A stretch of DNA of 64,000 nt from NCBI RefSeq assembly GCF_018595675.2, contig NZ_CP092333.1, positions 4,116,001-4,180,000 of the forward strand. Reading direction: 5' to 3'. The notes under the pieces were generated by a model. That model made no database searches, had not been told where the DNA came from, and saw nothing but the letters and a program-made list of their open reading frames with translations. Of this stretch, positions 1 through 64,000 are shown piece after piece (the first letter of the stretch is position 1; every line of letters begins with the position of its first letter). Position numbers and translations under genes: made by a program. Source of the DNA: Flavihumibacter fluvii. Its GTDB lineage: Bacteria > Bacteroidota > Bacteroidia > Chitinophagales > Chitinophagaceae.

Positions 1-2880
1 ACAACCAATGGGGCAGTAACGGATAAAGATGGTAAATTTTCTTTTTCTGTTACAACTGCTAACCAGTCCATTGTATTGTCACTGGTTGGATACAAAACCA
101 AAGAAGTCATTGCCGGCTCGAACCTTATTTTAGTGCTTGAGCCAGATGTTCTGGGACTCGCCGACGTTGTTGTGGTAGGCTACACTTCTCAGAAGAAGGT
201 TAACCTCACCGGTTCCGTTGCCTCAGTCGGTGCCAAAACGCTTCGTGCCAGCCCGATTCCAAATTCAGCCAACCTTTTGCAGGGCAGGCTTCCTGGCCTG
301 GAAGTGATCCAGCCTTCAGGCAAACCAGGAGGTGATGATCCAATGCTTCGTATAAGAGGATTTGGATCTTTTGGTGCTTCGTCTGCACCGCTGGTATTAA
401 TTGATGGTGTTATAGGTGCAATCAACAGCGTGGCGCCAAATGATATTGAATCAGTGACAGTACTCAAAGATGCTGCCTCTGCTTCCATTTATGGCGCAAG
501 GGCTGCTAACGGTGTGATCCTCATCTCTACGAAAAGAGCGAAAACTGGTGCTGCTTCGCTTGAATACAATTTTGATTTTGGTATTCAAAATGCAACTGCC
601 GTCAAAGACCTGATTTGGAATTCCGGCGAGTATATGGAAATGTATAATTCCGCACGGTTAAGATCCGGGTTGACCACATTTTACACGCAGGCTCAGATCG
701 ATGATTATAAGAATGCAACAGACAAAACACTTTTTCCGGATTATAACTGGCCAGAAGGCATTTTCCAAACCGCAAAAATCGTCAATCACTCCCTTAGTTT
801 TTCCAAGGCTTCTGAAAGCAGCCGCTTCAGGATGGGCATAAACTATACTGACCAGGATGGCATCACGCCTGTTTGGAATTCTAAACGATACACGGTTAAT
901 TTAAATTATGATAACCAAGTGTTGAAGAACGTCAGGGTGGGAACGATTATTAACTTTTTTCACCGGCAAAATACCGAACCACAGGGAAATGGCGATCTTG
1001 ACCAGGTAAGAGCAATCTATGCACGATCTCCACTGGCCATGCCAAATCTGCCAGATGGACGGAAATCATCCGGCAGGGCATATTCTACTGAGCCATTTAG
1101 CGTATATGCACCAATAGCGTTTACTAACGGTGATATAAAAAGCAGTACCTATGCTGTAAGGGCACAGGCGTTTGTAATTGTAGATATATTGAAAAACCTG
1201 CAATGGGAAACCAAGGGCGCGTACAATATGGATTATTTTTTCCGGAAGAACCACACTTTTGGAACACCAGGTGAGTTTTATTTCTACCAACCTGTTAATG
1301 GCCAGTATGCGGTGGATCAGTCTGTTGGAAACCCGGTTTCTCTTGGTGTGACAGACTTCACTTATTTTTCCACCACACCTACCATATATTCAACGCTTAA
1401 ATACAATAAGGCTTTCGGTAAGCATGATATTAATGTGATGGGTGGATACGAATACCAGTTCAATAATTACAGGGAGCTTACCGGCAAGCGTGTTAACTTC
1501 CCAACACAAGAATTGGCAGAACTGAATGCCGGAAGTCCTGTTGGCCAAACCCTCGGTGGTACTGCCAATGAATGGGCACTTCAATCATATTTTGCCAGGG
1601 TGGCGTATAACTTCGAGGGTAAATACCTGCTCGAAGGAAATATTCGCTATGACGGTACTTCACGAGTTCAGGAAGACCATCGCTGGGGCACTTTCCCTTC
1701 CATATCCGGCGCCTGGAGAATGTCTGAAGAAAGATTTATTAAAGACAATGTCAGTTGGCTTGATAACCTGAAATTACGGGCTTCTTATGGGTTGTTGGGC
1801 AACCAGGAAATTGGGCTTTATCCCTACCAGGATATTTTTGGATATGCCAATTACTCTTACGGCTCAGCTGTTAGTCAAGGCGTAAGATTGTCTCGTATGA
1901 CCGATAAAAACCTACAATGGGAAAAAACGAAAGTCCTTGATTTCGGTATAGACCTGGATGCATGGAATGGTTTGTTTGGTCTTAGTTTCGATTGGTTCAG
2001 CAAGAATACATATGATATCTTAACCACGCTTCCTGTTCCAGCAAGTTTAGGTTTGACTGGCCCTATTACCAATGACGGTTCGTTGAAAAATACTGGAATT
2101 GAACTTGAACTCAGGCACAGGAATACGATAGGAGAATTTCATTATGATGCGAACTTCCAGATCGCCGGTTTCCAAAATAAGCTGGAGTCAATTGTGACGC
2201 CAACGAAGGGTGTAAGGGAAGTCGGACTGCCATACAACTCTTTTTATATCTATGAATGGACTGGTATTTTTCAAAGCCAGGAGGAAATCAACAAGTCGCC
2301 GAAACAGATATATAATAATCCTAAACCAGGTGACCTGAAAATTAAGGATCAGAATGGGGATGGCCAGGTGGATGTTAATGACCGTGTGAGTTATAGTCCA
2401 TTCCCTAAATTCAATTATTCATTCAATCTTAATGTGGGCTACAAAAGGTTTTACTTATCCGCATTCCTGCAGGGGGTAAGTGGATCTCATGTGATGTTAA
2501 GTGATTGGAGTTCATTTCCATTCAGGGAAGGTATACCACCCAAAGCTGAATTCAGGGATGCATGGACACCAGAAAACCCGAGCAATACAATCCCCGCAGT
2601 GCACGAATTTTCTTACTCTGGGGTATACGGGTATACGTCAACTTATCTGTTAAAAAACAGTTCTTACTTACGCCTTAAAAATGTTAACCTTAGCTATGCC
2701 ATTCCTGAGACCTTGCTAAGTAAAATAAAGATAAAAAGGATGTCAGTTTATGTTTCAGGAAATAACCTTATAACATTTACAGATTTTAATGATGGAGATC
2801 CGGAAGTCCGCGAAGGTTCTACTGTTACACAGTTTCCCCAGGTCCGTATTTTCAATGCCGGTGTAAATGTTAACTTTTAA
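1..2880 (+). CDS. SusC/RagA-family TonB-dependent outer-membrane receptor, 5' truncated
   Basis: The reading frame is open from base 1, so the start codon and signal peptide lie outside the window; about 959 residues are visible. The first residues (GAVTDKDGKFSFSV) are the end of a carboxypeptidase-regulatory-like beta-sandwich. It is followed by the SusC linker VVVVGYTSQKK, a plug domain (LQGRLPGLEVIQPSG, then IRGFGSFG and VLKDAASASIYGARAANGVI) and a long beta-barrel ending in an aromatic-rich strand (FPQVRIFNAGVNVNF). Proteins of this family form the outer-membrane pore that imports oligosaccharides with TonB energy, with SusD as lid. The susD partner follows directly. The family is certain; the substrate can only be guessed from the neighbouring hydrolases. 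Confidence 0.97.
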   Translation, partial: TTNGAVTDKDGKFSFSVTTANQSIVLSLVGYKTKEVIAGSNLILVLEPDVLGLADVVVVGYTSQKKVNLTGSVASVGAKTLRASPIPNSANLLQGRLPGLEVIQPSGKPGGDDPMLRIRGFGSFGASSAPLVLIDGVIGAINSVAPNDIESVTVLKDAASASIYGARAANGVILISTKRAKTGAASLEYNFDFGIQNATAVKDLIWNSGEYMEMYNSARLRSGLTTFYTQAQIDDYKNATDKTLFPDYNWPEGIFQTAKIVNHSLSFSKASESSRFRMGINYTDQDGITPVWNSKRYTVNLNYDNQVLKNVRVGTIINFFHRQNTEPQGNGDLDQVRAIYARSPLAMPNLPDGRKSSGRAYSTEPFSVYAPIAFTNGDIKSSTYAVRAQAFVIVDILKNLQWETKGAYNMDYFFRKNHTFGTPGEFYFYQPVNGQYAVDQSVGNPVSLGVTDFTYFSTTPTIYSTLKYNKAFGKHDINVMGGYEYQFNNYRELTGKRVNFPTQELAELNAGSPVGQTLGGTANEWALQSYFARVAYNFEGKYLLEGNIRYDGTSRVQEDHRWGTFPSISGAWRMSEERFIKDNVSWLDNLKLRASYGLLGNQEIGLYPYQDIFGYANYSYGSAVSQGVRLSRMTDKNLQWEKTKVLDFGIDLDAWNGLFGLSFDWFSKNTYDILTTLPVPASLGLTGPITNDGSLKNTGIELELRHRNTIGEFHYDANFQIAGFQNKLESIVTPTKGVREVGLPYNSFYIYEWTGIFQSQEEINKSPKQIYNNPKPGDLKIKDQNGDGQVDVNDRVSYSPFPKFNYSFNLNVGYKRFYLSAFLQGVSGSHVMLSDWSSFPFREGIPPKAEFRDAWTPENPSNTIPAVHEFSYSGVYGYTSTYLLKNSSYLRLKNVNLSYAIPETLLSKIKIKRMSVYVSGNNLITFTDFNDGDPEVREGSTVTQFPQVRIFNAGVNVNF

Positions 2881-2893
2881 ATCAGTTGTATTT

Positions 2894-4429
2894 ATGAAAA
2901 GTCTTAATCTATATATACGTACGAGCTTATTAGCCTTGGTGTTATTTTGCTCTTGTACAAAAGATCTGCAAAAAGATCCACTTGATGCCATCTCCAGTGA
3001 CTCATTCTGGAAGACGGATGCCGATGTGCAAATGGCCCTTGCTGGCTGTTATGCAACCCTTTACCCCTTATCTCCTTTAGGCTGGGCACGTCCTTATCTT
3101 GATGCGCTCGCCGATGGTGGTTATTCACAGTGGGGTTCCTACAACTGGAATATAACTACAATGGTTATCGGCGATCTGAACCCGACAACTGCGGGTCTTT
3201 CACCAACGGTTATGGACGTCTATTATAAAGGCATTGCCGCATATAATTATTTCCTGGAGAATATTGATAATGTAGAGGCTGTTGATCCTGCTAAGAAGGA
3301 GATGTATAAAGCAGAAGTAAGGTTTCTAAGGGCCCTGATATATTTCGACCTGGTGAACTTTTATGGTGATGTAGTATTGTATAAACAAAGTCCGACAACA
3401 CCAGATGAGGCTAAAGTAAAACAAAGCCCTAAGGCTGAAGTGCTTGCCTTTGTAAAAGAGGATCTTGATTATGCAATTGGTATTCTCCCCAGTACAATAT
3501 TTTCAGGTCATGCCGTTAAAGGAAGTGCCCAGGGGTTAAAGACCCGTGTGTTGCTCTACGAAGAAAAATGGGCTGAAGCCGCTGCAAGTGCTAAAGAAAT
3601 TATGGAGGGTGGAACGTTTGCCCTTGCAGCAGATTATGAAAAGATTTTTCTGGCATCAGGTCAGACCAATAGTCCTGAGATCATGTTTTCTACTGTTTAC
3701 CTTTCTCCAAACTTATCACAGGCTACTTCTCATTCATCCAATACGAACAGGGGCGGAGACCAGGAATTTGGATGGGGCTCACATCTCTGCCCTTACTGGG
3801 ATCTTGTGGATGCATATGAATGTACGGATGGAAAGTCTATTACCCAGTCTCCGTTGTATGATGCTGCTCAACCTTGGTTGAACCGTGATCCTAGGCTTAA
3901 GTACACGATCAGGATGCCAAATGTAACCTGGCCTGCGGGTGAGCCTGCGGGTGCGAAGAGTTTAACCGGCATCAATATGCAGAAATATGTTGATCTGTCA
4001 AGGGCACCCTTCAGTTACAGCAAACAGGACCAGTATGATGAAGATTATGTACATATCCGTTATGCTGATATTCTGCTTATGTATGCTGAAGCGAAAAATG
4101 AAGCCGATGGTCCTGATGGCAGTGTATACGATGCCCTGGATCAGGTCAGGGCCCGGGCGGGCGTTAATATGCCACCTGTAGATAGGGCCGCTTACAGTAC
4201 AAAGGAAACCTTGCGGGATTATATTCGTCATGAAAGGCGCATAGAATTAGCCCTGGAAGGTCAGCGGTATTTTGATCTGAAACGCTGGCATACTGCACAT
4301 ATCGTATTACCGAAGCTAAAAACGCCAGGTGGTGTACAACTGGTATTCGAAGAAAAACATTATCTCCTGCCTTTTCCTCAAGCTGAAAGGGATATAAATC
4401 CTAACCTTGATCAGAATCCGGGTTACTGA
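2894..4429 (+). CDS. SusD/RagB-family nutrient-binding outer-membrane lipoprotein
   Basis: About 511 residues, usual for SusD. The frame stays open upstream to 2867, overlapping susC, but the ATG at 2894 gives a clean lipoprotein signal (MKSLNLYIRTSLLALVLFCSC) with the lipidated Cys near residue 21. The N-terminal DPLDAISSDSFWKTDADVQMALAGCY, the helical TPR-like core (KAEVRFLRALIYFDLVNFYGDV) and the C-terminal RHERRIELALEGQRYFDLKRW with LLPFPQAERDINPNLDQNPGY are characteristic. It binds glycan at the cell surface and delivers it to the SusC pore encoded 13 bases upstream. The pair heads the utilisation locus. Confidence 0.96.
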   Translation: MKSLNLYIRTSLLALVLFCSCTKDLQKDPLDAISSDSFWKTDADVQMALAGCYATLYPLSPLGWARPYLDALADGGYSQWGSYNWNITTMVIGDLNPTTAGLSPTVMDVYYKGIAAYNYFLENIDNVEAVDPAKKEMYKAEVRFLRALIYFDLVNFYGDVVLYKQSPTTPDEAKVKQSPKAEVLAFVKEDLDYAIGILPSTIFSGHAVKGSAQGLKTRVLLYEEKWAEAAASAKEIMEGGTFALAADYEKIFLASGQTNSPEIMFSTVYLSPNLSQATSHSSNTNRGGDQEFGWGSHLCPYWDLVDAYECTDGKSITQSPLYDAAQPWLNRDPRLKYTIRMPNVTWPAGEPAGAKSLTGINMQKYVDLSRAPFSYSKQDQYDEDYVHIRYADILLMYAEAKNEADGPDGSVYDALDQVRARAGVNMPPVDRAAYSTKETLRDYIRHERRIELALEGQRYFDLKRWHTAHIVLPKLKTPGGVQLVFEEKHYLLPFPQAERDINPNLDQNPGY

Positions 4430-4500
4430 TGGCGGGAAACTGGGATAGTTGTTGAAAACATTTTAAATTTTAATGCATGCTTGCTTGCCAAATAGGAAAA

Positions 4501-6576
4501 ATGCACGATTCTTTTTTCTCGAGATGCTTCATACTATTATTGTTATTTGCAGCCGGTCCTCTCCCTGGATGGTCACAGGCAAAAAAGGATGCGGCTGCTA
4601 TTTCTTTCCGGATCGGGATCGGGCAGTCGCTTTCAGAAAAAAGATTCAATGGACTGCTTGATTATTTTGATAAATACAGAGGCGTCACCAGCGAAATAAC
4701 TTTTTTCACGTCTGCAACCCATCCTCCAATCCCGCTCGAGACATTAAAACAACGCGTGGCCATATTTAAAGACCGAATGGCCCTGGCAAGAAAGCGTGGA
4801 TACAGTACTGGAATTAATATTCTGAATACCGTGGGTCACCTGAATGAAAACCTGGATTATTCCCTGAAGGGCGACTACACCCATATGACAGATATCGAAG
4901 GCCGCACATACGAAGGATCCTATTGCCCCAACGGCGAAAATTTCAGGGAAGAATATATACGTCCGGTTTATAAAGCGACAGCTGAGGCGAAGCCGGATTA
5001 TATCTGGATTGATGACGATGTTCGTCTGAAGGGCTATGGCTTTATAAACTACGCCTGTTTCTGCGACCGTTGTCTCGAAATATTCGCTACAGAATTTGGC
5101 AGGAAGTATACCCGCGCAACTTTAAAGAAGGCATTGGATGAAGGACCTGTTGAACAAAAGCTACAGGTCCGTAAGGATTGGATACAACACAATAGGAATA
5201 CCATATCTAACCTGTTTTCCATGATAGAAAAGGAAGTGCATGGCGTTGACAAGAAAATAGCGCTAGGCTTTATGTCCAGTGATCTTTTTTACGCGGGTTA
5301 TGATTTTGAACATTGGTCAAAGATTCTTGAAGGCCCCGATAAGGTGCCTGTTAAATGGCGTCCCGGGGGAGGATCTTATGATGATTTAGTACCCAGCGCG
5401 TTTATAGAAAAGGCACATTCTATGGGACGGCAGTCATCTGCTTTGCCGAAAGAAGTTGTCTCCATTCAGTCTGAGATTGAAAATTTCCCCTATCCCCGTT
5501 TTAAGAAATCTGCTTCCATGGTTGCTTTTGAAGCTGCAGCGTATATTGCTGCAGGTTGTACAGGCGCAGCCTATAATGTCCTCACTTTTTATGATGAGCC
5601 ATTGAATGAGTATGAGCCGCTTGCAGCTGCCTTGCAACAGGTTCGGCCTTTCCTCGATTTGATGGTTACCCACCTGGGTAGAAAACCTGTTACGGGTGCT
5701 TTTTCCTATTGGAATAAAAATAGCGGAATCGCAGTTGGTCCGGTTGAAGGCAGTTGGATGACCGGTAAAATTCCTCTTAATTCTTATGAAATATATGAGA
5801 ATGGTATACCGGTAGGTTACCAGGAAGCGCATGCACCCGTAATCATGATGACAAAGGACATGGTCTATTCCCTCACCAAAGACGAGATAAAGAAAATGTT
5901 GTCGGGTGGTGTATACCTGGATGCAGATGCGTTGCAGCAACTAAACTCTCTTGGCTATTCAGAACTTACAGGTTTTGATATCATTAATTCCTCAAATAAA
6001 GACCGAATTGAAAGATTGACCAGCCATCCCCTCAATGGTAAGTTTGAAGGGAGGTTGAGAGATAACCGGCAATCGTTCTGGATGCAGACAGCCTATTCAT
6101 TAAAAAAGACTAATGAAAAAGCAGCAATTCTATCTGAACTGATCGATTACAGTGAGAAAACTGTAGCGGATTGTACGATGGGGATTTTTGAAAACAAACT
6201 TGGTGGACGGGTCTGCGTAGCGGGTTACTATCCATGGACTACCATGGGTAACCTTGCTAAAAATACACAGATCAAATCTGTTTTCCGTTGGCTGTCTAAA
6301 GATCAACTTCCAGGCTATATTGCATCCTTTCATAAGATTAATCTTTGGATCCGTGCATCTGAGGATCAATCGATATCCCTTGCGCTCACCAATTCTTCTT
6401 TCGATCCGGCCAGGGATTTGGAACTGGTACTTCGGACAAAAAATACTACCATCAAAGTGTATGATATGAACTGCAAAGAACTTGTTATCAAGTCTTCAGG
6501 TAGTGATGGCCCTTACCAGAAATTTATTATTCCTTATATCGATCCGTGGCAGGTTAGATTGGTAGTTAATCAATAA
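4501..6576 (+). CDS. Secreted putative TIM-barrel glycoside hydrolase, family not assigned
   Basis: 691 residues from the ATG at 4501; an earlier in-frame TTG at 4477 adds eight residues. The signal peptide runs through FILLLLFAAGPLPGWSQA. The body resembles hydrolase-like barrels: early segments describing a travelling chain (RVAIFKDRMALARKRGYSTGINIL), an acidic strand end YIWIDDDVRLKGYGF near residues 168-182, a Cys cluster YACFCDRCLEIF, and a predicted barrel followed by a beta-rich C-terminus. The IDDD segment is the best candidate for catalytic acids. I do not recognise a numbered GH family. The place between susD and GH2 supports a role in glycan breakdown in the periplasm or at the surface. 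Confidence 0.7.
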   Translation: MHDSFFSRCFILLLLFAAGPLPGWSQAKKDAAAISFRIGIGQSLSEKRFNGLLDYFDKYRGVTSEITFFTSATHPPIPLETLKQRVAIFKDRMALARKRGYSTGINILNTVGHLNENLDYSLKGDYTHMTDIEGRTYEGSYCPNGENFREEYIRPVYKATAEAKPDYIWIDDDVRLKGYGFINYACFCDRCLEIFATEFGRKYTRATLKKALDEGPVEQKLQVRKDWIQHNRNTISNLFSMIEKEVHGVDKKIALGFMSSDLFYAGYDFEHWSKILEGPDKVPVKWRPGGGSYDDLVPSAFIEKAHSMGRQSSALPKEVVSIQSEIENFPYPRFKKSASMVAFEAAAYIAAGCTGAAYNVLTFYDEPLNEYEPLAAALQQVRPFLDLMVTHLGRKPVTGAFSYWNKNSGIAVGPVEGSWMTGKIPLNSYEIYENGIPVGYQEAHAPVIMMTKDMVYSLTKDEIKKMLSGGVYLDADALQQLNSLGYSELTGFDIINSSNKDRIERLTSHPLNGKFEGRLRDNRQSFWMQTAYSLKKTNEKAAILSELIDYSEKTVADCTMGIFENKLGGRVCVAGYYPWTTMGNLAKNTQIKSVFRWLSKDQLPGYIASFHKINLWIRASEDQSISLALTNSSFDPARDLELVLRTKNTTIKVYDMNCKELVIKSSGSDGPYQKFIIPYIDPWQVRLVVNQ

Positions 6577-6599
6577 TGTAAAAGCACTAAATCAAACCC

Positions 6600-9500
6600 A
6601 TGATAAAGCATCTGTTAACGGTTGGGTTCAGTTTAATAAGCATGCTGTCATTTTCAAAACAACAGTTGCCGTCAGCGGATTCAGAAGGATTCTGCACCAA
6701 CTCTGTTACACTCAATGGTGATAGCTGGAGGCTCGCTACTGATTCCGCAAATAAAGGCATTGCGCTGGGTTGGTATAATAACCCACCTGTCGGGGCTTCA
6801 AGGCCTACAAAAGTGCCCTGGGTAATACAGGATATCTTTCATGATTACCACGGCGTGGCCTGGTACTGGCGTGAATTTACTGCGCCGGCTAAACTAGCCA
6901 ACGGGGGCAGGTTACTGATCAAATTTCACACCGTTGATTATATGGCAGAAGTATGGGTAAACGGCAAAAAGGTCGGAGCCCATGAAGGTGGGGAATTCGC
7001 CTTTGAAGTTGACATAACTGATGCTGTAAAATACAGTGATAAAAACCTTCTTGTTGTCCGTGTGCTAAATCCTGATTATGAAGATATCGACGGTATCATC
7101 ATCAAAGAAACGCCTTCCAGTTTAAAACATCACCCCTATACCAGCAATGCTGTCTACAATTCAGGCGGCATTACGGGGGATGTGGAACTGCTTAGTGTGG
7201 CGGTTATCCGTGTGGCTGAATTATTTATTATGCCCGACTGGAAAACAGGAAAGATTAAGATCAGTGCTGAAGTATCCAATACACACATCAAATCAATCTC
7301 ATCTACCGTTCATTTCAAGGTTTCCGAAGCCAGGTCTGGAAGACCACTGGTCCTGAAAGAAATTCCCGGACAGTTTGCGCGGGGATCTAATCATGTAGAG
7401 GCGGAGCTAAAGGTTACGGATTTTAAATTGTGGAGCCCAGGCGAACCATTCCTGTACCGCATAACTGTCTCCATAGAGAGGGCTGGTTGCGTGGAAGAAC
7501 AATCAGTTCGTTTTGGTTTCCGTGACTTCCGCTTTGAGAATGGTTTTTACCAGCTGAATGGCAAAAGGATATTTTTAATCGGCTCTAATTCCAGCACCCA
7601 TTACCCTGTTGGTTATACAGTGCCGCTATATGAAGAGATGCTCCGTAGGGATGTTGTAAATATGAAGGCACTGGGACAGAATTTTGTAAGGATACCGTTC
7701 GGTTGCCCCAACCCCCGAATTTTTGATATTTATGATGAATTAGGCATACTGGTCCACCAGGAACATTATGGGTCATGGCAGATGAATGAATTTGGCGGGT
7801 ATATATACAACCGGCCGGAAAGATTGAAAGACTCTTTGCTCAAAAGGTTTGAAAACTCGCTTATGGGTGTTATCCGTCGCGACCGTAATCATCCGAGCAT
7901 TGTGATGTGGGGCGCACTGAATGAAAATCATGACGGTATCGTATTCCGCAAAGCAGTTGAAATTTTACCAAAGCTCAGGGCATTAGATCCAACACGACTT
8001 TTTGTACTGAACAGCGGCAGGTTTGACCTGATCAAAGAAATTGGGAGCATGAGTAGCCCGGGGTCTCAGACCTGGGATGTAGGCGAGAACAAACTGAAAG
8101 ACTGGCATCCTTATGTAATGATACCATACACGCGTAAAGCGCTGGATGAATTGTCGGGCAGGATCCCGCAGGGCATAGGGCAGAAAATCTATATCAGTGA
8201 AAGCGGTCTTTGTTTTCCCATTGATCTGCCTTCTGAACTTGGCGATTACCAACGCTGGGGTAAGTCCACTTCAGACGATGCATTGTATTTTAAAAGGCAG
8301 TACGATAAATTTATGACCGACTGGAAAAAATTTGGCCTGGGTGATAACTGGATAAGGCCGGAAGATTATATCCGTGACGCTTACCGCTCTGCAAACGGAC
8401 TGCGTGAAATCGGTGAAGCAGCGATACGCGCTAACCCTGCTGTTGTTGCTTATACTCCAACAAATGGTGTTGCTGATTATAGTATGGGAGAAAGCATAGC
8501 CACAAATTTCCGCAGGCTGAAACCTGATTTATTGCCATCTGTTTTGCTCGCCAATACGCCGCTGCGGTGGTGCCTGTCCACAGAACCCCAGAGTATTTAC
8601 AGTGGAGAAAAGGTACAGGTAAGGGCTTCCTTTTCCAATCTAGATGTGCTTCCGCCTGGCAGGTATCCCGCGACCGTACAGGTGGTAGGACCAGATAAAA
8701 AAATACTGTTGGAGAAGAAAATATTTGCAGAGATCCCAAAGGGGAACGAGTCACCGTTTGCTCAGTCAGTATTTATGGAAGATGTGGCCGTTAAAGGAAT
8801 ACCTGGTAAATATCAGTTTTTGGCAACACTAGACAGCGGAGGTACGGCCCTGGGCGGTAAGACCGAATTTTATGTTACCGACCGGGCGCCGCTTCCAGCG
8901 CTTCCCAAAGAAATAGTGCTGTGTGGCGAGGATTCTTTATTAAGTGCCTGGCTAAAATCCAAAGCAGTAAAAACAATTCCGTTTAATTCCACTGCTACAT
9001 CTAAAAGAAATTTATTCCTTATTTCCGGTAAGATGGCCCAGGATAGCCTTACTATGCTCAGCATTGCAAAAATGATGGCTCGTGGTAGTGCGGTGATTTT
9101 TCTTTCACCTGCCACCCTGAATAAAGGAGAAAAGTCCACCGGCTGGCTACCCCTAAGGAACAAAGGCATTATTGAATTGGTGGATCACGTGGCCGGTTAT
9201 TACCGGGCGGATCGCTGGACAAAAAAACATCCTGTGTTTGACGGATTGCCGCCTGCTGGTGGTATGATAGATTATGTCTATTTCCGAAACCTGATTTCGA
9301 TCAAAGCGCTTTGCCAGGAGTACAATACCAGGGCAAAGCCAGCCCACACTTTTGCTGAGTTAAGTGCGCCACTTGACTACCCGGATGAGACGATTGTTGG
9401 TGCCACAAGGATTAGTCATAATTACGCTTCAGGCATTCAGCTGGGTGCATGGAAATTTGGGCACGGACGATTTATTGTTAATACGCTGAACATAACGGAA

Positions 9501-9638
9501 AACCTGGGCCTCGATCCTGCAGCAGATCTTTTGTTTAGTAACATACTCCGGTTCGCCACCTTAGATATGCTAAAACCGGTTGAGCCATTACCACCAAATA
9601 TGACAGAAACATTAAAGGAAATAGGATACCAGCAATAA
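6600..9638 (+). CDS. Glycoside hydrolase family 2 protein (beta-galactosidase/glucuronidase-like)
   Basis: 1012 residues with a short Sec signal (MIKHLLTVGFSLISMLSFSK). It has the GH2 sugar-binding jelly roll (WYWREFTAPAKL, VDYMAEVWVNGKKVGAHEGG), an immunoglobulin-like middle (KLWSPGEPFLYRITV) and the TIM barrel. The expected acid/base Glu442 lies in WGALNENHDG and the nucleophile Glu534 in KIYISESG. A C-terminal extension of roughly 300 residues carries further beta-sandwich and a class-I-amidotransferase-like segment, longer than LacZ-type minimal enzymes. It starts 24 bases after the preceding hydrolase gene. GH2 activity is clear. Whether it removes beta-galactose, beta-glucuronate, beta-mannose or alpha-L-arabinopyranose cannot be told from sequence. 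Confidence 0.92.
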   Translation: MIKHLLTVGFSLISMLSFSKQQLPSADSEGFCTNSVTLNGDSWRLATDSANKGIALGWYNNPPVGASRPTKVPWVIQDIFHDYHGVAWYWREFTAPAKLANGGRLLIKFHTVDYMAEVWVNGKKVGAHEGGEFAFEVDITDAVKYSDKNLLVVRVLNPDYEDIDGIIIKETPSSLKHHPYTSNAVYNSGGITGDVELLSVAVIRVAELFIMPDWKTGKIKISAEVSNTHIKSISSTVHFKVSEARSGRPLVLKEIPGQFARGSNHVEAELKVTDFKLWSPGEPFLYRITVSIERAGCVEEQSVRFGFRDFRFENGFYQLNGKRIFLIGSNSSTHYPVGYTVPLYEEMLRRDVVNMKALGQNFVRIPFGCPNPRIFDIYDELGILVHQEHYGSWQMNEFGGYIYNRPERLKDSLLKRFENSLMGVIRRDRNHPSIVMWGALNENHDGIVFRKAVEILPKLRALDPTRLFVLNSGRFDLIKEIGSMSSPGSQTWDVGENKLKDWHPYVMIPYTRKALDELSGRIPQGIGQKIYISESGLCFPIDLPSELGDYQRWGKSTSDDALYFKRQYDKFMTDWKKFGLGDNWIRPEDYIRDAYRSANGLREIGEAAIRANPAVVAYTPTNGVADYSMGESIATNFRRLKPDLLPSVLLANTPLRWCLSTEPQSIYSGEKVQVRASFSNLDVLPPGRYPATVQVVGPDKKILLEKKIFAEIPKGNESPFAQSVFMEDVAVKGIPGKYQFLATLDSGGTALGGKTEFYVTDRAPLPALPKEIVLCGEDSLLSAWLKSKAVKTIPFNSTATSKRNLFLISGKMAQDSLTMLSIAKMMARGSAVIFLSPATLNKGEKSTGWLPLRNKGIIELVDHVAGYYRADRWTKKHPVFDGLPPAGGMIDYVYFRNLISIKALCQEYNTRAKPAHTFAELSAPLDYPDETIVGATRISHNYASGIQLGAWKFGHGRFIVNTLNITENLGLDPAADLLFSNILRFATLDMLKPVEPLPPNMTETLKEIGYQQ

Positions 9639-9672
9639 ATGATTGGGTGGAAAGCACCATTCTAAAATTTTA

Positions 9673-11100
9673 ATGAAAGAAAAGATGAGAGTTGTCACAA
9701 GAGGAAAATTATCGCCGGAACACATTATATATTTTGAAGAACTCCTTGGAAGTAAATATGTTCATACCGATAAGGAATCATTGCAAGCCTGTGCAAGTGA
9801 TAAGACAGAAGATCTTCATTTTCTTCCCGATGTTATTGTAAGGCCCAGGACAATTGAGGAAATCAGTTCGGTATTAAAATTCTGTAACCAGAATTTGATT
9901 CCTGTTACCCCAAGGGGCGGTGGCACCGGCCTCAGCGGAGGTGCGTTGCCGCATTTTGGCGGCGTAGTGCTTTCTACCGAGAGATTGAACGAGATTATTG
10001 AAATTGATGAAAAGAATCTGCAGATCGTGACTGAACCGGGCGTCATTACAGAAGTACTTCAGAGTAGGGTAAAAGAATTGGGCCTTTTTTATCCACCTGA
10101 TCCGCAAAGCAAGGGTTCATGTTTCATAGGTGGAAATATTGCGGAAAACAGCGGTGGTCCTAAAGCCGTTAAATACGGCGTGGTGAAGGATTATGTGCTG
10201 AACCTGCAGGTTGTATTACCTGATGGGGCCGTCATATGGACCGGCGCAAATGTATTGAAAAACGCCACCGGTTATAACCTCACCCAACTCATTGTGGGCA
10301 GCGAGGGCACACTTGGAATCGTTACGAAAATTGTTTTAAAATTGATTCCTTATCCCCGGTATGACCTGCTTATCCTTGCTCCTTTTGATTCAGCGGAACA
10401 GGCCTGTGCTTCCATCAGCGCCATATTTATGGCAGGGCATATTCCCAGTGCTATCGAATTTATGGACAGGGAGGCGGTTGCCTGGACAATGAAATTCATT
10501 GGTAGTTCAGATATAATGCTGGATGACAAGGCACAGGCCTATTTACTGATCGAAGTAGATGGCAACAATATGGATGTGTTAACAAAAGATATTGAGGAGA
10601 TTGCAACTATTGTAGCTGGATATCAAAGCGGAGATATCCTGTTTGCCGAGAGTTCTGTTCAGAAAGAAAAATTATGGAAGATCAGGAGATGTATCGGGGA
10701 AGCAATCAGGGCTCAAACGATTTATAAAGATGAAGATACGGTCGTGCCTCGCGCACAGCTCCCTTTATTATTAACAGGTGTCAAGTTGATCGCAGATAAA
10801 TTTGGTTTTAAAACCATCTGCTGCGGTCATGCGGGCGATGGAAATCTGCATGTCAGTGTAATAAAAGGTGATCTAACGTTGGAACAATGGAATGGACAGG
10901 TAAAGGAAGGTATCAGGGAAATTTTCAAGCTGGTAAAGAGCCTTAATGGTACGATCAGTGCTGAACATGGTATCGGTTTGATGCAGAAAGAATATATGGA
11001 TATTATGTTTGACGATACACAGATGAAGCTGATGCGGGACATTAAAAAAGTCTTTGATCCCAATAATATCCTGAATGCGGGAAAAATATTTGATCTCTGA
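9673..11100 (+). CDS. FAD-linked oxidase, GlcD/D-lactate dehydrogenase-like
   Basis: 475 residues from the ATG at 9673; an upstream TTG at 9643 is less likely. It has a PCMH-type FAD domain with PRGGGTGLSGG at residues 80-90 and GSCFIGGNIAENSGGPKAVKYG. The FAD-linked oxidase C-terminal domain carries GHAGDGNLHVSV at 385-396, GTISAEHGIGLMQKEYM and DPNNILNAGKIF. This family oxidises 2-hydroxy acids such as D-lactate or glycolate and passes electrons to quinone or a ferredoxin-like partner. No GlcE or GlcF partner is present, so it probably acts alone. Its position among glycan hydrolases suggests that an acid arising from the sugar (lactate, glycolate or an aldonate) is oxidised; that is inference. 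Confidence 0.88.
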   Translation: MKEKMRVVTRGKLSPEHIIYFEELLGSKYVHTDKESLQACASDKTEDLHFLPDVIVRPRTIEEISSVLKFCNQNLIPVTPRGGGTGLSGGALPHFGGVVLSTERLNEIIEIDEKNLQIVTEPGVITEVLQSRVKELGLFYPPDPQSKGSCFIGGNIAENSGGPKAVKYGVVKDYVLNLQVVLPDGAVIWTGANVLKNATGYNLTQLIVGSEGTLGIVTKIVLKLIPYPRYDLLILAPFDSAEQACASISAIFMAGHIPSAIEFMDREAVAWTMKFIGSSDIMLDDKAQAYLLIEVDGNNMDVLTKDIEEIATIVAGYQSGDILFAESSVQKEKLWKIRRCIGEAIRAQTIYKDEDTVVPRAQLPLLLTGVKLIADKFGFKTICCGHAGDGNLHVSVIKGDLTLEQWNGQVKEGIREIFKLVKSLNGTISAEHGIGLMQKEYMDIMFDDTQMKLMRDIKKVFDPNNILNAGKIFDL

Positions 11101-11117
11101 TTGCGAATTTTAGTACC

Positions 11118-13013
11118 ATGGACAATTCAAAACAACCGGCCGGCGATGTTGCGCGCCGTGGTTTTTTAAAGACAATTGGGATTTTCGGGGGTTCAACCCT
11201 CCTTTCTCCCTTGCTGCTGGCAGCAACTAATGCTGCACCCCTGCAACAATCCACCGATGCCGGATACCCGAAAATTCCCTGCGCAGGAGTATGGCTACAA
11301 CCAATTGGACTAAACACGATTAGCGTGGGAGGAGAAATCGGGCGTCGTATCAGGATAACCATTCACAATAACCTGCTGGCACTGGATCCGGAACAATTCC
11401 TGGCGCCATTCCGCAACAGGGACCTACGTGGTGAAGGCTACTCTGATTATATCGGACTTGGAAAACAGATTGATGCGACGGTACGGTTGGCCGCTTACAG
11501 TAAGGATGAAAAAGTAATTGCCTTAAAAAAGAAGTTGATAGATGGAATCATCAGCACCCAGGAAGCGGATGGGTATATTGGCGTAATGGTTAAGGAGTCG
11601 AGGATGTGGAAACTCTGGGATATCCATGAGATGGGGTATATCATTATGGGTTTATCCAGTGACTATCTTCATTTCGGTGAGCAGCGTTCATTGAAAGCGG
11701 CCCGTAATCTGGCCAGTTATATCATGGAGAGATGGGCAACAATGCCTCCGGATTGGGAAAAATGGAAACAACTCGGTATTGAAAGTAATATCCTGAGTCT
11801 ATATCATGTAACAAAGGATCACCGTTACCTGGATTTCTGTGTAAATAAATTGAAGTTGCCGGAATGGAAAATTGATCTTACAGTTGATACGTTGGGTAAA
11901 TCACATATGTACACGGATATTGATCTTTGTCTTGCACAACTCGATCTCTACGAACTACAGCAGCAGGAACAATTGCTGGATTCAAGCCGGCGTGCTATCA
12001 ACTTTCTGACCCAACACAATGGAATGGTGATAACAGGTGCGGCCGGTTTATGGGAAAGTTGGAATAGCGACCAGGGTGGTCGGCAGTATCTTGGCGAGAC
12101 CTGCGCAACCGCTTACCAGCTCCGACTCTTGGACAGATTTATCCGTATGGAAGGAGATTCAAGGTATGGCGACGTGATGGAACGGATAATAGTAAACGCC
12201 CTGTTCGGTGCACAGTCACCTGACGGCAGAAAGCTTCGGTATTTTATGCCTATGGAAGGGAACCGCGTTTATTTTCAACCCGACACTTATTGCTGTCCAA
12301 ACAATTTCCGCAGAATAATCTCTGAATTACCCACTTATATATTCTATCGCACCACTAATGGCGTAGCGGTCAATTTATATACAACTGCTGATGCTACCAT
12401 TGCCCTTGATAAAAATGTAATCCTGAAGATCAGACAACAAACAGATTACCCATCGACAGGCAATGTTGTGATAAGTATCGATCCTTCTACTCCTGCTCAT
12501 TTCCCATTGCAATTGCGCATTCCAGGTTGGTGCAGGAATGCTACCATAAAAGTAAATGGTAAGGAATGGTCAGAGTCAGCAAATCATGGAAGATTCCTTT
12601 CAATAGACAGGCAGTGGAACAAGGGAGATACTGTATCACTTGACCTTGATATGCCATTCAGGTTGGTGTTGGGCCGTGTGCACCAGTCAGGGCATGTGGC
12701 CGTAATGCGGGGACCACAGGTTTTTTGTCTGAACCCTTCTCAGCATGAGCAGTTAAAGGAAAAAGATGCTGCTGATCTTACGAATTTCATCATCGACCCG
12801 GCTTCGCTTAAACTAATACCGGATGATTCAATTACAACTGGCGGGGTTGCCTGTTCAGTGAAAGTGGGCGATCGGGTGCTGCACATCGGAACACCTATGC
12901 AGCTAAAGTTTACGCCCTTTCCTGATCCGGATGGAAGAGTAGTATATTTCAGGATACCGGATTTTAGTGTAGCAGTACCAGATGAGATAGTAAAAGGGGA
13001 TTGCTGTAAATAG
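11118..13013 (+). CDS. GH127 family beta-L-arabinofuranosidase-like hydrolase
   Basis: 631 residues. A twin-arginine-type signal (ARRGFLKTIGIFGGSTLLSPLLLAA) precedes the alpha/alpha barrel of the DUF1680/GH127 family. The metal site of this family is readable: Glu327 and Cys329 in GETCATAYQ, and the pair Cys392-Cys393 in YCCPNNFRR. In characterised GH127 enzymes zinc is held by Glu and three Cys, and one Cys acts as nucleophile. A C-terminal beta-sandwich (LRIPGWCRNATIKVNGK, DTVSLDLDMPFRLV) follows. The expected reaction is release of beta-linked L-arabinofuranose. GH146 has the same fold and is an alternative. It lies 17 bases after the FAD oxidase and 34 before GH36. Confidence 0.92.
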   Translation: MDNSKQPAGDVARRGFLKTIGIFGGSTLLSPLLLAATNAAPLQQSTDAGYPKIPCAGVWLQPIGLNTISVGGEIGRRIRITIHNNLLALDPEQFLAPFRNRDLRGEGYSDYIGLGKQIDATVRLAAYSKDEKVIALKKKLIDGIISTQEADGYIGVMVKESRMWKLWDIHEMGYIIMGLSSDYLHFGEQRSLKAARNLASYIMERWATMPPDWEKWKQLGIESNILSLYHVTKDHRYLDFCVNKLKLPEWKIDLTVDTLGKSHMYTDIDLCLAQLDLYELQQQEQLLDSSRRAINFLTQHNGMVITGAAGLWESWNSDQGGRQYLGETCATAYQLRLLDRFIRMEGDSRYGDVMERIIVNALFGAQSPDGRKLRYFMPMEGNRVYFQPDTYCCPNNFRRIISELPTYIFYRTTNGVAVNLYTTADATIALDKNVILKIRQQTDYPSTGNVVISIDPSTPAHFPLQLRIPGWCRNATIKVNGKEWSESANHGRFLSIDRQWNKGDTVSLDLDMPFRLVLGRVHQSGHVAVMRGPQVFCLNPSQHEQLKEKDAADLTNFIIDPASLKLIPDDSITTGGVACSVKVGDRVLHIGTPMQLKFTPFPDPDGRVVYFRIPDFSVAVPDEIVKGDCCK

Positions 13014-13047
13014 AAAATTTATTGATTAATTAAATTCGGACATAACC

Positions 13048-15114
13048 GTGCCAAAAATAAAGTTCAACCATATTTCCAGGATTTTAGGAATTGGAATACT
13101 ACTCATCTTGCTATCCATCGGAAGAGCCGTGGCGCAACAGGGAAAGGTGATGCCTTCTCTTCGTGTTGATGTCCGCCAATGGGTAAAACAGCAATTTGCC
13201 AAAGGCAGGATACCGCCTTTTTCTTTTGTATATGGAAACAGGAAGTCGGGAATTTTTATAAGGGATTGGCAGTTCAGGGAGGAAAAATTACTATCAACGG
13301 ATCCAACTACGGAAAAATATGCTTTCACATACAGTGACAAAAAGAGCGGCCTTGTCGTGAGATGCGATGTCAACTGTTTTGATGAATTCCAGGCAGTAGA
13401 ATGGACGCTTCATTTTTCCAATCGCTCAGCTACAGATACAACAGCTGTGATAAGCCAGTTGGCTGCTTCAGATTATACACTTACTTACAAGCAGAAAGGT
13501 GAAACCGTATTGTATCACTCACGGGGCAGTGATGGAAAGCGGTCAGATTTTGAACCATTGATGAGCTCTGTTAAAGCGGGATCAAGCATTTATATGACAC
13601 CACCAGGCGGTAGGTCTTCGGAGGGCAATGCTTTCCCATTTTTTAATATGGTTACACCCGACCAATCGGGGGTGATTGCCGCCATCGGATGGACCGGCAA
13701 ATGGTATGCCGATATCCGTCAAATAAATTCACAGGCCGTGCAATTGAAGGCGGGTATGGAGAATGTTTCGCTTTACCTTCTTCCTGGAGAAACGATCCGC
13801 AGCCCGAAAATCTGTTTGATGTTCTGGCAGGGACAGGACCGGATGGTCGGACATAATCAATTCAGGAAACTGGTGCTTAACCATTATACACGAAAAATAA
13901 ATGGAAAGGTGCCGCAGCTTCCCTTAGCATCCTTCCTCGACAGGGAAGGTCCGGTGCCCTGCAATGAACATGTATGCGCCACCGAAAGCCATTCCATTGC
14001 TGAAATCAAACGCCTTGAACAGTTCCATATCCTGCCGGAAGTTTTCTGGCTGGATGCGGGTTGGTATCCCTGCGGAGGATCATGGCCCAATGTCGGCAAC
14101 TGGACTCCTAATAAAGAGAATTTCCCCAATGGGCTGAAGCCGGTTTCGGATGCTGCGCAAGCTGTAGGCTCAAAATTCCTGTTATGGTTTGAGCCGGAAC
14201 GTGTAAGCAAAGACAAGCCTTATATCACGCTCGACAAGGAGCACCCGGACTGGCTCACAGCCGCTCCTGGTAAGCCATACCTGCTGCTTAACCTTGGCAA
14301 TATAAATGCCAGGGAGTGGATGACCGACCATATATCATCGATGATCGCCGCGCAGGGTATAGATTATTACCGACAGGATTTTAATATCGATCCTGGCCCA
14401 TACTGGAAACAAATGGACGCACCGGGCAGAACGGGTCTGGCAGAGATAAGGCATATCGAGGGTCTGTATGCTTTCTGGGACAGTTTGCTGGCAAGGTTCC
14501 CTGGCCTGGTCATTGACAACTGCGCTTCCGGAGGCAGGCGCTTAGACCTGGAAACGACTGCCCGAAGTTTTCCTTTCTGGAGAACAGATTACCAATACGG
14601 AGAACCTATAGGGTCTCAGTGCCATACCTACGGCTTGAATTTTTACCTGCCCCTGACCGGCACCGGTAGTTTTGAAATGTCCACCTATCATTTTCGTTCG
14701 GCTATGAGCAGTAATCTGGTGACCGACTGGAACGTTGAAAATAAGCAGTACAAACTCGCTGATATGCAAAAACTGGTTCAGGAGTTTAAAGACCTTCGGC
14801 CTTATTATTATTTCTCTGACTATTATCCATTAACGGATACAACAGGATTGCTCAATGACGATGTCTGGCTTGCCTATCAACTCAGCAGACCGGAATTGGG
14901 TGACGGCATGGTGATGGCCTTCCGCCGACCGCAATCTGGCGCAAAATCGATCGAGGTCCGACTGAAAGGATTGAACCCGGAGTCGACATATTTACTGACA
15001 AACCAGGATACGGGTGAAAAAACTACACGCAGCGGGAAGGATTTATCGCAAGGAATCACACTGAGCCTGGAAACAGCTCCGGCTTCGTTGTGCTGGGTAT
15101 ACAAAAAACAATAA
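13048..15114 (+). CDS. GH36-type alpha-galactosidase, secreted
   Basis: 688 residues, starting at GTG 13048, which gives a good signal peptide ending AVAQQ. A beta-sandwich N-terminal domain is followed by a TIM barrel with VFWLDAGWYPCGGSW and FLLWFEPERV. The predicted nucleophile Asp444 lies in YYRQDFNIDP, followed by VIDNCASGGRRLDLE, and the acid/base Asp514 lies in WRTDYQYG. These match clan GH-D retaining alpha-galactosidases. A C-terminal beta domain closes the protein (TYLLTNQDTGEK). The stop codon overlaps the next start codon (TAATG), so the two are probably translationally coupled. The substrate is inferred to be alpha-galactosyl side chains; alpha-N-acetylgalactosamine specificity cannot be excluded. 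Confidence 0.92.
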   Translation: MPKIKFNHISRILGIGILLILLSIGRAVAQQGKVMPSLRVDVRQWVKQQFAKGRIPPFSFVYGNRKSGIFIRDWQFREEKLLSTDPTTEKYAFTYSDKKSGLVVRCDVNCFDEFQAVEWTLHFSNRSATDTTAVISQLAASDYTLTYKQKGETVLYHSRGSDGKRSDFEPLMSSVKAGSSIYMTPPGGRSSEGNAFPFFNMVTPDQSGVIAAIGWTGKWYADIRQINSQAVQLKAGMENVSLYLLPGETIRSPKICLMFWQGQDRMVGHNQFRKLVLNHYTRKINGKVPQLPLASFLDREGPVPCNEHVCATESHSIAEIKRLEQFHILPEVFWLDAGWYPCGGSWPNVGNWTPNKENFPNGLKPVSDAAQAVGSKFLLWFEPERVSKDKPYITLDKEHPDWLTAAPGKPYLLLNLGNINAREWMTDHISSMIAAQGIDYYRQDFNIDPGPYWKQMDAPGRTGLAEIRHIEGLYAFWDSLLARFPGLVIDNCASGGRRLDLETTARSFPFWRTDYQYGEPIGSQCHTYGLNFYLPLTGTGSFEMSTYHFRSAMSSNLVTDWNVENKQYKLADMQKLVQEFKDLRPYYYFSDYYPLTDTTGLLNDDVWLAYQLSRPELGDGMVMAFRRPQSGAKSIEVRLKGLNPESTYLLTNQDTGEKTTRSGKDLSQGITLSLETAPASLCWVYKKQ

Positions 15115-16046
15115 TGAATACTAGAGTATCAACATATAAAAATAAAAAAAGCATTGTCCTCGAAAATGACAGGATCAGGACGGAGTTTATTCCAGATCCT
15201 GGTGGGAAAATGGTGTCATTTATTGATAAGGTTAACGGTTATGAATTCCTGGTGCAACGACCGGGGGAAATCTATCGCGATCAAGCCTTTGATGGAAACT
15301 ATACGGATGGGGAATGCAGTGGTTATGATGATATGTTTCCGACCATTGATGCCTGCTCATATGAATTGGAGCCCTGGAAAGGAATAGCCATGGCCGATCA
15401 TGGAGAGGTATGGTCCTTACCCTGGGTACCTGCTATTACAGAAGACGGCCTGGACCTTTTGGTTAAGGGTATACGCTTTCCTTATACCCTGAAAAAAAGG
15501 ATAAAATTTACTGGCGAAAACAGCTTGCGGATAATTTATCGCCTGGAGAATAACAGTGCATATGATTTTGAATTCCTGTGGGCCGGTCATTTTATGATCA
15601 ATATGGAAGAAGGGATGCAAGTAAAGGTGCCGGAAGATTGTAAAAAAGCTATTTCTATTCTGACAAATACCGGCAGGCCCTACGGGGAGGTAATGGACTG
15701 GCCACATTTTAAGGATGGAAGTGGAGAGCTTTACCGCGCTGATATCAGCAGGCCACCATCCAGCATAGGATTTGAAAAGTATTATTTTCAACAACCGCTA
15801 AAAGCTGGCTGGTGTAAATTGGAGTATCCCAAAGATGGAAAAAACCTGACCATTTCGTTTTCTGCGGAAACGGTCCCTTACCTGGGCATCCTGATGAACG
15901 AAAACGGATGGGATAATCTCTATAATATTTTCATTGAACCGTGTACGGTCTGTTATGACCGGCCGGATGCTGCGAGGCGTCATGGGCAGGTAAGTAAGGT
16001 GAGTGCAGCTGGCAGCTATGAATGGTATATTGATTTAACACTATAA
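15114..16046 (+). CDS. Aldose-1-epimerase-like (galactose mutarotase fold) protein
   Basis: About 310 residues from the ATG at 15114, whose first base is the last base of the GH36 stop codon. No signal peptide, so probably cytoplasmic. The sequence has the beta-supersandwich pattern of mutarotase-like proteins: IVLENDRIRTEFIPDPGGKMVSF, then FLWAGHFMINMEEGMQVKVP, and IEPCTVCYDRPDAARRHG near the C-terminus. The classical GalM residues are not all obvious, so it may be a mutarotase or one of the broad sugar-binding relatives found in Bacteroidota sugar loci. It would present the right anomer to the dehydrogenases encoded downstream (inference). Confidence 0.72.
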   Translation: MNTRVSTYKNKKSIVLENDRIRTEFIPDPGGKMVSFIDKVNGYEFLVQRPGEIYRDQAFDGNYTDGECSGYDDMFPTIDACSYELEPWKGIAMADHGEVWSLPWVPAITEDGLDLLVKGIRFPYTLKKRIKFTGENSLRIIYRLENNSAYDFEFLWAGHFMINMEEGMQVKVPEDCKKAISILTNTGRPYGEVMDWPHFKDGSGELYRADISRPPSSIGFEKYYFQQPLKAGWCKLEYPKDGKNLTISFSAETVPYLGILMNENGWDNLYNIFIEPCTVCYDRPDAARRHGQVSKVSAAGSYEWYIDLTL

Positions 16047-16058
16047 AAAAGTAATCAT

Positions 16059-16880
16059 ATGTCTGGAAAAATGACTGGAAAAAAAGTATTGGTAACTGGA
16101 TCTGGAACAGGTCTGGGAAGAGAAGCAGCACTCGAGTTCGCAAGGGAAGGTGCCATAGTAGTGTTGCACTATGCCCATAGTGAAGATGGTGCAATGTCGG
16201 CGGTTAATGAAATAAAAGCAGCGGGCGGAAAGGCAACCGCCATCAAAGCAGATTTACAGCAAACGGATGAAGCCATACGGCTTGCCACAGAAGCCATAGC
16301 ATTCCTGGGTGGTATAGATGTGCTTGTGAATAATGCAGGTATTACCATGACCCTTGAGTTTGAAAAGGTGACACCGGAACAGTATGATACAGTATATAAC
16401 GTTAACGTAAGAGCGCAGTTTTTTATCCTGCAGACTGTTTTACCGACAATGGTAGCTGCAGGTAAAGGCGTTGTGATCAACCTATCTTCTGTGCATGGCA
16501 TCAGGGCCTCCAAAGGCCATTCTGTATATGCCGGAACGAAGGGTGCCATCATTGCTTATACCCGGGAGCTGGCAGTAGAACTGGCACCCAAGGGCATAAG
16601 GGTAAATGCAGTTGCTCCGGGTGCCGTTCCGGTAGACAACCAGTATAAGGCAGCAGGTACTGATGATATGAGCGGACTGGGAAAACTCATCCCCTGTGGC
16701 TTTGGCGGTACCCCATTGGACATTGCGAAGACACTCATCTTCATGGCATCTGATGATTCCCGTTATATTGTCGGGCAGACGATTGTAGTAGATGGTGGTA
16801 CAACTTCATGGATGTCATTCAGCGAAGGGTTTGATGAGATCGGACTAAGGCTGGGTAAGGGATATGTTGCGGGACTGTAA
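16059..16880 (+). CDS. SDR-family NAD(P)-dependent oxidoreductase (FabG-like)
   Basis: 273 residues. Rossmann motif VLVTGSGTGLGREAA at the N-terminus, NNAG in the middle (DVLVNNAGITM), and the catalytic Ser143/Ser144, Tyr157 and Lys161 (SSVHGIRASKGHSVYAGTK), all canonical. The C-terminus IVVDGGTTSW is typical of classical SDRs. FabG-like sequences in sugar loci usually oxidise a sugar, aldonate or keto-acid hydroxyl rather than taking part in lipid synthesis. It is 12 bases after the epimerase-like gene. With the MBL-fold hydrolase next to it, a dehydrogenase plus lactonase sequence is plausible. Substrate unknown. Confidence 0.88.
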   Translation: MSGKMTGKKVLVTGSGTGLGREAALEFAREGAIVVLHYAHSEDGAMSAVNEIKAAGGKATAIKADLQQTDEAIRLATEAIAFLGGIDVLVNNAGITMTLEFEKVTPEQYDTVYNVNVRAQFFILQTVLPTMVAAGKGVVINLSSVHGIRASKGHSVYAGTKGAIIAYTRELAVELAPKGIRVNAVAPGAVPVDNQYKAAGTDDMSGLGKLIPCGFGGTPLDIAKTLIFMASDDSRYIVGQTIVVDGGTTSWMSFSEGFDEIGLRLGKGYVAGL

Positions 16881-16906
16881 ACCTAACCGTAAAAAGAGCA
16901 AACTAT

Positions 16907-17692
16907 ATGGGACTGCAAAAAAGAATCAACGAAACAACGGTTAATCCTGGGCAAATAGCGTTGTTTTATATTGCGCAGGCAGGGTTTTGTATCAAAACAG
17001 CCTCAGGTAAGAACATATTTATCGATCTGTACTTATCAGACGCCTGCGAGCGGTTGTTCGGATTCAAACGAATGATTCCGTCCCCAATGAGTGCGCAGGA
17101 AGTGGAGGCAGGCCTTTACCTTATTACGCATCATCATGCCGATCATTTCGACCCGGATGCGATGCCGATTATTGTCAAACATCCAACCACTTTTTTTGCA
17201 GTGGCGCCTGATTGCGTTTCCCTGTTAGAAGAAATCGCGGTTAGCCCTTCACGTTATAAAGTATTACGGGAAGGTGAGACATGGCAATGGGAAGACGTCA
17301 GGATCAAAGCCATTTATGCCGATCATGGCGAGCTTGCGCCGGACGCCCAGGGCTATTTAATCGAAGTGGACGGGCTGAAAATTTACCATGTTGGCGATAG
17401 CGCGTACCGGCCGGAGGAAATTAAAGCTTCCCTGGGAACAGATGTTGATATCATGATTGTACCCATTAATGGGACCTATGGAAACATGATCGCTTCAGAG
17501 GCTTGTAAGTTGGCAGCTGAAATAAAACCCCGGTTGGTTATTCCCTGTCATTTCTGGATGTTCCTTGAACATGTCGTGCCGGATGGAAAGGGTGACCCTG
17601 CGACCTTTCTGACAGAAGGTTCAAAATTGCCATCGGCAATAAAAACAAAAGTTATGGCGCCTGGGGAGTGTATCATTTACCCCGGAACGTAA
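16907..17692 (+). CDS. MBL-fold metal-dependent hydrolase (UlaG-like)
   Basis: 261 residues, no signal peptide. The metal-binding motif H75-x-H77-x-D79-H80 is in LITHHHADHFD. Further ligands are likely in IYHVGDSAY (Asp), and in the late His of VIPCHFWMF. Size and arrangement resemble the UlaG/YhfI branch of the metallo-beta-lactamase superfamily, which contains sugar-phosphate lactonases and other carboxylic or cyclic ester hydrolases. Located between an SDR and the 2-oxoacid dehydrogenase fusion, a lactonase or ring-opening diketone hydrolase is the natural guess, but the sequence gives no substrate. Confidence 0.85.
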   Translation: MGLQKRINETTVNPGQIALFYIAQAGFCIKTASGKNIFIDLYLSDACERLFGFKRMIPSPMSAQEVEAGLYLITHHHADHFDPDAMPIIVKHPTTFFAVAPDCVSLLEEIAVSPSRYKVLREGETWQWEDVRIKAIYADHGELAPDAQGYLIEVDGLKIYHVGDSAYRPEEIKASLGTDVDIMIVPINGTYGNMIASEACKLAAEIKPRLVIPCHFWMFLEHVVPDGKGDPATFLTEGSKLPSAIKTKVMAPGECIIYPGT

Positions 17693-17721
17693 TTAAACAT
17701 CAATGCAATTAAAAAAAAGAT

Positions 17722-20103
17722 ATGAATAGTTTACCAGATTTAAAAAAGGATACAGTGAATGCGACTGGGCTATTGCACTTATATGAGCAGATGTTGCTTA
17801 TCAGAAAATTCGAATTGGCCGTCCAGGAAAATTATAAAAAAGGAGAAGTCCCTGGCTTCATCCATTTGTGTGTAGGGCAGGAGGCAGTTGCCGTTGGCGT
17901 ATGCACCAACCTCCGTTCAACAGACTGGGTAACCAGTACGCACAGGGGGCACGGTCATGGCCTTGCTAAAGGAGTTGATGTGAAACAAATGTTGGCAGAA
18001 TTGTATGGAAAAGCCACAGGCACTAACGGTGGACGTGGCGGCTCCATGCATATTTACAGTACTTCAGCAGGTCTGTTTGGTACCAATGGCCTGGTCGGTG
18101 GAGGAATTCCGCTTGCGGTAGGCCTTGGAATGAGTGCACAGGTACAACAAACGGATGGTGTTGCGGTTTCCTTTTTTGGCGACGGCGCCATCTGTCATGG
18201 CTCCTTTCACGAATCGATGAGCCTTGCAGCAGTCAAGAGAACGCCGGTTGTTTTTGTCTGTGAAAATAACCTCTATGCTACCTGTACTCCAGTAGGGGAA
18301 GCCAACCTGAACGCGGATATATCGAGCAAGGCGGCGGCTTATGGCATACCCGGGGTAAAGGTCGATGGAAATGATGTTTTGGCGGTGCAGCGCGTTACGG
18401 CTGCGGCGATCGATCGCGCCCGAAGGGGCGAGGGTCCAACGCTTATTGAAGCAGTCACTTACCGGACAGTGGGTCATCATGAAGGAGATGTGTTGGTAGG
18501 GACCTATAGGACCAGGGAAGAACTCGACGAATGGATAACAAGATGCCCCATAAAAACCTTTAGGGAATACCTGCTGTCCTCGGGTAAGTCGGAGGAAACC
18601 GAATTATCAGTAATAGACCAGAAGATTGACCAGGTCATTAGTGAGGCGCTTGCTTTTGCGCGATCATCACCATATCCTGATACATCGAGCGTATCGGAAA
18701 ACTGCTGGATGAATCCAGTGAATCCCGCTGTGGCACTTGCAAAGCAGGATGAAAATGGTGGATCAGAAAACCTAAGCTGGCTTGCTGCTGTCCGGGACGG
18801 AATAGCGGAAGAAATGCGTCGGGATAAGAATATCCTCTATATGGGTGAAGGTATCGGCGAGCGTGGAGGAACTTTTGGTCAGACCAAGAACCTCTGGGGT
18901 GAATTCGGAACCCGGTTAATAGATACTCCGATTTGTGAACTTGGATTTACAGGTGCTGCAGCCGCAGCCTCTTCAGCAGGCTGCCGTACAATTGCAGACC
19001 TAATGTTCGCAGATTTTATTTTTGATGCGACTACACAGATCATCAACCAGGCGAGTAAATTACGATACATGAGTAATGGACAGATTAGTGTACCGATGAT
19101 CATAAGGGCCGGGTCGGGGCAGATTAAGCAGGCTGGTCCGCAGCACAGTGGAACTTTTCACTCCCTTTGGGCAAATGTACCAGGACTGATAGTTGTCGTG
19201 CCTTCAACCCCTGCAGACGCCAAGGGTTTGATGAAAACAGCTTTACGTGCAGGCGATCCCGTTGTTTTCCTGGAATCCAAATCCCTTATGTCATCAAAAG
19301 GAGCTGTACCCATTACTGAAACCTATATTCCATTTGGTAAGGCAAGGTTAGTTGAAGAAGGCAGTGATATTACTGTTGTCAGTTTTGGGCAACCTGTCCA
19401 CTCCTGCATTGAGGCCGCCAAACAATTAAACCAGCAAGGCATCTCCTGTGAAATCATAGACCTGCGGACCATTGTTCCTTTTGATGCGGAAATGATTATC
19501 AAGAGTGTCAACAAGACCGGGCATCTGTTAGTTGTAGATGAGGCCTATACGCCCTGTTCAGTCAGTGCTGAAATAGCGGCGATTGTGGTGGAAAATTGCT
19601 TTTATACTTTAAAAGCGCCAGTAGGCAGGCTTAATAAACTATCCGTACCCCAGCCTTTCAGCCCTCCGCTGGAAGCGGCTGTTAGCATTACCCCTGAAAA
19701 GATAATTGACCTTGTTAAATCAATGCTTAACGGTGTGTCATTCAGGACACAGTATCTTCCTGTAAGTGGAATAACCGAAGACAGTTCAGTTGTTCCAAAT
19801 ATTTCTGGTACTTCCGAAGTAAATGATGTTCCTGAAGAAACCATTATTGCTACACCTTCTGATAAAAACAGTATAGAGATCAGCATTCCGAATCTTGGAC
19901 TTACTATTACAGAGGTTTCAATTGCGCAATGGCATAAAAAAGTAGGAGATCCCATTAAAAAAGGGGAGACTATCCTGGATTTTGAAAGTGAAAAATCAGT
20001 CGTGGAACTTGAATCCCCTGTAGATGGTTATTTAGATAGTATTGTTATAACAGAAGGTATTACTGTGCCAATTGGGACAGTGGTAGGTTTTATTAAGCAG
20101 TAA
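17722..20103 (+). CDS. Fused TPP-dependent 2-oxoacid/acetoin dehydrogenase E1alpha-E1beta with C-terminal lipoyl domain
   Basis: 793 residues in one chain. E1alpha occupies about residues 1-325 (RKFELAVQENYKKGEVPGF, HRGHGHGLAKG, TPP-binding FFGDGAICHGSFHESM with FVCENN). E1beta occupies about 350-670 (LSWLAAVRDGIAEEM, MGEGIGERGGTFGQT, HSGTFHSLWANVPGL, EIIDLRTIVPFD). After a linker rich in Ser/Thr/Pro comes a lipoyl domain at about 713-793 with the acceptor Lys758 in DFESEKSVVELESP. The family oxidatively decarboxylates 2-oxoacids or cleaves alpha-diketones/acetoin, transferring the acyl group to lipoate. No E2 catalytic core or E3 gene lies in the locus, so the acyl acceptor is unknown. The fusion with its own lipoyl arm is unusual. 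Confidence 0.93.
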   Translation: MNSLPDLKKDTVNATGLLHLYEQMLLIRKFELAVQENYKKGEVPGFIHLCVGQEAVAVGVCTNLRSTDWVTSTHRGHGHGLAKGVDVKQMLAELYGKATGTNGGRGGSMHIYSTSAGLFGTNGLVGGGIPLAVGLGMSAQVQQTDGVAVSFFGDGAICHGSFHESMSLAAVKRTPVVFVCENNLYATCTPVGEANLNADISSKAAAYGIPGVKVDGNDVLAVQRVTAAAIDRARRGEGPTLIEAVTYRTVGHHEGDVLVGTYRTREELDEWITRCPIKTFREYLLSSGKSEETELSVIDQKIDQVISEALAFARSSPYPDTSSVSENCWMNPVNPAVALAKQDENGGSENLSWLAAVRDGIAEEMRRDKNILYMGEGIGERGGTFGQTKNLWGEFGTRLIDTPICELGFTGAAAAASSAGCRTIADLMFADFIFDATTQIINQASKLRYMSNGQISVPMIIRAGSGQIKQAGPQHSGTFHSLWANVPGLIVVVPSTPADAKGLMKTALRAGDPVVFLESKSLMSSKGAVPITETYIPFGKARLVEEGSDITVVSFGQPVHSCIEAAKQLNQQGISCEIIDLRTIVPFDAEMIIKSVNKTGHLLVVDEAYTPCSVSAEIAAIVVENCFYTLKAPVGRLNKLSVPQPFSPPLEAAVSITPEKIIDLVKSMLNGVSFRTQYLPVSGITEDSSVVPNISGTSEVNDVPEETIIATPSDKNSIEISIPNLGLTITEVSIAQWHKKVGDPIKKGETILDFESEKSVVELESPVDGYLDSIVITEGITVPIGTVVGFIKQ

Positions 20104-20121
20104 AAAAATATATTGTATCCC

Positions 20122-20946
20122 ATGAAAAATAGCAATCTAAATCAACAAGCAACAGCTAGCTATGATTTTACAGGCAAGGTGGTGTTGGTCACAGGTTCTG
20201 CAAGTGGGATCGGTAAATCCACGGCGGCTAAATTTCACGGATTTGGGGCCCAGGTGGTGATCACCGATATCAATAAGGAAGAGGGCAGTAAAACGGCGGC
20301 GGCTTTGGGCGAAAGAGCAGTCTTCCTACCCTGCGATATCCGTAACCCAAAACAAGTCGGAGACCTTATCGATAAAACTGTGGAACTGTTCGGGCGACTG
20401 GATATTATGGTCAATAATGCAGGCATTAATACTACAGCGAAAGCAGACAGGGTCACCATTGATCAGTATCCCAGTGATACCTGGCAAAAAATGATCGATG
20501 TCGATCTCAATGGAACTTTTTATTGCTGCAAGGCCGCTGCAAAGGTTATGATCGGACAAAACGGTGGCGTAATCGTAAACATTGCTTCTGTTGCGGGCGT
20601 TGTAGCCCTCCGGCTGCAATCAGGCTTTGTGGCAGCCAAGGCGGCAGTATTGAAAATGACAGAAGCCATGGCATGTGAACTTGCGCCTTATGGTATAAGG
20701 GTTAATGCCGTTTCCCCTGGTTCCATTTTAACGGACACAACAAGGAATCTCTTTTATAGCGAAACGGGTAGTTTCAGTGCAATGGCAGAGCGCCTTGTTT
20801 CCTTTATTCCACAGGGACGACCGGGGGTGGCGGAAGAAATTGCAGATGCCATTGTTTTCCTCTCCAGTGGATCGGCTTCCTATATCAATGGGCACAACCT
20901 TGTGGTAGATGGCGGCTGGACCTGCGGATTCAACAGGGATTTCTGA
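20122..20946 (+). CDS. SDR-family oxidoreductase with Tyr-to-Phe change in the active site
   Basis: 274 residues from the ATG at 20122. Cofactor motif VVLVTGSASGIGKST and the conserved MVNNAGIN are intact, as are Ser156 in NIASVAG and Lys173. At the catalytic Tyr position the protein has Phe169 (SGFVAAKAAV where family members read YxASK). The codon is ttt, one base from tat. The C-terminal part is otherwise normal (RVNAVSPGSILTDT, NLVVDGGWT). By family knowledge a Tyr-to-Phe change abolishes or strongly lowers dehydrogenase activity. The gene may encode a substrate-specialised or non-catalytic member. It follows the E1 fusion by 18 bases. Confidence 0.88.
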   Translation: MKNSNLNQQATASYDFTGKVVLVTGSASGIGKSTAAKFHGFGAQVVITDINKEEGSKTAAALGERAVFLPCDIRNPKQVGDLIDKTVELFGRLDIMVNNAGINTTAKADRVTIDQYPSDTWQKMIDVDLNGTFYCCKAAAKVMIGQNGGVIVNIASVAGVVALRLQSGFVAAKAAVLKMTEAMACELAPYGIRVNAVSPGSILTDTTRNLFYSETGSFSAMAERLVSFIPQGRPGVAEEIADAIVFLSSGSASYINGHNLVVDGGWTCGFNRDF

Positions 20947-20986
20947 AAAGGAAAAACTTATTTACAGAGTAGTTAAAAAATACAAT

Positions 20987-22030
20987 ATGGAAATATTAAT
21001 TGGACTGCTGCTGGTTGTACTGGCAGGATTAGGCACGGGCACAGCTGCATGGCCGATGAAAAAAATAAAGGAGCTTAATTTCGAACAATACCTGTTTGTT
21101 TTTATGTTCACCGGTATCATTCTTTATCCCTGGCTGGTCGTACTGATCAATATTCCAGACCCTATAGAAATTGTCCGTAAAGTTGGATTAAGGACATTGG
21201 TTATTTCAAATCTCTTATCGGTCTGCTGGGGCATTGCCAATGTTCTCTACCTCGTATGTGTTGTGCGGATTGGTGCAGCCCTTACCGGTGCTATCCTTTC
21301 TGCCGCCGGTATGTCGGTGGGTGTAATCATACCCATGATATTTAAAGGAAGCGGCATGTTCAATAATGCACCAGGCCTTTTTTCCCCCGCTGGCATAGTT
21401 ATAATGGCTGGCCTGGTTGTAATAATCATTGGCATTGCCCTGGTGAGCCTTGCCGGTTTTGGTAGGGAAAAAGTGTTGCAGGAACAGGGTGGACAACTAA
21501 AGAGCAGCCAGCCCTCGGGAGGATTCTTACAGGGGCTCTTGTTGGTAATACTCGCAGGATTTCTTTCAAGTGGTTTATCTCTTGCCTTTGTATACGGGCA
21601 GGGCCCGGTGATAGAGGCCGCGAAGAGCCAGGGAGCAGGAGATATAACAGCCAATTTTACTGTTTGGGCCTTCTGTATTTTGGGCGGTGGTTTGCTAAAT
21701 GTATTTTATGCTATATTCCTAATGGCCAAAAATAACAGCTGGAAACGGCTGTTTGAACGAAAAGACGAACTTGTTTACGGTGCCATTATTGGGCTCCAGT
21801 TTATCGGGGCTATAATCCTTTTGGGTAGTGGCATGTTATTGCTCGGCGTACTAGGTGCATCCGTTGGTTTTGCTATACAACAATCATTACAGGTAATAGG
21901 TAACCAACTAGTTGGCTTTACCGGAGGAGAGTGGAAAGGCATATATGGTAAACCCAGGAAGAATATGTATCTCGCAATTGGGATCATCCTTGTGGCAGTG
22001 ATCCTGCTTGCTTTTAGTAATGCGATTTAG
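20987..22030 (+). CDS. RhaT-like sugar/proton symporter of the DMT superfamily
   Basis: 347 residues from the ATG at 20987; the frame extends upstream into the SDR gene but MEILIGLLLVVLAGLGTGTAAWPMK is the natural start. Ten predicted membrane helices; the GTAAWPMKKIKELNFEQY start and the WGIANVLYLVCVVRIGAALTGAIL segment resemble the L-rhamnose transporter RhaT. It would bring a monosaccharide, perhaps a deoxyhexose or pentose freed by the hydrolases, across the inner membrane. Specificity is not certain, because RhaT relatives in Bacteroidota occur in many sugar loci. It is the last enzyme/transport gene of the locus, 53 bases before the regulator. Confidence 0.83.
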   Translation: MEILIGLLLVVLAGLGTGTAAWPMKKIKELNFEQYLFVFMFTGIILYPWLVVLINIPDPIEIVRKVGLRTLVISNLLSVCWGIANVLYLVCVVRIGAALTGAILSAAGMSVGVIIPMIFKGSGMFNNAPGLFSPAGIVIMAGLVVIIIGIALVSLAGFGREKVLQEQGGQLKSSQPSGGFLQGLLLVILAGFLSSGLSLAFVYGQGPVIEAAKSQGAGDITANFTVWAFCILGGGLLNVFYAIFLMAKNNSWKRLFERKDELVYGAIIGLQFIGAIILLGSGMLLLGVLGASVGFAIQQSLQVIGNQLVGFTGGEWKGIYGKPRKNMYLAIGIILVAVILLAFSNAI

Positions 22031-22048
22031 CCTTGCAATTACTTATCT

Positions 22049-22065
22049 TCAGGATGGTATCCTGA
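22049..22065. promoter_or_regulatory. Perfect 7-3-7 inverted repeat upstream of the AraC-type gene
   Basis: TCAGGAT-GGT-ATCCTGA is a perfect inverted repeat with a three-base centre. It begins 19 bases after the RhaT-like stop codon and ends 18 bases before the regulator ATG. It has no T-run after it, so an operator or a weak intercistronic hairpin is more likely than a terminator. Confidence 0.5.
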
Positions 22066-22083
22066 TAGCTAAAATTGTTTGTA

Positions 22084-22956
22084 ATGCAACCCAAATTAAT
22101 TAAGGTAAATGTACCCGAAAAATCATCCTTCAGCCTCAACAGGTCGATATTCTATGATGGGTTCCCGGGCATCTGGCATTTTCATGATGAATATGAACTA
22201 ACCCTGATACTCGAAAGCAGCGGCACAAGGATGGTAGGTGATCATATTGACAGGTTTGCTGATGGTGACCTGGTATTAATTGGAAAAAACCTGCCACATA
22301 CCTGGCGTAATGACGAAGCTAAAGAATTCAAGAAATCCGAATGCCTGGTCTTGCACTTCATTTATGATTTCCTGGGGGCAGAGTTTTTTAATGTCCCTGT
22401 GATGAAAAAAATCCATGCCCTGCTCGAACGATCACACCGGGGTGTCCGGATCACCGGTAAGACCCGGGATGTAATCGCTACTATGCTCGTGGAGATGGAA
22501 CAAAACGGGCCGGTGGACCAGATACTATTACTATTGTCTATTCTCAACCTGCTTACCCTGTCCGATGAACTGCATGACCTTTCCAGCGAAGGTTTTGCTA
22601 ACTCGATAGATGAGTCTGGTTCAAACCGCCTGAATAATGTCTATGCGTACATTATGAATCATTTCCAGGAGGACATCAGCTTATTGAAAGTCGCAGAAGT
22701 CGCAAACATGAGTCCAACTGCCTTCAGCAGGTATTTTAAAAGCAGGACACGCAAATCCTTTACCCAGTTTATCATTGAATTAAAAATCGGTTATGCTTGT
22801 AAACTGTTGATGAAAGATGATATGTCAGTGACCCAGGTATGTTATGAAAGCGGCTTTCAGAACTTGTCCAATTTTAACCAGCAATTCAAAGGCATCACCA
22901 AGCTTACACCAAAGAAGTACCAGCTCTTGCATGCCAATGGAGGGCCTAAAGTATAA
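22084..22956 (+). CDS. AraC-family transcriptional regulator with N-terminal cupin sensor
   Basis: 290 residues from the ATG at 22084. The N-terminal half is a cupin (FPGIWHFHDEYELTLILESSGTRMVGDH and GDLVLIGKNLPHTWRN). The C-terminal 100 residues hold two helix-turn-helix motifs (LLKVAEVANMSPTAFSRYFKSRT and VTQVCYESGFQNLSNFNQQFK followed by TPKKYQ). The cupin pocket of RhaR/AraC-like proteins binds a sugar or sugar acid in the cytoplasm. Its position at the end of the utilisation locus on the same strand makes it the likely local regulator; no hybrid two-component sensor or anti-sigma pair is seen. Confidence 0.9.
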   Translation: MQPKLIKVNVPEKSSFSLNRSIFYDGFPGIWHFHDEYELTLILESSGTRMVGDHIDRFADGDLVLIGKNLPHTWRNDEAKEFKKSECLVLHFIYDFLGAEFFNVPVMKKIHALLERSHRGVRITGKTRDVIATMLVEMEQNGPVDQILLLLSILNLLTLSDELHDLSSEGFANSIDESGSNRLNNVYAYIMNHFQEDISLLKVAEVANMSPTAFSRYFKSRTRKSFTQFIIELKIGYACKLLMKDDMSVTQVCYESGFQNLSNFNQQFKGITKLTPKKYQLLHANGGPKV

Positions 22957-23382
22957 GATGGAACGTATCACCAGCCACCGGGTACCTGGAGTGATGATAG
23001 TTCCATGTTGCTTTGCACCCTCGAAAACCTTCTTGATAATGGCAACAATGCAGCCCTCCATCGTTTGGCAGCAGGCACATCCTGGTTGCAGTCTGGCATA
23101 ACCGAAGAACGGATCGCATGCGGAAATGGTTCCCTGATGCGGGTACTGCCTTATGCATTCTTTGAATCGTATGCACATTTGTCTGCGGTTGCTGCGCTGG
23201 CTGGCGGATTAGCAGGCCTGGCCTATGGACCGGATGCCGAATGGGTGGGTCAGTTGGCTAACCTGGATTTGATCAATAAGTTGTTGGGGAATAATGGCCA
23301 ATTCGACCAATTATTCTCTTTGTTCTTCGTAGCCAATGTTTTGCCTGAAAGAAAGCATTTGAATTGGACACTACAGAAATAA
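22957..23382 (+). pseudogene. Deletion remnant of an ADP-ribosylglycohydrolase (DraG/ARH-like) gene
   Basis: Directly after the AraC stop, in the same frame, comes an open stretch of 142 codons without a suitable start. It encodes QPPGTWSDDSSMLLCTLENLLDNG, the metal-binding segment typical of ADP-ribosylglycohydrolases, then GNGSLMRVLPYAFF, another family hallmark. At YAHLSAV the sequence jumps to AALAGGLAGLAYG, the family's C-terminal motif. Missing are the N-terminal roughly 40 residues, about 100 or more residues between AHLSAV and AGGLAGL, and the late Asp pair that completes the metal site. It therefore cannot be a working hydrolase. It probably records a deletion event between the AraC gene and the toxin-antitoxin-like pair. 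Confidence 0.82.
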
Positions 23383-23394
23383 TAATTAAATTTG
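23364..23394 (+). promoter_or_regulatory. Bacteroidota-type promoter for the XRE-ImmA/PIN pair
   Basis: TTG at 23364-23366, a 20-base spacer and TAAATTTG at 23387-23394 fit the Bacteroidota consensus (TTG at -33, TAnnTTTG at -7). The box ends only six bases before the ATG at 23401, so transcription would start at or next to the start codon, giving a nearly leaderless mRNA. The promoter lies inside the ADP-ribosylglycohydrolase remnant. Confidence 0.6.
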
Positions 23395-23400
23395 TCCAGT

Positions 23401-24456
23401 ATGCAATACTTTCCCGATAGGTTAAAGAGTGCCCGCAAAATGAATGGATTGTCTTTGCAGGAATTATCAGAGAAGCTGAACAACACTATTTCCAAGCAAG
23501 ACCTAAACCGTTTAGAATCCGGCATCATGCAGCCCGATAGCAAACTACTATCGGCGCTAACCAATGCTTTACAGGTAACCAATGATTACTTTTTTAAAAA
23601 GCAAACCATCACCCTGGAACTGGTTGAATTCCGGAAGCTGGCCAGTTTGCCAAAAAAAGAACAGGAAATAGTAAAAGGTAAAACTGCTGAATTCCTGGAA
23701 AGATATATTGAACTGGAGAACCTTTTAGGTATTAATAGTTCTGCGCCCTTTAAATACCAGGAATTTAAAATAAAGGATCAGGAAGACATTGAAAAGGCTG
23801 CATCTAAATTAAGGGAGTATTTAAAGATCGGCACCGATCCGATTTATAATATCAATGAATTGCTCGAGGAAAATGGAATTAAGATTTTTCCCATAAAATC
23901 CCAATACGCATTTTCAGGTATGTCAGCACAAATCAATAAAAACTTAATGTTGATTGTGTATAATGACGATCCGGCTATTCCTGTTGTACGCAAACGCTTT
24001 ACCATATTGCACGAGTTAGCACACTTGTTTTTGAATCTTTCTGGTTTTGATGAAAAAAGTGCAGAAAGGTTTTGTGACAGCTTTGCCGGCGCATTGCTAT
24101 TGCCATCCGCAAAAATTGTAGCGTATTTTGGCGGTAAAAGAGATACCGTATTTGTTAGTGAATTGAAGAACATTAAGGAATATTATGGTATTTCCTTATC
24201 TGCAATCATGTATAGAGCCAAAACCTTACACCTTGTATCAGATCATTATCATAAATATTTTATGATAAAATACAACCGGCAATACAAAGCATCTGAGGGG
24301 ACCGGCTATAATGGGAAAGAACAATCCCAGCGGTTCATACAATTATTAATGCGGGCCGTAGCACAAGACATTATTTCAACTACTAAAGCGTCCTCATTAA
24401 ACAATCAAAAATTAGGTGATTTCCGTAAAGAGTATCTTGACCTGGTTTCAGCTTAA
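23401..24456 (+). CDS. XRE helix-turn-helix protein with ImmA/IrrE metallopeptidase domain
   Basis: 351 residues from the ATG at 23401. Residues about 4-65 are an XRE DNA-binding domain (LKSARKMNGLSLQELSEKL and LNRLESGIMQPDSKLLSALTNAL). The middle and C-terminal part is the COG2856 ImmA/IrrE metalloprotease with zinc motif H204-E205-x-x-H208 (ILHELAHLFLNL) and CDSFAGALLLPS. Such two-domain proteins repress mobile elements or act as the regulatory partner in toxin-antitoxin pairs, with proteolysis relieving repression. The PIN-domain gene starts 8 bases downstream, so the two form one unit. Confidence 0.92.
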   Translation: MQYFPDRLKSARKMNGLSLQELSEKLNNTISKQDLNRLESGIMQPDSKLLSALTNALQVTNDYFFKKQTITLELVEFRKLASLPKKEQEIVKGKTAEFLERYIELENLLGINSSAPFKYQEFKIKDQEDIEKAASKLREYLKIGTDPIYNINELLEENGIKIFPIKSQYAFSGMSAQINKNLMLIVYNDDPAIPVVRKRFTILHELAHLFLNLSGFDEKSAERFCDSFAGALLLPSAKIVAYFGGKRDTVFVSELKNIKEYYGISLSAIMYRAKTLHLVSDHYHKYFMIKYNRQYKASEGTGYNGKEQSQRFIQLLMRAVAQDIISTTKASSLNNQKLGDFRKEYLDLVSA

Positions 24457-24464
24457 TAGACCCA

Positions 24465-24959
24465 ATGACTATCGCTATCACCGATGCAAATATTTTTATA
24501 GACTTGATCGAGACTGAAATGCTGGGTTTTCTTTTCGATTTAGACCTTGAGATCCATACTACTTATGAAGTATATAATCAATTGAATACAGACCAGGAAA
24601 AAGTAACCCAAATCTTTGTTCAATCAAAAGCACTCTTCCTTTATTCGTTTTCTTTTGATGAATTACAGGAAATTGCATCACTTGAATTCCCTGCAGGCCT
24701 GGAAATGGCGGACAGATCAGTTTATTATTACGCGACAAAAGTCACGGGTATTATTCTTTCAGGTGATAGGAAGCTGAAGAATTATTGTGAGCGTAATCAC
24801 AAGCAGGTAAAGGGTATCATCTGGGTCTTTGACCAGGTTTTTGAGAAGGAATTATTGCCACCTGATCAATTAGCTGCAAAAATGAAATTGCTGCTAAAAA
24901 TAAATTCCCGCCTTCCATATGATGAATGCCATGCCAGAATAGCTAAATGGGGTAAGTGA
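24465..24959 (+). CDS. PIN-like ribonuclease domain protein, probable toxin partner
   Basis: 164 residues. PIN-type acidic residues can be read as Asp7 (AITDANIFIDL), Asp83 in EMADRSVYYYA and Asp101 in LSGDRKLKNY; Glu35 is a possible fourth. PIN proteins cut RNA in a Mg-dependent way and are the most common VapC-type toxins. The pairing with an XRE-ImmA protein rather than a VapB-like antitoxin is less usual. It could also be a host-integrated regulatory nuclease. The gene ends the unit; no further open frame follows for 200 bases on this strand. Confidence 0.82.
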   Translation: MTIAITDANIFIDLIETEMLGFLFDLDLEIHTTYEVYNQLNTDQEKVTQIFVQSKALFLYSFSFDELQEIASLEFPAGLEMADRSVYYYATKVTGIILSGDRKLKNYCERNHKQVKGIIWVFDQVFEKELLPPDQLAAKMKLLLKINSRLPYDECHARIAKWGK

Positions 24960-24974
24960 CAATTGCTTTATTTT

Positions 24975-25088
24975 CTACCAATAACACCAGACAATGACCA
25001 TCGCCACCTTATGAAGCCGCCAGGGCATCTCAGTCACCGGTAATCCCCGCCGCCAGGCCGCCTGCTTAAGCCTTACATTGACCTCCAT
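24975..25088 (-). other. GC-rich intergenic element with a 37-codon open frame
   Basis: Between the PIN gene and the CrtI-like gene is a short stretch clearly richer in G and C than its flanks, with GCCGCCAGG occurring twice about 30 bases apart. On the minus strand it is open for 37 codons (RLKQAAWRRGLPVTEMPWRL and on to a stop at 24975). The peptide looks like the first helices of a helix-turn-helix protein but is too short to fold as one. It may be a gene remnant or an interspersed repeat. I have no family match. Confidence 0.35.
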
Positions 25089-25160
25089 TAATTTCCATCA
25101 TGATGACTATCATTGCTGGCGACTTTATTATAAGTGATTTTTGCACCTAATTTGATTATC

Positions 25161-26672
25161 ATGCCAAAGCAAAAAATCATCATTATTGGCGGGGGAGTTG
25201 CAGGGCTCTCCACTGGCATTTATGGACAAATGAATGGTTTTGACACGCAGGTAATCGAAATGCACACAATTCCGGGTGGACAATGCACCGCCTGGAAAAG
25301 AGGCGCATACCACTTTGATTATTGCCTGCATTGGTTGGTAGGTACCCGAAAAAATGTATTCAACGACATCTGGAAAGAAACCCATGTAATTACAGATAAA
25401 GTAGCCATTGTTGACAGCGAGGTCTTTTCAGTAACAGTGGATGAAAACATGGGCAAGTTTTATATCTATGCTGATATTGATCGTTGGCAGGAATACCTGC
25501 TAAAGATGGCTCCTGAAGATGAAAAAGGAATAAGGAGCATGTGCCGGCTAATGAAAAAAGGTGTAAAGCTGGAGCCTTTTCTAAACGCGCCGGCATGCAG
25601 GTCCTGGTCGGACTATCTCTCCTTGTTTTTCAAAATGCCTGGACTCTTGTTGATGATGGTATATTATGGCAATATGCCGGCAAAAAAATACTTCCAGTCC
25701 TTGCAGCTCAAAAATGAAAAGCTCCGGTTTTTTTTAATGAAAATGTTTGGTGAACAGAATTTTTCTGCCCTGGTCTTTATCCTTATGCTGGGTTGGTACC
25801 ATGATAAAAATGCTGGCTACTTAATTGGCGGCTCATTACCCATCGCTGACCGGATGTCGAAACGCTACCAGGAATTGGGCGGCAGCATCATGTTGCAAAC
25901 CAAGGTCGATAAAATATTGGTGGAAAACAACAAAGCCACAGGCGTGATCTTAAGCGATGGCCGGGTATTAAGGGCTGATCTCATAATTAGTGCTGCCGAT
26001 GGACACACGACTTTATACAAGATGCTGTCAGGAAAATTTGTACCACCAGCTTTTGAAAACGCATATAAAAACTGGAAATTATTCCAGCCCTTCGTCCAGG
26101 TATCGTTTGGCATAAATGCGGAACTACAATCTGAAAACGTAATGATGGCCTACTGGCTGAAGCCTTTTAAAATGGGCAATTTCCTGGCACGTGAAGGCTA
26201 TAACATCATGAACCAGAGTATGCACGACCCCACCCTGGCGCCCAAAGGTAAAACCAGTATTGTCCTGCGATTTAACAGCCCATGGGCGGACTGGGAGAAT
26301 ATATCGGAAAAGGACTATCCCCTTGAAAAAGAGCTGATATTGAAAGATGCCATAACTATACTGGAAAAGCATTACCCTGGTAGTAGCGCTCACATTGAAG
26401 TTACCGATGTCAGCACGCCGCTTACCGGCAACAGGATAACCGGCGTCTGGAAAGGCGCTTATGAGGGCTTTATTCCCGAAGGCAATGTATTGACCAAATC
26501 ACTTCCCGATCGCCTGAAAGGGCTTGCCAATTTTTACATGGTAGGCCAGTGGGTATTCCCGGGCGGGGGATTGCCGCCTGCTGCACAGTCCGGCAAATGG
26601 ATGATCCAGACCATCTGCAAAGAGAATAAAATGAAATTCATCATAAATACAACAAATGGAAAAACAATATAA
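25161..26672 (+). CDS. FAD/NAD(P)-dependent oxidoreductase, phytoene desaturase (CrtI)-like
   Basis: 503 residues from the ATG at 25161. The FAD-binding start IIIIGGGVAGLSTGIYGQMNGF is followed by a second dinucleotide segment (EMHTIPGGQCTAWKRGAYHFDYCLHWL). The C-terminal motif FYMVGQWVFPGGGLPPAAQSGKWM is the typical CrtI/RetSat ending. The family includes carotenoid desaturases, isomerases and all-trans-retinol saturases; no carotenoid genes lie nearby, so the substrate is a lipid or isoprenoid of unknown identity. It overlaps by 17 bases with the small membrane protein gene. With the TetR gene downstream it probably belongs to a lipid-related regulon. Confidence 0.88.
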   Translation: MPKQKIIIIGGGVAGLSTGIYGQMNGFDTQVIEMHTIPGGQCTAWKRGAYHFDYCLHWLVGTRKNVFNDIWKETHVITDKVAIVDSEVFSVTVDENMGKFYIYADIDRWQEYLLKMAPEDEKGIRSMCRLMKKGVKLEPFLNAPACRSWSDYLSLFFKMPGLLLMMVYYGNMPAKKYFQSLQLKNEKLRFFLMKMFGEQNFSALVFILMLGWYHDKNAGYLIGGSLPIADRMSKRYQELGGSIMLQTKVDKILVENNKATGVILSDGRVLRADLIISAADGHTTLYKMLSGKFVPPAFENAYKNWKLFQPFVQVSFGINAELQSENVMMAYWLKPFKMGNFLAREGYNIMNQSMHDPTLAPKGKTSIVLRFNSPWADWENISEKDYPLEKELILKDAITILEKHYPGSSAHIEVTDVSTPLTGNRITGVWKGAYEGFIPEGNVLTKSLPDRLKGLANFYMVGQWVFPGGGLPPAAQSGKWMIQTICKENKMKFIINTTNGKTI

Positions 26673-26844
26673 ATACAAAATCGTGCAGCAATCATCTGCC
26701 GTTTATGGAGTAGGCATGATAGGTGCACTGATTTATTTTATCCAGCATGCTACTGGTTTTTGGATGGGCGTATTGGGTATTTTAAAAGCTTTAGTTTGGC
26801 CTGCTTTCATCGTGTATAAAGTATTGGAGTTCCTCAAAATGTAA
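26656..26844 (+). CDS. Small membrane protein (62 aa), function unknown
   Basis: 62 residues, starting inside the last 17 bases of the CrtI-like gene in another frame. Two hydrophobic stretches (VYGVGMIGALIYFIQHATGF and MGVLGILKALVWPAFIVYKVLEFL) predict two membrane passes. The start, KQYKYKIVQQSS, is basic and would stay in the cytoplasm. Overlap and same strand suggest co-translation with the oxidoreductase, perhaps as a membrane anchor or partner. I do not recognise a named family. Confidence 0.68.
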   Translation: MEKQYKYKIVQQSSAVYGVGMIGALIYFIQHATGFWMGVLGILKALVWPAFIVYKVLEFLKM

Positions 26845-26912
26845 GGGGTTGCCAGGAATTTTCCATTCAATTCCAGTCGCCCAAAACCACTACACCAATT
26901 ATTTTTACTAAA

Positions 26913-26930
26913 ATATACCATTCGGTATAT
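26913..26930. promoter_or_regulatory. TetR-type operator 1 (upstream of tetR)
   Basis: ATATACC-ATTC-GGTATAT is an inverted repeat with 7-base arms. It lies 24 bases before the TetR-family ATG, in an AT-rich promoter region, and its half-sites recur at 27575-27588. That makes it a strong autoregulatory operator candidate. Confidence 0.75.
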
Positions 26931-26953
26931 TATTTCCTATATTTACACTTGTT

Positions 26954-27556
26954 ATGCAGGAAGCGTTATCAAAATCTGAACGGACCAGGCAATTTATCAT
27001 TGAAAAGACCGCCCCCATTTTCAATGCGAAAGGCATTGCAGGTACTTCTTTAAATGACCTCACCCAGGCAACCGGATTAACCAAGGGAAGTATTTACGGC
27101 AACTTTGAAAATAAGGATGAAGTGGCTTTGGCTGCTTTTGACTACAATTTTGAAAGGGTGAATGCCTACATGAAAAATAAAATCCTGGCTTCCGATAACG
27201 CGATCGACCGGCTCCTGGCTTATCCGCTGGTGTACCGCGATTTCCTGGAAATCCCTTTCCTGCAACCCGGCTGCCCTATCCTGAACACCGCCACCGAAGC
27301 GGATGATACCCACCCGCAACTAAGGGATAAAGCTGCCGCTGCATTGGCTTTCTGGAAAAAATCTATCGAGAACCAGGTTAAACGGGGTATAGCCCGACAG
27401 GAAATTAAACCGGATACAAAACCCAACGAAGTGGCTATCATTATCATGTCCCTGATCGAAGGGGCCATCATGCAGGCTAAAGTCACCCGTAAACCGGCTT
27501 ACCTGAAAGTCACGATGGACTTTTTGGAAAGAGTGATCAGGGAGTTAAAAGCGTAA
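26954..27556 (+). CDS. TetR/AcrR-family transcriptional repressor
   Basis: 200 residues. The N-terminal helix-turn-helix is classical: TRQFIIEKTAPIFNAKGIAGTS, then LTQATGLTKGSIYGNFENKDEVALAAF. The C-terminal ligand-binding helices include GCPILNTATEADDTHPQLR, characteristic of the TetR subgroup that controls lipid, solvent or multidrug responses. Palindromic sites with shared GGTAT half-sites stand 24 bases before the gene and 26 before the next one. It therefore probably represses itself, the thioesterase gene and possibly the run behind it. Confidence 0.93.
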   Translation: MQEALSKSERTRQFIIEKTAPIFNAKGIAGTSLNDLTQATGLTKGSIYGNFENKDEVALAAFDYNFERVNAYMKNKILASDNAIDRLLAYPLVYRDFLEIPFLQPGCPILNTATEADDTHPQLRDKAAAALAFWKKSIENQVKRGIARQEIKPDTKPNEVAIIIMSLIEGAIMQAKVTRKPAYLKVTMDFLERVIRELKA

Positions 27557-27574
27557 TTTTTTTTATCCATAAAA

Positions 27575-27588
27575 ATACCGATCGGTAT
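27575..27588. promoter_or_regulatory. TetR-type operator 2 (upstream of the thioesterase gene)
   Basis: ATACCGATCGGTAT is a perfect 14-base palindrome sharing the ATACC/GGTAT half-sites of the site at 26913-26930. It sits between the tetR stop and the TTG start at 27614. Confidence 0.75.
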
Positions 27589-27613
27589 ATTATAAACATA
27601 AAATAGGAGAGCG

Positions 27614-28090
27614 TTGAAAAAGATTCTTGAAAGCAGCATGAAAATCAGGTTCCATGACTGCGACCCTTTTAATCACCTGAACAATTCCCGGTACATTGAT
27701 TATATCGTCACGGCGCGCGGCGACCAGCTGCTGGATAACTACGATTTTGATATCTACAAACTGGCAAGGGAAAAAGGTCTTGGCTGGGTGACGGCACAAA
27801 CACAGATTTCTTACCTCTCACCCGCCTACCTGATGGAAGAAGTCATTGTTCAAACCAGGCTGTTGGACTGCTCGGATAAAAGCCTCTTATTGGAAGCTTT
27901 TATGTGGGATTCGGTGAAAAGCAGGCTCAAAGCGGTGATGTGGACGAAGCTGGTTCACTTTAACCTCAAAACCCAACGCAGCCATCTGCACGAAGCGCAA
28001 TTAATGGAGTTCTTCCGGCAAATCGTTCATCCGCTCGAAACTGTGATGGATTTTGACCAGAGAATGCGCTCCCTTAAGCAAGTACAATGA
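27614..28090 (+). CDS. Acyl-CoA thioesterase, hotdog (4HBT) fold
   Basis: 158 residues if the TTG at 27614 is used. A good AGGAG sequence lies just before it, rare in this window, and the KKILESSMKIRF start is natural; the first ATG is at 27638. The 4HBT signature is HDCDPFNHLNNSRYIDY, where Asp and Asn/His near the beginning of the central helix form the active site. Such enzymes hydrolyse acyl-CoA or act on thioester intermediates in the cytoplasm. The TetR operator 26 bases upstream ties its expression to the TetR protein. Confidence 0.88.
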   Translation: MKKILESSMKIRFHDCDPFNHLNNSRYIDYIVTARGDQLLDNYDFDIYKLAREKGLGWVTAQTQISYLSPAYLMEEVIVQTRLLDCSDKSLLLEAFMWDSVKSRLKAVMWTKLVHFNLKTQRSHLHEAQLMEFFRQIVHPLETVMDFDQRMRSLKQVQ

Positions 28091-28118
28091 AATCCTCAAA
28101 ACAGTAAATCTTCATAAA

Positions 28119-28640
28119 ATGCAATTTGATATAGCAAAAACCCTGGAAATTATTGAACGTACACCTGGTGTGCTGCATGCGCTGTTGCAGGGTATTTCTG
28201 GTGATTGGATCTATACGCATGAAGGTCCAGGTACCTGGAGTGTTTTTGATGTGGTCGGGCATTTGATTGTTTGTGAGAAAACCGACTTTATCCCAAGGGC
28301 TAACATTATCCTGTCCGATGCCAAAAACAAAACGCTCGACCTGCTGGACATGACCGCGCATTTTGAATGGAATAAGGGCAAAACGATGACGGCTGTATTG
28401 AAAGAGTTTGAAGCACTAAGAAAAGAAAATATTCAAAAGCTGCTTGCCATGAAACTCACCCCAGGCGATTTGCTAAAAACAGGCCTGCATCCTAAAATCG
28501 GCATACTTACACTGCGCGATCTTCTTGCTACCTGGGCTGTCCACGACCTTAACCACATCGCCCAGGTTTCGCGCATAATGGCTAAACAGTACAAGCAGGA
28601 AGTCGGCCCATTTATTGAATTTTTGAGCATTCTTAAATAA
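28119..28640 (+). CDS. DinB-family (metal-binding four-helix) protein
   Basis: 173 residues from the ATG at 28119; an upstream extension overlapping the thioesterase gene is not needed. The DinB/YfiT fold carries three metal-binding His: one in VGHLIVCEKTDFIPR and two in WAVHDLNHIAQVSRIM. WSVFDVVGHL and LTLRDLLATW are typical helix starts. Some family members are thiol-S-transferases using bacillithiol or mycothiol; most are uncharacterised. Start is 29 bases after the thioesterase stop. Confidence 0.86.
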   Translation: MQFDIAKTLEIIERTPGVLHALLQGISGDWIYTHEGPGTWSVFDVVGHLIVCEKTDFIPRANIILSDAKNKTLDLLDMTAHFEWNKGKTMTAVLKEFEALRKENIQKLLAMKLTPGDLLKTGLHPKIGILTLRDLLATWAVHDLNHIAQVSRIMAKQYKQEVGPFIEFLSILK

Positions 28641-28646
28641 ATCATT

Positions 28647-29345
28647 ATGAAGATCATTGGACTTGTTGGGGGTATCAGCTGGACTTCCACAATTGATTAT
28701 TACCGGTTCATCAATGAAGAAACGAACCGGAAACTGGGCAGCTTAAATTTTGCTGAATGCATCATTTACTCTGTCAATTTTGAGCTGTTCAGGAACTATA
28801 ATGCTGCGCATGACTGGGCGGGTACTTTTGAACTGCTGTCAGGTGCTGCGCTACACCTTAAACAGGCTGGCGCTGAAGTCATCCTCCTTGGGGCAAATAC
28901 TGCGCATATCGTTGCTGAAAGGATAGCTACAGCTACAGGTCTGCCGCTGATCGATATCAGGATAGCTACGGCCAATGCGATCAAAAAACAACAGCTCAGG
29001 AAGGTGGGCTTATTGGGTACTGCATACACCATGGAACTGGATTTCTACAAAGACAAACTTCTGGAATACGGTATTGAAGCCATTACGCCTGCTGACAAAG
29101 CTGACAGGGTGTTTATAGAAGAAACACTGCTGCATGAATTGGGTAAAGGCATTCTTGCAGAAAAGACGAAGAAAGAATATTGCAGGATTGCTGGTGCATT
29201 GATCCAGCAGGGTGCACAAGGCATTGTGTTTGGCTGTACCGAAATTCCCTTACTCTTAAGCCAGGATGATTTTACCGTGCCTGTTTTTAATACTACACAA
29301 ATTCATGCACAGGCTGCTGTTGAATTTGCATTATCAAATCCATAA
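28647..29345 (+). CDS. Aspartate/glutamate racemase-family protein lacking the first catalytic Cys
   Basis: 232 residues, starting with GLVGGISWTSTIDYYRFINEETN as in YgeA-type racemases. The second catalytic Cys is present (Cys197 in GIVFGCTEIPLLL). At the first site the protein reads G82-A83-N84-T85-A86-H87 where most family members have Cys before or near the Asn-Thr. The E. coli Asp/Glu racemase is known to carry Thr at the comparable place, so a single-Cys enzyme can work, but Ala cannot act as a base. It could be a one-way epimerase, a related lyase/isomerase or inactive. It lies 6 bases after the DinB gene and 11 before an amino-acid permease. Confidence 0.85.
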   Translation: MKIIGLVGGISWTSTIDYYRFINEETNRKLGSLNFAECIIYSVNFELFRNYNAAHDWAGTFELLSGAALHLKQAGAEVILLGANTAHIVAERIATATGLPLIDIRIATANAIKKQQLRKVGLLGTAYTMELDFYKDKLLEYGIEAITPADKADRVFIEETLLHELGKGILAEKTKKEYCRIAGALIQQGAQGIVFGCTEIPLLLSQDDFTVPVFNTTQIHAQAAVEFALSNP

Positions 29346-29356
29346 TTCCTGTAGTG

Positions 29357-30832
29357 ATGAACCTTGACAACCTTTTAAGGAAGAAGCCGCTTGAAGCTTA
29401 CAGGAACGATATTAAAACAAGCCAGTTAAGCCGGACATTGGGTAAATGGGAACTAACTGCCATTGGGGTGGGTGCTGTTATCGGGGGTGGAATTTTTGTA
29501 TTGACCGGCGTGGCTGCCAGTCAATATGCTGGCCCGGCCCTGGCTTTATCCTTTGTGCTGGCCGGAATCGGCTGTTTGTTTGCCGCATTTTGTTATGCTG
29601 AATTTGCCAGTATTCTTCCGGTTTCCGGTTCTGCTTACGCATACGCTTATGGAACCATCGGGGAATTCTTTGCCTGGTTCATTGGTTGGAACCTTATCCT
29701 CGAGTATATGATGGGTGCTACTACGGTGGCTGTTAGCTGGTCAAAATACTTTGTCAAACTATTGCATTTATCTGGCGTGCATAATTTACCGGCATGGTTG
29801 GTTAACGACCCGGTTACGGCAAAGGAAGTTGCTTTAAAATCCGGCATTTCTGCCCCTGCTTTTTCCATCAATCTTCCGGCTGCATTAATTGTATGGGTGG
29901 TTACCTATATTCTTGTCAGGGGTATTAAGGAATCTGCAAAAACAAATAATATCATTGTTTCTATTAAGGTGGCAGCTGTTTTATTTGTGGTGGTGGCTGG
30001 TATTGCCTATATCCATCCGGCCAACTGGCACCCATTTATTCCGGACAAAATTGTGGATGCTTCCGGCACCAGCCATTACGGCCTTCCTGGTGTATTGACC
30101 GCCGCCGGTATTGTTTTCTTCGCATTCATCGGGTTTGATGCTGTTTCCACACAATCGCAGGAAGCGGTTAACCCGGTAAAAGATATTCCTTTTGCCATCA
30201 TTACTTCCTTAATTATTTGTACCACCCTGTACATTATTGTTTCCCTGGTGCTGACCGGGATGACAAAATATACCGAACTCGATTTGGGTGCTCCGGTTGC
30301 TTCGGCATTCAGTGCCGTGGGCCTTAATTGGGCTTCCTGGTTAATCACGGTTGCAGCAGTCATTGGTTTGATCTCCGTCATGCTGGTGATGCTCCTTTCG
30401 CAAACAAGAATATTTCTGAATATGGCGAAGGATGGACTACTGCCTCCGAAGCCGTTTGCAATAATTCATGCTCGCTTTAAAACGCCCTGGAAAAGCACCA
30501 TTTTATTGGGGGCAATTGCATCTTTGGTAGCGGCTGTTACACCTATTGAAAAAGCCACTAAAATGACCAGCATCGGTACTTTGTTTGCCTTTGCCATGAT
30601 TTGTGCAGCAGTGGTAGTCCTCAGGAAAAGGCAACCCGACCTGCACCGGCCTTTTAAAGTTAAATACCTGCCGCTGGTCGCTGGTTTGGGATTTGGCTTT
30701 AACATGCTGCTGATGTTTAGCCTGGATATATCTACCTGGTTGCGGCTGCTGGTATGGAGCGCAATGGGTATTGCCATATATTTTTTGTACAGTATAAAGA
30801 ACAGTAAACTGAATAAAAATGAATACCAATAA
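29357..30832 (+). CDS. APC-superfamily amino-acid permease (cationic amino-acid transporter type)
   Basis: 491 residues, starting at ATG 29357 one codon after an in-frame GTG. About 12-14 membrane helices; the first carries GKWELTAIGVGAVIGGGIFVLTG, the typical unwound helix-1 motif that binds the amino acid backbone. GFDAVSTQSQEAVNPVKDIP is the usual segment after helix 6. Resembles the CAT/YfnA group. Close spacing with the racemase-family gene suggests uptake and conversion of an amino acid (inference). Confidence 0.93.
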   Translation: MNLDNLLRKKPLEAYRNDIKTSQLSRTLGKWELTAIGVGAVIGGGIFVLTGVAASQYAGPALALSFVLAGIGCLFAAFCYAEFASILPVSGSAYAYAYGTIGEFFAWFIGWNLILEYMMGATTVAVSWSKYFVKLLHLSGVHNLPAWLVNDPVTAKEVALKSGISAPAFSINLPAALIVWVVTYILVRGIKESAKTNNIIVSIKVAAVLFVVVAGIAYIHPANWHPFIPDKIVDASGTSHYGLPGVLTAAGIVFFAFIGFDAVSTQSQEAVNPVKDIPFAIITSLIICTTLYIIVSLVLTGMTKYTELDLGAPVASAFSAVGLNWASWLITVAAVIGLISVMLVMLLSQTRIFLNMAKDGLLPPKPFAIIHARFKTPWKSTILLGAIASLVAAVTPIEKATKMTSIGTLFAFAMICAAVVVLRKRQPDLHRPFKVKYLPLVAGLGFGFNMLLMFSLDISTWLRLLVWSAMGIAIYFLYSIKNSKLNKNEYQ

Positions 30833-31760
30833 AATGGCTATGAATTATACGATCACTAATGCCGCTGTAAATGATCTGCCGGTTGTTTATCAACTGTTTG
30901 AAGAGGCTATCCTGTTCCAGGAAAGGAATAATTATATCGGCTGGAAGAGCTACGATAAGGAATTTATTCAATCGGATATTCAAAACGGGCTGCTATTTAA
31001 AATCATCAATGCGGAGGATGTCATTGCCTGCATCTTCAGTATTTGCTACAGCGATTCGTTAATATGGCGGGACAAAGAAAAAGGCGACGCAGTTTATTTG
31101 CACCGGATCGTATTGAATAGACAATTTGCCGGGGAAAGGATATTTAAAAAGGTACTTGAGTGGGCAAGAGGATTTGCTGCAGCAAAAAAATTGAAATACA
31201 TCCGGATGGATACCTGGGCCGAAAATGAAAAGCTGATTGGGTATTACAAAAGTCATGGTTTCTCTTTCATTGAAAACTATACCACCGCTGATACGGTTGA
31301 ACTCCCGGTACAACACAGGAATTTGAACGTCGCTTTATTGGAATTACCTGTTCAAACTAATTCGCCACAGGCAATAGGGAATTTACTGGCGAAGGTGAAT
31401 ATCAATGCGGAGTTTTTAACTATCAACAAATGCTGGACCCAAAAAGTGATTGGCCAGGCCAATGGTCAGCTTATTAAACTGGCTAAAGGAATGGGTGAAA
31501 TAATCTGGCACAAGCACGATGACCAGGACGAGCTATTTATCTTGTATAAGGGACATTTAACCATTCAGTTGCGGGACAAAAACATTGACTTGTACCCTGG
31601 TGAATTGTTTATTGTGCCCAAAGGAACTGAACATTGCCCTGTATCACATGGCGTTTCAGAGTTTTTAATCATGGGCCTGGATATTACCTCCAATGCGGCT
31701 GGTGGCCGTCCCGGTAACGCGGATGATATACTGCTTGATTATGCTGCAAACGATAATTGA
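30819..31760 (+). CDS. GNAT acetyltransferase-cupin fusion protein
   Basis: 313 residues; the first ATG (30819) overlaps the permease gene by 14 bases, and ATGs at 30834 and 30840 are alternatives. Residues about 8-165 are a GNAT N-acetyltransferase (VYLHRIVLNRQFAGERIFKKVLEWARGFA and MDTWAENEKLIGYYKSHGFSF). Residues about 185-295 are a cupin (GEIIWHKHDDQDELFILYKGHLTI and GELFIVPKGTEHCPVS) with plausible metal-binding His. Two domains normally found as separate proteins are joined here. It probably acetylates a small molecule that the cupin binds or modifies. Substrate unknown. Confidence 0.86.
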   Translation: MNTNKMAMNYTITNAAVNDLPVVYQLFEEAILFQERNNYIGWKSYDKEFIQSDIQNGLLFKIINAEDVIACIFSICYSDSLIWRDKEKGDAVYLHRIVLNRQFAGERIFKKVLEWARGFAAAKKLKYIRMDTWAENEKLIGYYKSHGFSFIENYTTADTVELPVQHRNLNVALLELPVQTNSPQAIGNLLAKVNINAEFLTINKCWTQKVIGQANGQLIKLAKGMGEIIWHKHDDQDELFILYKGHLTIQLRDKNIDLYPGELFIVPKGTEHCPVSHGVSEFLIMGLDITSNAAGGRPGNADDILLDYAANDN

Positions 31761-31773
31761 AAACGGGTTATCT

Positions 31774-32526
31774 ATGAAATGGGACACTAAATTATACGAC
31801 AGTAATCATGGGTTTGTTTCAAAATATGGGGCGGATCTTATTGATCTGCTGGACCCTAAAGAAGGCGAACTGATCCTGGACCTTGGTGCTGGCACTGGTG
31901 ATTTGGCCGGACTGATTAGCCAGCAAGGGGCAAAAGTTATAGGGCTTGACAATTCAATGGAAATGGTTCAAAGCGCAAGGGAAAAATATCCCCATATCCG
32001 GTTTGATCATAAACATGCGCATGATTTCAGTTATGACAGGCCATTCGATGCAGTGTTCTCCAATGCAACATTGCATTGGGTGTTGGATTATGAGAAGGCA
32101 ATAGCCTGTATCTGTAATGCCCTTAAACCGAAGGGTAGGTTTGTTGCTGAATTTGGCGGCAAGGGCAATGTGTCCTGCATCATTAATGCGTTGAAGGATG
32201 CTTTGTGCAGGAGAGGCTATTCCGAAACTGCTGACCAACGGGTATGGTATTTTCCTTCCTTGTCTGAATACACTTCTTTGCTGGAACAAAATGGCTTTCG
32301 GGTGGTGTTCGCGGCTCACTTTGACCGGGAAACGCAATTAGCGGATGACAATGGAATTAAAAACTGGTTGCAAATGTTTGGACAATATTACCTGCAGAAT
32401 CTACCCCGCGAAACTATTCAGGATATAGTGAATGATGTTGAAGAGCAGGTAAGGGAAACCAATTTCAAAAACGGCCAATGGTATGCTGATTATGTGCGGT
32501 TGAGAATTGCAGCGGTTAAAGAATGA
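31774..32526 (+). CDS. Class I SAM-dependent methyltransferase
   Basis: 250 residues from the ATG at 31774, 13 bases after the fusion gene. Motif I is ILDLGAGTGDLAGLI, then VIGLDNSMEMVQSAREKYP (acidic ribose-binding residue), the post-motif FDAVFSNATLHWVLDYEKA and a motif with KPKGRFVAEFGGKGN. This arrangement matches the trans-aconitate methyltransferase/UbiE-like small-molecule methyltransferases. The methyl acceptor is unknown. Confidence 0.9.
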   Translation: MKWDTKLYDSNHGFVSKYGADLIDLLDPKEGELILDLGAGTGDLAGLISQQGAKVIGLDNSMEMVQSAREKYPHIRFDHKHAHDFSYDRPFDAVFSNATLHWVLDYEKAIACICNALKPKGRFVAEFGGKGNVSCIINALKDALCRRGYSETADQRVWYFPSLSEYTSLLEQNGFRVVFAAHFDRETQLADDNGIKNWLQMFGQYYLQNLPRETIQDIVNDVEEQVRETNFKNGQWYADYVRLRIAAVKE

Positions 32527-32569
32527 AGTTGTTTAGGCCTCAAATATGTAAAGCAGCATTACAACCTAT

Positions 32570-33223
32570 TTGCAATGGGTTGTGGAACTAAATTTTGTAA
32601 ATTTAATAAACACACCTTTTCTTATCCTGATCGTTCAGGAATGCATAATCCGTCGCGGGGAGAAATATCGGTTAGAAGGTGGGCCTGATTTTGAAAATAA
32701 AAGCCTTGTTTTAATTATCCTCATTGGATATATTTTCAATTTGTTATTTGGCTGGTTCGGGATTATGTGTGATGATGCCTCTGCGGCTCAAATGTTATTT
32801 TTCCAGTTTGGAACTTCCTTCGCTATTTCAGCTTCTGTAATGGCAGGCCGGTATACTGGTTTGCGCGGTCAGCATGTAGCGGCATCTGCTTATATTTTGC
32901 TGGGTATTACGCACGGCATCTCATTGGCCGCTCTTAGTAAAGCCGGAATAAATGCAGACCGCGAAGCTACGATGGCCATGCCAATGATTCCGGCATTGAT
33001 TTTTATGTTTTGGTGTAACCTCTTTCCTGTTTGGCTGAGACTATTGGCCATCATTCCTATCATACTTTTCTCATTTGTTTATATCAACGTTCATTTAGGC
33101 GACACTGGTGTGGGCTGGACTTTATACTCAGGATATGGCGCGCTCCAATTTATTGAAGTGCTTTGGTGCATTTACCTTTTTATGGATTGGAAAAATCTCG
33201 CATCACAAAAACAGAAGGGGTAA
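32570..33223 (+). CDS. Multi-pass membrane protein, function unknown
   Basis: 217 residues if started at TTG 32570; no in-frame ATG lies near, so the start is uncertain. Five to six hydrophobic helices (LVLIILIGYIFNLLFGWFGIM, GTSFAISASVMAG, MPMIPALIFMFWCNLFPVWL, LLAIIPIILFSFVYI). A short N-terminal segment has the basic sequence IIRRGEKYRLEGGPDF between the first two helices. I do not recognise a family. It ends the long + strand run; its stop codon lies in a hairpin shared with the gene opposite. Confidence 0.7.
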   Translation: MQWVVELNFVNLINTPFLILIVQECIIRRGEKYRLEGGPDFENKSLVLIILIGYIFNLLFGWFGIMCDDASAAQMLFFQFGTSFAISASVMAGRYTGLRGQHVAASAYILLGITHGISLAALSKAGINADREATMAMPMIPALIFMFWCNLFPVWLRLLAIIPIILFSFVYINVHLGDTGVGWTLYSGYGALQFIEVLWCIYLFMDWKNLASQKQKG

Positions 33224-33238
33224 ATTCCTTTTTTACCC
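33218..33238. terminator. Bidirectional hairpin containing both stop codons of convergent genes
   Basis: GGGTAAA (33218-33224), a 7-base pyrimidine-rich loop and TTTACCC (33232-33238) form a perfect 7-bp stem. The TAA of the + strand membrane protein (33221-33223) lies in one arm and the TAA of the minus-strand DUF4242 gene (33233-33235) in the other. Convergence and T-rich loop support a shared terminator. Confidence 0.65.
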
Positions 33239-33505
33239 GGCAGTACCAGGGCCGATCACCGCCTTTATTTCATCAATTCCATTGACAGGAAAATTGCCGC
33301 ATTTGGCATGCTCCCGGATATCATCCTCACTTTCCGCTTCATGGATACAATAAATCTTGTCCTCCGTAACAAATGACTCGACCCAAACATAGGGCTTGCC
33401 CAATATGGAGATAACTGCGACAGAAGTCTTAGAAATTTCCCTTAACTCTTCTGCAGTCATATTTCCTGCTCCAGGTAACTTTCTTTCAACGATAAACTTT
33501 TTCAT
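33233..33505 (-). CDS. DUF4242 (small nickel-binding-type ferredoxin-like) protein
   Basis: 90 residues with the single-domain DUF4242 pattern: FIVERKLPGAGNMTAEELREISKTS, then YVWVESFVTEDKIYCIHEAESEDDIREHAK. A Streptomyces relative (SCO4226) was described as nickel-binding, but that role is not established here. No signal peptide, so cytoplasmic. It is one of three DUF4242 domains within 4 kb, on both sides of the AAA-LuxR regulator (33591-36188), with which it shares strand and a gap of 85 bases. Confidence 0.85.
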   Translation of the reverse strand: MKKFIVERKLPGAGNMTAEELREISKTSVAVISILGKPYVWVESFVTEDKIYCIHEAESEDDIREHAKCGNFPVNGIDEIKAVIGPGTAG

Positions 33506-33590
33506 ATTGCCTGTTTTAATTGAATACTAAGTTATGGATGGACTTTTTAAAGGATATGGGAGCTCTCCCCCAATTAAAGCACAAATCTCC

Positions 33591-36188
33591 CTATTTTAAA
33601 ATGCCTAAACGAACCGCTTCTGCTACAGCTTTGGCACGGGAATTTACATCAAGCTTAAAGAAGATACTGGAAATATGGTGGTCAACTGTTTTGGGTGATA
33701 TAAACAGCTTTTCGGCGATATCCTTGTTCTGGATGGCCTTTTGCAATAATTGAATGATATCTAACTCCCGGTTGGTTAGCTGTGCCGGGTTCGTTTTTGT
33801 GCTTTCCCGCAGCCCCCTGGGAATTTTCTTTATGCCTGTAGCACGCATCTCCATTTTTACTTTTTCATAAATGGCATCTGCGCCTAATTGCTGGAAAAGA
33901 ACCAGGGCCTCCCTTTTGTCATCCTCATTCCCCGCACATAGCGCAAATGCTTTTTCGAAAGGGCAACCTTTTTTCTCCCAAAAAATAGCAGCCAGCCTTA
34001 CCTTCCCGGCTTCCAACAGCATATAGGGTTCAGCCAATTGCGGCAAGCGTACGTCTTCCTGCCTTGCCCTTTTCAACCAGGATCCGAACTCGCTGTTTAG
34101 ATAAACATGGTCAACTTTTTGTACCAGGTCAATACATATTTTTAGCTCCGTATCGGTTAATGATCTTTTTGCTGTCAGCCATTCATATTCTAAAATTGCG
34201 ATCGCTACGGGTACTATTTGCTGGTATTCCCCGGTCCTGAATGCCAGCGTTTTTACTTCCTGTAATTGCGGCAATGAATTCGTTGCTCCCTTCCTGGTTT
34301 CAATGACGGTGCGGATGATCAGTGCGCCTATCTTAACAATGCCGAATTGTCGCGGTTCTGCAAGTAAATTATTTACTATTGAACCAGCCTGGCTCCAGTC
34401 ACCGGTTTCCAAAAGCAGCCTGGCTTTAAGGTAGCGTTGATAATTTTTAGACGAATCAAGATTTCTTTCCTCGCAATAGTCAATTCCTTTCTCCAAAAAC
34501 TCATTTGCCAAAGCATACTCTTTATTCACCAAACTACTGGTGATAATATTCGAGTAGGCCCGCGCCGCATGTTCATGAAATGAATTTCTTAAAGCGATCT
34601 CGAGGCTTTCGAACAGGCGTTCCTTTCCTTCTTCCTTCCCGGGATTAGCTTTCCACTGCGCACAACCCATATTGTTCAAGGAATGGCAAAGGGTTTCGTC
34701 ATCATGTATTTCCCTGGCCATTTCAATTGCTTTAGTACCCCATGCAACACATTCTGCAGTTTCTTCTGAATGCATTTTCAGTTGCGAAATATTGCTGAAT
34801 GCCATAGCCTTGGCTTTTGAAGCTGGCTGCGCCGCAAGGATGTCAATTGCCTGGTGACCATTTTTTTCCGCTTCTGCCCGGTTGCCTTCAAACCACCAAA
34901 GCCTTGACAGCATGCGCATGCTATTTCCTGCCTGCTCAATTTCATTCTTTTTTTGCCAGGTCTTCAACGCCTTTCCCTGGTAGATAATAGCATCCTTTCC
35001 CTGGTTGGTGAGATAGCATTCATAAGCGTAGTCCTCATAAAAGGACACTAACTGGTCTTCATTATTTCCTTCGGAATATTCGATAGCCGTCAGGAATAAT
35101 TTAGACGCTTCTATATGTGACCCAACTGATGCTGCCTGCCTGGCAGCAATGGGCGCATATTTAACCACCAGGTTGTTTTCATTGGCGTTCTTCGCATAAT
35201 GTACAATCCGTTCGATTTCACCATTCTCTTCAAAAGAACCCAGAAAAAGATCCAGGATCATTTTATTGAGCGAGATCCGTTTGAATGGTGAAAGCGAATT
35301 TTCAATGGTTCGCCGGTACAATTCGTGCTTGAAAATAACCCGGTCATTTTTTATGATGATGATTTTGAGCGCAAAACAATGATCCATCGCGGTATCCCAT
35401 GAGGACTTAATTTTGGCAAAGCGATTAATTTCCAATCCTTCCGGAATGACTGAACAGATCTGCCAGGCATTTTTTGTTCCCTCTTCCTGCCGGTCATACA
35501 CCGCAAGTATGGAATCCTTAATATTATCAGGAACACCGGGACTATAACTCGCCAGGATTTCATTTACATAAAATGGATTGCCGCCGGAAATAGTATATAC
35601 ATTTTCCGGATCGTATCCCTTTTCACCAGCCAATTTTTGAACAGCCTGCCTGGACAATGGCGTTAATGTGGTTCTTGTATAGGTGTCGGGGGCGAGATCG
35701 CCAAGCACATTTCTTATGGAATGCTGCCGGCTGACTTCATCGTCGCGGCAGGTTAGAATAAATAAGCATTTCATCCGGCTGATCCTGCGGGAAAGAAATT
35801 TTACAAAATCAAGTGTGGCTTCATCTGCCCAGTGAATATCTTCAAAAACAAGAATTACAGGTTTGCTTTTACTACTCAACTCCTGCATAACCGTTGTAAA
35901 CAATTCCGCTCTTGGTAAACTGGAATGAATTTTTTGCGCCCAGGCTTCTTTATTCTGCAAAGCAAGATCATATAATGGCGCTAGCGGCCTTGGGGTGAAT
36001 AGTGAGTCGCAAGCCCCGGTGTATTGAATACTTTCCTGTTCTACCTGGCTTAAAAATGCTTTTACCAGGGCTGTTTTCCCAATTCCTGGCTCACCAAAAA
36101 TGAAAAAGCAATGGCCCTCGCCTGCTGCAACTTTTCTAAACCTATCCTGCAATAGGGCAAGAAAATCATCTCGCTCGATCAGTTCCAT
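33591..36188 (-). CDS. Large AAA-ATPase/TPR LuxR-type transcriptional regulator
   Basis: 865 residues. N-terminal AAA/STAND ATPase with Walker A GEPGIGKTALVKAF near residues 30-43 and Walker B ILVFEDIHWADEATLDF. The middle, about 350-750, is helical and TPR-like (MLSRLWWFEGNRAEAEKNGHQAIDI and similar). The last 65 residues are a LuxR/GerE helix-turn-helix (LTNRELDIIQLLQKAIQNKDIAEKLFISPKTVDHHI). This is the MalT/LAL architecture, where ligand binding and ATP drive oligomerisation and DNA binding. Neighbouring DUF4242 genes and two look-alike promoters at 36201 and 36638 are its best target candidates. Confidence 0.92.
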   Translation of the reverse strand: MELIERDDFLALLQDRFRKVAAGEGHCFFIFGEPGIGKTALVKAFLSQVEQESIQYTGACDSLFTPRPLAPLYDLALQNKEAWAQKIHSSLPRAELFTTVMQELSSKSKPVILVFEDIHWADEATLDFVKFLSRRISRMKCLFILTCRDDEVSRQHSIRNVLGDLAPDTYTRTTLTPLSRQAVQKLAGEKGYDPENVYTISGGNPFYVNEILASYSPGVPDNIKDSILAVYDRQEEGTKNAWQICSVIPEGLEINRFAKIKSSWDTAMDHCFALKIIIIKNDRVIFKHELYRRTIENSLSPFKRISLNKMILDLFLGSFEENGEIERIVHYAKNANENNLVVKYAPIAARQAASVGSHIEASKLFLTAIEYSEGNNEDQLVSFYEDYAYECYLTNQGKDAIIYQGKALKTWQKKNEIEQAGNSMRMLSRLWWFEGNRAEAEKNGHQAIDILAAQPASKAKAMAFSNISQLKMHSEETAECVAWGTKAIEMAREIHDDETLCHSLNNMGCAQWKANPGKEEGKERLFESLEIALRNSFHEHAARAYSNIITSSLVNKEYALANEFLEKGIDYCEERNLDSSKNYQRYLKARLLLETGDWSQAGSIVNNLLAEPRQFGIVKIGALIIRTVIETRKGATNSLPQLQEVKTLAFRTGEYQQIVPVAIAILEYEWLTAKRSLTDTELKICIDLVQKVDHVYLNSEFGSWLKRARQEDVRLPQLAEPYMLLEAGKVRLAAIFWEKKGCPFEKAFALCAGNEDDKREALVLFQQLGADAIYEKVKMEMRATGIKKIPRGLRESTKTNPAQLTNRELDIIQLLQKAIQNKDIAEKLFISPKTVDHHISSIFFKLDVNSRAKAVAEAVRLGILK

Positions 36189-36200
36189 AATTCAAAAATA

Positions 36201-36268
36201 GGTGTAACCCCAGTATAAAATAGGGAAAACCTCGTAAATGGTTGCTTCCGGACTGAATTTATTTTGTA
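36201..36268 (+). promoter_or_regulatory. Promoter A, architecture shared with promoter B
   Basis: GGTGTAACCC, AAATAGGG, TAAATGG and TTATTTTGTATC follow one another and end 45 bases from box start to the ATG at 36304. The same elements in the same order, with nearly equal spacing, precede the DUF4242 gene at 36742. TTATTTTGTA resembles the Bacteroidota -7 box. The AACCC...GGG imperfect dyad is a candidate activator site; it also lies just upstream of the divergent LuxR gene. Confidence 0.6.
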
Positions 36269-36303
36269 TCGTAAAATAACTCACGAAATTAAAATCAATC
36301 GTA

Positions 36304-36618
36304 ATGAAAAATTATCCTGTGTTTAACAGAAACATGCTCTACCCATGCGTCTTGATGGGTATATTCCTTTTTACAGGGTTTGCAAAACTGCCCACCAATT
36401 CGCCTGATTCACTATTTGAAATCAGGAAACTTGAAATTCCTGTATTTGACAAAAACGCAGATGGACTTTATTTCAAAGTGACCCTGGAATATGAACTACC
36501 TGTTGCGCCAGCAAGCATCGCCACCCCGGAAGATAGTAGCGACGTTGATGATGTACCGACCTGTACCGATGAACTCGGGCTGTGGATACAACCTACATGT
36601 GTCCTGGCCTGGCCATAA
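36304..36618 (+). CDS. Small exported protein of unknown function (104 aa)
   Basis: 104 residues. MLYPCVLMGIFLFTGFAKL looks like a signal or anchor segment after a short basic N-terminus. The rest is acidic (TPEDSSDVDDVPTCTDELG) and holds two Cys seventeen residues or fewer apart near the C-terminus (PTCTDELGLWIQPTCVLAWP). I do not recognise a family. Its own promoter, matched to that of the next gene, argues that it is a true gene controlled together with the DUF4242 protein rather than a chance frame. Confidence 0.55.
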   Translation: MKNYPVFNRNMLYPCVLMGIFLFTGFAKLPTNSPDSLFEIRKLEIPVFDKNADGLYFKVTLEYELPVAPASIATPEDSSDVDDVPTCTDELGLWIQPTCVLAWP

Positions 36619-36637
36619 CGTCACGGTTATAAAATGG

Positions 36638-36704
36638 GGGTGAACCCATTCCAAATTGGGTGATTCATCTTAAATCGGCCGGCAAATCAAGAACTTATTT
36701 TGTA
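36638..36704 (+). promoter_or_regulatory. Promoter B upstream of the tandem DUF4242 gene
   Basis: GGTGAACCCATTCC, AAATTGGG, TTAAATCGG and TTATTTTGTACC match promoter A in order and spacing; the last box starts 47 bases before the ATG at 36742. The AACCC...TTGGG dyad is the likely regulator site. Confidence 0.6.
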
Positions 36705-36741
36705 CCACGAAAAATATTTTATGATGCTAAAATTTATTACA

Positions 36742-37365
36742 ATGAAAAAGAAAATGCTATTCGCGATAACCATGATTGTCGCAACAACATCGTTTAGTCA
36801 GGCAAACAAATTCAATTCCATTAGTGACACTAAAGACCGGAGCCTGTTTATTGATGTACACGATCTCACACCCGGAAAAGTTTCCTTCTCCGATGTAATG
36901 GAAGCGCATAAAAAGGACCTGGCCACTGAAGGTAAATATGATGTCAGCTTTATTAAATTCTGGGTTGATGAACAAAAAGGAAAAGTATACTGCCTGTCGT
37001 CTGCTAAGGATGCAGCATCGATTACTAAAACCCATGCTGAAGCACACGGCTTGCTGCCTTCCGGGATCTATAAAGTGACCGATGGACTCCGGGCTGATGA
37101 AATTGCAGGTGGACAATTATTTATTGACATCCATGAACTGGGTCCTGGCAAGGTTACCGCTGCTGCAGTTGCAGAAGCACATAAAAAAGACCTGCAGGCG
37201 CAAAAGAAATACGGCGTCAACTTTTTAAACTATTGGGTAGATGAATCTGCGGGCAAGATTTATTGCCTTTCCCAGGCACCGGATTCAAGTGCAATTATTA
37301 AAACGCATAAAGAAGCGCACGGACTATTACCAGCCGCTATTTTGAAAGTAAAACAGGGTGAATAA
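36742..37365 (+). CDS. Exported protein with two DUF4242 domains
   Basis: 207 residues from the ATG at 36742, giving the signal peptide MLFAITMIVATTSFSQA. Two repeats of about 75 residues follow. Each starts LFIDVHDLTPGKV or LFIDIHELGPGKV, passes through EAHKKDL and KVYCLS or KIYCLS, and ends KTHAEAHGLLPSGIYKV or KTHKEAHGLLPAAILKV. His, Asp and Cys residues repeated in both copies could bind a metal. It would act in the periplasm, in contrast to the signal-less single-domain relative at 33233-33505. It is the second target of the twin promoters. Confidence 0.86.
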   Translation: MKKKMLFAITMIVATTSFSQANKFNSISDTKDRSLFIDVHDLTPGKVSFSDVMEAHKKDLATEGKYDVSFIKFWVDEQKGKVYCLSSAKDAASITKTHAEAHGLLPSGIYKVTDGLRADEIAGGQLFIDIHELGPGKVTAAAVAEAHKKDLQAQKKYGVNFLNYWVDESAGKIYCLSQAPDSSAIIKTHKEAHGLLPAAILKVKQGE

Positions 37366-37383
37366 TTTCTAAAACCCAATCTA

Positions 37384-38007
37384 ATGAATACCGTTGATCG
37401 CGCTACAGTAAACAGAAAAGGAAAATTCCTGTCCGCCGCTGAACTGGCTCTGCATATCGAAGGATGTGCTTTAAAAAACAGGGAAAGCCAGGAAATAATT
37501 TATACCGGTTTCTACGGCTATGCGAAAACGGTATGTAATGGCTATTGCAGGAACCACAACGATGTAACAGAGATTATTAACGATGGATTCCTGCGGGTAT
37601 TCCAGGAAATCCATCGTTTTACACCCGCCTTTGCAGACGCACGAAAAAGCTTCAAAGGCTGGCTAAGGAGAATAATGATCAATACCGCCATTAACCATTT
37701 CCGAATGAATAGAAAACACCGGCTTATTGTAGACCTGGACGATACCATCGTCCAGGTCTCAGTAACTGGTGAAGATGCTTTTGACAAAATTTCTTACCAG
37801 GAGATTATAGGATCGCTGCAGCAATTAACCCCTGGTTATAGGACTGTCCTGAATCTATATTTAGTGAAAGGATTCACACATGAGGAAATTTCCGGCCTGG
37901 TCGGGATTTCAATTGGTACTTCTAAATCGAACCTGGCTAAGGCAAAAAAGCAACTAAAAGGAATACTATTTCAACAGAACAAAACATCTTACCATGGAAA
38001 AAATTAA
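37384..38007 (+). CDS. ECF-type RNA polymerase sigma factor
   Basis: 207 residues. Sigma-70 region 2 is readable as YAKTVCNGYCRNHNDVTEIINDGFLRVFQEI and FKGWLRRIMINTAINHFR. Region 4 follows as LQQLTPGYRTVLNLYLVKGFTHEEISGLVGISIGTSKSNLAKAKKQLK. The arrangement is that of Bacteroidota ECF factors, but there is no FecR anti-sigma gene; the gene overlaps by 14 bases with a lipoprotein gene. The start ATG is 18 bases after the DUF4242 stop, so it may be read from promoter B. Confidence 0.92.
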   Translation: MNTVDRATVNRKGKFLSAAELALHIEGCALKNRESQEIIYTGFYGYAKTVCNGYCRNHNDVTEIINDGFLRVFQEIHRFTPAFADARKSFKGWLRRIMINTAINHFRMNRKHRLIVDLDDTIVQVSVTGEDAFDKISYQEIIGSLQQLTPGYRTVLNLYLVKGFTHEEISGLVGISIGTSKSNLAKAKKQLKGILFQQNKTSYHGKN

Positions 38008-38830
38008 TCAAACTGCAATTATACTCCTGCTAATTATTTCTACTCTTTTAGCTGCATGCAACAAAGACAGGCAGAGTGTTGAGCCTGTTCAATTTCCAGT
38101 GCTGAGTAATGTCGAAAATATATTATTGAAGGATATAGTACGTAATCGCCTTCCTTCTCCCTTTTATCATTTTTCGTATAGCGATGACAGCGTTGTTTCA
38201 GAGATCAGCTTTGCAAACAACATGGATGTATATCGTTTGCATTATGAGAATAAGCGCTTAGATCAAATGCTGAATATAAAGAATGGCAATCGCCTTGAAT
38301 ACACCTATACAGGGGACCGTGTTTCGATGATAACCGAATTCACTGGTCGAACGGGTTTCAAACGGTATGAATGTTATTTTGATTATATCCCCGACAACCT
38401 CCTGGCCCAGGTCCAGTGGTTCAGGTTTATAGATAATGGCACGGTAAGAAAGCCTTACCGCAAACTAATGTTTACATATTATGCGGATGGCAATCTCGCC
38501 GGCACCGATGATTTTTTCGCAGCAGCAAATGGAGAAATGCAATGGCATACACATATCCAGTACAAAGATTATGACGATGGTATAAATGTGGATGACTTTA
38601 CACTGGTGAAAAATTTCTTTGAGCCATTGCTTTTTCTTCCCGCCATAAAATTGCAGAAAAACAATGCCGCTACAGAAATACTTACCACGATAAAAAATGA
38701 CTTTATAATAACCTATCATTACCAATACCTTAATGGGCTACCTGTATCGCAGGAGGGTACCATGACGCAGACAAGAGGCCTTGATAGCGGTAAGTCATCT
38801 AATTTTACCAGCAGCTTTAGTTATTATTGA
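37994..38830 (+). CDS. Lipoprotein of unknown function coupled to the ECF sigma factor
   Basis: 278 residues. The lipobox ends LLAAC at about residue 21. The body has alternating strands with YD-like content (LEYTYTGDRVSMITEFTGRTGFKRYECYFDY, MFTYYADGNLAGTDDFFAAANGE), resembling the RHS/YD-repeat-like lipoproteins common in Bacteroidota. The start lies inside the sigma factor's 3' end, so translation is probably coupled. It might have a role tied to the sigma factor's signal, but an anti-sigma function is not supported: no cytoplasmic domain or transmembrane helix beyond the signal is seen. Confidence 0.75.
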   Translation: MEKINQTAIILLLIISTLLAACNKDRQSVEPVQFPVLSNVENILLKDIVRNRLPSPFYHFSYSDDSVVSEISFANNMDVYRLHYENKRLDQMLNIKNGNRLEYTYTGDRVSMITEFTGRTGFKRYECYFDYIPDNLLAQVQWFRFIDNGTVRKPYRKLMFTYYADGNLAGTDDFFAAANGEMQWHTHIQYKDYDDGINVDDFTLVKNFFEPLLFLPAIKLQKNNAATEILTTIKNDFIITYHYQYLNGLPVSQEGTMTQTRGLDSGKSSNFTSSFSYY

Positions 38831-38934
38831 ACGCTTGGGAACTGCCGGCATTATTCTATCGGGCCTTGGTTTTTGACCGATCCTTTCAGAATGAATTAGC
38901 CAAATTGATCTCATAATACATCAACACTAAAAAA

Positions 38935-39318
38935 ATGAAAAAAGTAACCGGAATTGGCGGCATCTTTTTTAAATGCAAAGACCCCGATAAAATGAATGAA
39001 TGGTACAAAACCCATTTAGGGTTTGATACCAGCCAATACGGGACAAATTTCGAGTGGCGCCATGATACAGACCCAACAAAAAAAGGATCCACGGTCTGGA
39101 GCCCCTTTGCTGAATCAACAAAATATTTCGAGCCTTCAACAAAAGACTTTATGATTAACTATAGCGTGGAGAACATAGAGGCTCTTGTAGAACAACTTAA
39201 AAATGAAGGGGTTACCATCCTGGACAAAATTGAGGTGTCTGACTATGGTAAATTTGTTCATATTGTTGACCTCGAAGGCAACAAGGTTGAACTCTGGGAA
39301 CCTATTAATGTTGAATAA
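38935..39318 (+). CDS. VOC-superfamily (glyoxalase/dioxygenase fold) protein
   Basis: 127 residues, one VOC module pair: GIGGIFFKCKDPDKMNEWYKTHLGF at the start and VHIVDLEGNKVELWEP at the end, with an intervening VENIEALVEQLKNEGV. His, Glu positions of metal-binding glyoxalases are partly present (terminal Glu in VELWEP). Members include glyoxalase I, bleomycin-resistance and extradiol dioxygenase-like proteins; no specific function can be assigned. Stand-alone gene. Confidence 0.86.
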   Translation: MKKVTGIGGIFFKCKDPDKMNEWYKTHLGFDTSQYGTNFEWRHDTDPTKKGSTVWSPFAESTKYFEPSTKDFMINYSVENIEALVEQLKNEGVTILDKIEVSDYGKFVHIVDLEGNKVELWEPINVE

Positions 39319-39381
39319 TATGTTATGAAAAATTCTGAAGGACAAAAGAGGAATTAAACCAGGCCATGCAAAATCACCCCA

Positions 39382-41556
39382 TTAATTGATCTTCTCCTTC
39401 TTCAACACACTCTCCACTTTTTTACCGCTGAACAATTCTTCATCCATAAATGGCTGGTTCCGCAACCGCTTGCCCGTTGCTTTAAAGATGGCATTGGCCA
39501 CCGCTCCACCGGTGGGCGGAAGTGCAGGCTCACCCAACCCGGTTGGATCAATGCCATTATCGACAAAATGGGTCTCGACTTCCGGAATTTCTTTCATCCG
39601 GATCAACCGGTATGAATTGTAATTCTTCTGCTCTGTTTCGCCATCCTTAAAAGATAGCTTGCCAAACATCGCATGGCCATAGCCATCCACAATGCCACCA
39701 GTTACCTGTTGCCGCGCGCCACTCAGGTTCACCACCTGGCCACAGTCTGACGCCGCATACACTTTTTTCACCAGCGGCTTCCCTTTGTCCATCACCACCT
39801 CACATACCTGAGCTACATAAGAGCGGTGTGAAAAGTAAACACTGAATCCCTGGGAAACATTCTTCTTGGTGCCCCAGCCCGATTTCTCAGCGGCCAGTTT
39901 GATCACACCCACCATCCGGTCAATATCATATTTGATCTCGCCGGCCGGATTCGTTTTTGCTTTCTGCAATAGGTCCAGCCTGAATTGTACGGGATCTTTT
40001 CCGGCTGCAAAAGCGACTTCATCCAGGAAGGATTGCTCCGCATAGGCCAGGAAATTGGTGATCGGTGCCCGCCATGCTCCCGTAGTGATGGGCGATACAT
40101 GTTCCACCGATTCTATCAGTAAATTATCCACCGCGCCCGATGGAAAATTATCCGGCCTGGTGGGATTGCCTGAATTGATACCTACCCCGCGCAATTTATA
40201 CCCGACCATATTTCCTTTCGCATCAAGGGCTGCTTCGAAACGGTAACGCACAGCCGGACGGTAACTGCCGCCGGTCATATCATCTTCTTTTAACCAGGTG
40301 ACTTTCACCGGTGCCTTGATGATACTGCTCAATTCCGCTGCTTCAACTACATAATCGAATTTCAGTCGCCGGCCAAATCCTCCACCCAGGCGGGTGATCG
40401 ACACCGTGATCTTATCTTCCGGAATATTCAACAGCTTGGAAGTGGCTGCCCGCGCGGCTGCCGGCGTTTGTGTGGGTCCAACCAGCTCCACCCCATCGGG
40501 CCGCACATGCGCAAAAAAGTTCATGGGCTCCATGGGACTATGGGACAGGAACGGACATTGGTATTCGCTCTTAATGGTCTTCGCCGCATTTTTAAAGGCA
40601 GTATCCACATCACCGTTTTTGCGCTCCTGCTTCGGCTTGCCATTGTCGAGCAAATCCAGGAATAGTTTATTGTGATCGGCACTGCTTTCCAGGTTGCCGT
40701 CTTTTTCATACTCAACCTTCAACACCTTCCTGGCCTTCATCACCTCCCAGGTTGATTTACCCACCACCGCCACATTGTTTCCGAAGGTGACCACATCCAC
40801 AATACCCGGCATCGCTTTCGCCGCGGCGGCATCCACCGATTTTATTTTCAGTCCAAATGCCTTTGGGCGCTGGATCATCGCATGCAGCATGCCTTCGCGG
40901 TAAAAATCCAGTCCGAATAAAGGTTTACCGGTGATGATTTTATTATTTTCTACATTCCTGACTGCAGTACCAATTAATTTGAAGTCCTTCCGGTCTTTCA
41001 GTTTCACATCGGCTGGTACCGGCATCATTGCTGCCGATGCTGCCAGTTCTCCATAACTGGCTTTCTTTCCGGATGCGGCATGCAATACAAAACTATCTGC
41101 TGTAGTACATTCCGTTTCCGGCACATTCCATTGTTTGGCAGCGGCTGCGATGAGCATATGCCTGACGGTAGCCCCCGCCTTCCGCAATTTCATCCAGGAA
41201 TGCGGCACAGCACCGCTTCCGCCGGTCAGCTGGCGGTCAAATTTTACGGTATCCAGGTGCGCCTGTTCAATTTTTACTTTGCTCCAGTCTGCATCCAGTT
41301 CTTCGGCCACAATCATCGGGAAAGAAGTGATGATATTCTGGCCGAGTTCCGGATTGGGTGAGTACAGGGTTACAATGCCTTCGGCTGATATGGAGAGATA
41401 GCTGTTAAAGCCGATCTCACCGGCCATGGCGGCATTGGCAACGGGCGCTGCTTTAAGCTGGTTGCCGATCCAGTTGAAACCCAGTATAAAACCGCCCGCA
41501 GTGAGCGATGACATTTTCAGGAAATTCCTTCTGCTGGTATCGTTGGTGGTTGACAT
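39382..41556 (-). CDS. Molybdopterin-binding large subunit of a xanthine dehydrogenase-family hydroxylase (IorB-like)
   Basis: 724 residues with a twin-arginine signal (TSRRNFLKMSSLTAGGFILGF), so the complex is probably exported folded. Molybdopterin-cytosine-dinucleotide type segments include GGGFGRRLKFDYVVEAA, AGDCGQ-like AASDCGQVVNLSGARQQVTGG, and the catalytic Glu676 in GLGEPALPPTGGAVANAI. Order and size fit the two-subunit isoquinoline 1-oxidoreductase group, which oxidises N-heterocycles or aldehydes and passes electrons through 2Fe-2S clusters to a cytochrome. The small subunit gene ends 3 bases upstream. Substrate not predictable. Confidence 0.93.
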   Translation of the reverse strand: MSTTNDTSRRNFLKMSSLTAGGFILGFNWIGNQLKAAPVANAAMAGEIGFNSYLSISAEGIVTLYSPNPELGQNIITSFPMIVAEELDADWSKVKIEQAHLDTVKFDRQLTGGSGAVPHSWMKLRKAGATVRHMLIAAAAKQWNVPETECTTADSFVLHAASGKKASYGELAASAAMMPVPADVKLKDRKDFKLIGTAVRNVENNKIITGKPLFGLDFYREGMLHAMIQRPKAFGLKIKSVDAAAAKAMPGIVDVVTFGNNVAVVGKSTWEVMKARKVLKVEYEKDGNLESSADHNKLFLDLLDNGKPKQERKNGDVDTAFKNAAKTIKSEYQCPFLSHSPMEPMNFFAHVRPDGVELVGPTQTPAAARAATSKLLNIPEDKITVSITRLGGGFGRRLKFDYVVEAAELSSIIKAPVKVTWLKEDDMTGGSYRPAVRYRFEAALDAKGNMVGYKLRGVGINSGNPTRPDNFPSGAVDNLLIESVEHVSPITTGAWRAPITNFLAYAEQSFLDEVAFAAGKDPVQFRLDLLQKAKTNPAGEIKYDIDRMVGVIKLAAEKSGWGTKKNVSQGFSVYFSHRSYVAQVCEVVMDKGKPLVKKVYAASDCGQVVNLSGARQQVTGGIVDGYGHAMFGKLSFKDGETEQKNYNSYRLIRMKEIPEVETHFVDNGIDPTGLGEPALPPTGGAVANAIFKATGKRLRNQPFMDEELFSGKKVESVLKKEKIN

Positions 41557-41559
41557 AGA

Positions 41560-42018
41560 TCAGAGTTTATTGCTGGCTAATTTTACGGCTTCGCGGATGC
41601 GGTGATAGGCACCACAGCGGCAGATATTGGCGTGCATGGTATTCGCAATTTCGGTTTCGGAAGGATGCGGGTTTTTTTGTAATAATGCCGCGGCAGTCAT
41701 GATCTGTCCGGCCTGGCAATATCCGCATTGCGCCACATCCACCTCATCCCAGGCCTGCTGCACCGGATGGTCTCCTTTTTCTGAGAGGCCTTCAATGGTG
41801 GTGATTTTGGCTTTTGTAAGGGAGGATACAGGCAAGGTGCAGGATCTTGCTGCCGCACCATTCACATGCACGGTGCAGGCACCGCATTGCGCAATGCCGC
41901 AGCCATACTTGGTGCCCACCAGTCCAAGGTGATCACGCAGGTACCAAAGCAGGGGCGTGTCCCCGGCCACATCGGCTTCATATTGCTTTCCATTGATCGA
42001 TAAAGTGTAACTGGCCAT
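41560..42018 (-). CDS. (2Fe-2S)-binding small subunit of the molybdenum hydroxylase (IorA-like)
   Basis: 152 residues with both clusters readable. The plant-type ferredoxin site has C40, C45, C48 and C60 (YGCGIAQCGACTVHVNG...C). The helical C-terminal site has C98, C101, C133 and C135 (CGYCQAGQ, NICRCGAYHRI). It has no export signal and would travel with the TAT signal of the large subunit. No FAD subunit is encoded nearby, as expected for the IorAB type. Confidence 0.94.
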   Translation of the reverse strand: MASYTLSINGKQYEADVAGDTPLLWYLRDHLGLVGTKYGCGIAQCGACTVHVNGAAARSCTLPVSSLTKAKITTIEGLSEKGDHPVQQAWDEVDVAQCGYCQAGQIMTAAALLQKNPHPSETEIANTMHANICRCGAYHRIREAVKLASNKL

Positions 42019-42174
42019 AGCGTCTAAATTGAGTGGGGAAATCGGTGCTATGAATTTAGTTATTTATTCAGTAAGAATAGCAAACTGTAAACCGGCTTAC
42101 GGCACAATTTGACATGGTGACATGTTAGGATATGTGAAGCTTTATACGGGTTAGTTAATTATAAGATTACACAT

Positions 42175-42759
42175 ATGAAAAAGTTGATGGTCATGCTGCT
42201 GGCCCTGGTCGGTACGGCCGCATTCACACAAATACCTTCTGCGGACCTGCAGGTTAAAACTGCTTTGCTGGCAGCTCCGTCTGACAAGCAAGACAATGCC
42301 ATGGTGTACGGCTACAACAGTAAGGGTGAGTTCCTTGTGCTTCGGAAAGGCAGCAATGAGTTTGTCTGTATTGCAGATGATCCGAAAGCAGCCGGACTGA
42401 GTGTATCCTGCTACCACTAAGACCTGGAGCCTTTAATGGCGCGTGGCCGCGAGCTGAAAGCGCAGGGCAAGACCTTCCAGCAAGTGTTTGATATCCGGGA
42501 GGCGGAAGCGAAATCCGGTAAACTGAAAATGTCCAAACAGGCAGCGAACCTGCAGGTATTTTCTGCCGCTGCTGAAAACTATAATCCCGCCACCGGCGAA
42601 ATTACCAAAGGCCATTACCGGTATGTTGTCTACATTCCCTGGGCAACTGCAGCCAGTACCGGCTTGCCAGCCAAACCCGAAGCGGCGGGCATGCCCTGGA
42701 TCATGGATCCCGGCACGCACCGCGCACATATTATGATTGATCCACCTTCAAAAGACTGA
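42175..42759 (+). pseudogene. Exported protein gene split by a single in-frame TAA
   Basis: Two open stretches share one frame: 42175-42417 (signal peptide MKKLMVMLLALVGTAAFTQ and a domain ending LSVSCYH) and 42421-42756 (DLEPLMARGRELKAQGKTF... to IMIDPPSKD). They are separated only by TAA at 42418-42420. Without it the product would be about 195 residues with smooth continuity and no gap, so one base change (AAA to TAA would suffice) or a sequencing error explains it. The second half has a signal-less start at ATG 42436 if translated alone. The family is not one I can name; it looks like a conserved exported hypothetical protein of Bacteroidota. Downstream of the stop the codons still look protein-like. 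Confidence 0.72.
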
Positions 42760-42779
42760 TCATTTCTTTTTTGTTTTTC

Positions 42780-43274
42780 CTATTTTGATCCTGCCTGTGC
42801 CCTTCTTTTTTCTATTTCATCAATGAAGGGGATCTCTTCCTGGATGGTAAGCCGGATATTATTCTCGAGGTAATCTTCCAGCTGCATCAGCTTTGCTGCA
42901 TTCCTGCCACCGATGACGGCTGCGAATTTGGAAAAATAGGATTCCTGCAATTTGTTGAATTTCGAAGCCCAGGAGAATTTATTTTTTGTGAGCTCCGTTG
43001 CCTTTTTGTCGTCCAGTGCTGCATAATTGTTCGCGTATTCTTCAATCAGGCTGATCCTTTCACGGCCCAATGCCTTTCTCTTATCTTCATAGTCATCGTA
43101 CAGGCTCCAGAATTTTTCCTGCTGTGCTGCGGGTACTGACATGTATTCTGCTACCAGTTCCTTTTTTTCTTTTCCGAACATGGACTGGATGATGGCGATA
43201 TCTTCCTTATTGGATTGTGCGTTTGAATAAAATGCTGCTAATACTAAAACCAGGGCAATTGTGGCTTTTTTCAT
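42780..43274 (-). CDS. Exported helical protein of unknown function
   Basis: 164 residues from the ATG at 43274; an extension to 43328 would remove the signal peptide from the N-terminus. MKKATIALVLVLAAFYSNAQS is the signal. The rest is predicted almost entirely helical and highly charged (KKELVAEYMSVPAAQQEKFWSLYDDYEDKRKALG, LENNIRLTIQEEIPFIDEIEKRRAQAG), like periplasmic Spy-type chaperones or DUF families in Bacteroidota. Direct assignment is not possible. Two conspicuous palindromes stand between it and the TPR regulator gene. Confidence 0.72.
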   Translation of the reverse strand: MKKATIALVLVLAAFYSNAQSNKEDIAIIQSMFGKEKKELVAEYMSVPAAQQEKFWSLYDDYEDKRKALGRERISLIEEYANNYAALDDKKATELTKNKFSWASKFNKLQESYFSKFAAVIGGRNAAKLMQLEDYLENNIRLTIQEEIPFIDEIEKRRAQAGSK

Positions 43275-43304
43275 TTTTTCCTTTTTAATGTTTAATTGGT
43301 GAAT

Positions 43305-43320
43305 GATTTCTGCAGAAATC
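43305..43320. promoter_or_regulatory. 16-base perfect palindrome upstream of the helical exported protein gene
   Basis: GATTTCTGCAGAAATC reads the same on both strands. It lies 31 bases upstream of the minus-strand ATG at 43274, in the expected promoter region, so a dimeric regulator site is likely. Confidence 0.55.
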
Positions 43321-43356
43321 TTGCGCAATATTAGCCGCCCCGATGGTAGTAAATAA

Positions 43357-43375
43357 GTGTTTTACCGTAAAACAC
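43357..43375. promoter_or_regulatory. Perfect 9-1-9 inverted repeat between regulator and exported protein genes
   Basis: GTGTTTTAC-C-GTAAAACAC begins 8 bases after the TPR regulator's stop on the minus strand and is followed on that strand by TTATTTA. It could be a terminator hairpin or an operator. Its arm GTTTTAC recurs twice in the regulator's own upstream region. Confidence 0.55.
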
Positions 43376-43382
43376 CGGTAAA

Positions 43383-44966
43383 TCATCCCACTCCGGCTTT
43401 CAATAACGCGCTACCCAACTTATCAAGGAATTGCCCATCGGTAATAAAGGCGCTGGTATATTCGGGCAACCTGCCTTTCAGTTGTGGAAACTGCTGCAGC
43501 AATTGTTCACCGCATTTTTGCGCAGCTGTTAACTGATTCATCTCTGCCAGCGATGCAACTTTTAAAAGCAACTCCCAGGGCACGGCCGACATATTCATTT
43601 TCTCGGCCCAATAAATGGCGTCCGCATAATTCTTTTTCTCAAAATGGTAGAAACCCAGCCCGCCATTGAACCACCATTGGTAATAGGGATTTAATTGGAT
43701 CGATTCATCCAGCAACTTAAATCCCCGGTCATATTCCCCGCAACAGATCAAACAAAAACCGATCGCACCCATGATACCCGCGGCACCGGGCTTGATGGCC
43801 GTCCAGGCTTCAATAGCTTTCAGCGCTTCAGCCTTGTTGTGAAGGAAAAGGTTGGCCAGGGCCATGGTCTGGTAGCCATGCTGGCAATACGGGTCAATCT
43901 TGATGGCCTTTTTACCATACACAACGGCCATTTCCAGCTGCTGTTGGGTGAGCTTACTCCGGAACCCTAAAAAGTATCCACCTACAAATATTTCGCCCAG
44001 CACAGCCCAGCCCAGCGCATATTCCGGGTCTGCTTCCACCGCTTCCTGCATCGCCTTTTCTGCTTTGTGGAAGATCTCTTCCGACAGGTTATTCACGAAA
44101 TGGTAATACCAGAAGATCGCTTCGTATACGCCGATATCATCAATACTTTTCGACGCCGGGATCCTGGATACATTTCGTAAGATAGCGCCGTAATGGCCCG
44201 CGGTCTGGCTCACCACCTGCCATACGATTTCATCCTGCACTTCCAGTAAATTCAATACGGTACTGTCCCGTTCATAAAAATTGGCCCAGACCTGCTCACG
44301 CGTATCGGCCTTGATCAGCTGCACAGTCAGGCGTATGCGCGTTTCATTTCTTTGTACGCTGCCGGTTAACAGGTACCGGGCATCCAGGATAGCACCCGCT
44401 TCTTTTACATCCAGGATACTGTCTGCAATGCGCCTGCTGGAATAATAGGCCACGACCGCCAGTTCAGGATACCTGGTCAGCTCTGTACTTAAACGATCAC
44501 CCAGTCCATCGGCAAAATTTCCGGTAGATGCATCGGCACCAATATTGTTGAAAGGCAACACGGCAATGGAAGTTTTCCGGCCGACCACGATCTCCTGTTT
44601 TAAAGCAGCCGGCTTTTCTCCGCCAACATTTTCCGAAAATGCCGGAACATAGGAACCCTTAGGTATCGATATCATGATGGGATCTGATTGCCCGGCATGG
44701 CTATAATATTCCCTTAGGCTGCGCCTTAGCCTTCCCGCATGTATGCGTACGATCGGGTCTGCCTGCGGATTGAAGTCCGGCCTTTTCTTCATAACTTTTA
44801 AGGCAATGGTATACTCCTTCAGCTCTGCCTCATTTCCGGCCAGCGTTTCGGTAACTATAAAGCTTAAGAACCGCGATAGTATCGTTGAACCCTGGAAAGT
44901 TTCCGCAGCAAGGATTCGCGAAAGTTGTTCATTCACAGTAACAGGAGTAATTGCCTTTTTGTCCAC
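43383..44966 (-). CDS. Winged-helix-like/TolB-like/TPR regulatory protein
   Basis: 527 residues. The N-terminus (LSRFLSFIVTETLAGNEAELKEYTIALKVMKKRPDFNPQADPIVRIHAGRLRRSLREYYS) is the helix-turn-helix-like module seen in front of TPR proteins of several phyla. A TolB-like segment follows (SIAVLPFNNIGADASTGNFADGLGDRLSTEL, then LTGSVQRNETRIRLTVQLI). The C-terminal half has TPR-like repeats (LGWAVLGEIFVGGYF, HGYQTMALANLFLHNKAEALKAIEAW, GFYHFEKKNYADAIYWAEKM). No signal peptide or membrane helix: a cytoplasmic regulator. Direct repeats of GTTTTAC lie in its upstream region. Confidence 0.84.
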   Translation of the reverse strand: MDKKAITPVTVNEQLSRILAAETFQGSTILSRFLSFIVTETLAGNEAELKEYTIALKVMKKRPDFNPQADPIVRIHAGRLRRSLREYYSHAGQSDPIMISIPKGSYVPAFSENVGGEKPAALKQEIVVGRKTSIAVLPFNNIGADASTGNFADGLGDRLSTELTRYPELAVVAYYSSRRIADSILDVKEAGAILDARYLLTGSVQRNETRIRLTVQLIKADTREQVWANFYERDSTVLNLLEVQDEIVWQVVSQTAGHYGAILRNVSRIPASKSIDDIGVYEAIFWYYHFVNNLSEEIFHKAEKAMQEAVEADPEYALGWAVLGEIFVGGYFLGFRSKLTQQQLEMAVVYGKKAIKIDPYCQHGYQTMALANLFLHNKAEALKAIEAWTAIKPGAAGIMGAIGFCLICCGEYDRGFKLLDESIQLNPYYQWWFNGGLGFYHFEKKNYADAIYWAEKMNMSAVPWELLLKVASLAEMNQLTAAQKCGEQLLQQFPQLKGRLPEYTSAFITDGQFLDKLGSALLKAGVG

Positions 44967-44978
44967 GTTTAGCGCTTT

Positions 44979-44996
44979 GTTTTACAGCCGTTTTAC
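44979..44996. promoter_or_regulatory. GTTTTAC direct repeat in the divergent promoter region
   Basis: GTTTTAC at 44979-44985 and 44990-44996, 11 bases apart (about one helical turn), stand between the TPR regulator (start 44966, minus) and the small gene at 45067 (plus). The same heptamer forms the inverted repeat at 43357-43375. A candidate operator set for the neighbouring regulator. Confidence 0.5.
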
Positions 44997-45066
44997 GGTA
45001 TTTAACTTGTCTTCAGTTAACCTTCGCGGTAATATTGTACTCACTTTTTGGATAAATTACGTAGTC

Positions 45067-45315
45067 ATGGAAAAAGAGCTTGATAACATCCTGGAGCGGT
45101 TTCCGCAATATAGGGAAAAAATTATCTGCTTATATACCAACAATGAAGACTTCAAATCATTGTCGGATGATTACCTGCAATGTAAAATCACGCTCTCAAA
45201 ATTCAGGCAACACTTGTTGGTGGCAGATACCCGCATGGAAAATGAATACAAAGCACTCTGCCTGGACCTTGAACAGGAAATACTACAGTTTTTACACCTT
45301 CTTTGGAAAAGTTAA
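45067..45315 (+). CDS. Small cytoplasmic protein upstream of the sulfatase (82 aa)
   Basis: 82 residues starting at ATG 45067: EKELDNILERFPQYREKIICLYTNNEDFKSL and so on, ending LEQEILQFLHLLWKS. Predicted helical, acidic, without signal peptide. Its stop is only 4 bases before the sulfatase ATG, so the two genes are co-transcribed and likely co-translated. It is too short for a longer open frame starting at 44743 (a chance extension through the promoter region). No family recognised; similar small proteins of this size appear widely in Bacteroidota. Confidence 0.7.
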   Translation: MEKELDNILERFPQYREKIICLYTNNEDFKSLSDDYLQCKITLSKFRQHLLVADTRMENEYKALCLDLEQEILQFLHLLWKS

Positions 45316-45319
45316 GTCA

Positions 45320-47038
45320 ATGGATATGAGACACCTTTATTTCGCCTTTTTATTGTTTGCCTTTTCTTCCTGTCATAACGCCGCAACCAAACAGGAGAAC
45401 GCCGCAACGAACCAGGAGAATGCCGCATCCCGCCCCAATATCCTGGTAATTGTTGCCGACGACCTGGGCTATAGTGATATCGCGCCTTTTGGTGGCAACA
45501 TCGAAACGCCTGTCATCAGCCAGCTGGCACAAGCGGGCATGCATTTTTCTGATTTCCACGTATTGCCTACCTGCTCCCCAACACGCTCGGCTTTATTAAC
45601 GGGTAACGATAACCATGTCGCCGGACTGGGCATCATGAGCGAGATGGATTATCCCGCCCTGCACCAGTTAAACCTTCCCGGCTACAGGGCCCACCTGAGT
45701 GATGAAGTGGTGACGATTCCTGAATTGCTACGGAACAACGGCTACCATACCTATATGACGGGTAAATGGCATCTGGGTGAAGGTCCCGGCATGGATCCGC
45801 ACGACCGTGGTTTTGAAGAATCTTTTATCCTGGGCACGGGTGGCGGTAGCCACTGGAACGACCGCAAAGCGCTTGCTCCACCGCAACATATGGAGTACAC
45901 CCGGAACGGCACCGTGGTAGAGCCGCCGGTGGATTTCTACTCTTCAAAGAATTATACCGATTCCATGATTCGTTTCATCGACCAGAATAAATCGGATAAA
46001 AAACCCTTCTTTGCCTACCTCTCCTATACGGCTGTCCATGATCCCTTGCATGCCCCCGATGACTATATTGCCAAATACAAGGGTAAATTCGACATTGGCT
46101 GGGACTCGCTCTGGACCCTTCGCCTGCATAACCTGCAAACCCTGGGTATCGTTCCAAAAAATCTAACCCGCTTCTCCAAGAATCCGGTTATCCCGCAATG
46201 GAAATCGCTGAGCAAAGAGCAACAGAAAGAATTTGCGCGCGATATGGAAGTGTATGCGGCTATGCTGGAATACCTCGACATGAGTATGGGTCGCGTGATC
46301 GACTACCTGAAAAAGGAAGGCTTATATGAGAATACCCTGGTGGTATTTATGTCCGACAATGGCGCTAACGGCGCAACCGCAGGTACTTACCCCGGCAACG
46401 CCGATGGAAAATACCTTAGCAAGTTCAACAACCAATTAGAGAATCGGGGCAAAAGAAATTCTTATGTCGAAATGGGTCCCGGCTGGGCACAGGCTTCTTC
46501 GGCGCCCTACCGGCTTTTTAAAACCTTTGCCTCTGAAGGGGGTATCAAAGCGCCCCTCATCATAAAATTGCCTGGGAAAATGGCACATGCCGGTGAATGG
46601 AATAAAAGCTTTGTCCATGTTACCGACCTGATGCCGACCATCCTGGAACTGGCCAATACGCCCTATCCCAATGACCCCGCGAAAAAAATCCATCCACTAA
46701 TTGGGAAATCATTGGTCCCGGTTTTAAAAGGCGATTCAGCATCGGTACACACCAACGAAGGCATGGGCTGGGAGCTCTTTGAAATGAAAGCCTATATCAA
46801 AGGCAACTGGAAAATACTAAGGCTGCCCCGGCCCTTTGGTTCCGGCGAATGGCAGCTGTATGACCTGGCAACCGACCCGGCGGAAACAACTGATCTCTCG
46901 CAACAGCATCCGGAAATAAAATCCGATTTAATAAAAGCCTGGAATGTTTACGCCGAACAGAATAGTGTGTACGATCACCATGGCCACTACGACTCCGTGT
47001 ATAAAGCAACCTATATGCCGGGTAAAGAGAACGACTAG
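45320..47038 (+). CDS. Arylsulfatase-type lipoprotein sulfatase
   Basis: 572 residues from ATG 45320 (alternative ATG 45326). The signal LYFAFLLFAFSSC makes it a lipoprotein, followed by a Asn/Ala/Gln-rich spacer made of a 21-base repeat. The alkaline-phosphatase-superfamily start is NILVIVADDLGYSDIAPFGG. The sulfatase signature is Cys85-S-P-T-Arg89 (CSPTRSALLTG), in which Cys must be turned into formylglycine by an anSME or FGE enzyme not encoded here. Conserved TGKWHLGEG and VVFMSDNGANG follow. It would release sulfate from sulfated glycans or aryl sulfates in the periplasm or on the surface. Confidence 0.95.
   Translation: MDMRHLYFAFLLFAFSSCHNAATKQENAATNQENAASRPNILVIVADDLGYSDIAPFGGNIETPVISQLAQAGMHFSDFHVLPTCSPTRSALLTGNDNHVAGLGIMSEMDYPALHQLNLPGYRAHLSDEVVTIPELLRNNGYHTYMTGKWHLGEGPGMDPHDRGFEESFILGTGGGSHWNDRKALAPPQHMEYTRNGTVVEPPVDFYSSKNYTDSMIRFIDQNKSDKKPFFAYLSYTAVHDPLHAPDDYIAKYKGKFDIGWDSLWTLRLHNLQTLGIVPKNLTRFSKNPVIPQWKSLSKEQQKEFARDMEVYAAMLEYLDMSMGRVIDYLKKEGLYENTLVVFMSDNGANGATAGTYPGNADGKYLSKFNNQLENRGKRNSYVEMGPGWAQASSAPYRLFKTFASEGGIKAPLIIKLPGKMAHAGEWNKSFVHVTDLMPTILELANTPYPNDPAKKIHPLIGKSLVPVLKGDSASVHTNEGMGWELFEMKAYIKGNWKILRLPRPFGSGEWQLYDLATDPAETTDLSQQHPEIKSDLIKAWNVYAEQNSVYDHHGHYDSVYKATYMPGKEND
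45377..45430 (+). repeat. 21-base tandem repeat coding for the lipoprotein spacer
   Basis: Two full copies (45377-45397 and 45398-45418, starting AACGCCGCAAC) and a half copy beginning AATGCCGCATCC. It encodes NAATKQE-NAATNQE-NAAS directly after the lipidated Cys, so copy number would set the length of the tether. Confidence 0.8.
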
Positions 47039-47077
47039 ATAAACTTTATGGACAAAAAGCAAATTACACTGATCACA

Positions 47078-49126
47078 ATGAAAGTATTTTATTGTTTGAT
47101 CCTGGCCACGCTATCCGGAATCTGCATGGCCCAGGAACAATGGCCGCGGATCGTAAAGGATAAGGGCGATGGACAAATCACGATCTACCAGCCGCAGTTC
47201 GAAAAACTTAATGGCAATATCGCTACCGGCCGTACGGCTATTTCCATCAAACAAACATCCACGGACGACCCGGTGTTTGGCGCAGTCTGGTTTTCCGCAG
47301 AATTGGAAACCAATCGCGATAACCGGATGGCCCTGCTTAAAAAAGTCAAAGTCAGTGATATTAAAATATCGGGCGTTGAAGGGGATAAGGTGACCACGAT
47401 GAAAGCCTACCTGGAGAAAGAAGCGGCTGGCTGGAATTTGAAAACTTCCATCGACGACATCGCTGCTGCAGTTGAAGAAGAGCAGAAATTAATGGCGGCC
47501 AACCTTAAAAATGATCCGCCCAATATTATTTATGTTACACAACCGTCAACGCTAGTGCTGGTCGATGGTGAGCCTAAGCTGCAGATGGATGACAAGCTGA
47601 AAATGAAGAAGGTGTTGAACACCGCCTTTTTAATTGTACAATATCCGAAGGACAATTTATTTTACCTCTATGGCGGCAAATTCTGGTATTCAGCTACTGC
47701 CATAACGGGAACCTGGAAGCAGGTAAGCAAATTACCCGCCGAATTGCAGCAACTGGATAAACAGATTAAGGAACAGGAAAAAAAGCAAAATCCGGCTGCG
47801 GGCACAACTGCTCCGGATAAGGCACCCATGATCATCCTGGCCACAACACCTACCGAGTTGATCCAGACAGACGGGGAAGCGAATTTTGCTACGATCACGG
47901 GCGTCAATCTCCTTTATGCATCCAATACGGATGATAACATCTTCATGGATATCAATTCCCGTAATTACTTTATCCTGCTATCAGGTCGCTGGTATTCCAG
48001 CCCAAGGTTAACCGGGCCCTGGACCTATGTTCCCAGCGACAAATTGCCCGGCGATTTCGCCCATATTCCCAAAGGATCAGAAAAAGATATTGTGCTGGCC
48101 AGTGTGGCAGGTACCGATGAAGCGCACGATGCCGTGATGGATGCACAAATACCACAAACCGCAAAAGTGGACCGTAAAACGGCCACCTGCACGGTAAAGT
48201 ATGATGGCGATCCCAAATTTGAACAGATTGAAGGCACCAGTCTTTATCTCGCTAAAAACACCGCCAGCACGGTGATCAAATCGGGCAACAGTTATTATTG
48301 CGTTGAAAATGGTGTCTGGTTCAAAGCTTCAAAACCCCTGGGCCCCTGGGCGGTTTCTGATGAGCGTCCCAAAGATGTAGACAATATTCCGGCCAGCAGC
48401 CAGGCCTATAATACCAAGTATGTGTACATCTACGAAAGCACGCCACAGTACGTGTATGTAGGGTATACGCCGGCCTATATGGGCTGCTATGTGTACGGGC
48501 CGGTAGTGGTATACGGAACCGGTTATTATTACAATCCATGGTATGGACCCTATTATTATCCGCGTCCGGTTACCTATGGATTCAGCATGCATTACAATCC
48601 CTTTACCGGGTGGAGTATGGGATTCCATTACAGCACCGGGTATTTCAGTTTTCATGCCTATACCGGCGGCCATTATGGGTATTGGGGACCGCCCGTTTAC
48701 CACCCGCCTTACCACCCGCACTACCATGGCGGCATGTATGGCGGCCGTGGCCCGGTGTATGTAGGCGGTGATGTAAACATCAATATCAATAACTCCAATA
48801 ATATCTACAATAAGCGCAAGGGCGTTTCAACCAATGATATCAAAAGAAGCGGGCCAACCAATAAACCGGCCAGCAGGGATATCGGGCAACAGGGTAACCC
48901 CATTCCAAATAACCTGGTATCCGATAAAAACGGAAACGTTTACCAGCGCGATGCAAAGGGTGATTGGCAGCAACGAAACAATACCGGCTGGTCACCTGCG
49001 GACAATACCACAAAAGCAGGCCTGGACAAACAAATGCAAAGCCGTGAGCGGAGCAGCAACCAGAATATCAATTTCAACAAAACGAACCGGGGCGGAAACC
49101 TGGGCGGTGCCGGCCGGAAAAAATAA
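47078..49126 (+). CDS. Exported repeat protein with Tyr/Gly/His-rich C-terminal region
   Basis: 682 residues from ATG 47078; the upstream ATG at 47048 adds ten residues in front of the signal (MKVFYCLILATLSGICMAQ). Three degenerate modules of about 85-110 residues can be seen, each with DGE or DGDP, a strand, then FWYSATAITGTWKQV, RWYSSPRLTGPWTYV or VWFKASKPLGPWAV. Behind them come a Tyr-rich stretch (YVGYTPAYMGCYVYGPVVVYG), then a His/Pro/Tyr segment (PPVYHPPYHPHYHGGMYGG) and an Asn/Ser/Gln-rich low-complexity tail. Some databases label such proteins 'carbohydrate-binding family V/XII', which is not a demonstrated role. Follows the sulfatase by 39 bases. Confidence 0.78.
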   Translation: MKVFYCLILATLSGICMAQEQWPRIVKDKGDGQITIYQPQFEKLNGNIATGRTAISIKQTSTDDPVFGAVWFSAELETNRDNRMALLKKVKVSDIKISGVEGDKVTTMKAYLEKEAAGWNLKTSIDDIAAAVEEEQKLMAANLKNDPPNIIYVTQPSTLVLVDGEPKLQMDDKLKMKKVLNTAFLIVQYPKDNLFYLYGGKFWYSATAITGTWKQVSKLPAELQQLDKQIKEQEKKQNPAAGTTAPDKAPMIILATTPTELIQTDGEANFATITGVNLLYASNTDDNIFMDINSRNYFILLSGRWYSSPRLTGPWTYVPSDKLPGDFAHIPKGSEKDIVLASVAGTDEAHDAVMDAQIPQTAKVDRKTATCTVKYDGDPKFEQIEGTSLYLAKNTASTVIKSGNSYYCVENGVWFKASKPLGPWAVSDERPKDVDNIPASSQAYNTKYVYIYESTPQYVYVGYTPAYMGCYVYGPVVVYGTGYYYNPWYGPYYYPRPVTYGFSMHYNPFTGWSMGFHYSTGYFSFHAYTGGHYGYWGPPVYHPPYHPHYHGGMYGGRGPVYVGGDVNININNSNNIYNKRKGVSTNDIKRSGPTNKPASRDIGQQGNPIPNNLVSDKNGNVYQRDAKGDWQQRNNTGWSPADNTTKAGLDKQMQSRERSSNQNINFNKTNRGGNLGGAGRKK

Positions 49127-49154
49127 TAGTAACCGCTAAAACAAATCAAACAAC

Positions 49155-49892
49155 TTGGAAGGCGAAACAATTATTTGTAAGAACTGTGGGCATGGTTTCC
49201 GGTTGAAATATTGTAACGCCTGTGGCCAAAGCGCAGACACGCATCGCATCACCTGGAAACTGGTACTGGAGCACCTTCCGCATGCCATCTTCCATGTTAA
49301 CCGCGGACTGTTTTTCTTGCTATTCGAATTAATCAAAAGGCCGGGGCATACCATACGGGAGTACCTGGAAGGAAAACGCAGGGGCCATGTTAATCCATTT
49401 ACCATGCTAGTTGTGGTAGGGGTCATCTGTTCCTGGTTATATGTGCATTTTAATGTTCAAACCGTACTGTCCTCGGTTAACCTGCGAAAGCTGGAGGAAC
49501 AGCGTGTCACGGTTGCACACAAGTATTTTGCCTTGAGGACGATTTTCATCTGTCTGTTGTGCAGCATGGGCGACTACCTGTTTTTCCGGGGGAAGAAATA
49601 CAATCTCCCGGAAATGGTGATCGCCAATGTCTATATGTTTTGCGGCGTTTCCGTTATACAGCTCTTGTTTATCCCGCTATTGCTGTTAGCCAGGAGCCTT
49701 CACCTGTATGCTTATGCGATGTTTTTTATCATCCCGCCGGTGCTGGCCTACCTGGTGTATTGCCGGTTTCAATTCCTGCAGGCGGGTAACAACAAAAAAT
49801 TGCAGGTGAAGATTGTGGTGACCGTGCTCTTGTATACTGCCCTGGTTGTATTGATCGGGCAAAAAATGGTGCGGCCTTTTTTTGAAAATTGA
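49155..49892 (+). CDS. DUF3667 membrane protein with N-terminal zinc-ribbon-like Cys pairs
   Basis: 245 residues starting at TTG 49155. The N-terminus ICKNCGHGFRLKYCNACGQ has two CxxC pairs, a probable zinc site. The following segment, HRITWKLVLEHLPHAIFHVNRGLFF and RPGHTIREYLEGKRRGHVNPFTML, is the DUF3667 signature. Three to four transmembrane helices follow. Function unknown; widespread in Bacteroidota. No closer start codon is available without losing the Cys pairs. Confidence 0.85.
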   Translation: MEGETIICKNCGHGFRLKYCNACGQSADTHRITWKLVLEHLPHAIFHVNRGLFFLLFELIKRPGHTIREYLEGKRRGHVNPFTMLVVVGVICSWLYVHFNVQTVLSSVNLRKLEEQRVTVAHKYFALRTIFICLLCSMGDYLFFRGKKYNLPEMVIANVYMFCGVSVIQLLFIPLLLLARSLHLYAYAMFFIIPPVLAYLVYCRFQFLQAGNNKKLQVKIVVTVLLYTALVVLIGQKMVRPFFEN

Positions 49893-49904
49893 TAGGGCTT
49901 GCAA

Positions 49905-50690
49905 TCAGAAAAGCTTTCGTAAATTAACGATGGTAATCTGGCCTGTATCGGGTTTAATCAAACCACTCATAGGCGTCGCAAGGTCCATTGTGATATATAA
50001 GATAGTTGAGGCCAGCAAAGCAAACGCAGCAATAACTATCCATTCCTTTCGCTTAACGGTTGGCGTAGTGAAACCCCCGACCAAACTGATCGTCAGGGCA
50101 AGCATAATCAACAGAAATGAAATCGGTTGGGGGATTCCGGCAGCTAATAGTGCTTCGCGTTTGATGCCTGTATCGAACAGGGTGGTTAATGTCAATGCCA
50201 TTCCTGCTGCGGCATCTTTTGTACCTGGGTCTTTTGATAGCACTACTGTTGTTGACCATAAATCAGCCGCAGTTTTTGATAACTCTTCCCTGTTTTTATT
50301 AAACTTCACATGATCCATGGCGTCGTCATAATAAGCAATTCGTTCTTCCAGGTATTTTCGCAGGTCTGCACGATACTGATTTCGTACGCTGCCAGGGAAT
50401 AAATCTGCTTTAATAATTGCCGTTCTTAGCACATTAGCTTCATCTACAATCAACGCTCTTACATTTTCAAAACGGGAGCTGGACTGACCGAATGTAAATG
50501 CCAATATAAAACTCCATAAGCCAAATAGTGCACCCATCAGGGAATTTACGCCGCCACTGGTCTCACCTTCTTCCGATTGCCAGAATATTTTTCTCATATT
50601 GTTTCCCAGGGCAAGGGCCAGTAACATCAGGAGAAAGAGAATAAAGCAAATGATCGAAGGGTCAACATATGCAAGTACTGGCTTATCCAT
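49905..50690 (-). CDS. Bestrophin-like (DUF4239) membrane protein
   Basis: 261 residues, two hydrophobic segments near the N-terminus (IICFILFLLMLLALALG, SLMGALFGLWSFILAFTFG) and two near the C-terminus (ISFLLIMLALTISLVGGF, WIVIAAFALLASTILYI), with a helical domain between (NVRALIVDEANVLRTAIIKADLFP). This is the pattern of the DUF4239/bestrophin-like family, whose members are proposed chloride channels. The role here is unknown. It points towards DUF3667, from which it is separated by 12 bases. Confidence 0.84.
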   Translation of the reverse strand: MDKPVLAYVDPSIICFILFLLMLLALALGNNMRKIFWQSEEGETSGGVNSLMGALFGLWSFILAFTFGQSSSRFENVRALIVDEANVLRTAIIKADLFPGSVRNQYRADLRKYLEERIAYYDDAMDHVKFNKNREELSKTAADLWSTTVVLSKDPGTKDAAAGMALTLTTLFDTGIKREALLAAGIPQPISFLLIMLALTISLVGGFTTPTVKRKEWIVIAAFALLASTILYITMDLATPMSGLIKPDTGQITIVNLRKLF

Positions 50691-51282
50691 CTTTGTAGAT
50701 TTGATTAGTATAAATTTAGGAATTCAGGGGTATTTTGAGCGTATGAAATACCTACGCTGCCCGGGACTTCAATTAATCGCCACTATTTTTTTGCAAAATT
50801 GCACATCTGGCCAACCTGACCAGCGAAAGCTATTCATCAAAAGCAAATTGTGAGAACGGCATTGATTCCATAATGAATACCGAAAAGATAGTGAGCGATG
50901 TCCTCATGGAATTGATCACCTCGCCGGTAAGCGTCAATAGTTTATTGCAGATAGCAGCTTTTCTTTTTATAAAGTTCAAATCCTCCATCACAGTACATGC
51001 CAGCGTTTTCTTTAGTCCAGCTGCTGACAGGCAGCTGATTTATTTTACCAGGTAAGGAAAATCGTCTGAAAATAACCGTCTTCATGTAACTAACTTTAAC
51101 GGGTGTATGATATTTGATTCTTTCCCGTTAAACGGCACGCTTAAACTTTAGTAGAAGATTGGTTAATGCTTGTCCTGAAGGTGGTCACGCGCTACTGTTA
51201 TAAGTATAGATAATATAAATACATCATGTGAATTGCCGGATTTTTGGTACCTTTAATAAGCATTCTAATACCCGATAGGCCT
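50691..51282. other. Intergenic region without a supported gene
   Basis: About 590 bases between divergent genes. The only items of note are a short + frame (50743-50853, with a lipoprotein-like start MKYLRCPGLQLIATIFLQNC that ends after 36 codons) and a hairpin at 51018-51037. A 60-codon frame at 50873-51055 has no recognisable features and contains the hairpin. The short lipoprotein-like start could be the remnant of a broken lipoprotein gene. The last part should contain the mltF promoter. Confidence 0.5.
51018..51037 (+). terminator. Hairpin followed by a T-rich stretch in an intergenic region
   Basis: CAGCTGC, a 6-base loop and GCAGCTG form a 7-bp perfect stem; ATTTATTTT follows on the + strand. 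It looks like an intrinsic terminator, but no supported + strand gene precedes it, which hints at a small or decayed transcript upstream. Confidence 0.45.
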
Positions 51283-52800
51283 ATGCTGCCTGCAAGAATA
51301 GCGATATCCTGCTTACTGATTATTTCACTGGGCATAGAAGGCTGCCTTCATGATAGTGATAAAGCTAAATCTGCTGCCTCAGATTCAGTAGAAGTTCCTG
51401 TTGTAGCACCTGTTGAAGATACTACCAGGTTCGCTTTTAATCCAGAAGATGAATTCCTGGGATTAGGTATATCACAGTTTGGTGACCTCGACAGCATGAT
51501 TTCTCGCAGAAAGATCAGGGCCCTGGTCCCCTATACGCATCTATACTATTACATTGATGGAAAGGCCCGTAAAGGCATTGCCTTTGAAGCATTGAACCAA
51601 TTTGAAAAATCTCTTAACGAGCAATTACATTTTAAACCTCACCAGGTACGGGTTATTTTTATCCCTGTCAATCGTAGCCAGGTAATACCACTTTTACGCG
51701 ATGGTTATGCAGACCTTGCCTATGCCGGTATCACGATCAATGAGGAACGGAAAAAACTGGTTGATTTCTCTACTCCATCCATTACAGGTCTTAAAGAGAT
51801 TATCGTTGGCGGTCCGGCATCGCCAAAACTTAACACCCTGGCTGACCTTGCCGGCCAGGAAATTTATCTGCATATCGGCAGTAGTTATGAGACCACTACT
51901 AAGAAGCTGAGCGATTCGCTGGTAAAGCTAGGCTTGAAGCCTATCAAAATTAGCGCTTTAGATCCTTACCTGGAATCTGAAGATATCCTGGAAATGGTTA
52001 ACGCAGGTGTTATTCCATTCTCGGCAACTGTTGAAGAGGTAGCCCGGTTATGGTTGAACGTCTTTGATAGTTTGGTGTTGTATGACAAGATTCCATTAGC
52101 CACCAATGTTTCTTACGGTGTAGTTTTCCGCAAGGGTTCCCCGAAATTAAAAGCAGCAACGGATAAGTTCATTACTCAAAATGCAAAGGGTACTTTACTG
52201 GGTAATATCCTGTACAGGAAGTATGCAAAAGATGTTAGTCTGCTTCCTGGCAGGCACAGCAAATACGCCATTGCGCAAGTGAAGGCACTTCAATCAACCT
52301 TCCAGAATTATGCCGACCGGTATCATATGGATTGGCTGCTTATGGTTGGGCAGGGATACCAGGAGTCGCAATTAAACCAGCAATTGGTGAGCCAGGCCGG
52401 CGCCGTTGGTATAATGCAGGTTTTGCCTACAACCGCAGCAGGTAAACCCATTAACATCAGTAATGTTAATACGGTTGATAACAATGTGCATGCTGGTGTA
52501 AAATATATGCGCTACCTGATCGACAGGTACTTTAATGACCCTGGTATTGATGTGCTGAATCGTCATTTGCTTGCCCTGGCGGCTTACAATTGCGGACCGG
52601 CAAGAGTAGCCCAAATGCGAAGGATGGCTATGGAAAAAGGCCTGAACCCAAACATTTGGTTTGATAATGTTGAAATAATTGCTGCCCGGGAGATTGGCCG
52701 GGAGACAGTAGATTATGTAAGCAACATTTATAAGTTTTATGCCTCCTATCGCGCTTTGAATTATTATGTTGCACAGCGTGGCAGAAAACTCATTCAATAA
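51283..52800 (+). CDS. mltF: Membrane-bound lytic murein transglycosylase F
   Basis: 505 residues from ATG 51283, giving a lipoprotein signal (LLIISLGIEGC). The N-terminal half is a type 3 solute-binding-like domain (LDSMISRRKIRALVPYTHLYYYIDGK, GYADLAYAGITINEERKKLVDFSTP). The C-terminal half is a lysozyme-like SLT domain with the catalytic Glu361 in GQGYQESQLNQ, then GIMQVLP and ALAAYNCGPARV. This is exactly the MltF architecture: peptidoglycan cleavage giving anhydromuropeptides, under control of the regulatory domain. Located in the outer membrane. Stand-alone gene. Confidence 0.93.
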   Translation: MLPARIAISCLLIISLGIEGCLHDSDKAKSAASDSVEVPVVAPVEDTTRFAFNPEDEFLGLGISQFGDLDSMISRRKIRALVPYTHLYYYIDGKARKGIAFEALNQFEKSLNEQLHFKPHQVRVIFIPVNRSQVIPLLRDGYADLAYAGITINEERKKLVDFSTPSITGLKEIIVGGPASPKLNTLADLAGQEIYLHIGSSYETTTKKLSDSLVKLGLKPIKISALDPYLESEDILEMVNAGVIPFSATVEEVARLWLNVFDSLVLYDKIPLATNVSYGVVFRKGSPKLKAATDKFITQNAKGTLLGNILYRKYAKDVSLLPGRHSKYAIAQVKALQSTFQNYADRYHMDWLLMVGQGYQESQLNQQLVSQAGAVGIMQVLPTTAAGKPINISNVNTVDNNVHAGVKYMRYLIDRYFNDPGIDVLNRHLLALAAYNCGPARVAQMRRMAMEKGLNPNIWFDNVEIIAAREIGRETVDYVSNIYKFYASYRALNYYVAQRGRKLIQ

Positions 52801-52835
52801 GCGGGTTAGAATTGTCATCTCGAAAAAAAGCATCA

Positions 52836-53810
52836 TTATGGCTTAATAAAATAAGAAACCATTTCACCATTCGTCAACGCTCTAGATTCCCCATTGGTAA
52901 GATTATATAATATACAATTGAACCGCGTTTTCACTTTTACATAATAATTCCCGGCAGTATTATGTCCATCTTCAATACCTACAATTGTAAATGAACTTCC
53001 TTCCTGGTTGCCTGGTCCATCGCGCGTACCCCATACGTCCCCGCCGGTTTCTGCCCAGTACAATAAAATACCCGGCGTCATGTCTGTTATATTACAGGAA
53101 CCCGGACTAACATATGCATAGGCCCCCGGTGTAAAAAAGTTTTTAAAGTCGGCCTCCGTGCTGCCATAATAATTGTACAGGTAGTTTTTTTGCAGGGAAA
53201 CAACACCCGGACCAGGTATGGATGGATAAGTGCCGCCTACCAGGAAACTCGCAAAGCTCGCAGTGTCACCACCCCCATAGCCATAGGGTATATCATCCGG
53301 ACCGGGCAATGCTGCATCAAAATTATATGCCACGCCGCCGATGGTTGCTTTGAAATAGGATGTTTGTTCAACTGCTTCCTCTGCTACATCCTGCTTCAGG
53401 ACACTGATAAGAAAAGTTACGGCTGAGGTGTCTGTCAATGCAAACCGGTAATTCCCCGGCGACAGCGGAGTGCCTGCTCCGTTTAATACGATGTTCTGTT
53501 TACCTGTATTGGAGATATTACCGCTGCCGGAAAAAGAAAAACCATTCACCGTAGTTGTACTGAATGCCCATTGCCCGGCTTGTATAACATCTACTTCTAC
53601 GCTAACCGTTTCATTTGCTGTGAGTGCAATGTTTTGCCGGTATTGGCCATGAAGGGTAATAGCAGCACAATCGGTTTCGGTTATGGCAATGTTGAATACA
53701 GCAGTCGGATTACCAACCGCTTTTCCTTCATAGGAATAATCTTTCGCGCAACCCAAAACCAAACAAATAGAAAGACTGACAATTACATTTCCGGGGAACT
53801 TAATTTTCAT
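52836..53810 (-). CDS. Orphan lipoprotein of unknown function
   Basis: 324 residues. Lipobox LVLGC near residue 21. Beta-rich domain first (NPTAVFNIAITETDCAAITLHGQYRQNIALTANETVSVEV), like an immunoglobulin-type or carbohydrate-binding fold, then an aromatic/Gly-rich part (IPYGYGGGDTASFASF) and a final beta part with single Cys. No family recognised. The gene stands alone, convergent with mltF and divergent from the RND operon. Confidence 0.72.
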   Translation of the reverse strand: MKIKFPGNVIVSLSICLVLGCAKDYSYEGKAVGNPTAVFNIAITETDCAAITLHGQYRQNIALTANETVSVEVDVIQAGQWAFSTTTVNGFSFSGSGNISNTGKQNIVLNGAGTPLSPGNYRFALTDTSAVTFLISVLKQDVAEEAVEQTSYFKATIGGVAYNFDAALPGPDDIPYGYGGGDTASFASFLVGGTYPSIPGPGVVSLQKNYLYNYYGSTEADFKNFFTPGAYAYVSPGSCNITDMTPGILLYWAETGGDVWGTRDGPGNQEGSSFTIVGIEDGHNTAGNYYVKVKTRFNCILYNLTNGESRALTNGEMVSYFIKP

Positions 53811-54041
53811 TCAGATAGATTATAGGATAAGGTCAAAGTACAGGAATAACCTCAACTGCACAATTTATTCGCCATTTACAGGGTAGCTGTTTTTTCGATA
53901 ACCCCCTCAAGATAAGTTGATTGGCTTCCATACAAACAACTGGTATTCCTTGCCGCACTTTTTGCAGTACTATTGCGCGTTACACCACTACAATTACTGC
54001 TTTGCGTTATACCAATTTCCAGATAATACACTTTTAAAGAA

Positions 54042-54049
54042 TAAATTTG
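54042..54049 (+). promoter_or_regulatory. Candidate -7 box of the RND efflux operon
   Basis: TAAATTTG matches the TAnnTTTG consensus and lies 49 bases before the adaptor ATG at 54098. A TTG at the usual distance upstream is not clear, so confidence is limited. Confidence 0.4.
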
Positions 54050-54097
54050 TATTTCGGTCCGGATCGATCGACCGCATGGCAACCAATGACAATTTCA

Positions 54098-55270
54098 ATG
54101 AAACAAAACAAACCTTATTCTTTCCATTATTCCGTAATGGCAATAGTTGCTTCCATCATCCTGTATTCCTGCGGCAATATTTCACAACCTGAAACTGCCG
54201 CAGCACCGGAAGTACAGGCCTATCCCGTATTCAAGCTCGCAGCAAAAGACGCTACCCTGGCCACCGATTACCCCGCCAACCTGCAGGGCATACAGAACAT
54301 CGAGATCCGGCCCAAGATCGACGGCTTCATCGAAGCGATTTATATCGATGAAGGCGCTACCGTGAAAAAGGGACAATTGCTCTTCCGCATCAGGGCCCCG
54401 CAATACCAGCAGGACCTGAACACAGCGGCGGCGGCAATCAACAGCGCTGAAGCCGACCTGAACGTGGCTGAATTGCAGGTGCAAAAAACAAGGACCCTGG
54501 TGGAAAAAGATATCATCAGCAAATTCGAACTCCAGTCCGCGGAAAATAACCTCAAAGTGCGGAAGTCCGCCCTGGCCCAGGCGCAGGCGAATTATGCCAA
54601 CGCTAAAACCAACCTGGGCTATACCACCATCACCAGCCCGGTGAATGGTATGGTGGGTGCCCTGCCGTATAAGCTGGGCAGCCTGGTGGGCAGCACCACG
54701 CCCATGCCATTGACCACCATTTCCAATATCAGCAAGGTCTACGCGTATTTCTCCATGAACGAAAAACAGTTGCTTGAATTCTCCAAGCAGTACCTAGGCA
54801 GTACCATCGAAGAAAAACTGAACCAGTTGCCGCCCGTTGACCTGATCTTATCCGATGGCACCACTTACCCGGAGAAAGGAAAAGTGGAAACCATCAGCGG
54901 CTTCATCAATTCCCAGACCGGTACGGCCAGCTTCCGCGCCAGTTTCCCCAACCCGCTGGCCCTGATCCGCAGCGGTGGCAGTGCCCTGGTAAGGATGCCC
55001 GTTTTCCTGAAGAATGCTGTGGTCATTCCGCAAAAATCTACCTATGAATTACAGGGCAAGCACTTTGTATACCTGGTGCAGGACAGCGGGAAAGTGACCA
55101 GTACGGAAATTGGCATCATGGATAAAAGCGTCGGCCAGTATTATGTCGTTACCGGTGGACTGAAACCCGGGGAAACCCTTGTGCTGGAAAGCGCCGCACC
55201 CCTTCCCGATGGCACCCGTATCAAGCCCGATCTGCAACCCGAAGACAAAGTGTACGGAAACCTGAAATAG
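54098..55270 (+). CDS. RND efflux periplasmic adaptor (membrane fusion protein), lipoprotein
   Basis: 390 residues from ATG 54098; ATG 54086 is an alternative. Lipobox ASIILYSC. The lipoyl-like half-motif IRPKIDGFIEAIYIDEGATVKKGQLLFRI and its second half GYTTITSPVNGMVGALPYKLGSLV flank a helical hairpin rich in Ala/Glu (EADLNVAELQVQKTRTLVEKDIISKFELQSAENNL). The beta-barrel and membrane-proximal domain follow. AcrA/MexA family: links inner-membrane pump and outer-membrane channel. First gene of a three-gene operon; the pump gene starts 19 bases downstream. Confidence 0.94.
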   Translation: MKQNKPYSFHYSVMAIVASIILYSCGNISQPETAAAPEVQAYPVFKLAAKDATLATDYPANLQGIQNIEIRPKIDGFIEAIYIDEGATVKKGQLLFRIRAPQYQQDLNTAAAAINSAEADLNVAELQVQKTRTLVEKDIISKFELQSAENNLKVRKSALAQAQANYANAKTNLGYTTITSPVNGMVGALPYKLGSLVGSTTPMPLTTISNISKVYAYFSMNEKQLLEFSKQYLGSTIEEKLNQLPPVDLILSDGTTYPEKGKVETISGFINSQTGTASFRASFPNPLALIRSGGSALVRMPVFLKNAVVIPQKSTYELQGKHFVYLVQDSGKVTSTEIGIMDKSVGQYYVVTGGLKPGETLVLESAAPLPDGTRIKPDLQPEDKVYGNLK

Positions 55271-55289
55271 CTAAGAACCAATACGCAAC

Positions 55290-58200
55290 ATGCTTAAGAC
55301 ATTTATTGAAAGGCCGGTATTATCTACGGTAATATCGGTGATACTGGTTTTATTGGGCATCATTGGCCTGGTCACCCTGCCCATAACCCAATACCCGGAA
55401 ATTGCCCCGCCTACCGTACAGGTATCGGCCAACTACCAGGGCGCCAATGCCGATGTGGTGCTGAATAGTGTTATCGTCCCGCTCGAAGAAGCGATCAACG
55501 GTGTGGAGAACATGACCTACATGACCTCCAGCGCCGGTAATGATGGCTCTGCCCGGATCACCATTTTTTTTAAGCAGGGCATCAATCCCGACCTCGCTGC
55601 GGTGAATGTGCAGAACCGCGTATCCCGCGCTATCCCGCTCCTGCCTGCCGAAGTTACCCGCGCCGGTGTTACCACCAGCAAACAGCAAAGCAGCATGGTG
55701 ATGGTATTCGGACTGAAGAGTACCAACAAATCCTTCGACGGGATTTTCCTGCAGAACTATGCCAATATCAACCTGCTGCCCATGGTCAAAAGGGTGAACG
55801 GCGTAGGTGAGGCGATGGCTTTCGGCGTGCAGGATTATTCCATGCGCATCTGGCTGAAACCCGATGCCATGGCGGCGTACGGACTGGTGCCGGAAGATAT
55901 CAATACCGCCCTTGCCGAACAGAATATTGAAGCCGCGCCCGGTAAGATCGGGGAAAACAGCAACCAGTCTTTCCAGTATGTGCTTAAATACAAAGGCCGG
56001 CTGAAGAAGCCGGTGGAATATGAGAATATTGTGATCAAGAGCACCACGAACGGTGAACTCCTGCACCTGAAAGATGTTGCCCGCATTGAACTGGGGTCTT
56101 TATCTTATTCGGTGACCTCCGAAACAGACAGCCTGCCCTCCATTGTGATGGCCGTTTTCCAGGCGGCCGGGTCCAATGCCCACGAGATGATCAAGCAGGT
56201 GGAAGCCACGATCGAAACGGCGTCTAAAACCTTCCCGCCCGGTGTGGAATACACCATGATTTTTACGGCCAATGAATTTCTGGATGTATCTATCAGCCAG
56301 GTGATCATTACGCTGATTGAAGCCTTCATCCTGGTTTTTATTGTGGTATTCATATTCCTGCAGGACCTGCGCTCTACTTTGATTCCGGCTATCGCCGTAC
56401 CTGTAGCGATCATAGGCACATTTTTCTTCCTGAAGCTCTTTGGCTTTACGATCAACCTGCTCACCCTCTTCGCCCTGGTACTCGCCATTGGTATCGTGGT
56501 AGATGATGCCATCGTGGTGGTGGAGGCCGTCCATGCAAAACTGGACAATGATGTGAGTTCAGCGAAATCGGCCACACTGCAGGCCATGAATGAGATCAGC
56601 GGCGCCGTAATCTCCATCACGCTGGTGATGGCGGCGGTATTTATCCCGGTTACTTTTATCAGCGGCTCGGTGGGTGTTTTTTATAAACAGTTCGGGTTAA
56701 CCCTGGCCGTGGCCATTATCATATCTGCCGTAAATGCGTTAACGCTGAGTCCGGCCTTGTGTGCCATCCTGTTGAAACCGCATCACGAAAACAGTTTACG
56801 GCATGGCGTTATGCATCGGTTTTATGCGGCATTCAATGCCGGGTTTAATGCTACAACGGGCAGGTACAAACGCTCGGTGCAGTTCTTATCCCGCAGGAAA
56901 TGGATCGCGCTGGCTGGCATTGCTGCATTTTCCGGTTTGCTGTGGTTCTTGTTGAAAACGACCCCTGGTGGTTTTGTGCCCAATGAAGACCAGAGTTTTA
57001 TCATGGCCGATATCTCCCTGCCGCCCGCAGCTTCCCTGGAGCGTACCGATGCCATCATTAAGCAGGTGGTGGAAATTGCGCGGAGTATGCCGGAGATGGA
57101 ATCCGTTACCAGTTTAGCCGGCTCGGGTATCCTTAGCGGCGGCAATGGCGGATCTTACGGCGCTTTGTTTATGGAATTAAAAACCTGGAAAGACCGGGCT
57201 GGCAAGGAGCATTCTGTGGATGCGGTGATCACCAGGCTATTTGAAAAGACAGCCGCCATTAAAGGCGCTAATATTTTGTTCTTTGCCCCGCCCACCCTCG
57301 AAGGCTTTGGTAATACGAGTGGATTTGAAATTCAGTTGCAGGATAAATCCGGGGGCGACCTCACTAAATTCTCGGAAGTGAATAACCAGTTCCTGGCTGC
57401 CCTGAATAAGCGGCCCGAAATCCAATATGGTACCAGTTTCTTCAACATCAATTTCCCGCAATACGAAATTGATGTGAACGTACCGAAGTGTAAGGAATTG
57501 AATGTTGCGCCAAGCGATGTACTCAACACTTTACAAGGCTATTACGGCGGGTTGTATGCGTCCAACTTCAACCAGTTCGGGAAGCAATACAGGGTGATGG
57601 TGCAGGCCGATGCCGCCTACCGCGGTACCACCGAAAGCCTCAATAATATTTTCGTCCGCACGAAGAATAATGTGATGGCGCCGGTGTCGGAGCTGATTAC
57701 CCTGAAGCGGGTATACGGACCGGAATTTATCAATCGCTTTAACCTCTTTACTGCCATTTCTGTTTCAGGCGCACCAAATCCGGGTTTCAGTTCCGGTGAT
57801 GCCATCAACGCCGTAAAGGCCGTTGCTGCGCAGACCTTACCCCAGGGCTATGGCTATGAGTTCTCCGGATTAAGCCGCGAAGAAATTTCGAGCGGCAGCC
57901 AGACTGTCCTGATCTTTTTGCTCTGCCTGGTATTTGTGTATTTTTTGTTGAGTGCGCAGTATGAAAGCTATATCCTGCCATTCGCTGTTTTGTTGTCATT
58001 GCCCATCGGATTGGCTGGCGCATTCGTGTTTGCGTACTTCTTTGGTATCCAGAATAACATTTACCTGCAGATCACCCTCATCATGCTCATCGGGCTGCTG
58101 GCAAAAAATGGTATCCTGATCGTGGAGTTTGCGGTCAACCGGAGGGAGCAGGGTGCAACCATTATGCAGTCGGCCATCGATGGTGCCGTAGCCCGTTTGC

Positions 58201-58415
58201 GTCCGATCCTGATGACTTCCTTTGCCTTTATTTTTGGTCTGATGCCCCTGATGTTTTCAACCGGCGCGGGCGCCAATGGTAACCGGTCCATCGGAACCGG
58301 TGCAGTGGGCGGCATGCTGATCGGGACGCTGTTTGGTGTTTTCGTGATCCCGGTATTGTTTATCATTTTCCAAACCCTGCAGGAACGCATCAGCAGTAAA
58401 AAGAAGAGCGTTTAA
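55290..58415 (+). CDS. RND-family multidrug efflux pump (HAE1, AcrB-like)
   Basis: 1041 residues, the normal length of AcrB-like transporters. It starts MLKTFIERPVLSTVISVILVLLGIIGL and has the two large periplasmic loops between helices 1-2 and 7-8. Proton relay residues are in LAIGIVVDDAIVVVEAVHA, and the family motifs PITQYPEIAPPTVQVSANYQGA and TSFAFIFGLMPLMFSTGAGANG are intact. It exports hydrophobic compounds or drugs in exchange for protons, together with the adaptor and outer-membrane factor genes on either side. Confidence 0.96.
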   Translation: MLKTFIERPVLSTVISVILVLLGIIGLVTLPITQYPEIAPPTVQVSANYQGANADVVLNSVIVPLEEAINGVENMTYMTSSAGNDGSARITIFFKQGINPDLAAVNVQNRVSRAIPLLPAEVTRAGVTTSKQQSSMVMVFGLKSTNKSFDGIFLQNYANINLLPMVKRVNGVGEAMAFGVQDYSMRIWLKPDAMAAYGLVPEDINTALAEQNIEAAPGKIGENSNQSFQYVLKYKGRLKKPVEYENIVIKSTTNGELLHLKDVARIELGSLSYSVTSETDSLPSIVMAVFQAAGSNAHEMIKQVEATIETASKTFPPGVEYTMIFTANEFLDVSISQVIITLIEAFILVFIVVFIFLQDLRSTLIPAIAVPVAIIGTFFFLKLFGFTINLLTLFALVLAIGIVVDDAIVVVEAVHAKLDNDVSSAKSATLQAMNEISGAVISITLVMAAVFIPVTFISGSVGVFYKQFGLTLAVAIIISAVNALTLSPALCAILLKPHHENSLRHGVMHRFYAAFNAGFNATTGRYKRSVQFLSRRKWIALAGIAAFSGLLWFLLKTTPGGFVPNEDQSFIMADISLPPAASLERTDAIIKQVVEIARSMPEMESVTSLAGSGILSGGNGGSYGALFMELKTWKDRAGKEHSVDAVITRLFEKTAAIKGANILFFAPPTLEGFGNTSGFEIQLQDKSGGDLTKFSEVNNQFLAALNKRPEIQYGTSFFNINFPQYEIDVNVPKCKELNVAPSDVLNTLQGYYGGLYASNFNQFGKQYRVMVQADAAYRGTTESLNNIFVRTKNNVMAPVSELITLKRVYGPEFINRFNLFTAISVSGAPNPGFSSGDAINAVKAVAAQTLPQGYGYEFSGLSREEISSGSQTVLIFLLCLVFVYFLLSAQYESYILPFAVLLSLPIGLAGAFVFAYFFGIQNNIYLQITLIMLIGLLAKNGILIVEFAVNRREQGATIMQSAIDGAVARLRPILMTSFAFIFGLMPLMFSTGAGANGNRSIGTGAVGGMLIGTLFGVFVIPVLFIIFQTLQERISSKKKSV

Positions 58416-58437
58416 CTATTATCTAAAAGACCTTGAC

Positions 58438-59877
58438 ATGACGCTTAAACATAAAGAATTAGTCCTGGTAATGCTATTGGGCGCCTTTTTATATACTTCC
58501 TGCGTGACCCAAAAATTCCAGGAACCCGGCATGGCCGTAAGCGGACAATTGTACCGGGATACGGTAGTGACCGATAGCGCATCTTTCGCCACGGTAAATT
58601 TCACCCGCTTATTTACCGATACGGTTTTACAAAACCTCATCACGGCCGGCATTAATGAAAACCTCGACCTGAAGAAAGCCATGCAGCGGATGACCATGGC
58701 CCAGGAGAATGTACAGCAGGCCAAGGCAGATTTTTTCCCTTCCCTCCAGGGCAATGCCCGGGCAAATAGCAGCAAACAATCTATTGCGGCGTTGAACCTG
58801 CCGCCGGATTTTATCGGGACTTTCCCCCTGGCCATCACCACCTTCCAGGCCAGCATCAGTTCAAGCTGGGAAGCCGATATCTGGGGAAAATTGAAAAGCA
58901 CGAAAAGGGTGGCAGTTGCGAATTTCCTGCAATCTGATGCAGCCCGGCGGGCCATCCAGACCCAACTGGTGGCGGATATAGCCGGGTATTATTTCCAGTT
59001 GCTTTCTTTAGATGAGCAGCTCAGGATCACGGAGCAAACACTCATTAACCGGAAGAAGGAAATGGAAACGATGAAGGTCCTGAAAGAAGCGGCCATAGTC
59101 ACCGGTGCTGCCGTGGTGCAAAGTGAAGCCAATCGTTATGCAGCAGAAGTACTCATTCCCGATATCAAGCGGTTGATCCGCGAAACAGAAAACGCCCTGA
59201 GTATTTTAATTGCCAGGGCACCGGGGTCCATTAACCGCAGCTCTATGGGCGAGCAGCATTTCAGCGAAGACCTGCGTACCGGCGTGCCTTCCCAATTATT
59301 AACCAACCGTCCGGATGTTCAGCAGGCAGCATTCGCCTTCAGGGCTGCATTTGAAAATACCAATGTAGCCCGGACCTACTTTTATCCGCAATTGACTATC
59401 ACTGCGGAAGGCGGGCTGTCAACCCTTAAGATCCAGGACTTTTTTAACCGGTCGGTATTTTACAATATCATCGGTGGCTTGACCCAGCCGATCTTCAACA
59501 AGCGACTCAATAAAACAAGGCTGAATATTGCAAAAGCCCAGCAGCAGGAAGCGTATTATGTTTACCAGAAGTCCCTCCTGCAAGCCGGGGCTGAAGTATC
59601 CAATGCCTTATACGCGTATAAGGCTGCGCAGGAAAAGCAATACAGCAGGGCCTTCCAGTTGCAGGCGTTGGAAAAATCGGTTGATTATACCAGGGAGTTA
59701 TTGCAGTTCAGTTCAGCCACCAATTATACCGACGTCCTTACATCCGAGCAATCCTTACTGGCTGCCCAGCTTGGCAGCGTAAACGACCGCCTGCAACAAA
59801 TGCAGGCCGTTGTTAACCTATATAAGGCCCTTGGAGGCGGCTGGCAGGATGGCGGAACAGAAAGCATAAAGGAATAA
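58438..59877 (+). CDS. RND efflux outer-membrane factor (TolC/NodT-type lipoprotein)
   Basis: 479 residues. Lipobox LYTSC near residue 22. Two structurally repeated OEP domains with long helical hairpins, e.g. NLDLKKAMQRMTMAQENVQQAKADFFPSL and the second-half counterpart FENTNVARTYFYPQLTITAEGG, and the family's motif SWEADIWGKLKS. It forms the trimeric exit channel through the outer membrane. Start 22 bases after the pump stop; last gene of the operon. Confidence 0.95.
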   Translation: MTLKHKELVLVMLLGAFLYTSCVTQKFQEPGMAVSGQLYRDTVVTDSASFATVNFTRLFTDTVLQNLITAGINENLDLKKAMQRMTMAQENVQQAKADFFPSLQGNARANSSKQSIAALNLPPDFIGTFPLAITTFQASISSSWEADIWGKLKSTKRVAVANFLQSDAARRAIQTQLVADIAGYYFQLLSLDEQLRITEQTLINRKKEMETMKVLKEAAIVTGAAVVQSEANRYAAEVLIPDIKRLIRETENALSILIARAPGSINRSSMGEQHFSEDLRTGVPSQLLTNRPDVQQAAFAFRAAFENTNVARTYFYPQLTITAEGGLSTLKIQDFFNRSVFYNIIGGLTQPIFNKRLNKTRLNIAKAQQQEAYYVYQKSLLQAGAEVSNALYAYKAAQEKQYSRAFQLQALEKSVDYTRELLQFSSATNYTDVLTSEQSLLAAQLGSVNDRLQQMQAVVNLYKALGGGWQDGGTESIKE

Positions 59878-59885
59878 GGATACAG

Positions 59886-59914
59886 GCGCTTATAAACAGG
59901 CTATAATCGCTTTT
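59886..59914 (+). terminator. Imperfect hairpin plus T4 after the efflux operon
   Basis: GCGCTTATA (59886-59894) can pair with TATAATCGC (59902-59910) with one mismatch and is followed by TTTT. It begins 9 bases after the operon stop and overlaps the last codons of the convergent cutC gene. Confidence 0.45.
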
Positions 59915-60612
59915 AATGCCATTTCATCCGGTACATACACGTTTCCGAAATCAAGCACATTCGGATTAGCAAAACTCATGGGATTTTTTGTTGCTTTCCT
60001 TACAGAACCATGGTATTCTTTTGCACCCGATTCGGCCATTAACTGTTTGATATTTGCAGCCGTAATTCCTGCCCCAGGCATGATGATGATCCGGTTGCCT
60101 GCCATCTGGACCAGCTTCCCCAGCAACTCGCCTGCCTCTGGTGCCCCCCTTTTTTGCCCTGAGGTCAATACACGTTCACAGCCTGCTGCAATGAGGTCTT
60201 CCAGGGCTTTGAAAGGATCGGGGGTAGCGTCAAATGCCCGGTTACAGGTTACACCCATGGGATATGCCCATTCAACAAATTGTTTCAGTTGATCAATATC
60301 AATTTCACCGTTGATTTTCTGAGCGCCAATCGAAATGCCATCGCAGCCTAATTCCTTGCATACGGCTATATCTGATTGGATAACGGCCAGTTCATCTTCC
60401 GTGTAATAATAGTTGCCGCACCTTGGCCGTATAATGGGATATAATTTTATGGATACCCTTTCCCTTGCCCGCCTGATCTGCCCATAACTAGGTGTGGTTC
60501 CGCCCTCAACGGGGTTTTCGCATAACTCCACCCGGTAGGCGCCACAATTTTCTGCAATGATGCAGGACTGTACATTAAAAACGCAAACCTCGAACCTTGC
60601 TTTTTCAGCCAT
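59890..60612 (-). CDS. cutC: CutC-family (copper homeostasis) protein
   Basis: 240 residues, no signal peptide. CutC TIM-barrel motifs are present: FEVCVFNVQSCIIAENCGAYRVELCENPVEGGTTPSYG at the start, IRPRCGNYYYTEDELAVIQSDI in the second strand region, VTCNRAFDATPDPFKALEDLI, and RVLTSGQKRGAPEAGELLGKLVQMAG with IMPGAGI. The protein is cytoplasmic and was linked to copper tolerance in E. coli, although a direct metal role is disputed. It starts 21 bases from the end of the stress-protein gene on the same strand. Confidence 0.95.
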   Translation of the reverse strand: MAEKARFEVCVFNVQSCIIAENCGAYRVELCENPVEGGTTPSYGQIRRARERVSIKLYPIIRPRCGNYYYTEDELAVIQSDIAVCKELGCDGISIGAQKINGEIDIDQLKQFVEWAYPMGVTCNRAFDATPDPFKALEDLIAAGCERVLTSGQKRGAPEAGELLGKLVQMAGNRIIIMPGAGITAANIKQLMAESGAKEYHGSVRKATKNPMSFANPNVLDFGNVYVPDEMALKAIIACL

Positions 60613-60633
60613 GATGTATTTTTATTGCTTTGG

Positions 60634-61497
60634 TTATTGCCGCCATTCCGCCTGCTGCGACGGCAAGGCCAGCAACGGGATCTTTGTATGATAACTCATC
60701 TGCTTTGTCATGCTCGGATGGAAAAACCGGTCCCACAGCGATTTGTGGTAAGTGACCATCACCAGTATATCAACATCATGCTCATCAATATGACGCTGCA
60801 GGGTTTCGCTGAAATCCTTCCCGTAAAGTTGTATCGTACTGATGCTGCTTTCGGGGTAGCGCTTTTTCAGTTTCTCTTCATAGTGGGGCAAAGTCAGCGT
60901 ATGGTCCAGGAAAGTATATGGCGTGTCATTTTCCTCATCGGTAAATATGGCCACCTGCACCTTCGCCGGGAAAAGGCCCGCCAGTTCAAAAATGGGATCC
61001 AGTATGGCGGGGTCTTCCTCAAAATGATTGGTGGCAAAAAGAATCGTGGAAGGTTCCTGCCATTTGTAATCCATCGGGATCACGAATACCGGGGTGTCGG
61101 TCTTTCCGATCTCAGCACCGGTTTTGGTACTCAGGAAACGGTTGCGGCTTTGCCCGGCACCTACTGTGCCCATCATGATGAGGTCGAATTTTTCTGCTTC
61201 GGTCGCCTGCAGGATGGCCTTGGGCAGCGCTTCCGTGATCACTTTTGTTTTCACCACCAGTCCATGGTCCTTTTCGATGACTGCTGCCAGGGCATGCATT
61301 TGCTTTCTGATCTCATCCAGTTGCAGTTGGTTGAATTCCTTATTCACGCCCATATAATCGGTATAGACGCTGCCCGTTAATTCAAAGGCATGCAGCAGTG
61401 TGATGTCCATGGGGATCTTTTTTGCCGACTGCAGGGCAAACTCAACTGCATTGGTGGCGCATGCTGAAAAATCAGTGGGAACTAATACCTTTTTCAT
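60634..61497 (-). CDS. Tandem universal stress protein (two Usp domains)
   Basis: 287 residues containing two UspA-like domains. The first (about 1-150) begins KVLVPTDFSACATNAVEFALQSAKK and has the glycine-rich nucleotide motif GTVGAGQSRNRFLSTKTG. The second (about 155-287) begins STILFATNHFEEDPAILDPIFELAGLF and ends at SMTKQMSYHTKIPLLALP, but its glycine-rich nucleotide motif is degenerate. Usp proteins bind ATP or related nucleotides and help survival under stress. Shares strand with cutC and could form a two-gene unit with it. Confidence 0.9.
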   Translation of the reverse strand: MKKVLVPTDFSACATNAVEFALQSAKKIPMDITLLHAFELTGSVYTDYMGVNKEFNQLQLDEIRKQMHALAAVIEKDHGLVVKTKVITEALPKAILQATEAEKFDLIMMGTVGAGQSRNRFLSTKTGAEIGKTDTPVFVIPMDYKWQEPSTILFATNHFEEDPAILDPIFELAGLFPAKVQVAIFTDEENDTPYTFLDHTLTLPHYEEKLKKRYPESSISTIQLYGKDFSETLQRHIDEHDVDILVMVTYHKSLWDRFFHPSMTKQMSYHTKIPLLALPSQQAEWRQ

Positions 61498-61836
61498 ACT
61501 GTTTCTTATTTGGTAATATGGCTAAAGCCATTCTCAATGAAAGGTTCCATACCTGCTAATGCAGCAAGATATTTGAAGTGATCTTCCTGGCGAATAATAT
61601 TTTACAGCTTTTGAAAGCTGCACTAAAATTGCATCATTTACCCGAATAACCTGCCATCAAATGAAAACGGCTCCACCGCCACCACCGAAGGGAACTGCAG
61701 GTATTGCGACCATTCCAGGAAATTGAATGGACCCGAATCCATGATTTTTGTCTGCCTCGCGTTACTGTATGTTCTAAAGGCCATAAATTCGGTAATTCTT
61801 CCATTACAACCAGCATCACTAAACCCAGGAACTAAA
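61498..61836. other. Intergenic region with a protein-like minus-strand frame
   Basis: Between the divergent stress-protein and GH20 genes. On the minus strand a frame of 48 codons (start 61784, stop 61638) reads MAFRTYSNARQTKIMDSGPF and then FNFLEWSQYLQFPSVVAVEPF, with amino-acid use unlike chance translation. The frame is open further upstream, into the GH20 signal-peptide region. It may be a small gene or the remnant of one. The rest shows no recognised feature; two promoters in opposite directions are expected. Confidence 0.4.
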
Positions 61837-63390
61837 ATGACCAGGACCATTATTCTCTGTTTTGTACTTTTCACCCATTCACTGTTTTCCTATTCCGCCA
61901 ATATTATTCCCATGCCGGCTTATCTGCAGGAAAACAAGGGGCAGATTACCCTCTCTGCGCAAACCAGTATAACTGCCAGTGGGGATTGCGCGAATGAATT
62001 AAGCTTTCTGAAGCGCTGGCTGGCAGATGAGTTTGCCTTAACACTTGCCGGTGGCAATAATTCCGCTACCCAGGTATTGCTGGTGGCCGATCCTGTAAAA
62101 TTTGCCGCCATGGGTAAGGAAGGCTACGCGTTATTGGTTACACCGAAGTCCATCACCATCCAGGCACCCTATGCCGCCGGTATTTTTTATGGTATGCAAT
62201 CACTCCGGCAACTGGTACAAGCTTCAGCAGACAGGAAGTCCCTGGTAGTCAACTGCATTACCGTAAAGGATAATCCCAGGTTCGGCATAAGAAGTTTTAT
62301 GCTCGATGAAGGCCGCTACTTTAAAGGCGAGAGAACTGTAAAGCGCCTGCTCGATGAAATGGCGCTCCTGAAAATGAATACCTTTCACTGGCACCTGACC
62401 GATGACCAGGGCTGGCGGCTGGAAATAAAGAAATACCCGCTGCTGACGCAGGTGGGTGGACAAAGGGATTCTTCCCAAACTGGTGGCTGGAATAGTACAA
62501 CCTATGATGGCAAACCCCATAAAGGGTTTTATACCCAGGAACAGGTGAAGGCCATCATCCGCTATGCTGCGGACAGGCATATCAACATCATCCCCGAAAT
62601 TGAAATGCCGGGTCATGCCAGTGCAGCTATTGCGGCCTATCCCTGGCTGGGAATAACCAAAAAGCAGGTGCAGGTACCTGTTAGGTTCGGCGTGATGTAC
62701 GATATTTTTGATGTCAGCGATCCGAAAGTGGTGTCATTCCTGCAGGATGTGCTCGATGAGGTGACGGCGCTTTTCCCTTCCCCCATCATTCATATCGGCG
62801 GCGATGAAGTGAAATACGACCAATGGGTGAATAGTGCTGCCGTGGCCGCTTACATGAAATCCAATAAAATGTCGTCCCCGGCTGATCTCCAGATCGGGTT
62901 TACCAATGAGATGTCCCGCTACATAGAGAAAAAGGGCAAACGGATGATGGGCTGGAATGACATCATGGGGAGTAAACTGCATGAGTATAACGATGCGCTC
63001 CCGGTTACCGGTACACTATCAGCCTCAGCGATTATTCAATTCTGGAAGGGGGATATTGCACTGATAAAAGATGCTGCAGTGAAATCGCATGATATTGTGA
63101 ATTCATTCCATGAGTTCACGTATATGGACTATGATTATACCTCCATCCCGCTTTCTAAGGCCTATGGTTTTGATCCTGTCCCGGCCGGACTGGAGGAACG
63201 CTACCATTCCCGGATCATCGGCACCGGTTGCCAGATGTGGGGCGAATGGACACCCGACGAGGCTTCCATGAATGGCCGGGTATTCCCCCGTTTAGCAGCG
63301 TATGCCGAAGTAGGCTGGACAATCCCATCCCGGAAAAACTTTGACCGGTTCCAGGCCGCCATGCCGTTTTTTTATGATCGGTGGAAATAA
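61837..63390 (+). CDS. GH20 beta-N-acetylhexosaminidase, exported
   Basis: 517 residues from ATG 61837, which gives the signal RTIILCFVLFTHSLFSYSA; the frame is open upstream to 61723 but that would bury the signal. N-terminal GH20b domain, then the TIM barrel with DEGRYFKGERTVKRLLDEMALLKMNTFHWHLTDDQGWRLEIKKYP and EIEMPGHASAAIAAYP. The catalytic pair Asp323-Glu324 lies in HIGGDEVKYDQW. Substrate-assisted cleavage of terminal GlcNAc/GalNAc from glycans or chitin fragments is expected. It is followed after 48 bases by a TonB-dependent receptor start, so the two may be co-expressed. Confidence 0.95.
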   Translation: MTRTIILCFVLFTHSLFSYSANIIPMPAYLQENKGQITLSAQTSITASGDCANELSFLKRWLADEFALTLAGGNNSATQVLLVADPVKFAAMGKEGYALLVTPKSITIQAPYAAGIFYGMQSLRQLVQASADRKSLVVNCITVKDNPRFGIRSFMLDEGRYFKGERTVKRLLDEMALLKMNTFHWHLTDDQGWRLEIKKYPLLTQVGGQRDSSQTGGWNSTTYDGKPHKGFYTQEQVKAIIRYAADRHINIIPEIEMPGHASAAIAAYPWLGITKKQVQVPVRFGVMYDIFDVSDPKVVSFLQDVLDEVTALFPSPIIHIGGDEVKYDQWVNSAAVAAYMKSNKMSSPADLQIGFTNEMSRYIEKKGKRMMGWNDIMGSKLHEYNDALPVTGTLSASAIIQFWKGDIALIKDAAVKSHDIVNSFHEFTYMDYDYTSIPLSKAYGFDPVPAGLEERYHSRIIGTGCQMWGEWTPDEASMNGRVFPRLAAYAEVGWTIPSRKNFDRFQAAMPFFYDRWK

Positions 63391-63438
63391 CCAACAGGCG
63401 GGCAGCAGCACTGTGAGATCTTGTTTACCTTGCCGGTG

Positions 63439-64000
63439 ATGAGACTTATTCTAGCTGTATGCTGCTTATGCCTTGGCCTGGTTCCCTTCTTTGCTGCCGC
63501 GCAACCTGCCATTCCGCCTACCCGGGAAATCACCGTACACGTCACCGACGACAATGAACAGGCCCTCGAATACGCCACCATCAGCCTGCTCGACAAAAAT
63601 GATTCCAGCCAGTTGCAAACGGTTCGCTCCGACTCGGCCGGCAACGCGCTGCTTCAAAATATTCAGTCTGGGTACTACCTGATCTGTGCCAGCCGGGTGA
63701 ATTACCGGCAGGCCTGCCAGCTGGTGGAGGTTTCCCCGCAGGCAAACACCTTCCACCTCCGGCTCGCCAAATCCGCTGACCTGCAAAGCGTTACAGTTAC
63801 CGGTAAAAAACCGGCGATCCAATACGCGCCAGACCGCACCATCATTAATGTGGATGCCAGTATCAGCAATGCCGGCACCACGGCCTTCGAAGTGCTCGAG
63901 AGATCCCCCGGTGTAACCATCGATAAGGAGGGTAATATCAGCCTGAAAGGCCGTAACCAGGTGCTGGTTATGATTGATAACAAACCCAGCTACCTGAGCG
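63439..64000 (+). CDS. Outer-membrane TonB-dependent receptor-like protein, 3' truncated
   Basis: 187 codons are visible before the window ends. Signal peptide MRLILAVCCLCLGLVPFFAAA, then a carboxypeptidase-regulatory-like domain (EITVHVTDDNEQALEYATISLLDKND, SGYYLICASRVNYRQ). The start of a plug domain comes next (SVTVTGKKPAIQYAPDRTIINVDASISNAGTTAFEVLERSPGV, LKGRNQVLVMIDNKPSYL). This is the TBDT/outer-membrane beta-barrel family of Bacteroidota without a SusD partner visible. The ATG is 48 bases after the GH20 stop. Confidence 0.9.
   Translation, partial: MRLILAVCCLCLGLVPFFAAAQPAIPPTREITVHVTDDNEQALEYATISLLDKNDSSQLQTVRSDSAGNALLQNIQSGYYLICASRVNYRQACQLVEVSPQANTFHLRLAKSADLQSVTVTGKKPAIQYAPDRTIINVDASISNAGTTAFEVLERSPGVTIDKEGNISLKGRNQVLVMIDNKPSYLS

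Follow-up and report, generated by a model that had tools for sequence, protein, structure and literature searches.

Five genes that run head to tail on the + strand and close a SusC/SusD locus may quite plausibly encode a PUL-linked, oxidative and non-phosphorylating sugar pathway, a reading that we adopt tentatively. The open reading frames encode, in order, a short-chain dehydrogenase (SDR1), an MBL-fold hydrolase, an E1alpha-E1beta-lipoyl single chain, a second SDR (SDR2) and a RhaT-like carrier. The unusual part is the fused E1, which belongs to a distinct clade whose relatives in other phyla occur in sugar or sugar-acid contexts.

Organization of the locus

Positions are given in the numbering of the window, the whole stretch of 64,000 nt that was analysed, and all genes listed lie on the + strand. 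Pfam matches were counted above the gathering score, which all five block genes pass. SDR1 (16059..16880, 273 aa, PF00106/PF13561) is a canonical SDR with a YxxxK motif and a candidate sugar 1-dehydrogenase. It is followed by the MBL-fold hydrolase (16907..17692, 261 aa, PF13483/PF12706), a putative sugar lactonase, and by the fused E1 (17722..20103, 793 aa), which the open reading frame and Pfam define as one chain free of internal stops. SDR2 (20122..20946, 274 aa, PF00106/PF13561; a TTG at 20113 is a possible alternative start), the partner of the fused E1, precedes the RhaT-family carrier (20981..22030, 349 aa, PF06379), which is proposed to take up the sugar and has an alternative in-frame start at 20909 that overlaps SDR2. 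The intergenic gaps measure 26, 29, 18 and 34 bases.

The block is followed by an AraC-type regulator assigned by Pfam (22084..22956; 68% identical in L020, the locus of another genome described below). Upstream of the block lie an epimerase-like protein (15114..16046; 69% in L020), whose DUF5107 match of 23.0 bits falls below the cut-off of 24.4, a GH36-like glycosidase (Melibiase, PF02065, 13048..15114; 38% in L027) and a GH127 glycosidase (PF07944, 11118..13013; 58% in L020, about 41% in L023). Further upstream are a GlcD-like FAD oxidase (9676..11100, PF01565/PF02913), a GH2 glycosidase assigned by Pfam (6600..9638; 66% in L020, 38% in L023) and a 699-aa protein (4477..6576) with no Pfam match and a poor structure model (mean pLDDT 40); the end of SusC and SusD (1-4429) were assigned by eye.

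Open reading frames and Pfam thus confirm the head-to-tail block behind GH127, GH36 and an epimerase-like gene that the first-pass annotation had described. Its remark that an isomerase-kinase-aldolase set is missing also holds, with none found among the 12 Pfam-scanned proteins between 4477 and 22956. The same scan returned no dehydratase, E2 or E3 family and SDR2 lacks the catalytic Tyr, so the further suggestion of a complete non-phosphorylating route is not borne out here, and the module interpretation as a whole is partly supported.

Conservation of the block

The exact order SDR1-MBL-E1-SDR2-RhaT-AraC is repeated in L020, from one other Chitinophagaceae genome, with block genes 69-80% identical to those of the window (SDR1 80%, RhaT-like carrier 76%). 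Because L020 has the same order, the arrangement is more than chance. L020 lacks both the GH36-like gene and the FAD oxidase. Absence of the latter led us to reject it as a core step, against the earlier proposal that it forms part of the route, and we regard it as accessory.

Many parts of the block, reshuffled, were found on two Pirellulales contigs (parts noted for L023 and L027). In L023, SDR2, MBL, GH2, E1, GH127, E2 and SDR1 all fall inside 13 kb. SDR1 is 56-57% identical beside an E2 gene in both L023 and L027, while the carrier is found in L027 in two pieces at 43-44%. Together with L020, these loci bear out the view that the genes belong together. L027 also has two PfkB kinase genes nearby, which count against our preferred explanation.

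The exact block is rare. The MBL probe found only its own genome among 248 members of the order; among 294 of the family it found its own genome, one match at 69% and three further ones, of 33-35%, that lie in different contexts. The first-pass criterion of conservation thus has a mixed outcome, since the E1-SDR2 pair, unlike the exact block, recurs at many fused-E1 loci (see below).

The fused E1 forms a distinct clade

The fused E1 contains, in order, PF00676, PF02779, PF02780 and PF00364. Its E1_dh, Transket_pyr and Transketolase_C domains, all above cut-off, identify it as a 2-oxoacid dehydrogenase E1. It carries the ThDP motif GDG...NN (residues 153-183) and an intact lipoyl Lys 758, and the lipoyl Lys is kept in 24 of 24 uncut rows. 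The strict NCBIfam equivalog cut-offs for PDH E1 were missed (PRK11892, 361.1 vs 454; TIGR03182, 347.7 vs 393.85). In the tree the fused E1 proteins form one clade (27 rows, SH-aLRT 100) with members from Bacteroidota, Planctomycetota, Verrucomicrobiota, Acidobacteriota and Alphaproteobacteria.

A lipoyl domain usually belongs to E2; in this clade it is carried on E1. E1alpha, E1beta and lipoyl domains, the ThDP motif and the lipoyl Lys are shared with PDH, BCKDH and acetoin dehydrogenase, and identity to separate-gene sets, for example those of Thermus and Phaeobacter plasmids, is about 40-43%. Unlike those complexes, the fused E1 is a single chain including the lipoyl domain, forms its own clade and has sugar-acid neighbours, and the E2 gene at its loci is separate or absent.

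We then compared the neighbours of fused and other E1 genes, using probes taken from fused loci and counting each related locus singly. An SDR2-type gene was present at 17 of 28 fused-E1 loci and at none of 52 other E1 loci, and a lactonase gene (SMP-30 or MBL) at 9 of 28 vs 0 of 52. For 2-hydroxyacid dehydrogenase genes the counts were 13/28 and 3/52, and for MR_MLE (aldonate-dehydratase-type) genes 7/28 and 3/52. ABC or TRAP importers were also found at fused-E1 loci. The closest separate-gene relative, L045, carries two MR_MLE genes, a 2-hydroxyacid dehydrogenase and an FAA hydrolase; FAA-hydrolase genes also adjoin the fused E1 in L031, L043 and L077, and a CoA hydrolase/transferase adjoins SDR2 in L028.

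Some planctomycete members of the clade have a separate E2 gene next door. Such a gene lies beside the fused E1 in L023, L027 and L031, and in the first two its product has the motif DHRVMDG. No PF00198 (E2) match was found inside the window, and four were found elsewhere in the genome. The E2-like partners in L025, L029, L034, L036 and L040 have no DHRxxDG motif, which makes acyl transfer to CoA doubtful at those loci; L029 belongs to the cultured Mesorhizobium norvegicum. An oxidative complex that transfers acyl groups is suggested by the lipoyl tail and by the E2 gene neighbouring it in L023, L027 and L031, which corrects the first-pass proposal that E1 decarboxylates or cleaves an alpha-oxo or diketo intermediate.

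The hydrolase, the two SDRs and the carrier

The closest solved fold to the MBL hydrolase is 2wyl/2wym (TM-score about 0.82 on the query, 21% identity), 2wyl being the L-ascorbate-6-phosphate lactonase UlaG. The UlaG family model scores 62.3 bits, below its cut-off of 306, and a phosphorylated substrate is not expected. HxHxDH and further His/Asp residues, which we take to be metal binders, are invariant in the window, L020 and L023. L124-L126, where MBL proteins at 33-35% adjoin an MR_MLE gene, do not conserve the His at 140. An Amidohydro_2 gene is present there too (Pfam scan covering L125 and one L124 protein) and could be the lactonase, so these loci do not decide the MBL role. The fold makes a sugar lactone a likelier substrate than a diketone, which corrects the first-pass reading of a ring or a diketone.

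SDR2 has Phe at the catalytic Tyr position of YxxxK, a substitution found in 10 of the 20 copies compared and represented in three phyla. The alphaproteobacterial SDR2 has a short SDR as its neighbour. It shares the SDR fold family and the sugar-acid context with L-2-keto-3-deoxyfuconate 4-dehydrogenase and other sugar-acid SDRs. It differs from them in this residue: the Ser-Tyr-Lys triad is described as completely conserved in PMC11199699. Perhaps a conserved LFY motif supplies the Tyr instead, or SDR2 relies on a subunit partner or carries out a non-redox step; in any case it poses a separate question of enzymology. The carrier matches PF06379 with 48.7 bits (cut-off 27), and its best NCBIfam model reaches 179.1 vs a cut-off of 369.

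Proposed pathway

In the pathway that we tentatively favour, glycosidases would free a monosaccharide that the RhaT-like carrier imports. From families, fold and context, SDR1 would oxidize C1 of the sugar to a lactone, which the UlaG-like hydrolase would convert to the sugar acid. Formation of a 2-oxo acid, by SDR2, a 2-hydroxyacid oxidase or an unlinked dehydratase, is the weakest step. The fused E1, as its domains and motifs suggest, would decarboxylate this presumed substrate on ThDP and load the acyl group onto its own lipoyl tail, from which an E2 would move it to CoA, giving an acyl-CoA. An E2 is encoded close by in L023 and L027; in the window genome it would have to be one of the four encoded elsewhere. 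This reading is supported by the L020 block, the 13-kb grouping in L023, the partner enrichment and the importers, and also by the neighbours in L045, the lipoyl Lys, the E2 genes of L023 and L027, the L028 CoA gene and the MBL fold. It is weakened by the dehydratase and E2 matches lying outside the window, by an SDR2 without the catalytic Tyr, by the E2-like partners that lack DHRxxDG, and by partner counts made with probes from fused loci in which each related locus counts singly.

With less confidence, we suggest that bacteria of several phyla may cut a sugar acid with a dedicated sugar-acid dehydrogenase complex, in which a one-chain E1 with a lipoyl arm works with a partner SDR lacking the catalytic Tyr, and so obtain acyl-CoA straight from the sugar chain with no need for a kinase, an isomerase or an aldolase. 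If E1 does act on a sugar-derived oxo acid, this would be a new carbon-releasing step for non-phosphorylative sugar routes and a 2-oxoacid dehydrogenase complex rebuilt with its swinging arm moved to E1. We found no E1-lipoyl fusion or matching module in sugar catabolism among titles and abstract openings of the open-licence PubMed Central literature.

Non-phosphorylative Routes I-III share with the locus a sugar dehydrogenase, a lactonase, a second dehydrogenase and the lack of isomerase, kinase and aldolase matches. They differ in that the window locus has no dehydratase (no MR_MLE, ILVD_EDD or GD_AH match) and in that they release carbon by an aldolase or FAA hydrolase, according to PMC6336799, where E1 would do so here.

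Dehydratases and substrates elsewhere in the genome

A dehydratase hidden at the locus was sought and rejected: the MR_MLE_C (7 above cut-off, 1 below), ILVD_EDD_N (2) and GD_AH_second (2) matches of the genome all lie outside the window. BLAST found no dehydratases like those of related loci in L128 or L129. L-arabinose, the obvious substrate from GH127, is weakened as a candidate because a member of the L-arabinose isomerase family (AraA_N) is also encoded in the genome, about 77 kb upstream. At about 3.43 Mb lies a cluster with SMP-30-like, ILVD-type and SDR genes that may represent a distinct oxidative route.

Alternative explanations

An unlikely alternative is that the SDRs create an alpha-hydroxyketone within the sugar acid, which E1 cuts like acetoin dehydrogenase into an aldehyde and acyl-lipoyl with no loss of CO2. 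Such acyloin cleavage needs no dehydratase and so fits the window, L020 and L023. With the model for meso-2,3-butanediol dehydrogenase SDR2 reaches 220.7 bits, but this lies below the cut-off of 270 and other SDR models score higher. The window also has a GlcD-like oxidase, able perhaps to use glycolate, yet L020 lacks it. The MR_MLE genes in seven fused loci suggest instead that 2-oxo acids are the E1 substrates, and the rows of the E1 tree include no named acetoin dehydrogenase.

It is improbable that the block is a variant of Route III (rhamnose, fucose, pentoses), which PMC6336799 describes as an SDR plus a hydrolase. SDR2 would then be a 2-keto-3-deoxyaldonate 4-dehydrogenase and E1 would replace the FAA-type hydrolase on a 2,4-diketo acid, in keeping with the FAA-hydrolase genes noted above in four loci. 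Against this, the window has no dehydratase, the Ser-Tyr-Lys triad expected of a Route III 4-dehydrogenase is broken in SDR2, and the Route III sugars may be served elsewhere, by the L-arabinose isomerase gene and the SMP-30-like/ILVD-type/SDR cluster. We consider it more improbable still that the genes form no single pathway and that a housekeeping-type E1 and generic SDRs came to lie behind the PUL by chance. Every part does come from a common family, the exact block is rare and E2 genes lie elsewhere in the genome, but the same partners recur across phyla, the fused E1 forms its own clade, and the genome encodes eight further Transket_pyr proteins.

A five-gene block closes the polysaccharide locus

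The polysaccharide locus in the window terminates with a block of five genes, all on the + strand and separated by gaps of 26, 29, 18 and 34 bases. All five had been named in the first-pass annotation, and Pfam searches of the window proteins confirmed their families: two SDRs (SDR1 and SDR2), one MBL-fold hydrolase, one RhaT-family carrier and a 793-aa chain, the fused E1, in which E1_dh, Transket_pyr, Transketolase_C and Biotin_lipoyl follow one another. The locus also comprises SusC and SusD (identified by eye), a 699-aa protein for which the Pfam scan gave no match, and GH2, GlcD-like FAD oxidase, GH127, GH36-like and epimerase-like genes. An AraC regulator gene lies 3' of the block. It is followed by a 125-aa ORF (23005-23382), which by eye resembles a piece of a larger enzyme gene, and by two neighbouring ORFs (23392-24959), which by eye resemble a helix-turn-helix/peptidase regulator and PIN-like toxin pair.

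The fused E1 forms a clade

Scanning one genome per species with the window E1 as single query, we obtained at least 80 loci (L020-L099). Identity to the query was 50-72% in 28 of them (L020-L044, L073, L077 and L093, referred to as fused loci) and 34-46% in the other 52. The alpha, beta and lipoyl parts share one called gene in 22 of the 28 fused loci and in 0 of the 52 others; the L033 gene is miscalled, the DNA match there covering residues 10-791, and in L038, L039, L043, L073 and L077 the contig end falls before the lipoyl part. The lipoyl lysine is present in all 24 rows long enough to reach it. An E1 tree of 80 rows was built by a short search, omitting L033 and L077 and including one paralogue from the own genome. 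In it, a branch with an SH-aLRT of 100 separates all 27 rows of the 50-72% group, the window among them, from the others, and the nearest rows are the separate-gene sets of L045, L046 and L070. Among plasmid records, 837 match the E1, all at <60% identity; the best of those listed reach about 40-43% and have separate genes.

Elsewhere in the own genome, at ~2.267 Mb (L104), a set of separate E1alpha, E1beta and E2 genes lies beside two ORFs, one carrier-like and of 81 aa, the other of 581 aa; L072, L087, L089 and L090 show similar neighbours.

In the fused clade the lipoyl arm is carried by E1 and the remainder is retained by E2, as the E2 or E2-like proteins of these loci display catalytic and/or E3-binding-like parts. 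An E2-type catalytic domain is found shortly 3' of E1 in L023, L027 and L031, with a DHRVMDG motif in the first two and a cut sequence in L031. Short stretches 5' of these domains match the E2-like protein encoded in L029 (Mesorhizobium norvegicum) over its E3-binding-like region. E2-like proteins with such a part and lacking DHRxxDG occur in L025, L029, L034, L036 and L040. No E2 gene was found in the window; the own genome (5.0 Mb, single contig) holds four outside it, 27-34% identical to the L023 E2.

Recurrence of the block and its partner genes

The MBL probe matched 1/248 genomes of the order at E<=1e-40 (own only). At E<=1e-30 it matched 5/294 genomes in the family, comprising the own genome, G919 (69% identity) and three at 33-35%, and at E<=1e-15 it matched 6/395 in the phylum, where the five besides the own genome show 28-35% identity. 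The E1 probe matched 1/247 genomes of the class at E<=1e-120 (own only). In G919, a Chitinophagaceae MAG that belongs to the family of the window genome, locus L020 reads 699-aa protein, GH2, GH127, epimerase-like, SDR1, MBL, E1, SDR2, RhaT and AraC, at 58-80% identity to the window and lacking GlcD and GH36 genes. Of two Pirellulales contigs, L023 contains within 13 kb SDR2 (47%), MBL (39%), GH2 (38%), E1 (54%), GH127 (~41%), the E2 catalytic domain and SDR1 (56%), and L027 groups RhaT (43-44%, two pieces), GH36 (38%), E1 (54%), E2 and SDR1 (57%) alongside genes for Ldh_2, a 2-hydroxyacid dehydrogenase and two PfkB proteins.

Partners were surveyed by tblastn (matches >=60 bits), with Fisher p-values serving as a guide only, since probes were taken from fused loci, related loci were counted singly and locus lengths were unequal. 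An SDR2-type gene (>=41% identity) occurs in 17/28 fused loci versus 0/52 others (p 2e-10); it was not seen by tblastn in 11/28, several of which are short contigs. The corresponding counts were 9/28 versus 0/52 for an SMP-30 or MBL lactonase (seven and two, never together; p 3e-5), 13/28 versus 3/52 for 2-hydroxyacid dehydrogenase (any of three probes; p 3e-5) and 7/28 versus 3/52 for MR_MLE (p 0.03). A sugar-type ABC importer is present in L029 and TRAP importers, whose cargo is mostly acids, in L037 and L041. In L028 an acetyl-CoA hydrolase/transferase gene adjoins SDR2.

The MBL hydrolase and SDR2

HxHxDH and further His and Asp residues are invariant across the window, L020 and L023 MBL proteins. 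A structure model built from three sequences (mean pLDDT 83, pTM 0.86) best matched the fold of 2wyl/2wym (TM-score 0.80-0.83 on the query, 21% identity); the molecule name of 2wyl is UlaG, a lactonase. The MBL scores far below the UlaG family-model cut-off. The simplest reading is a putative lactonase that replaces SMP-30.

The Ser-Tyr-Lys triad is given as completely conserved in SDRs in the available part of PMC11199699, and the three PDB chains closest to SDR2 keep the tyrosine. Of 20 SDR2-type copies compared, ten have Phe at the YxxxK tyrosine position, namely those of the window, L020 and L023 plus seven from Alphaproteobacteria; the remaining ten, of which one is a fragment, have Tyr. 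LFY[GS] follows that position in all ten Phe-type copies and in three Tyr-type copies from Verrucomicrobiota. On the SDR2 tree, with the fragment left out, the Phe label takes two changes, and the Phe type may still have a single origin.

Where the other copies close with R[DE][FW], the seven Phe-type copies from Alphaproteobacteria terminate in MM, MF or SM, in a comparison that took in L024 and the L033 fragment; the window, L020 and L023 keep the R[DE][FW] end within their own chain. Five of the seven loci (L025, L030, L034, L040 and L093) encode a short SDR that has neither the glycine motif nor YxxxK but carries an R[ND]F end, and in L035 and L044 a Tyr-type SDR2 has an RDF end. Because the end absent from the Phe-type SDR2 appears on a companion SDR of the same locus, mixed SDR oligomers may form in these seven loci.

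A possible oxidative route

Families, motifs and co-occurrence are direct observations for the block. The most likely route would have SDR1 convert a sugar to a lactone and the MBL open this to a sugar acid; after conversion to an oxo acid, the fused E1 would yield acyl-lipoyl and CO2, and E2 would form acyl-CoA. The first-pass annotation proposed uptake, hydroxyl oxidation, ring or diketone opening by the MBL and decarboxylation or cleavage by E1, possibly as a complete non-phosphorylating route. This proposal is supported in part: the block does recur (L020), but the route is not complete here. The window has no dehydratase, the supplier of 2-oxo acids in some alphaproteobacterial loci; an unlinked dehydratase, C2 oxidation or acyloin cleavage would therefore be needed. 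L-arabinose is not favoured as substrate because the genome holds an L-arabinose isomerase family gene outside the locus.

In the non-phosphorylative Routes I-III, as the available text of PMC6336799 describes them, the 2-keto-3-deoxy acid is cleaved, dehydrated or dehydrogenated, the final enzyme of Route III being a hydrolase. The term 'E1 component' does not occur in the available text of PMC9007349, and searching titles and abstract starts in open-licence PubMed Central found no literature on a lipoyl-tailed E1 in sugar catabolism. We place the fused E1 in the E1 family and consider the whole block a novel variation on oxidative sugar catabolism, declining to assign it or its enzymes to PDH, Route III or UlaG.

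Three further Chitinophagaceae loci (L124-L126) pair an MBL of 33-35% identity with an MR_MLE gene and represent another sugar-acid route; L125 also carries GH39, Amidohydro_2, zinc alcohol dehydrogenase, RraA-like and sodium-symporter genes. At ~3.43 Mb in the own genome (L130), consecutive SMP-30-like, ILVD-type dehydratase and SDR genes probably constitute a separate oxidative sugar route.
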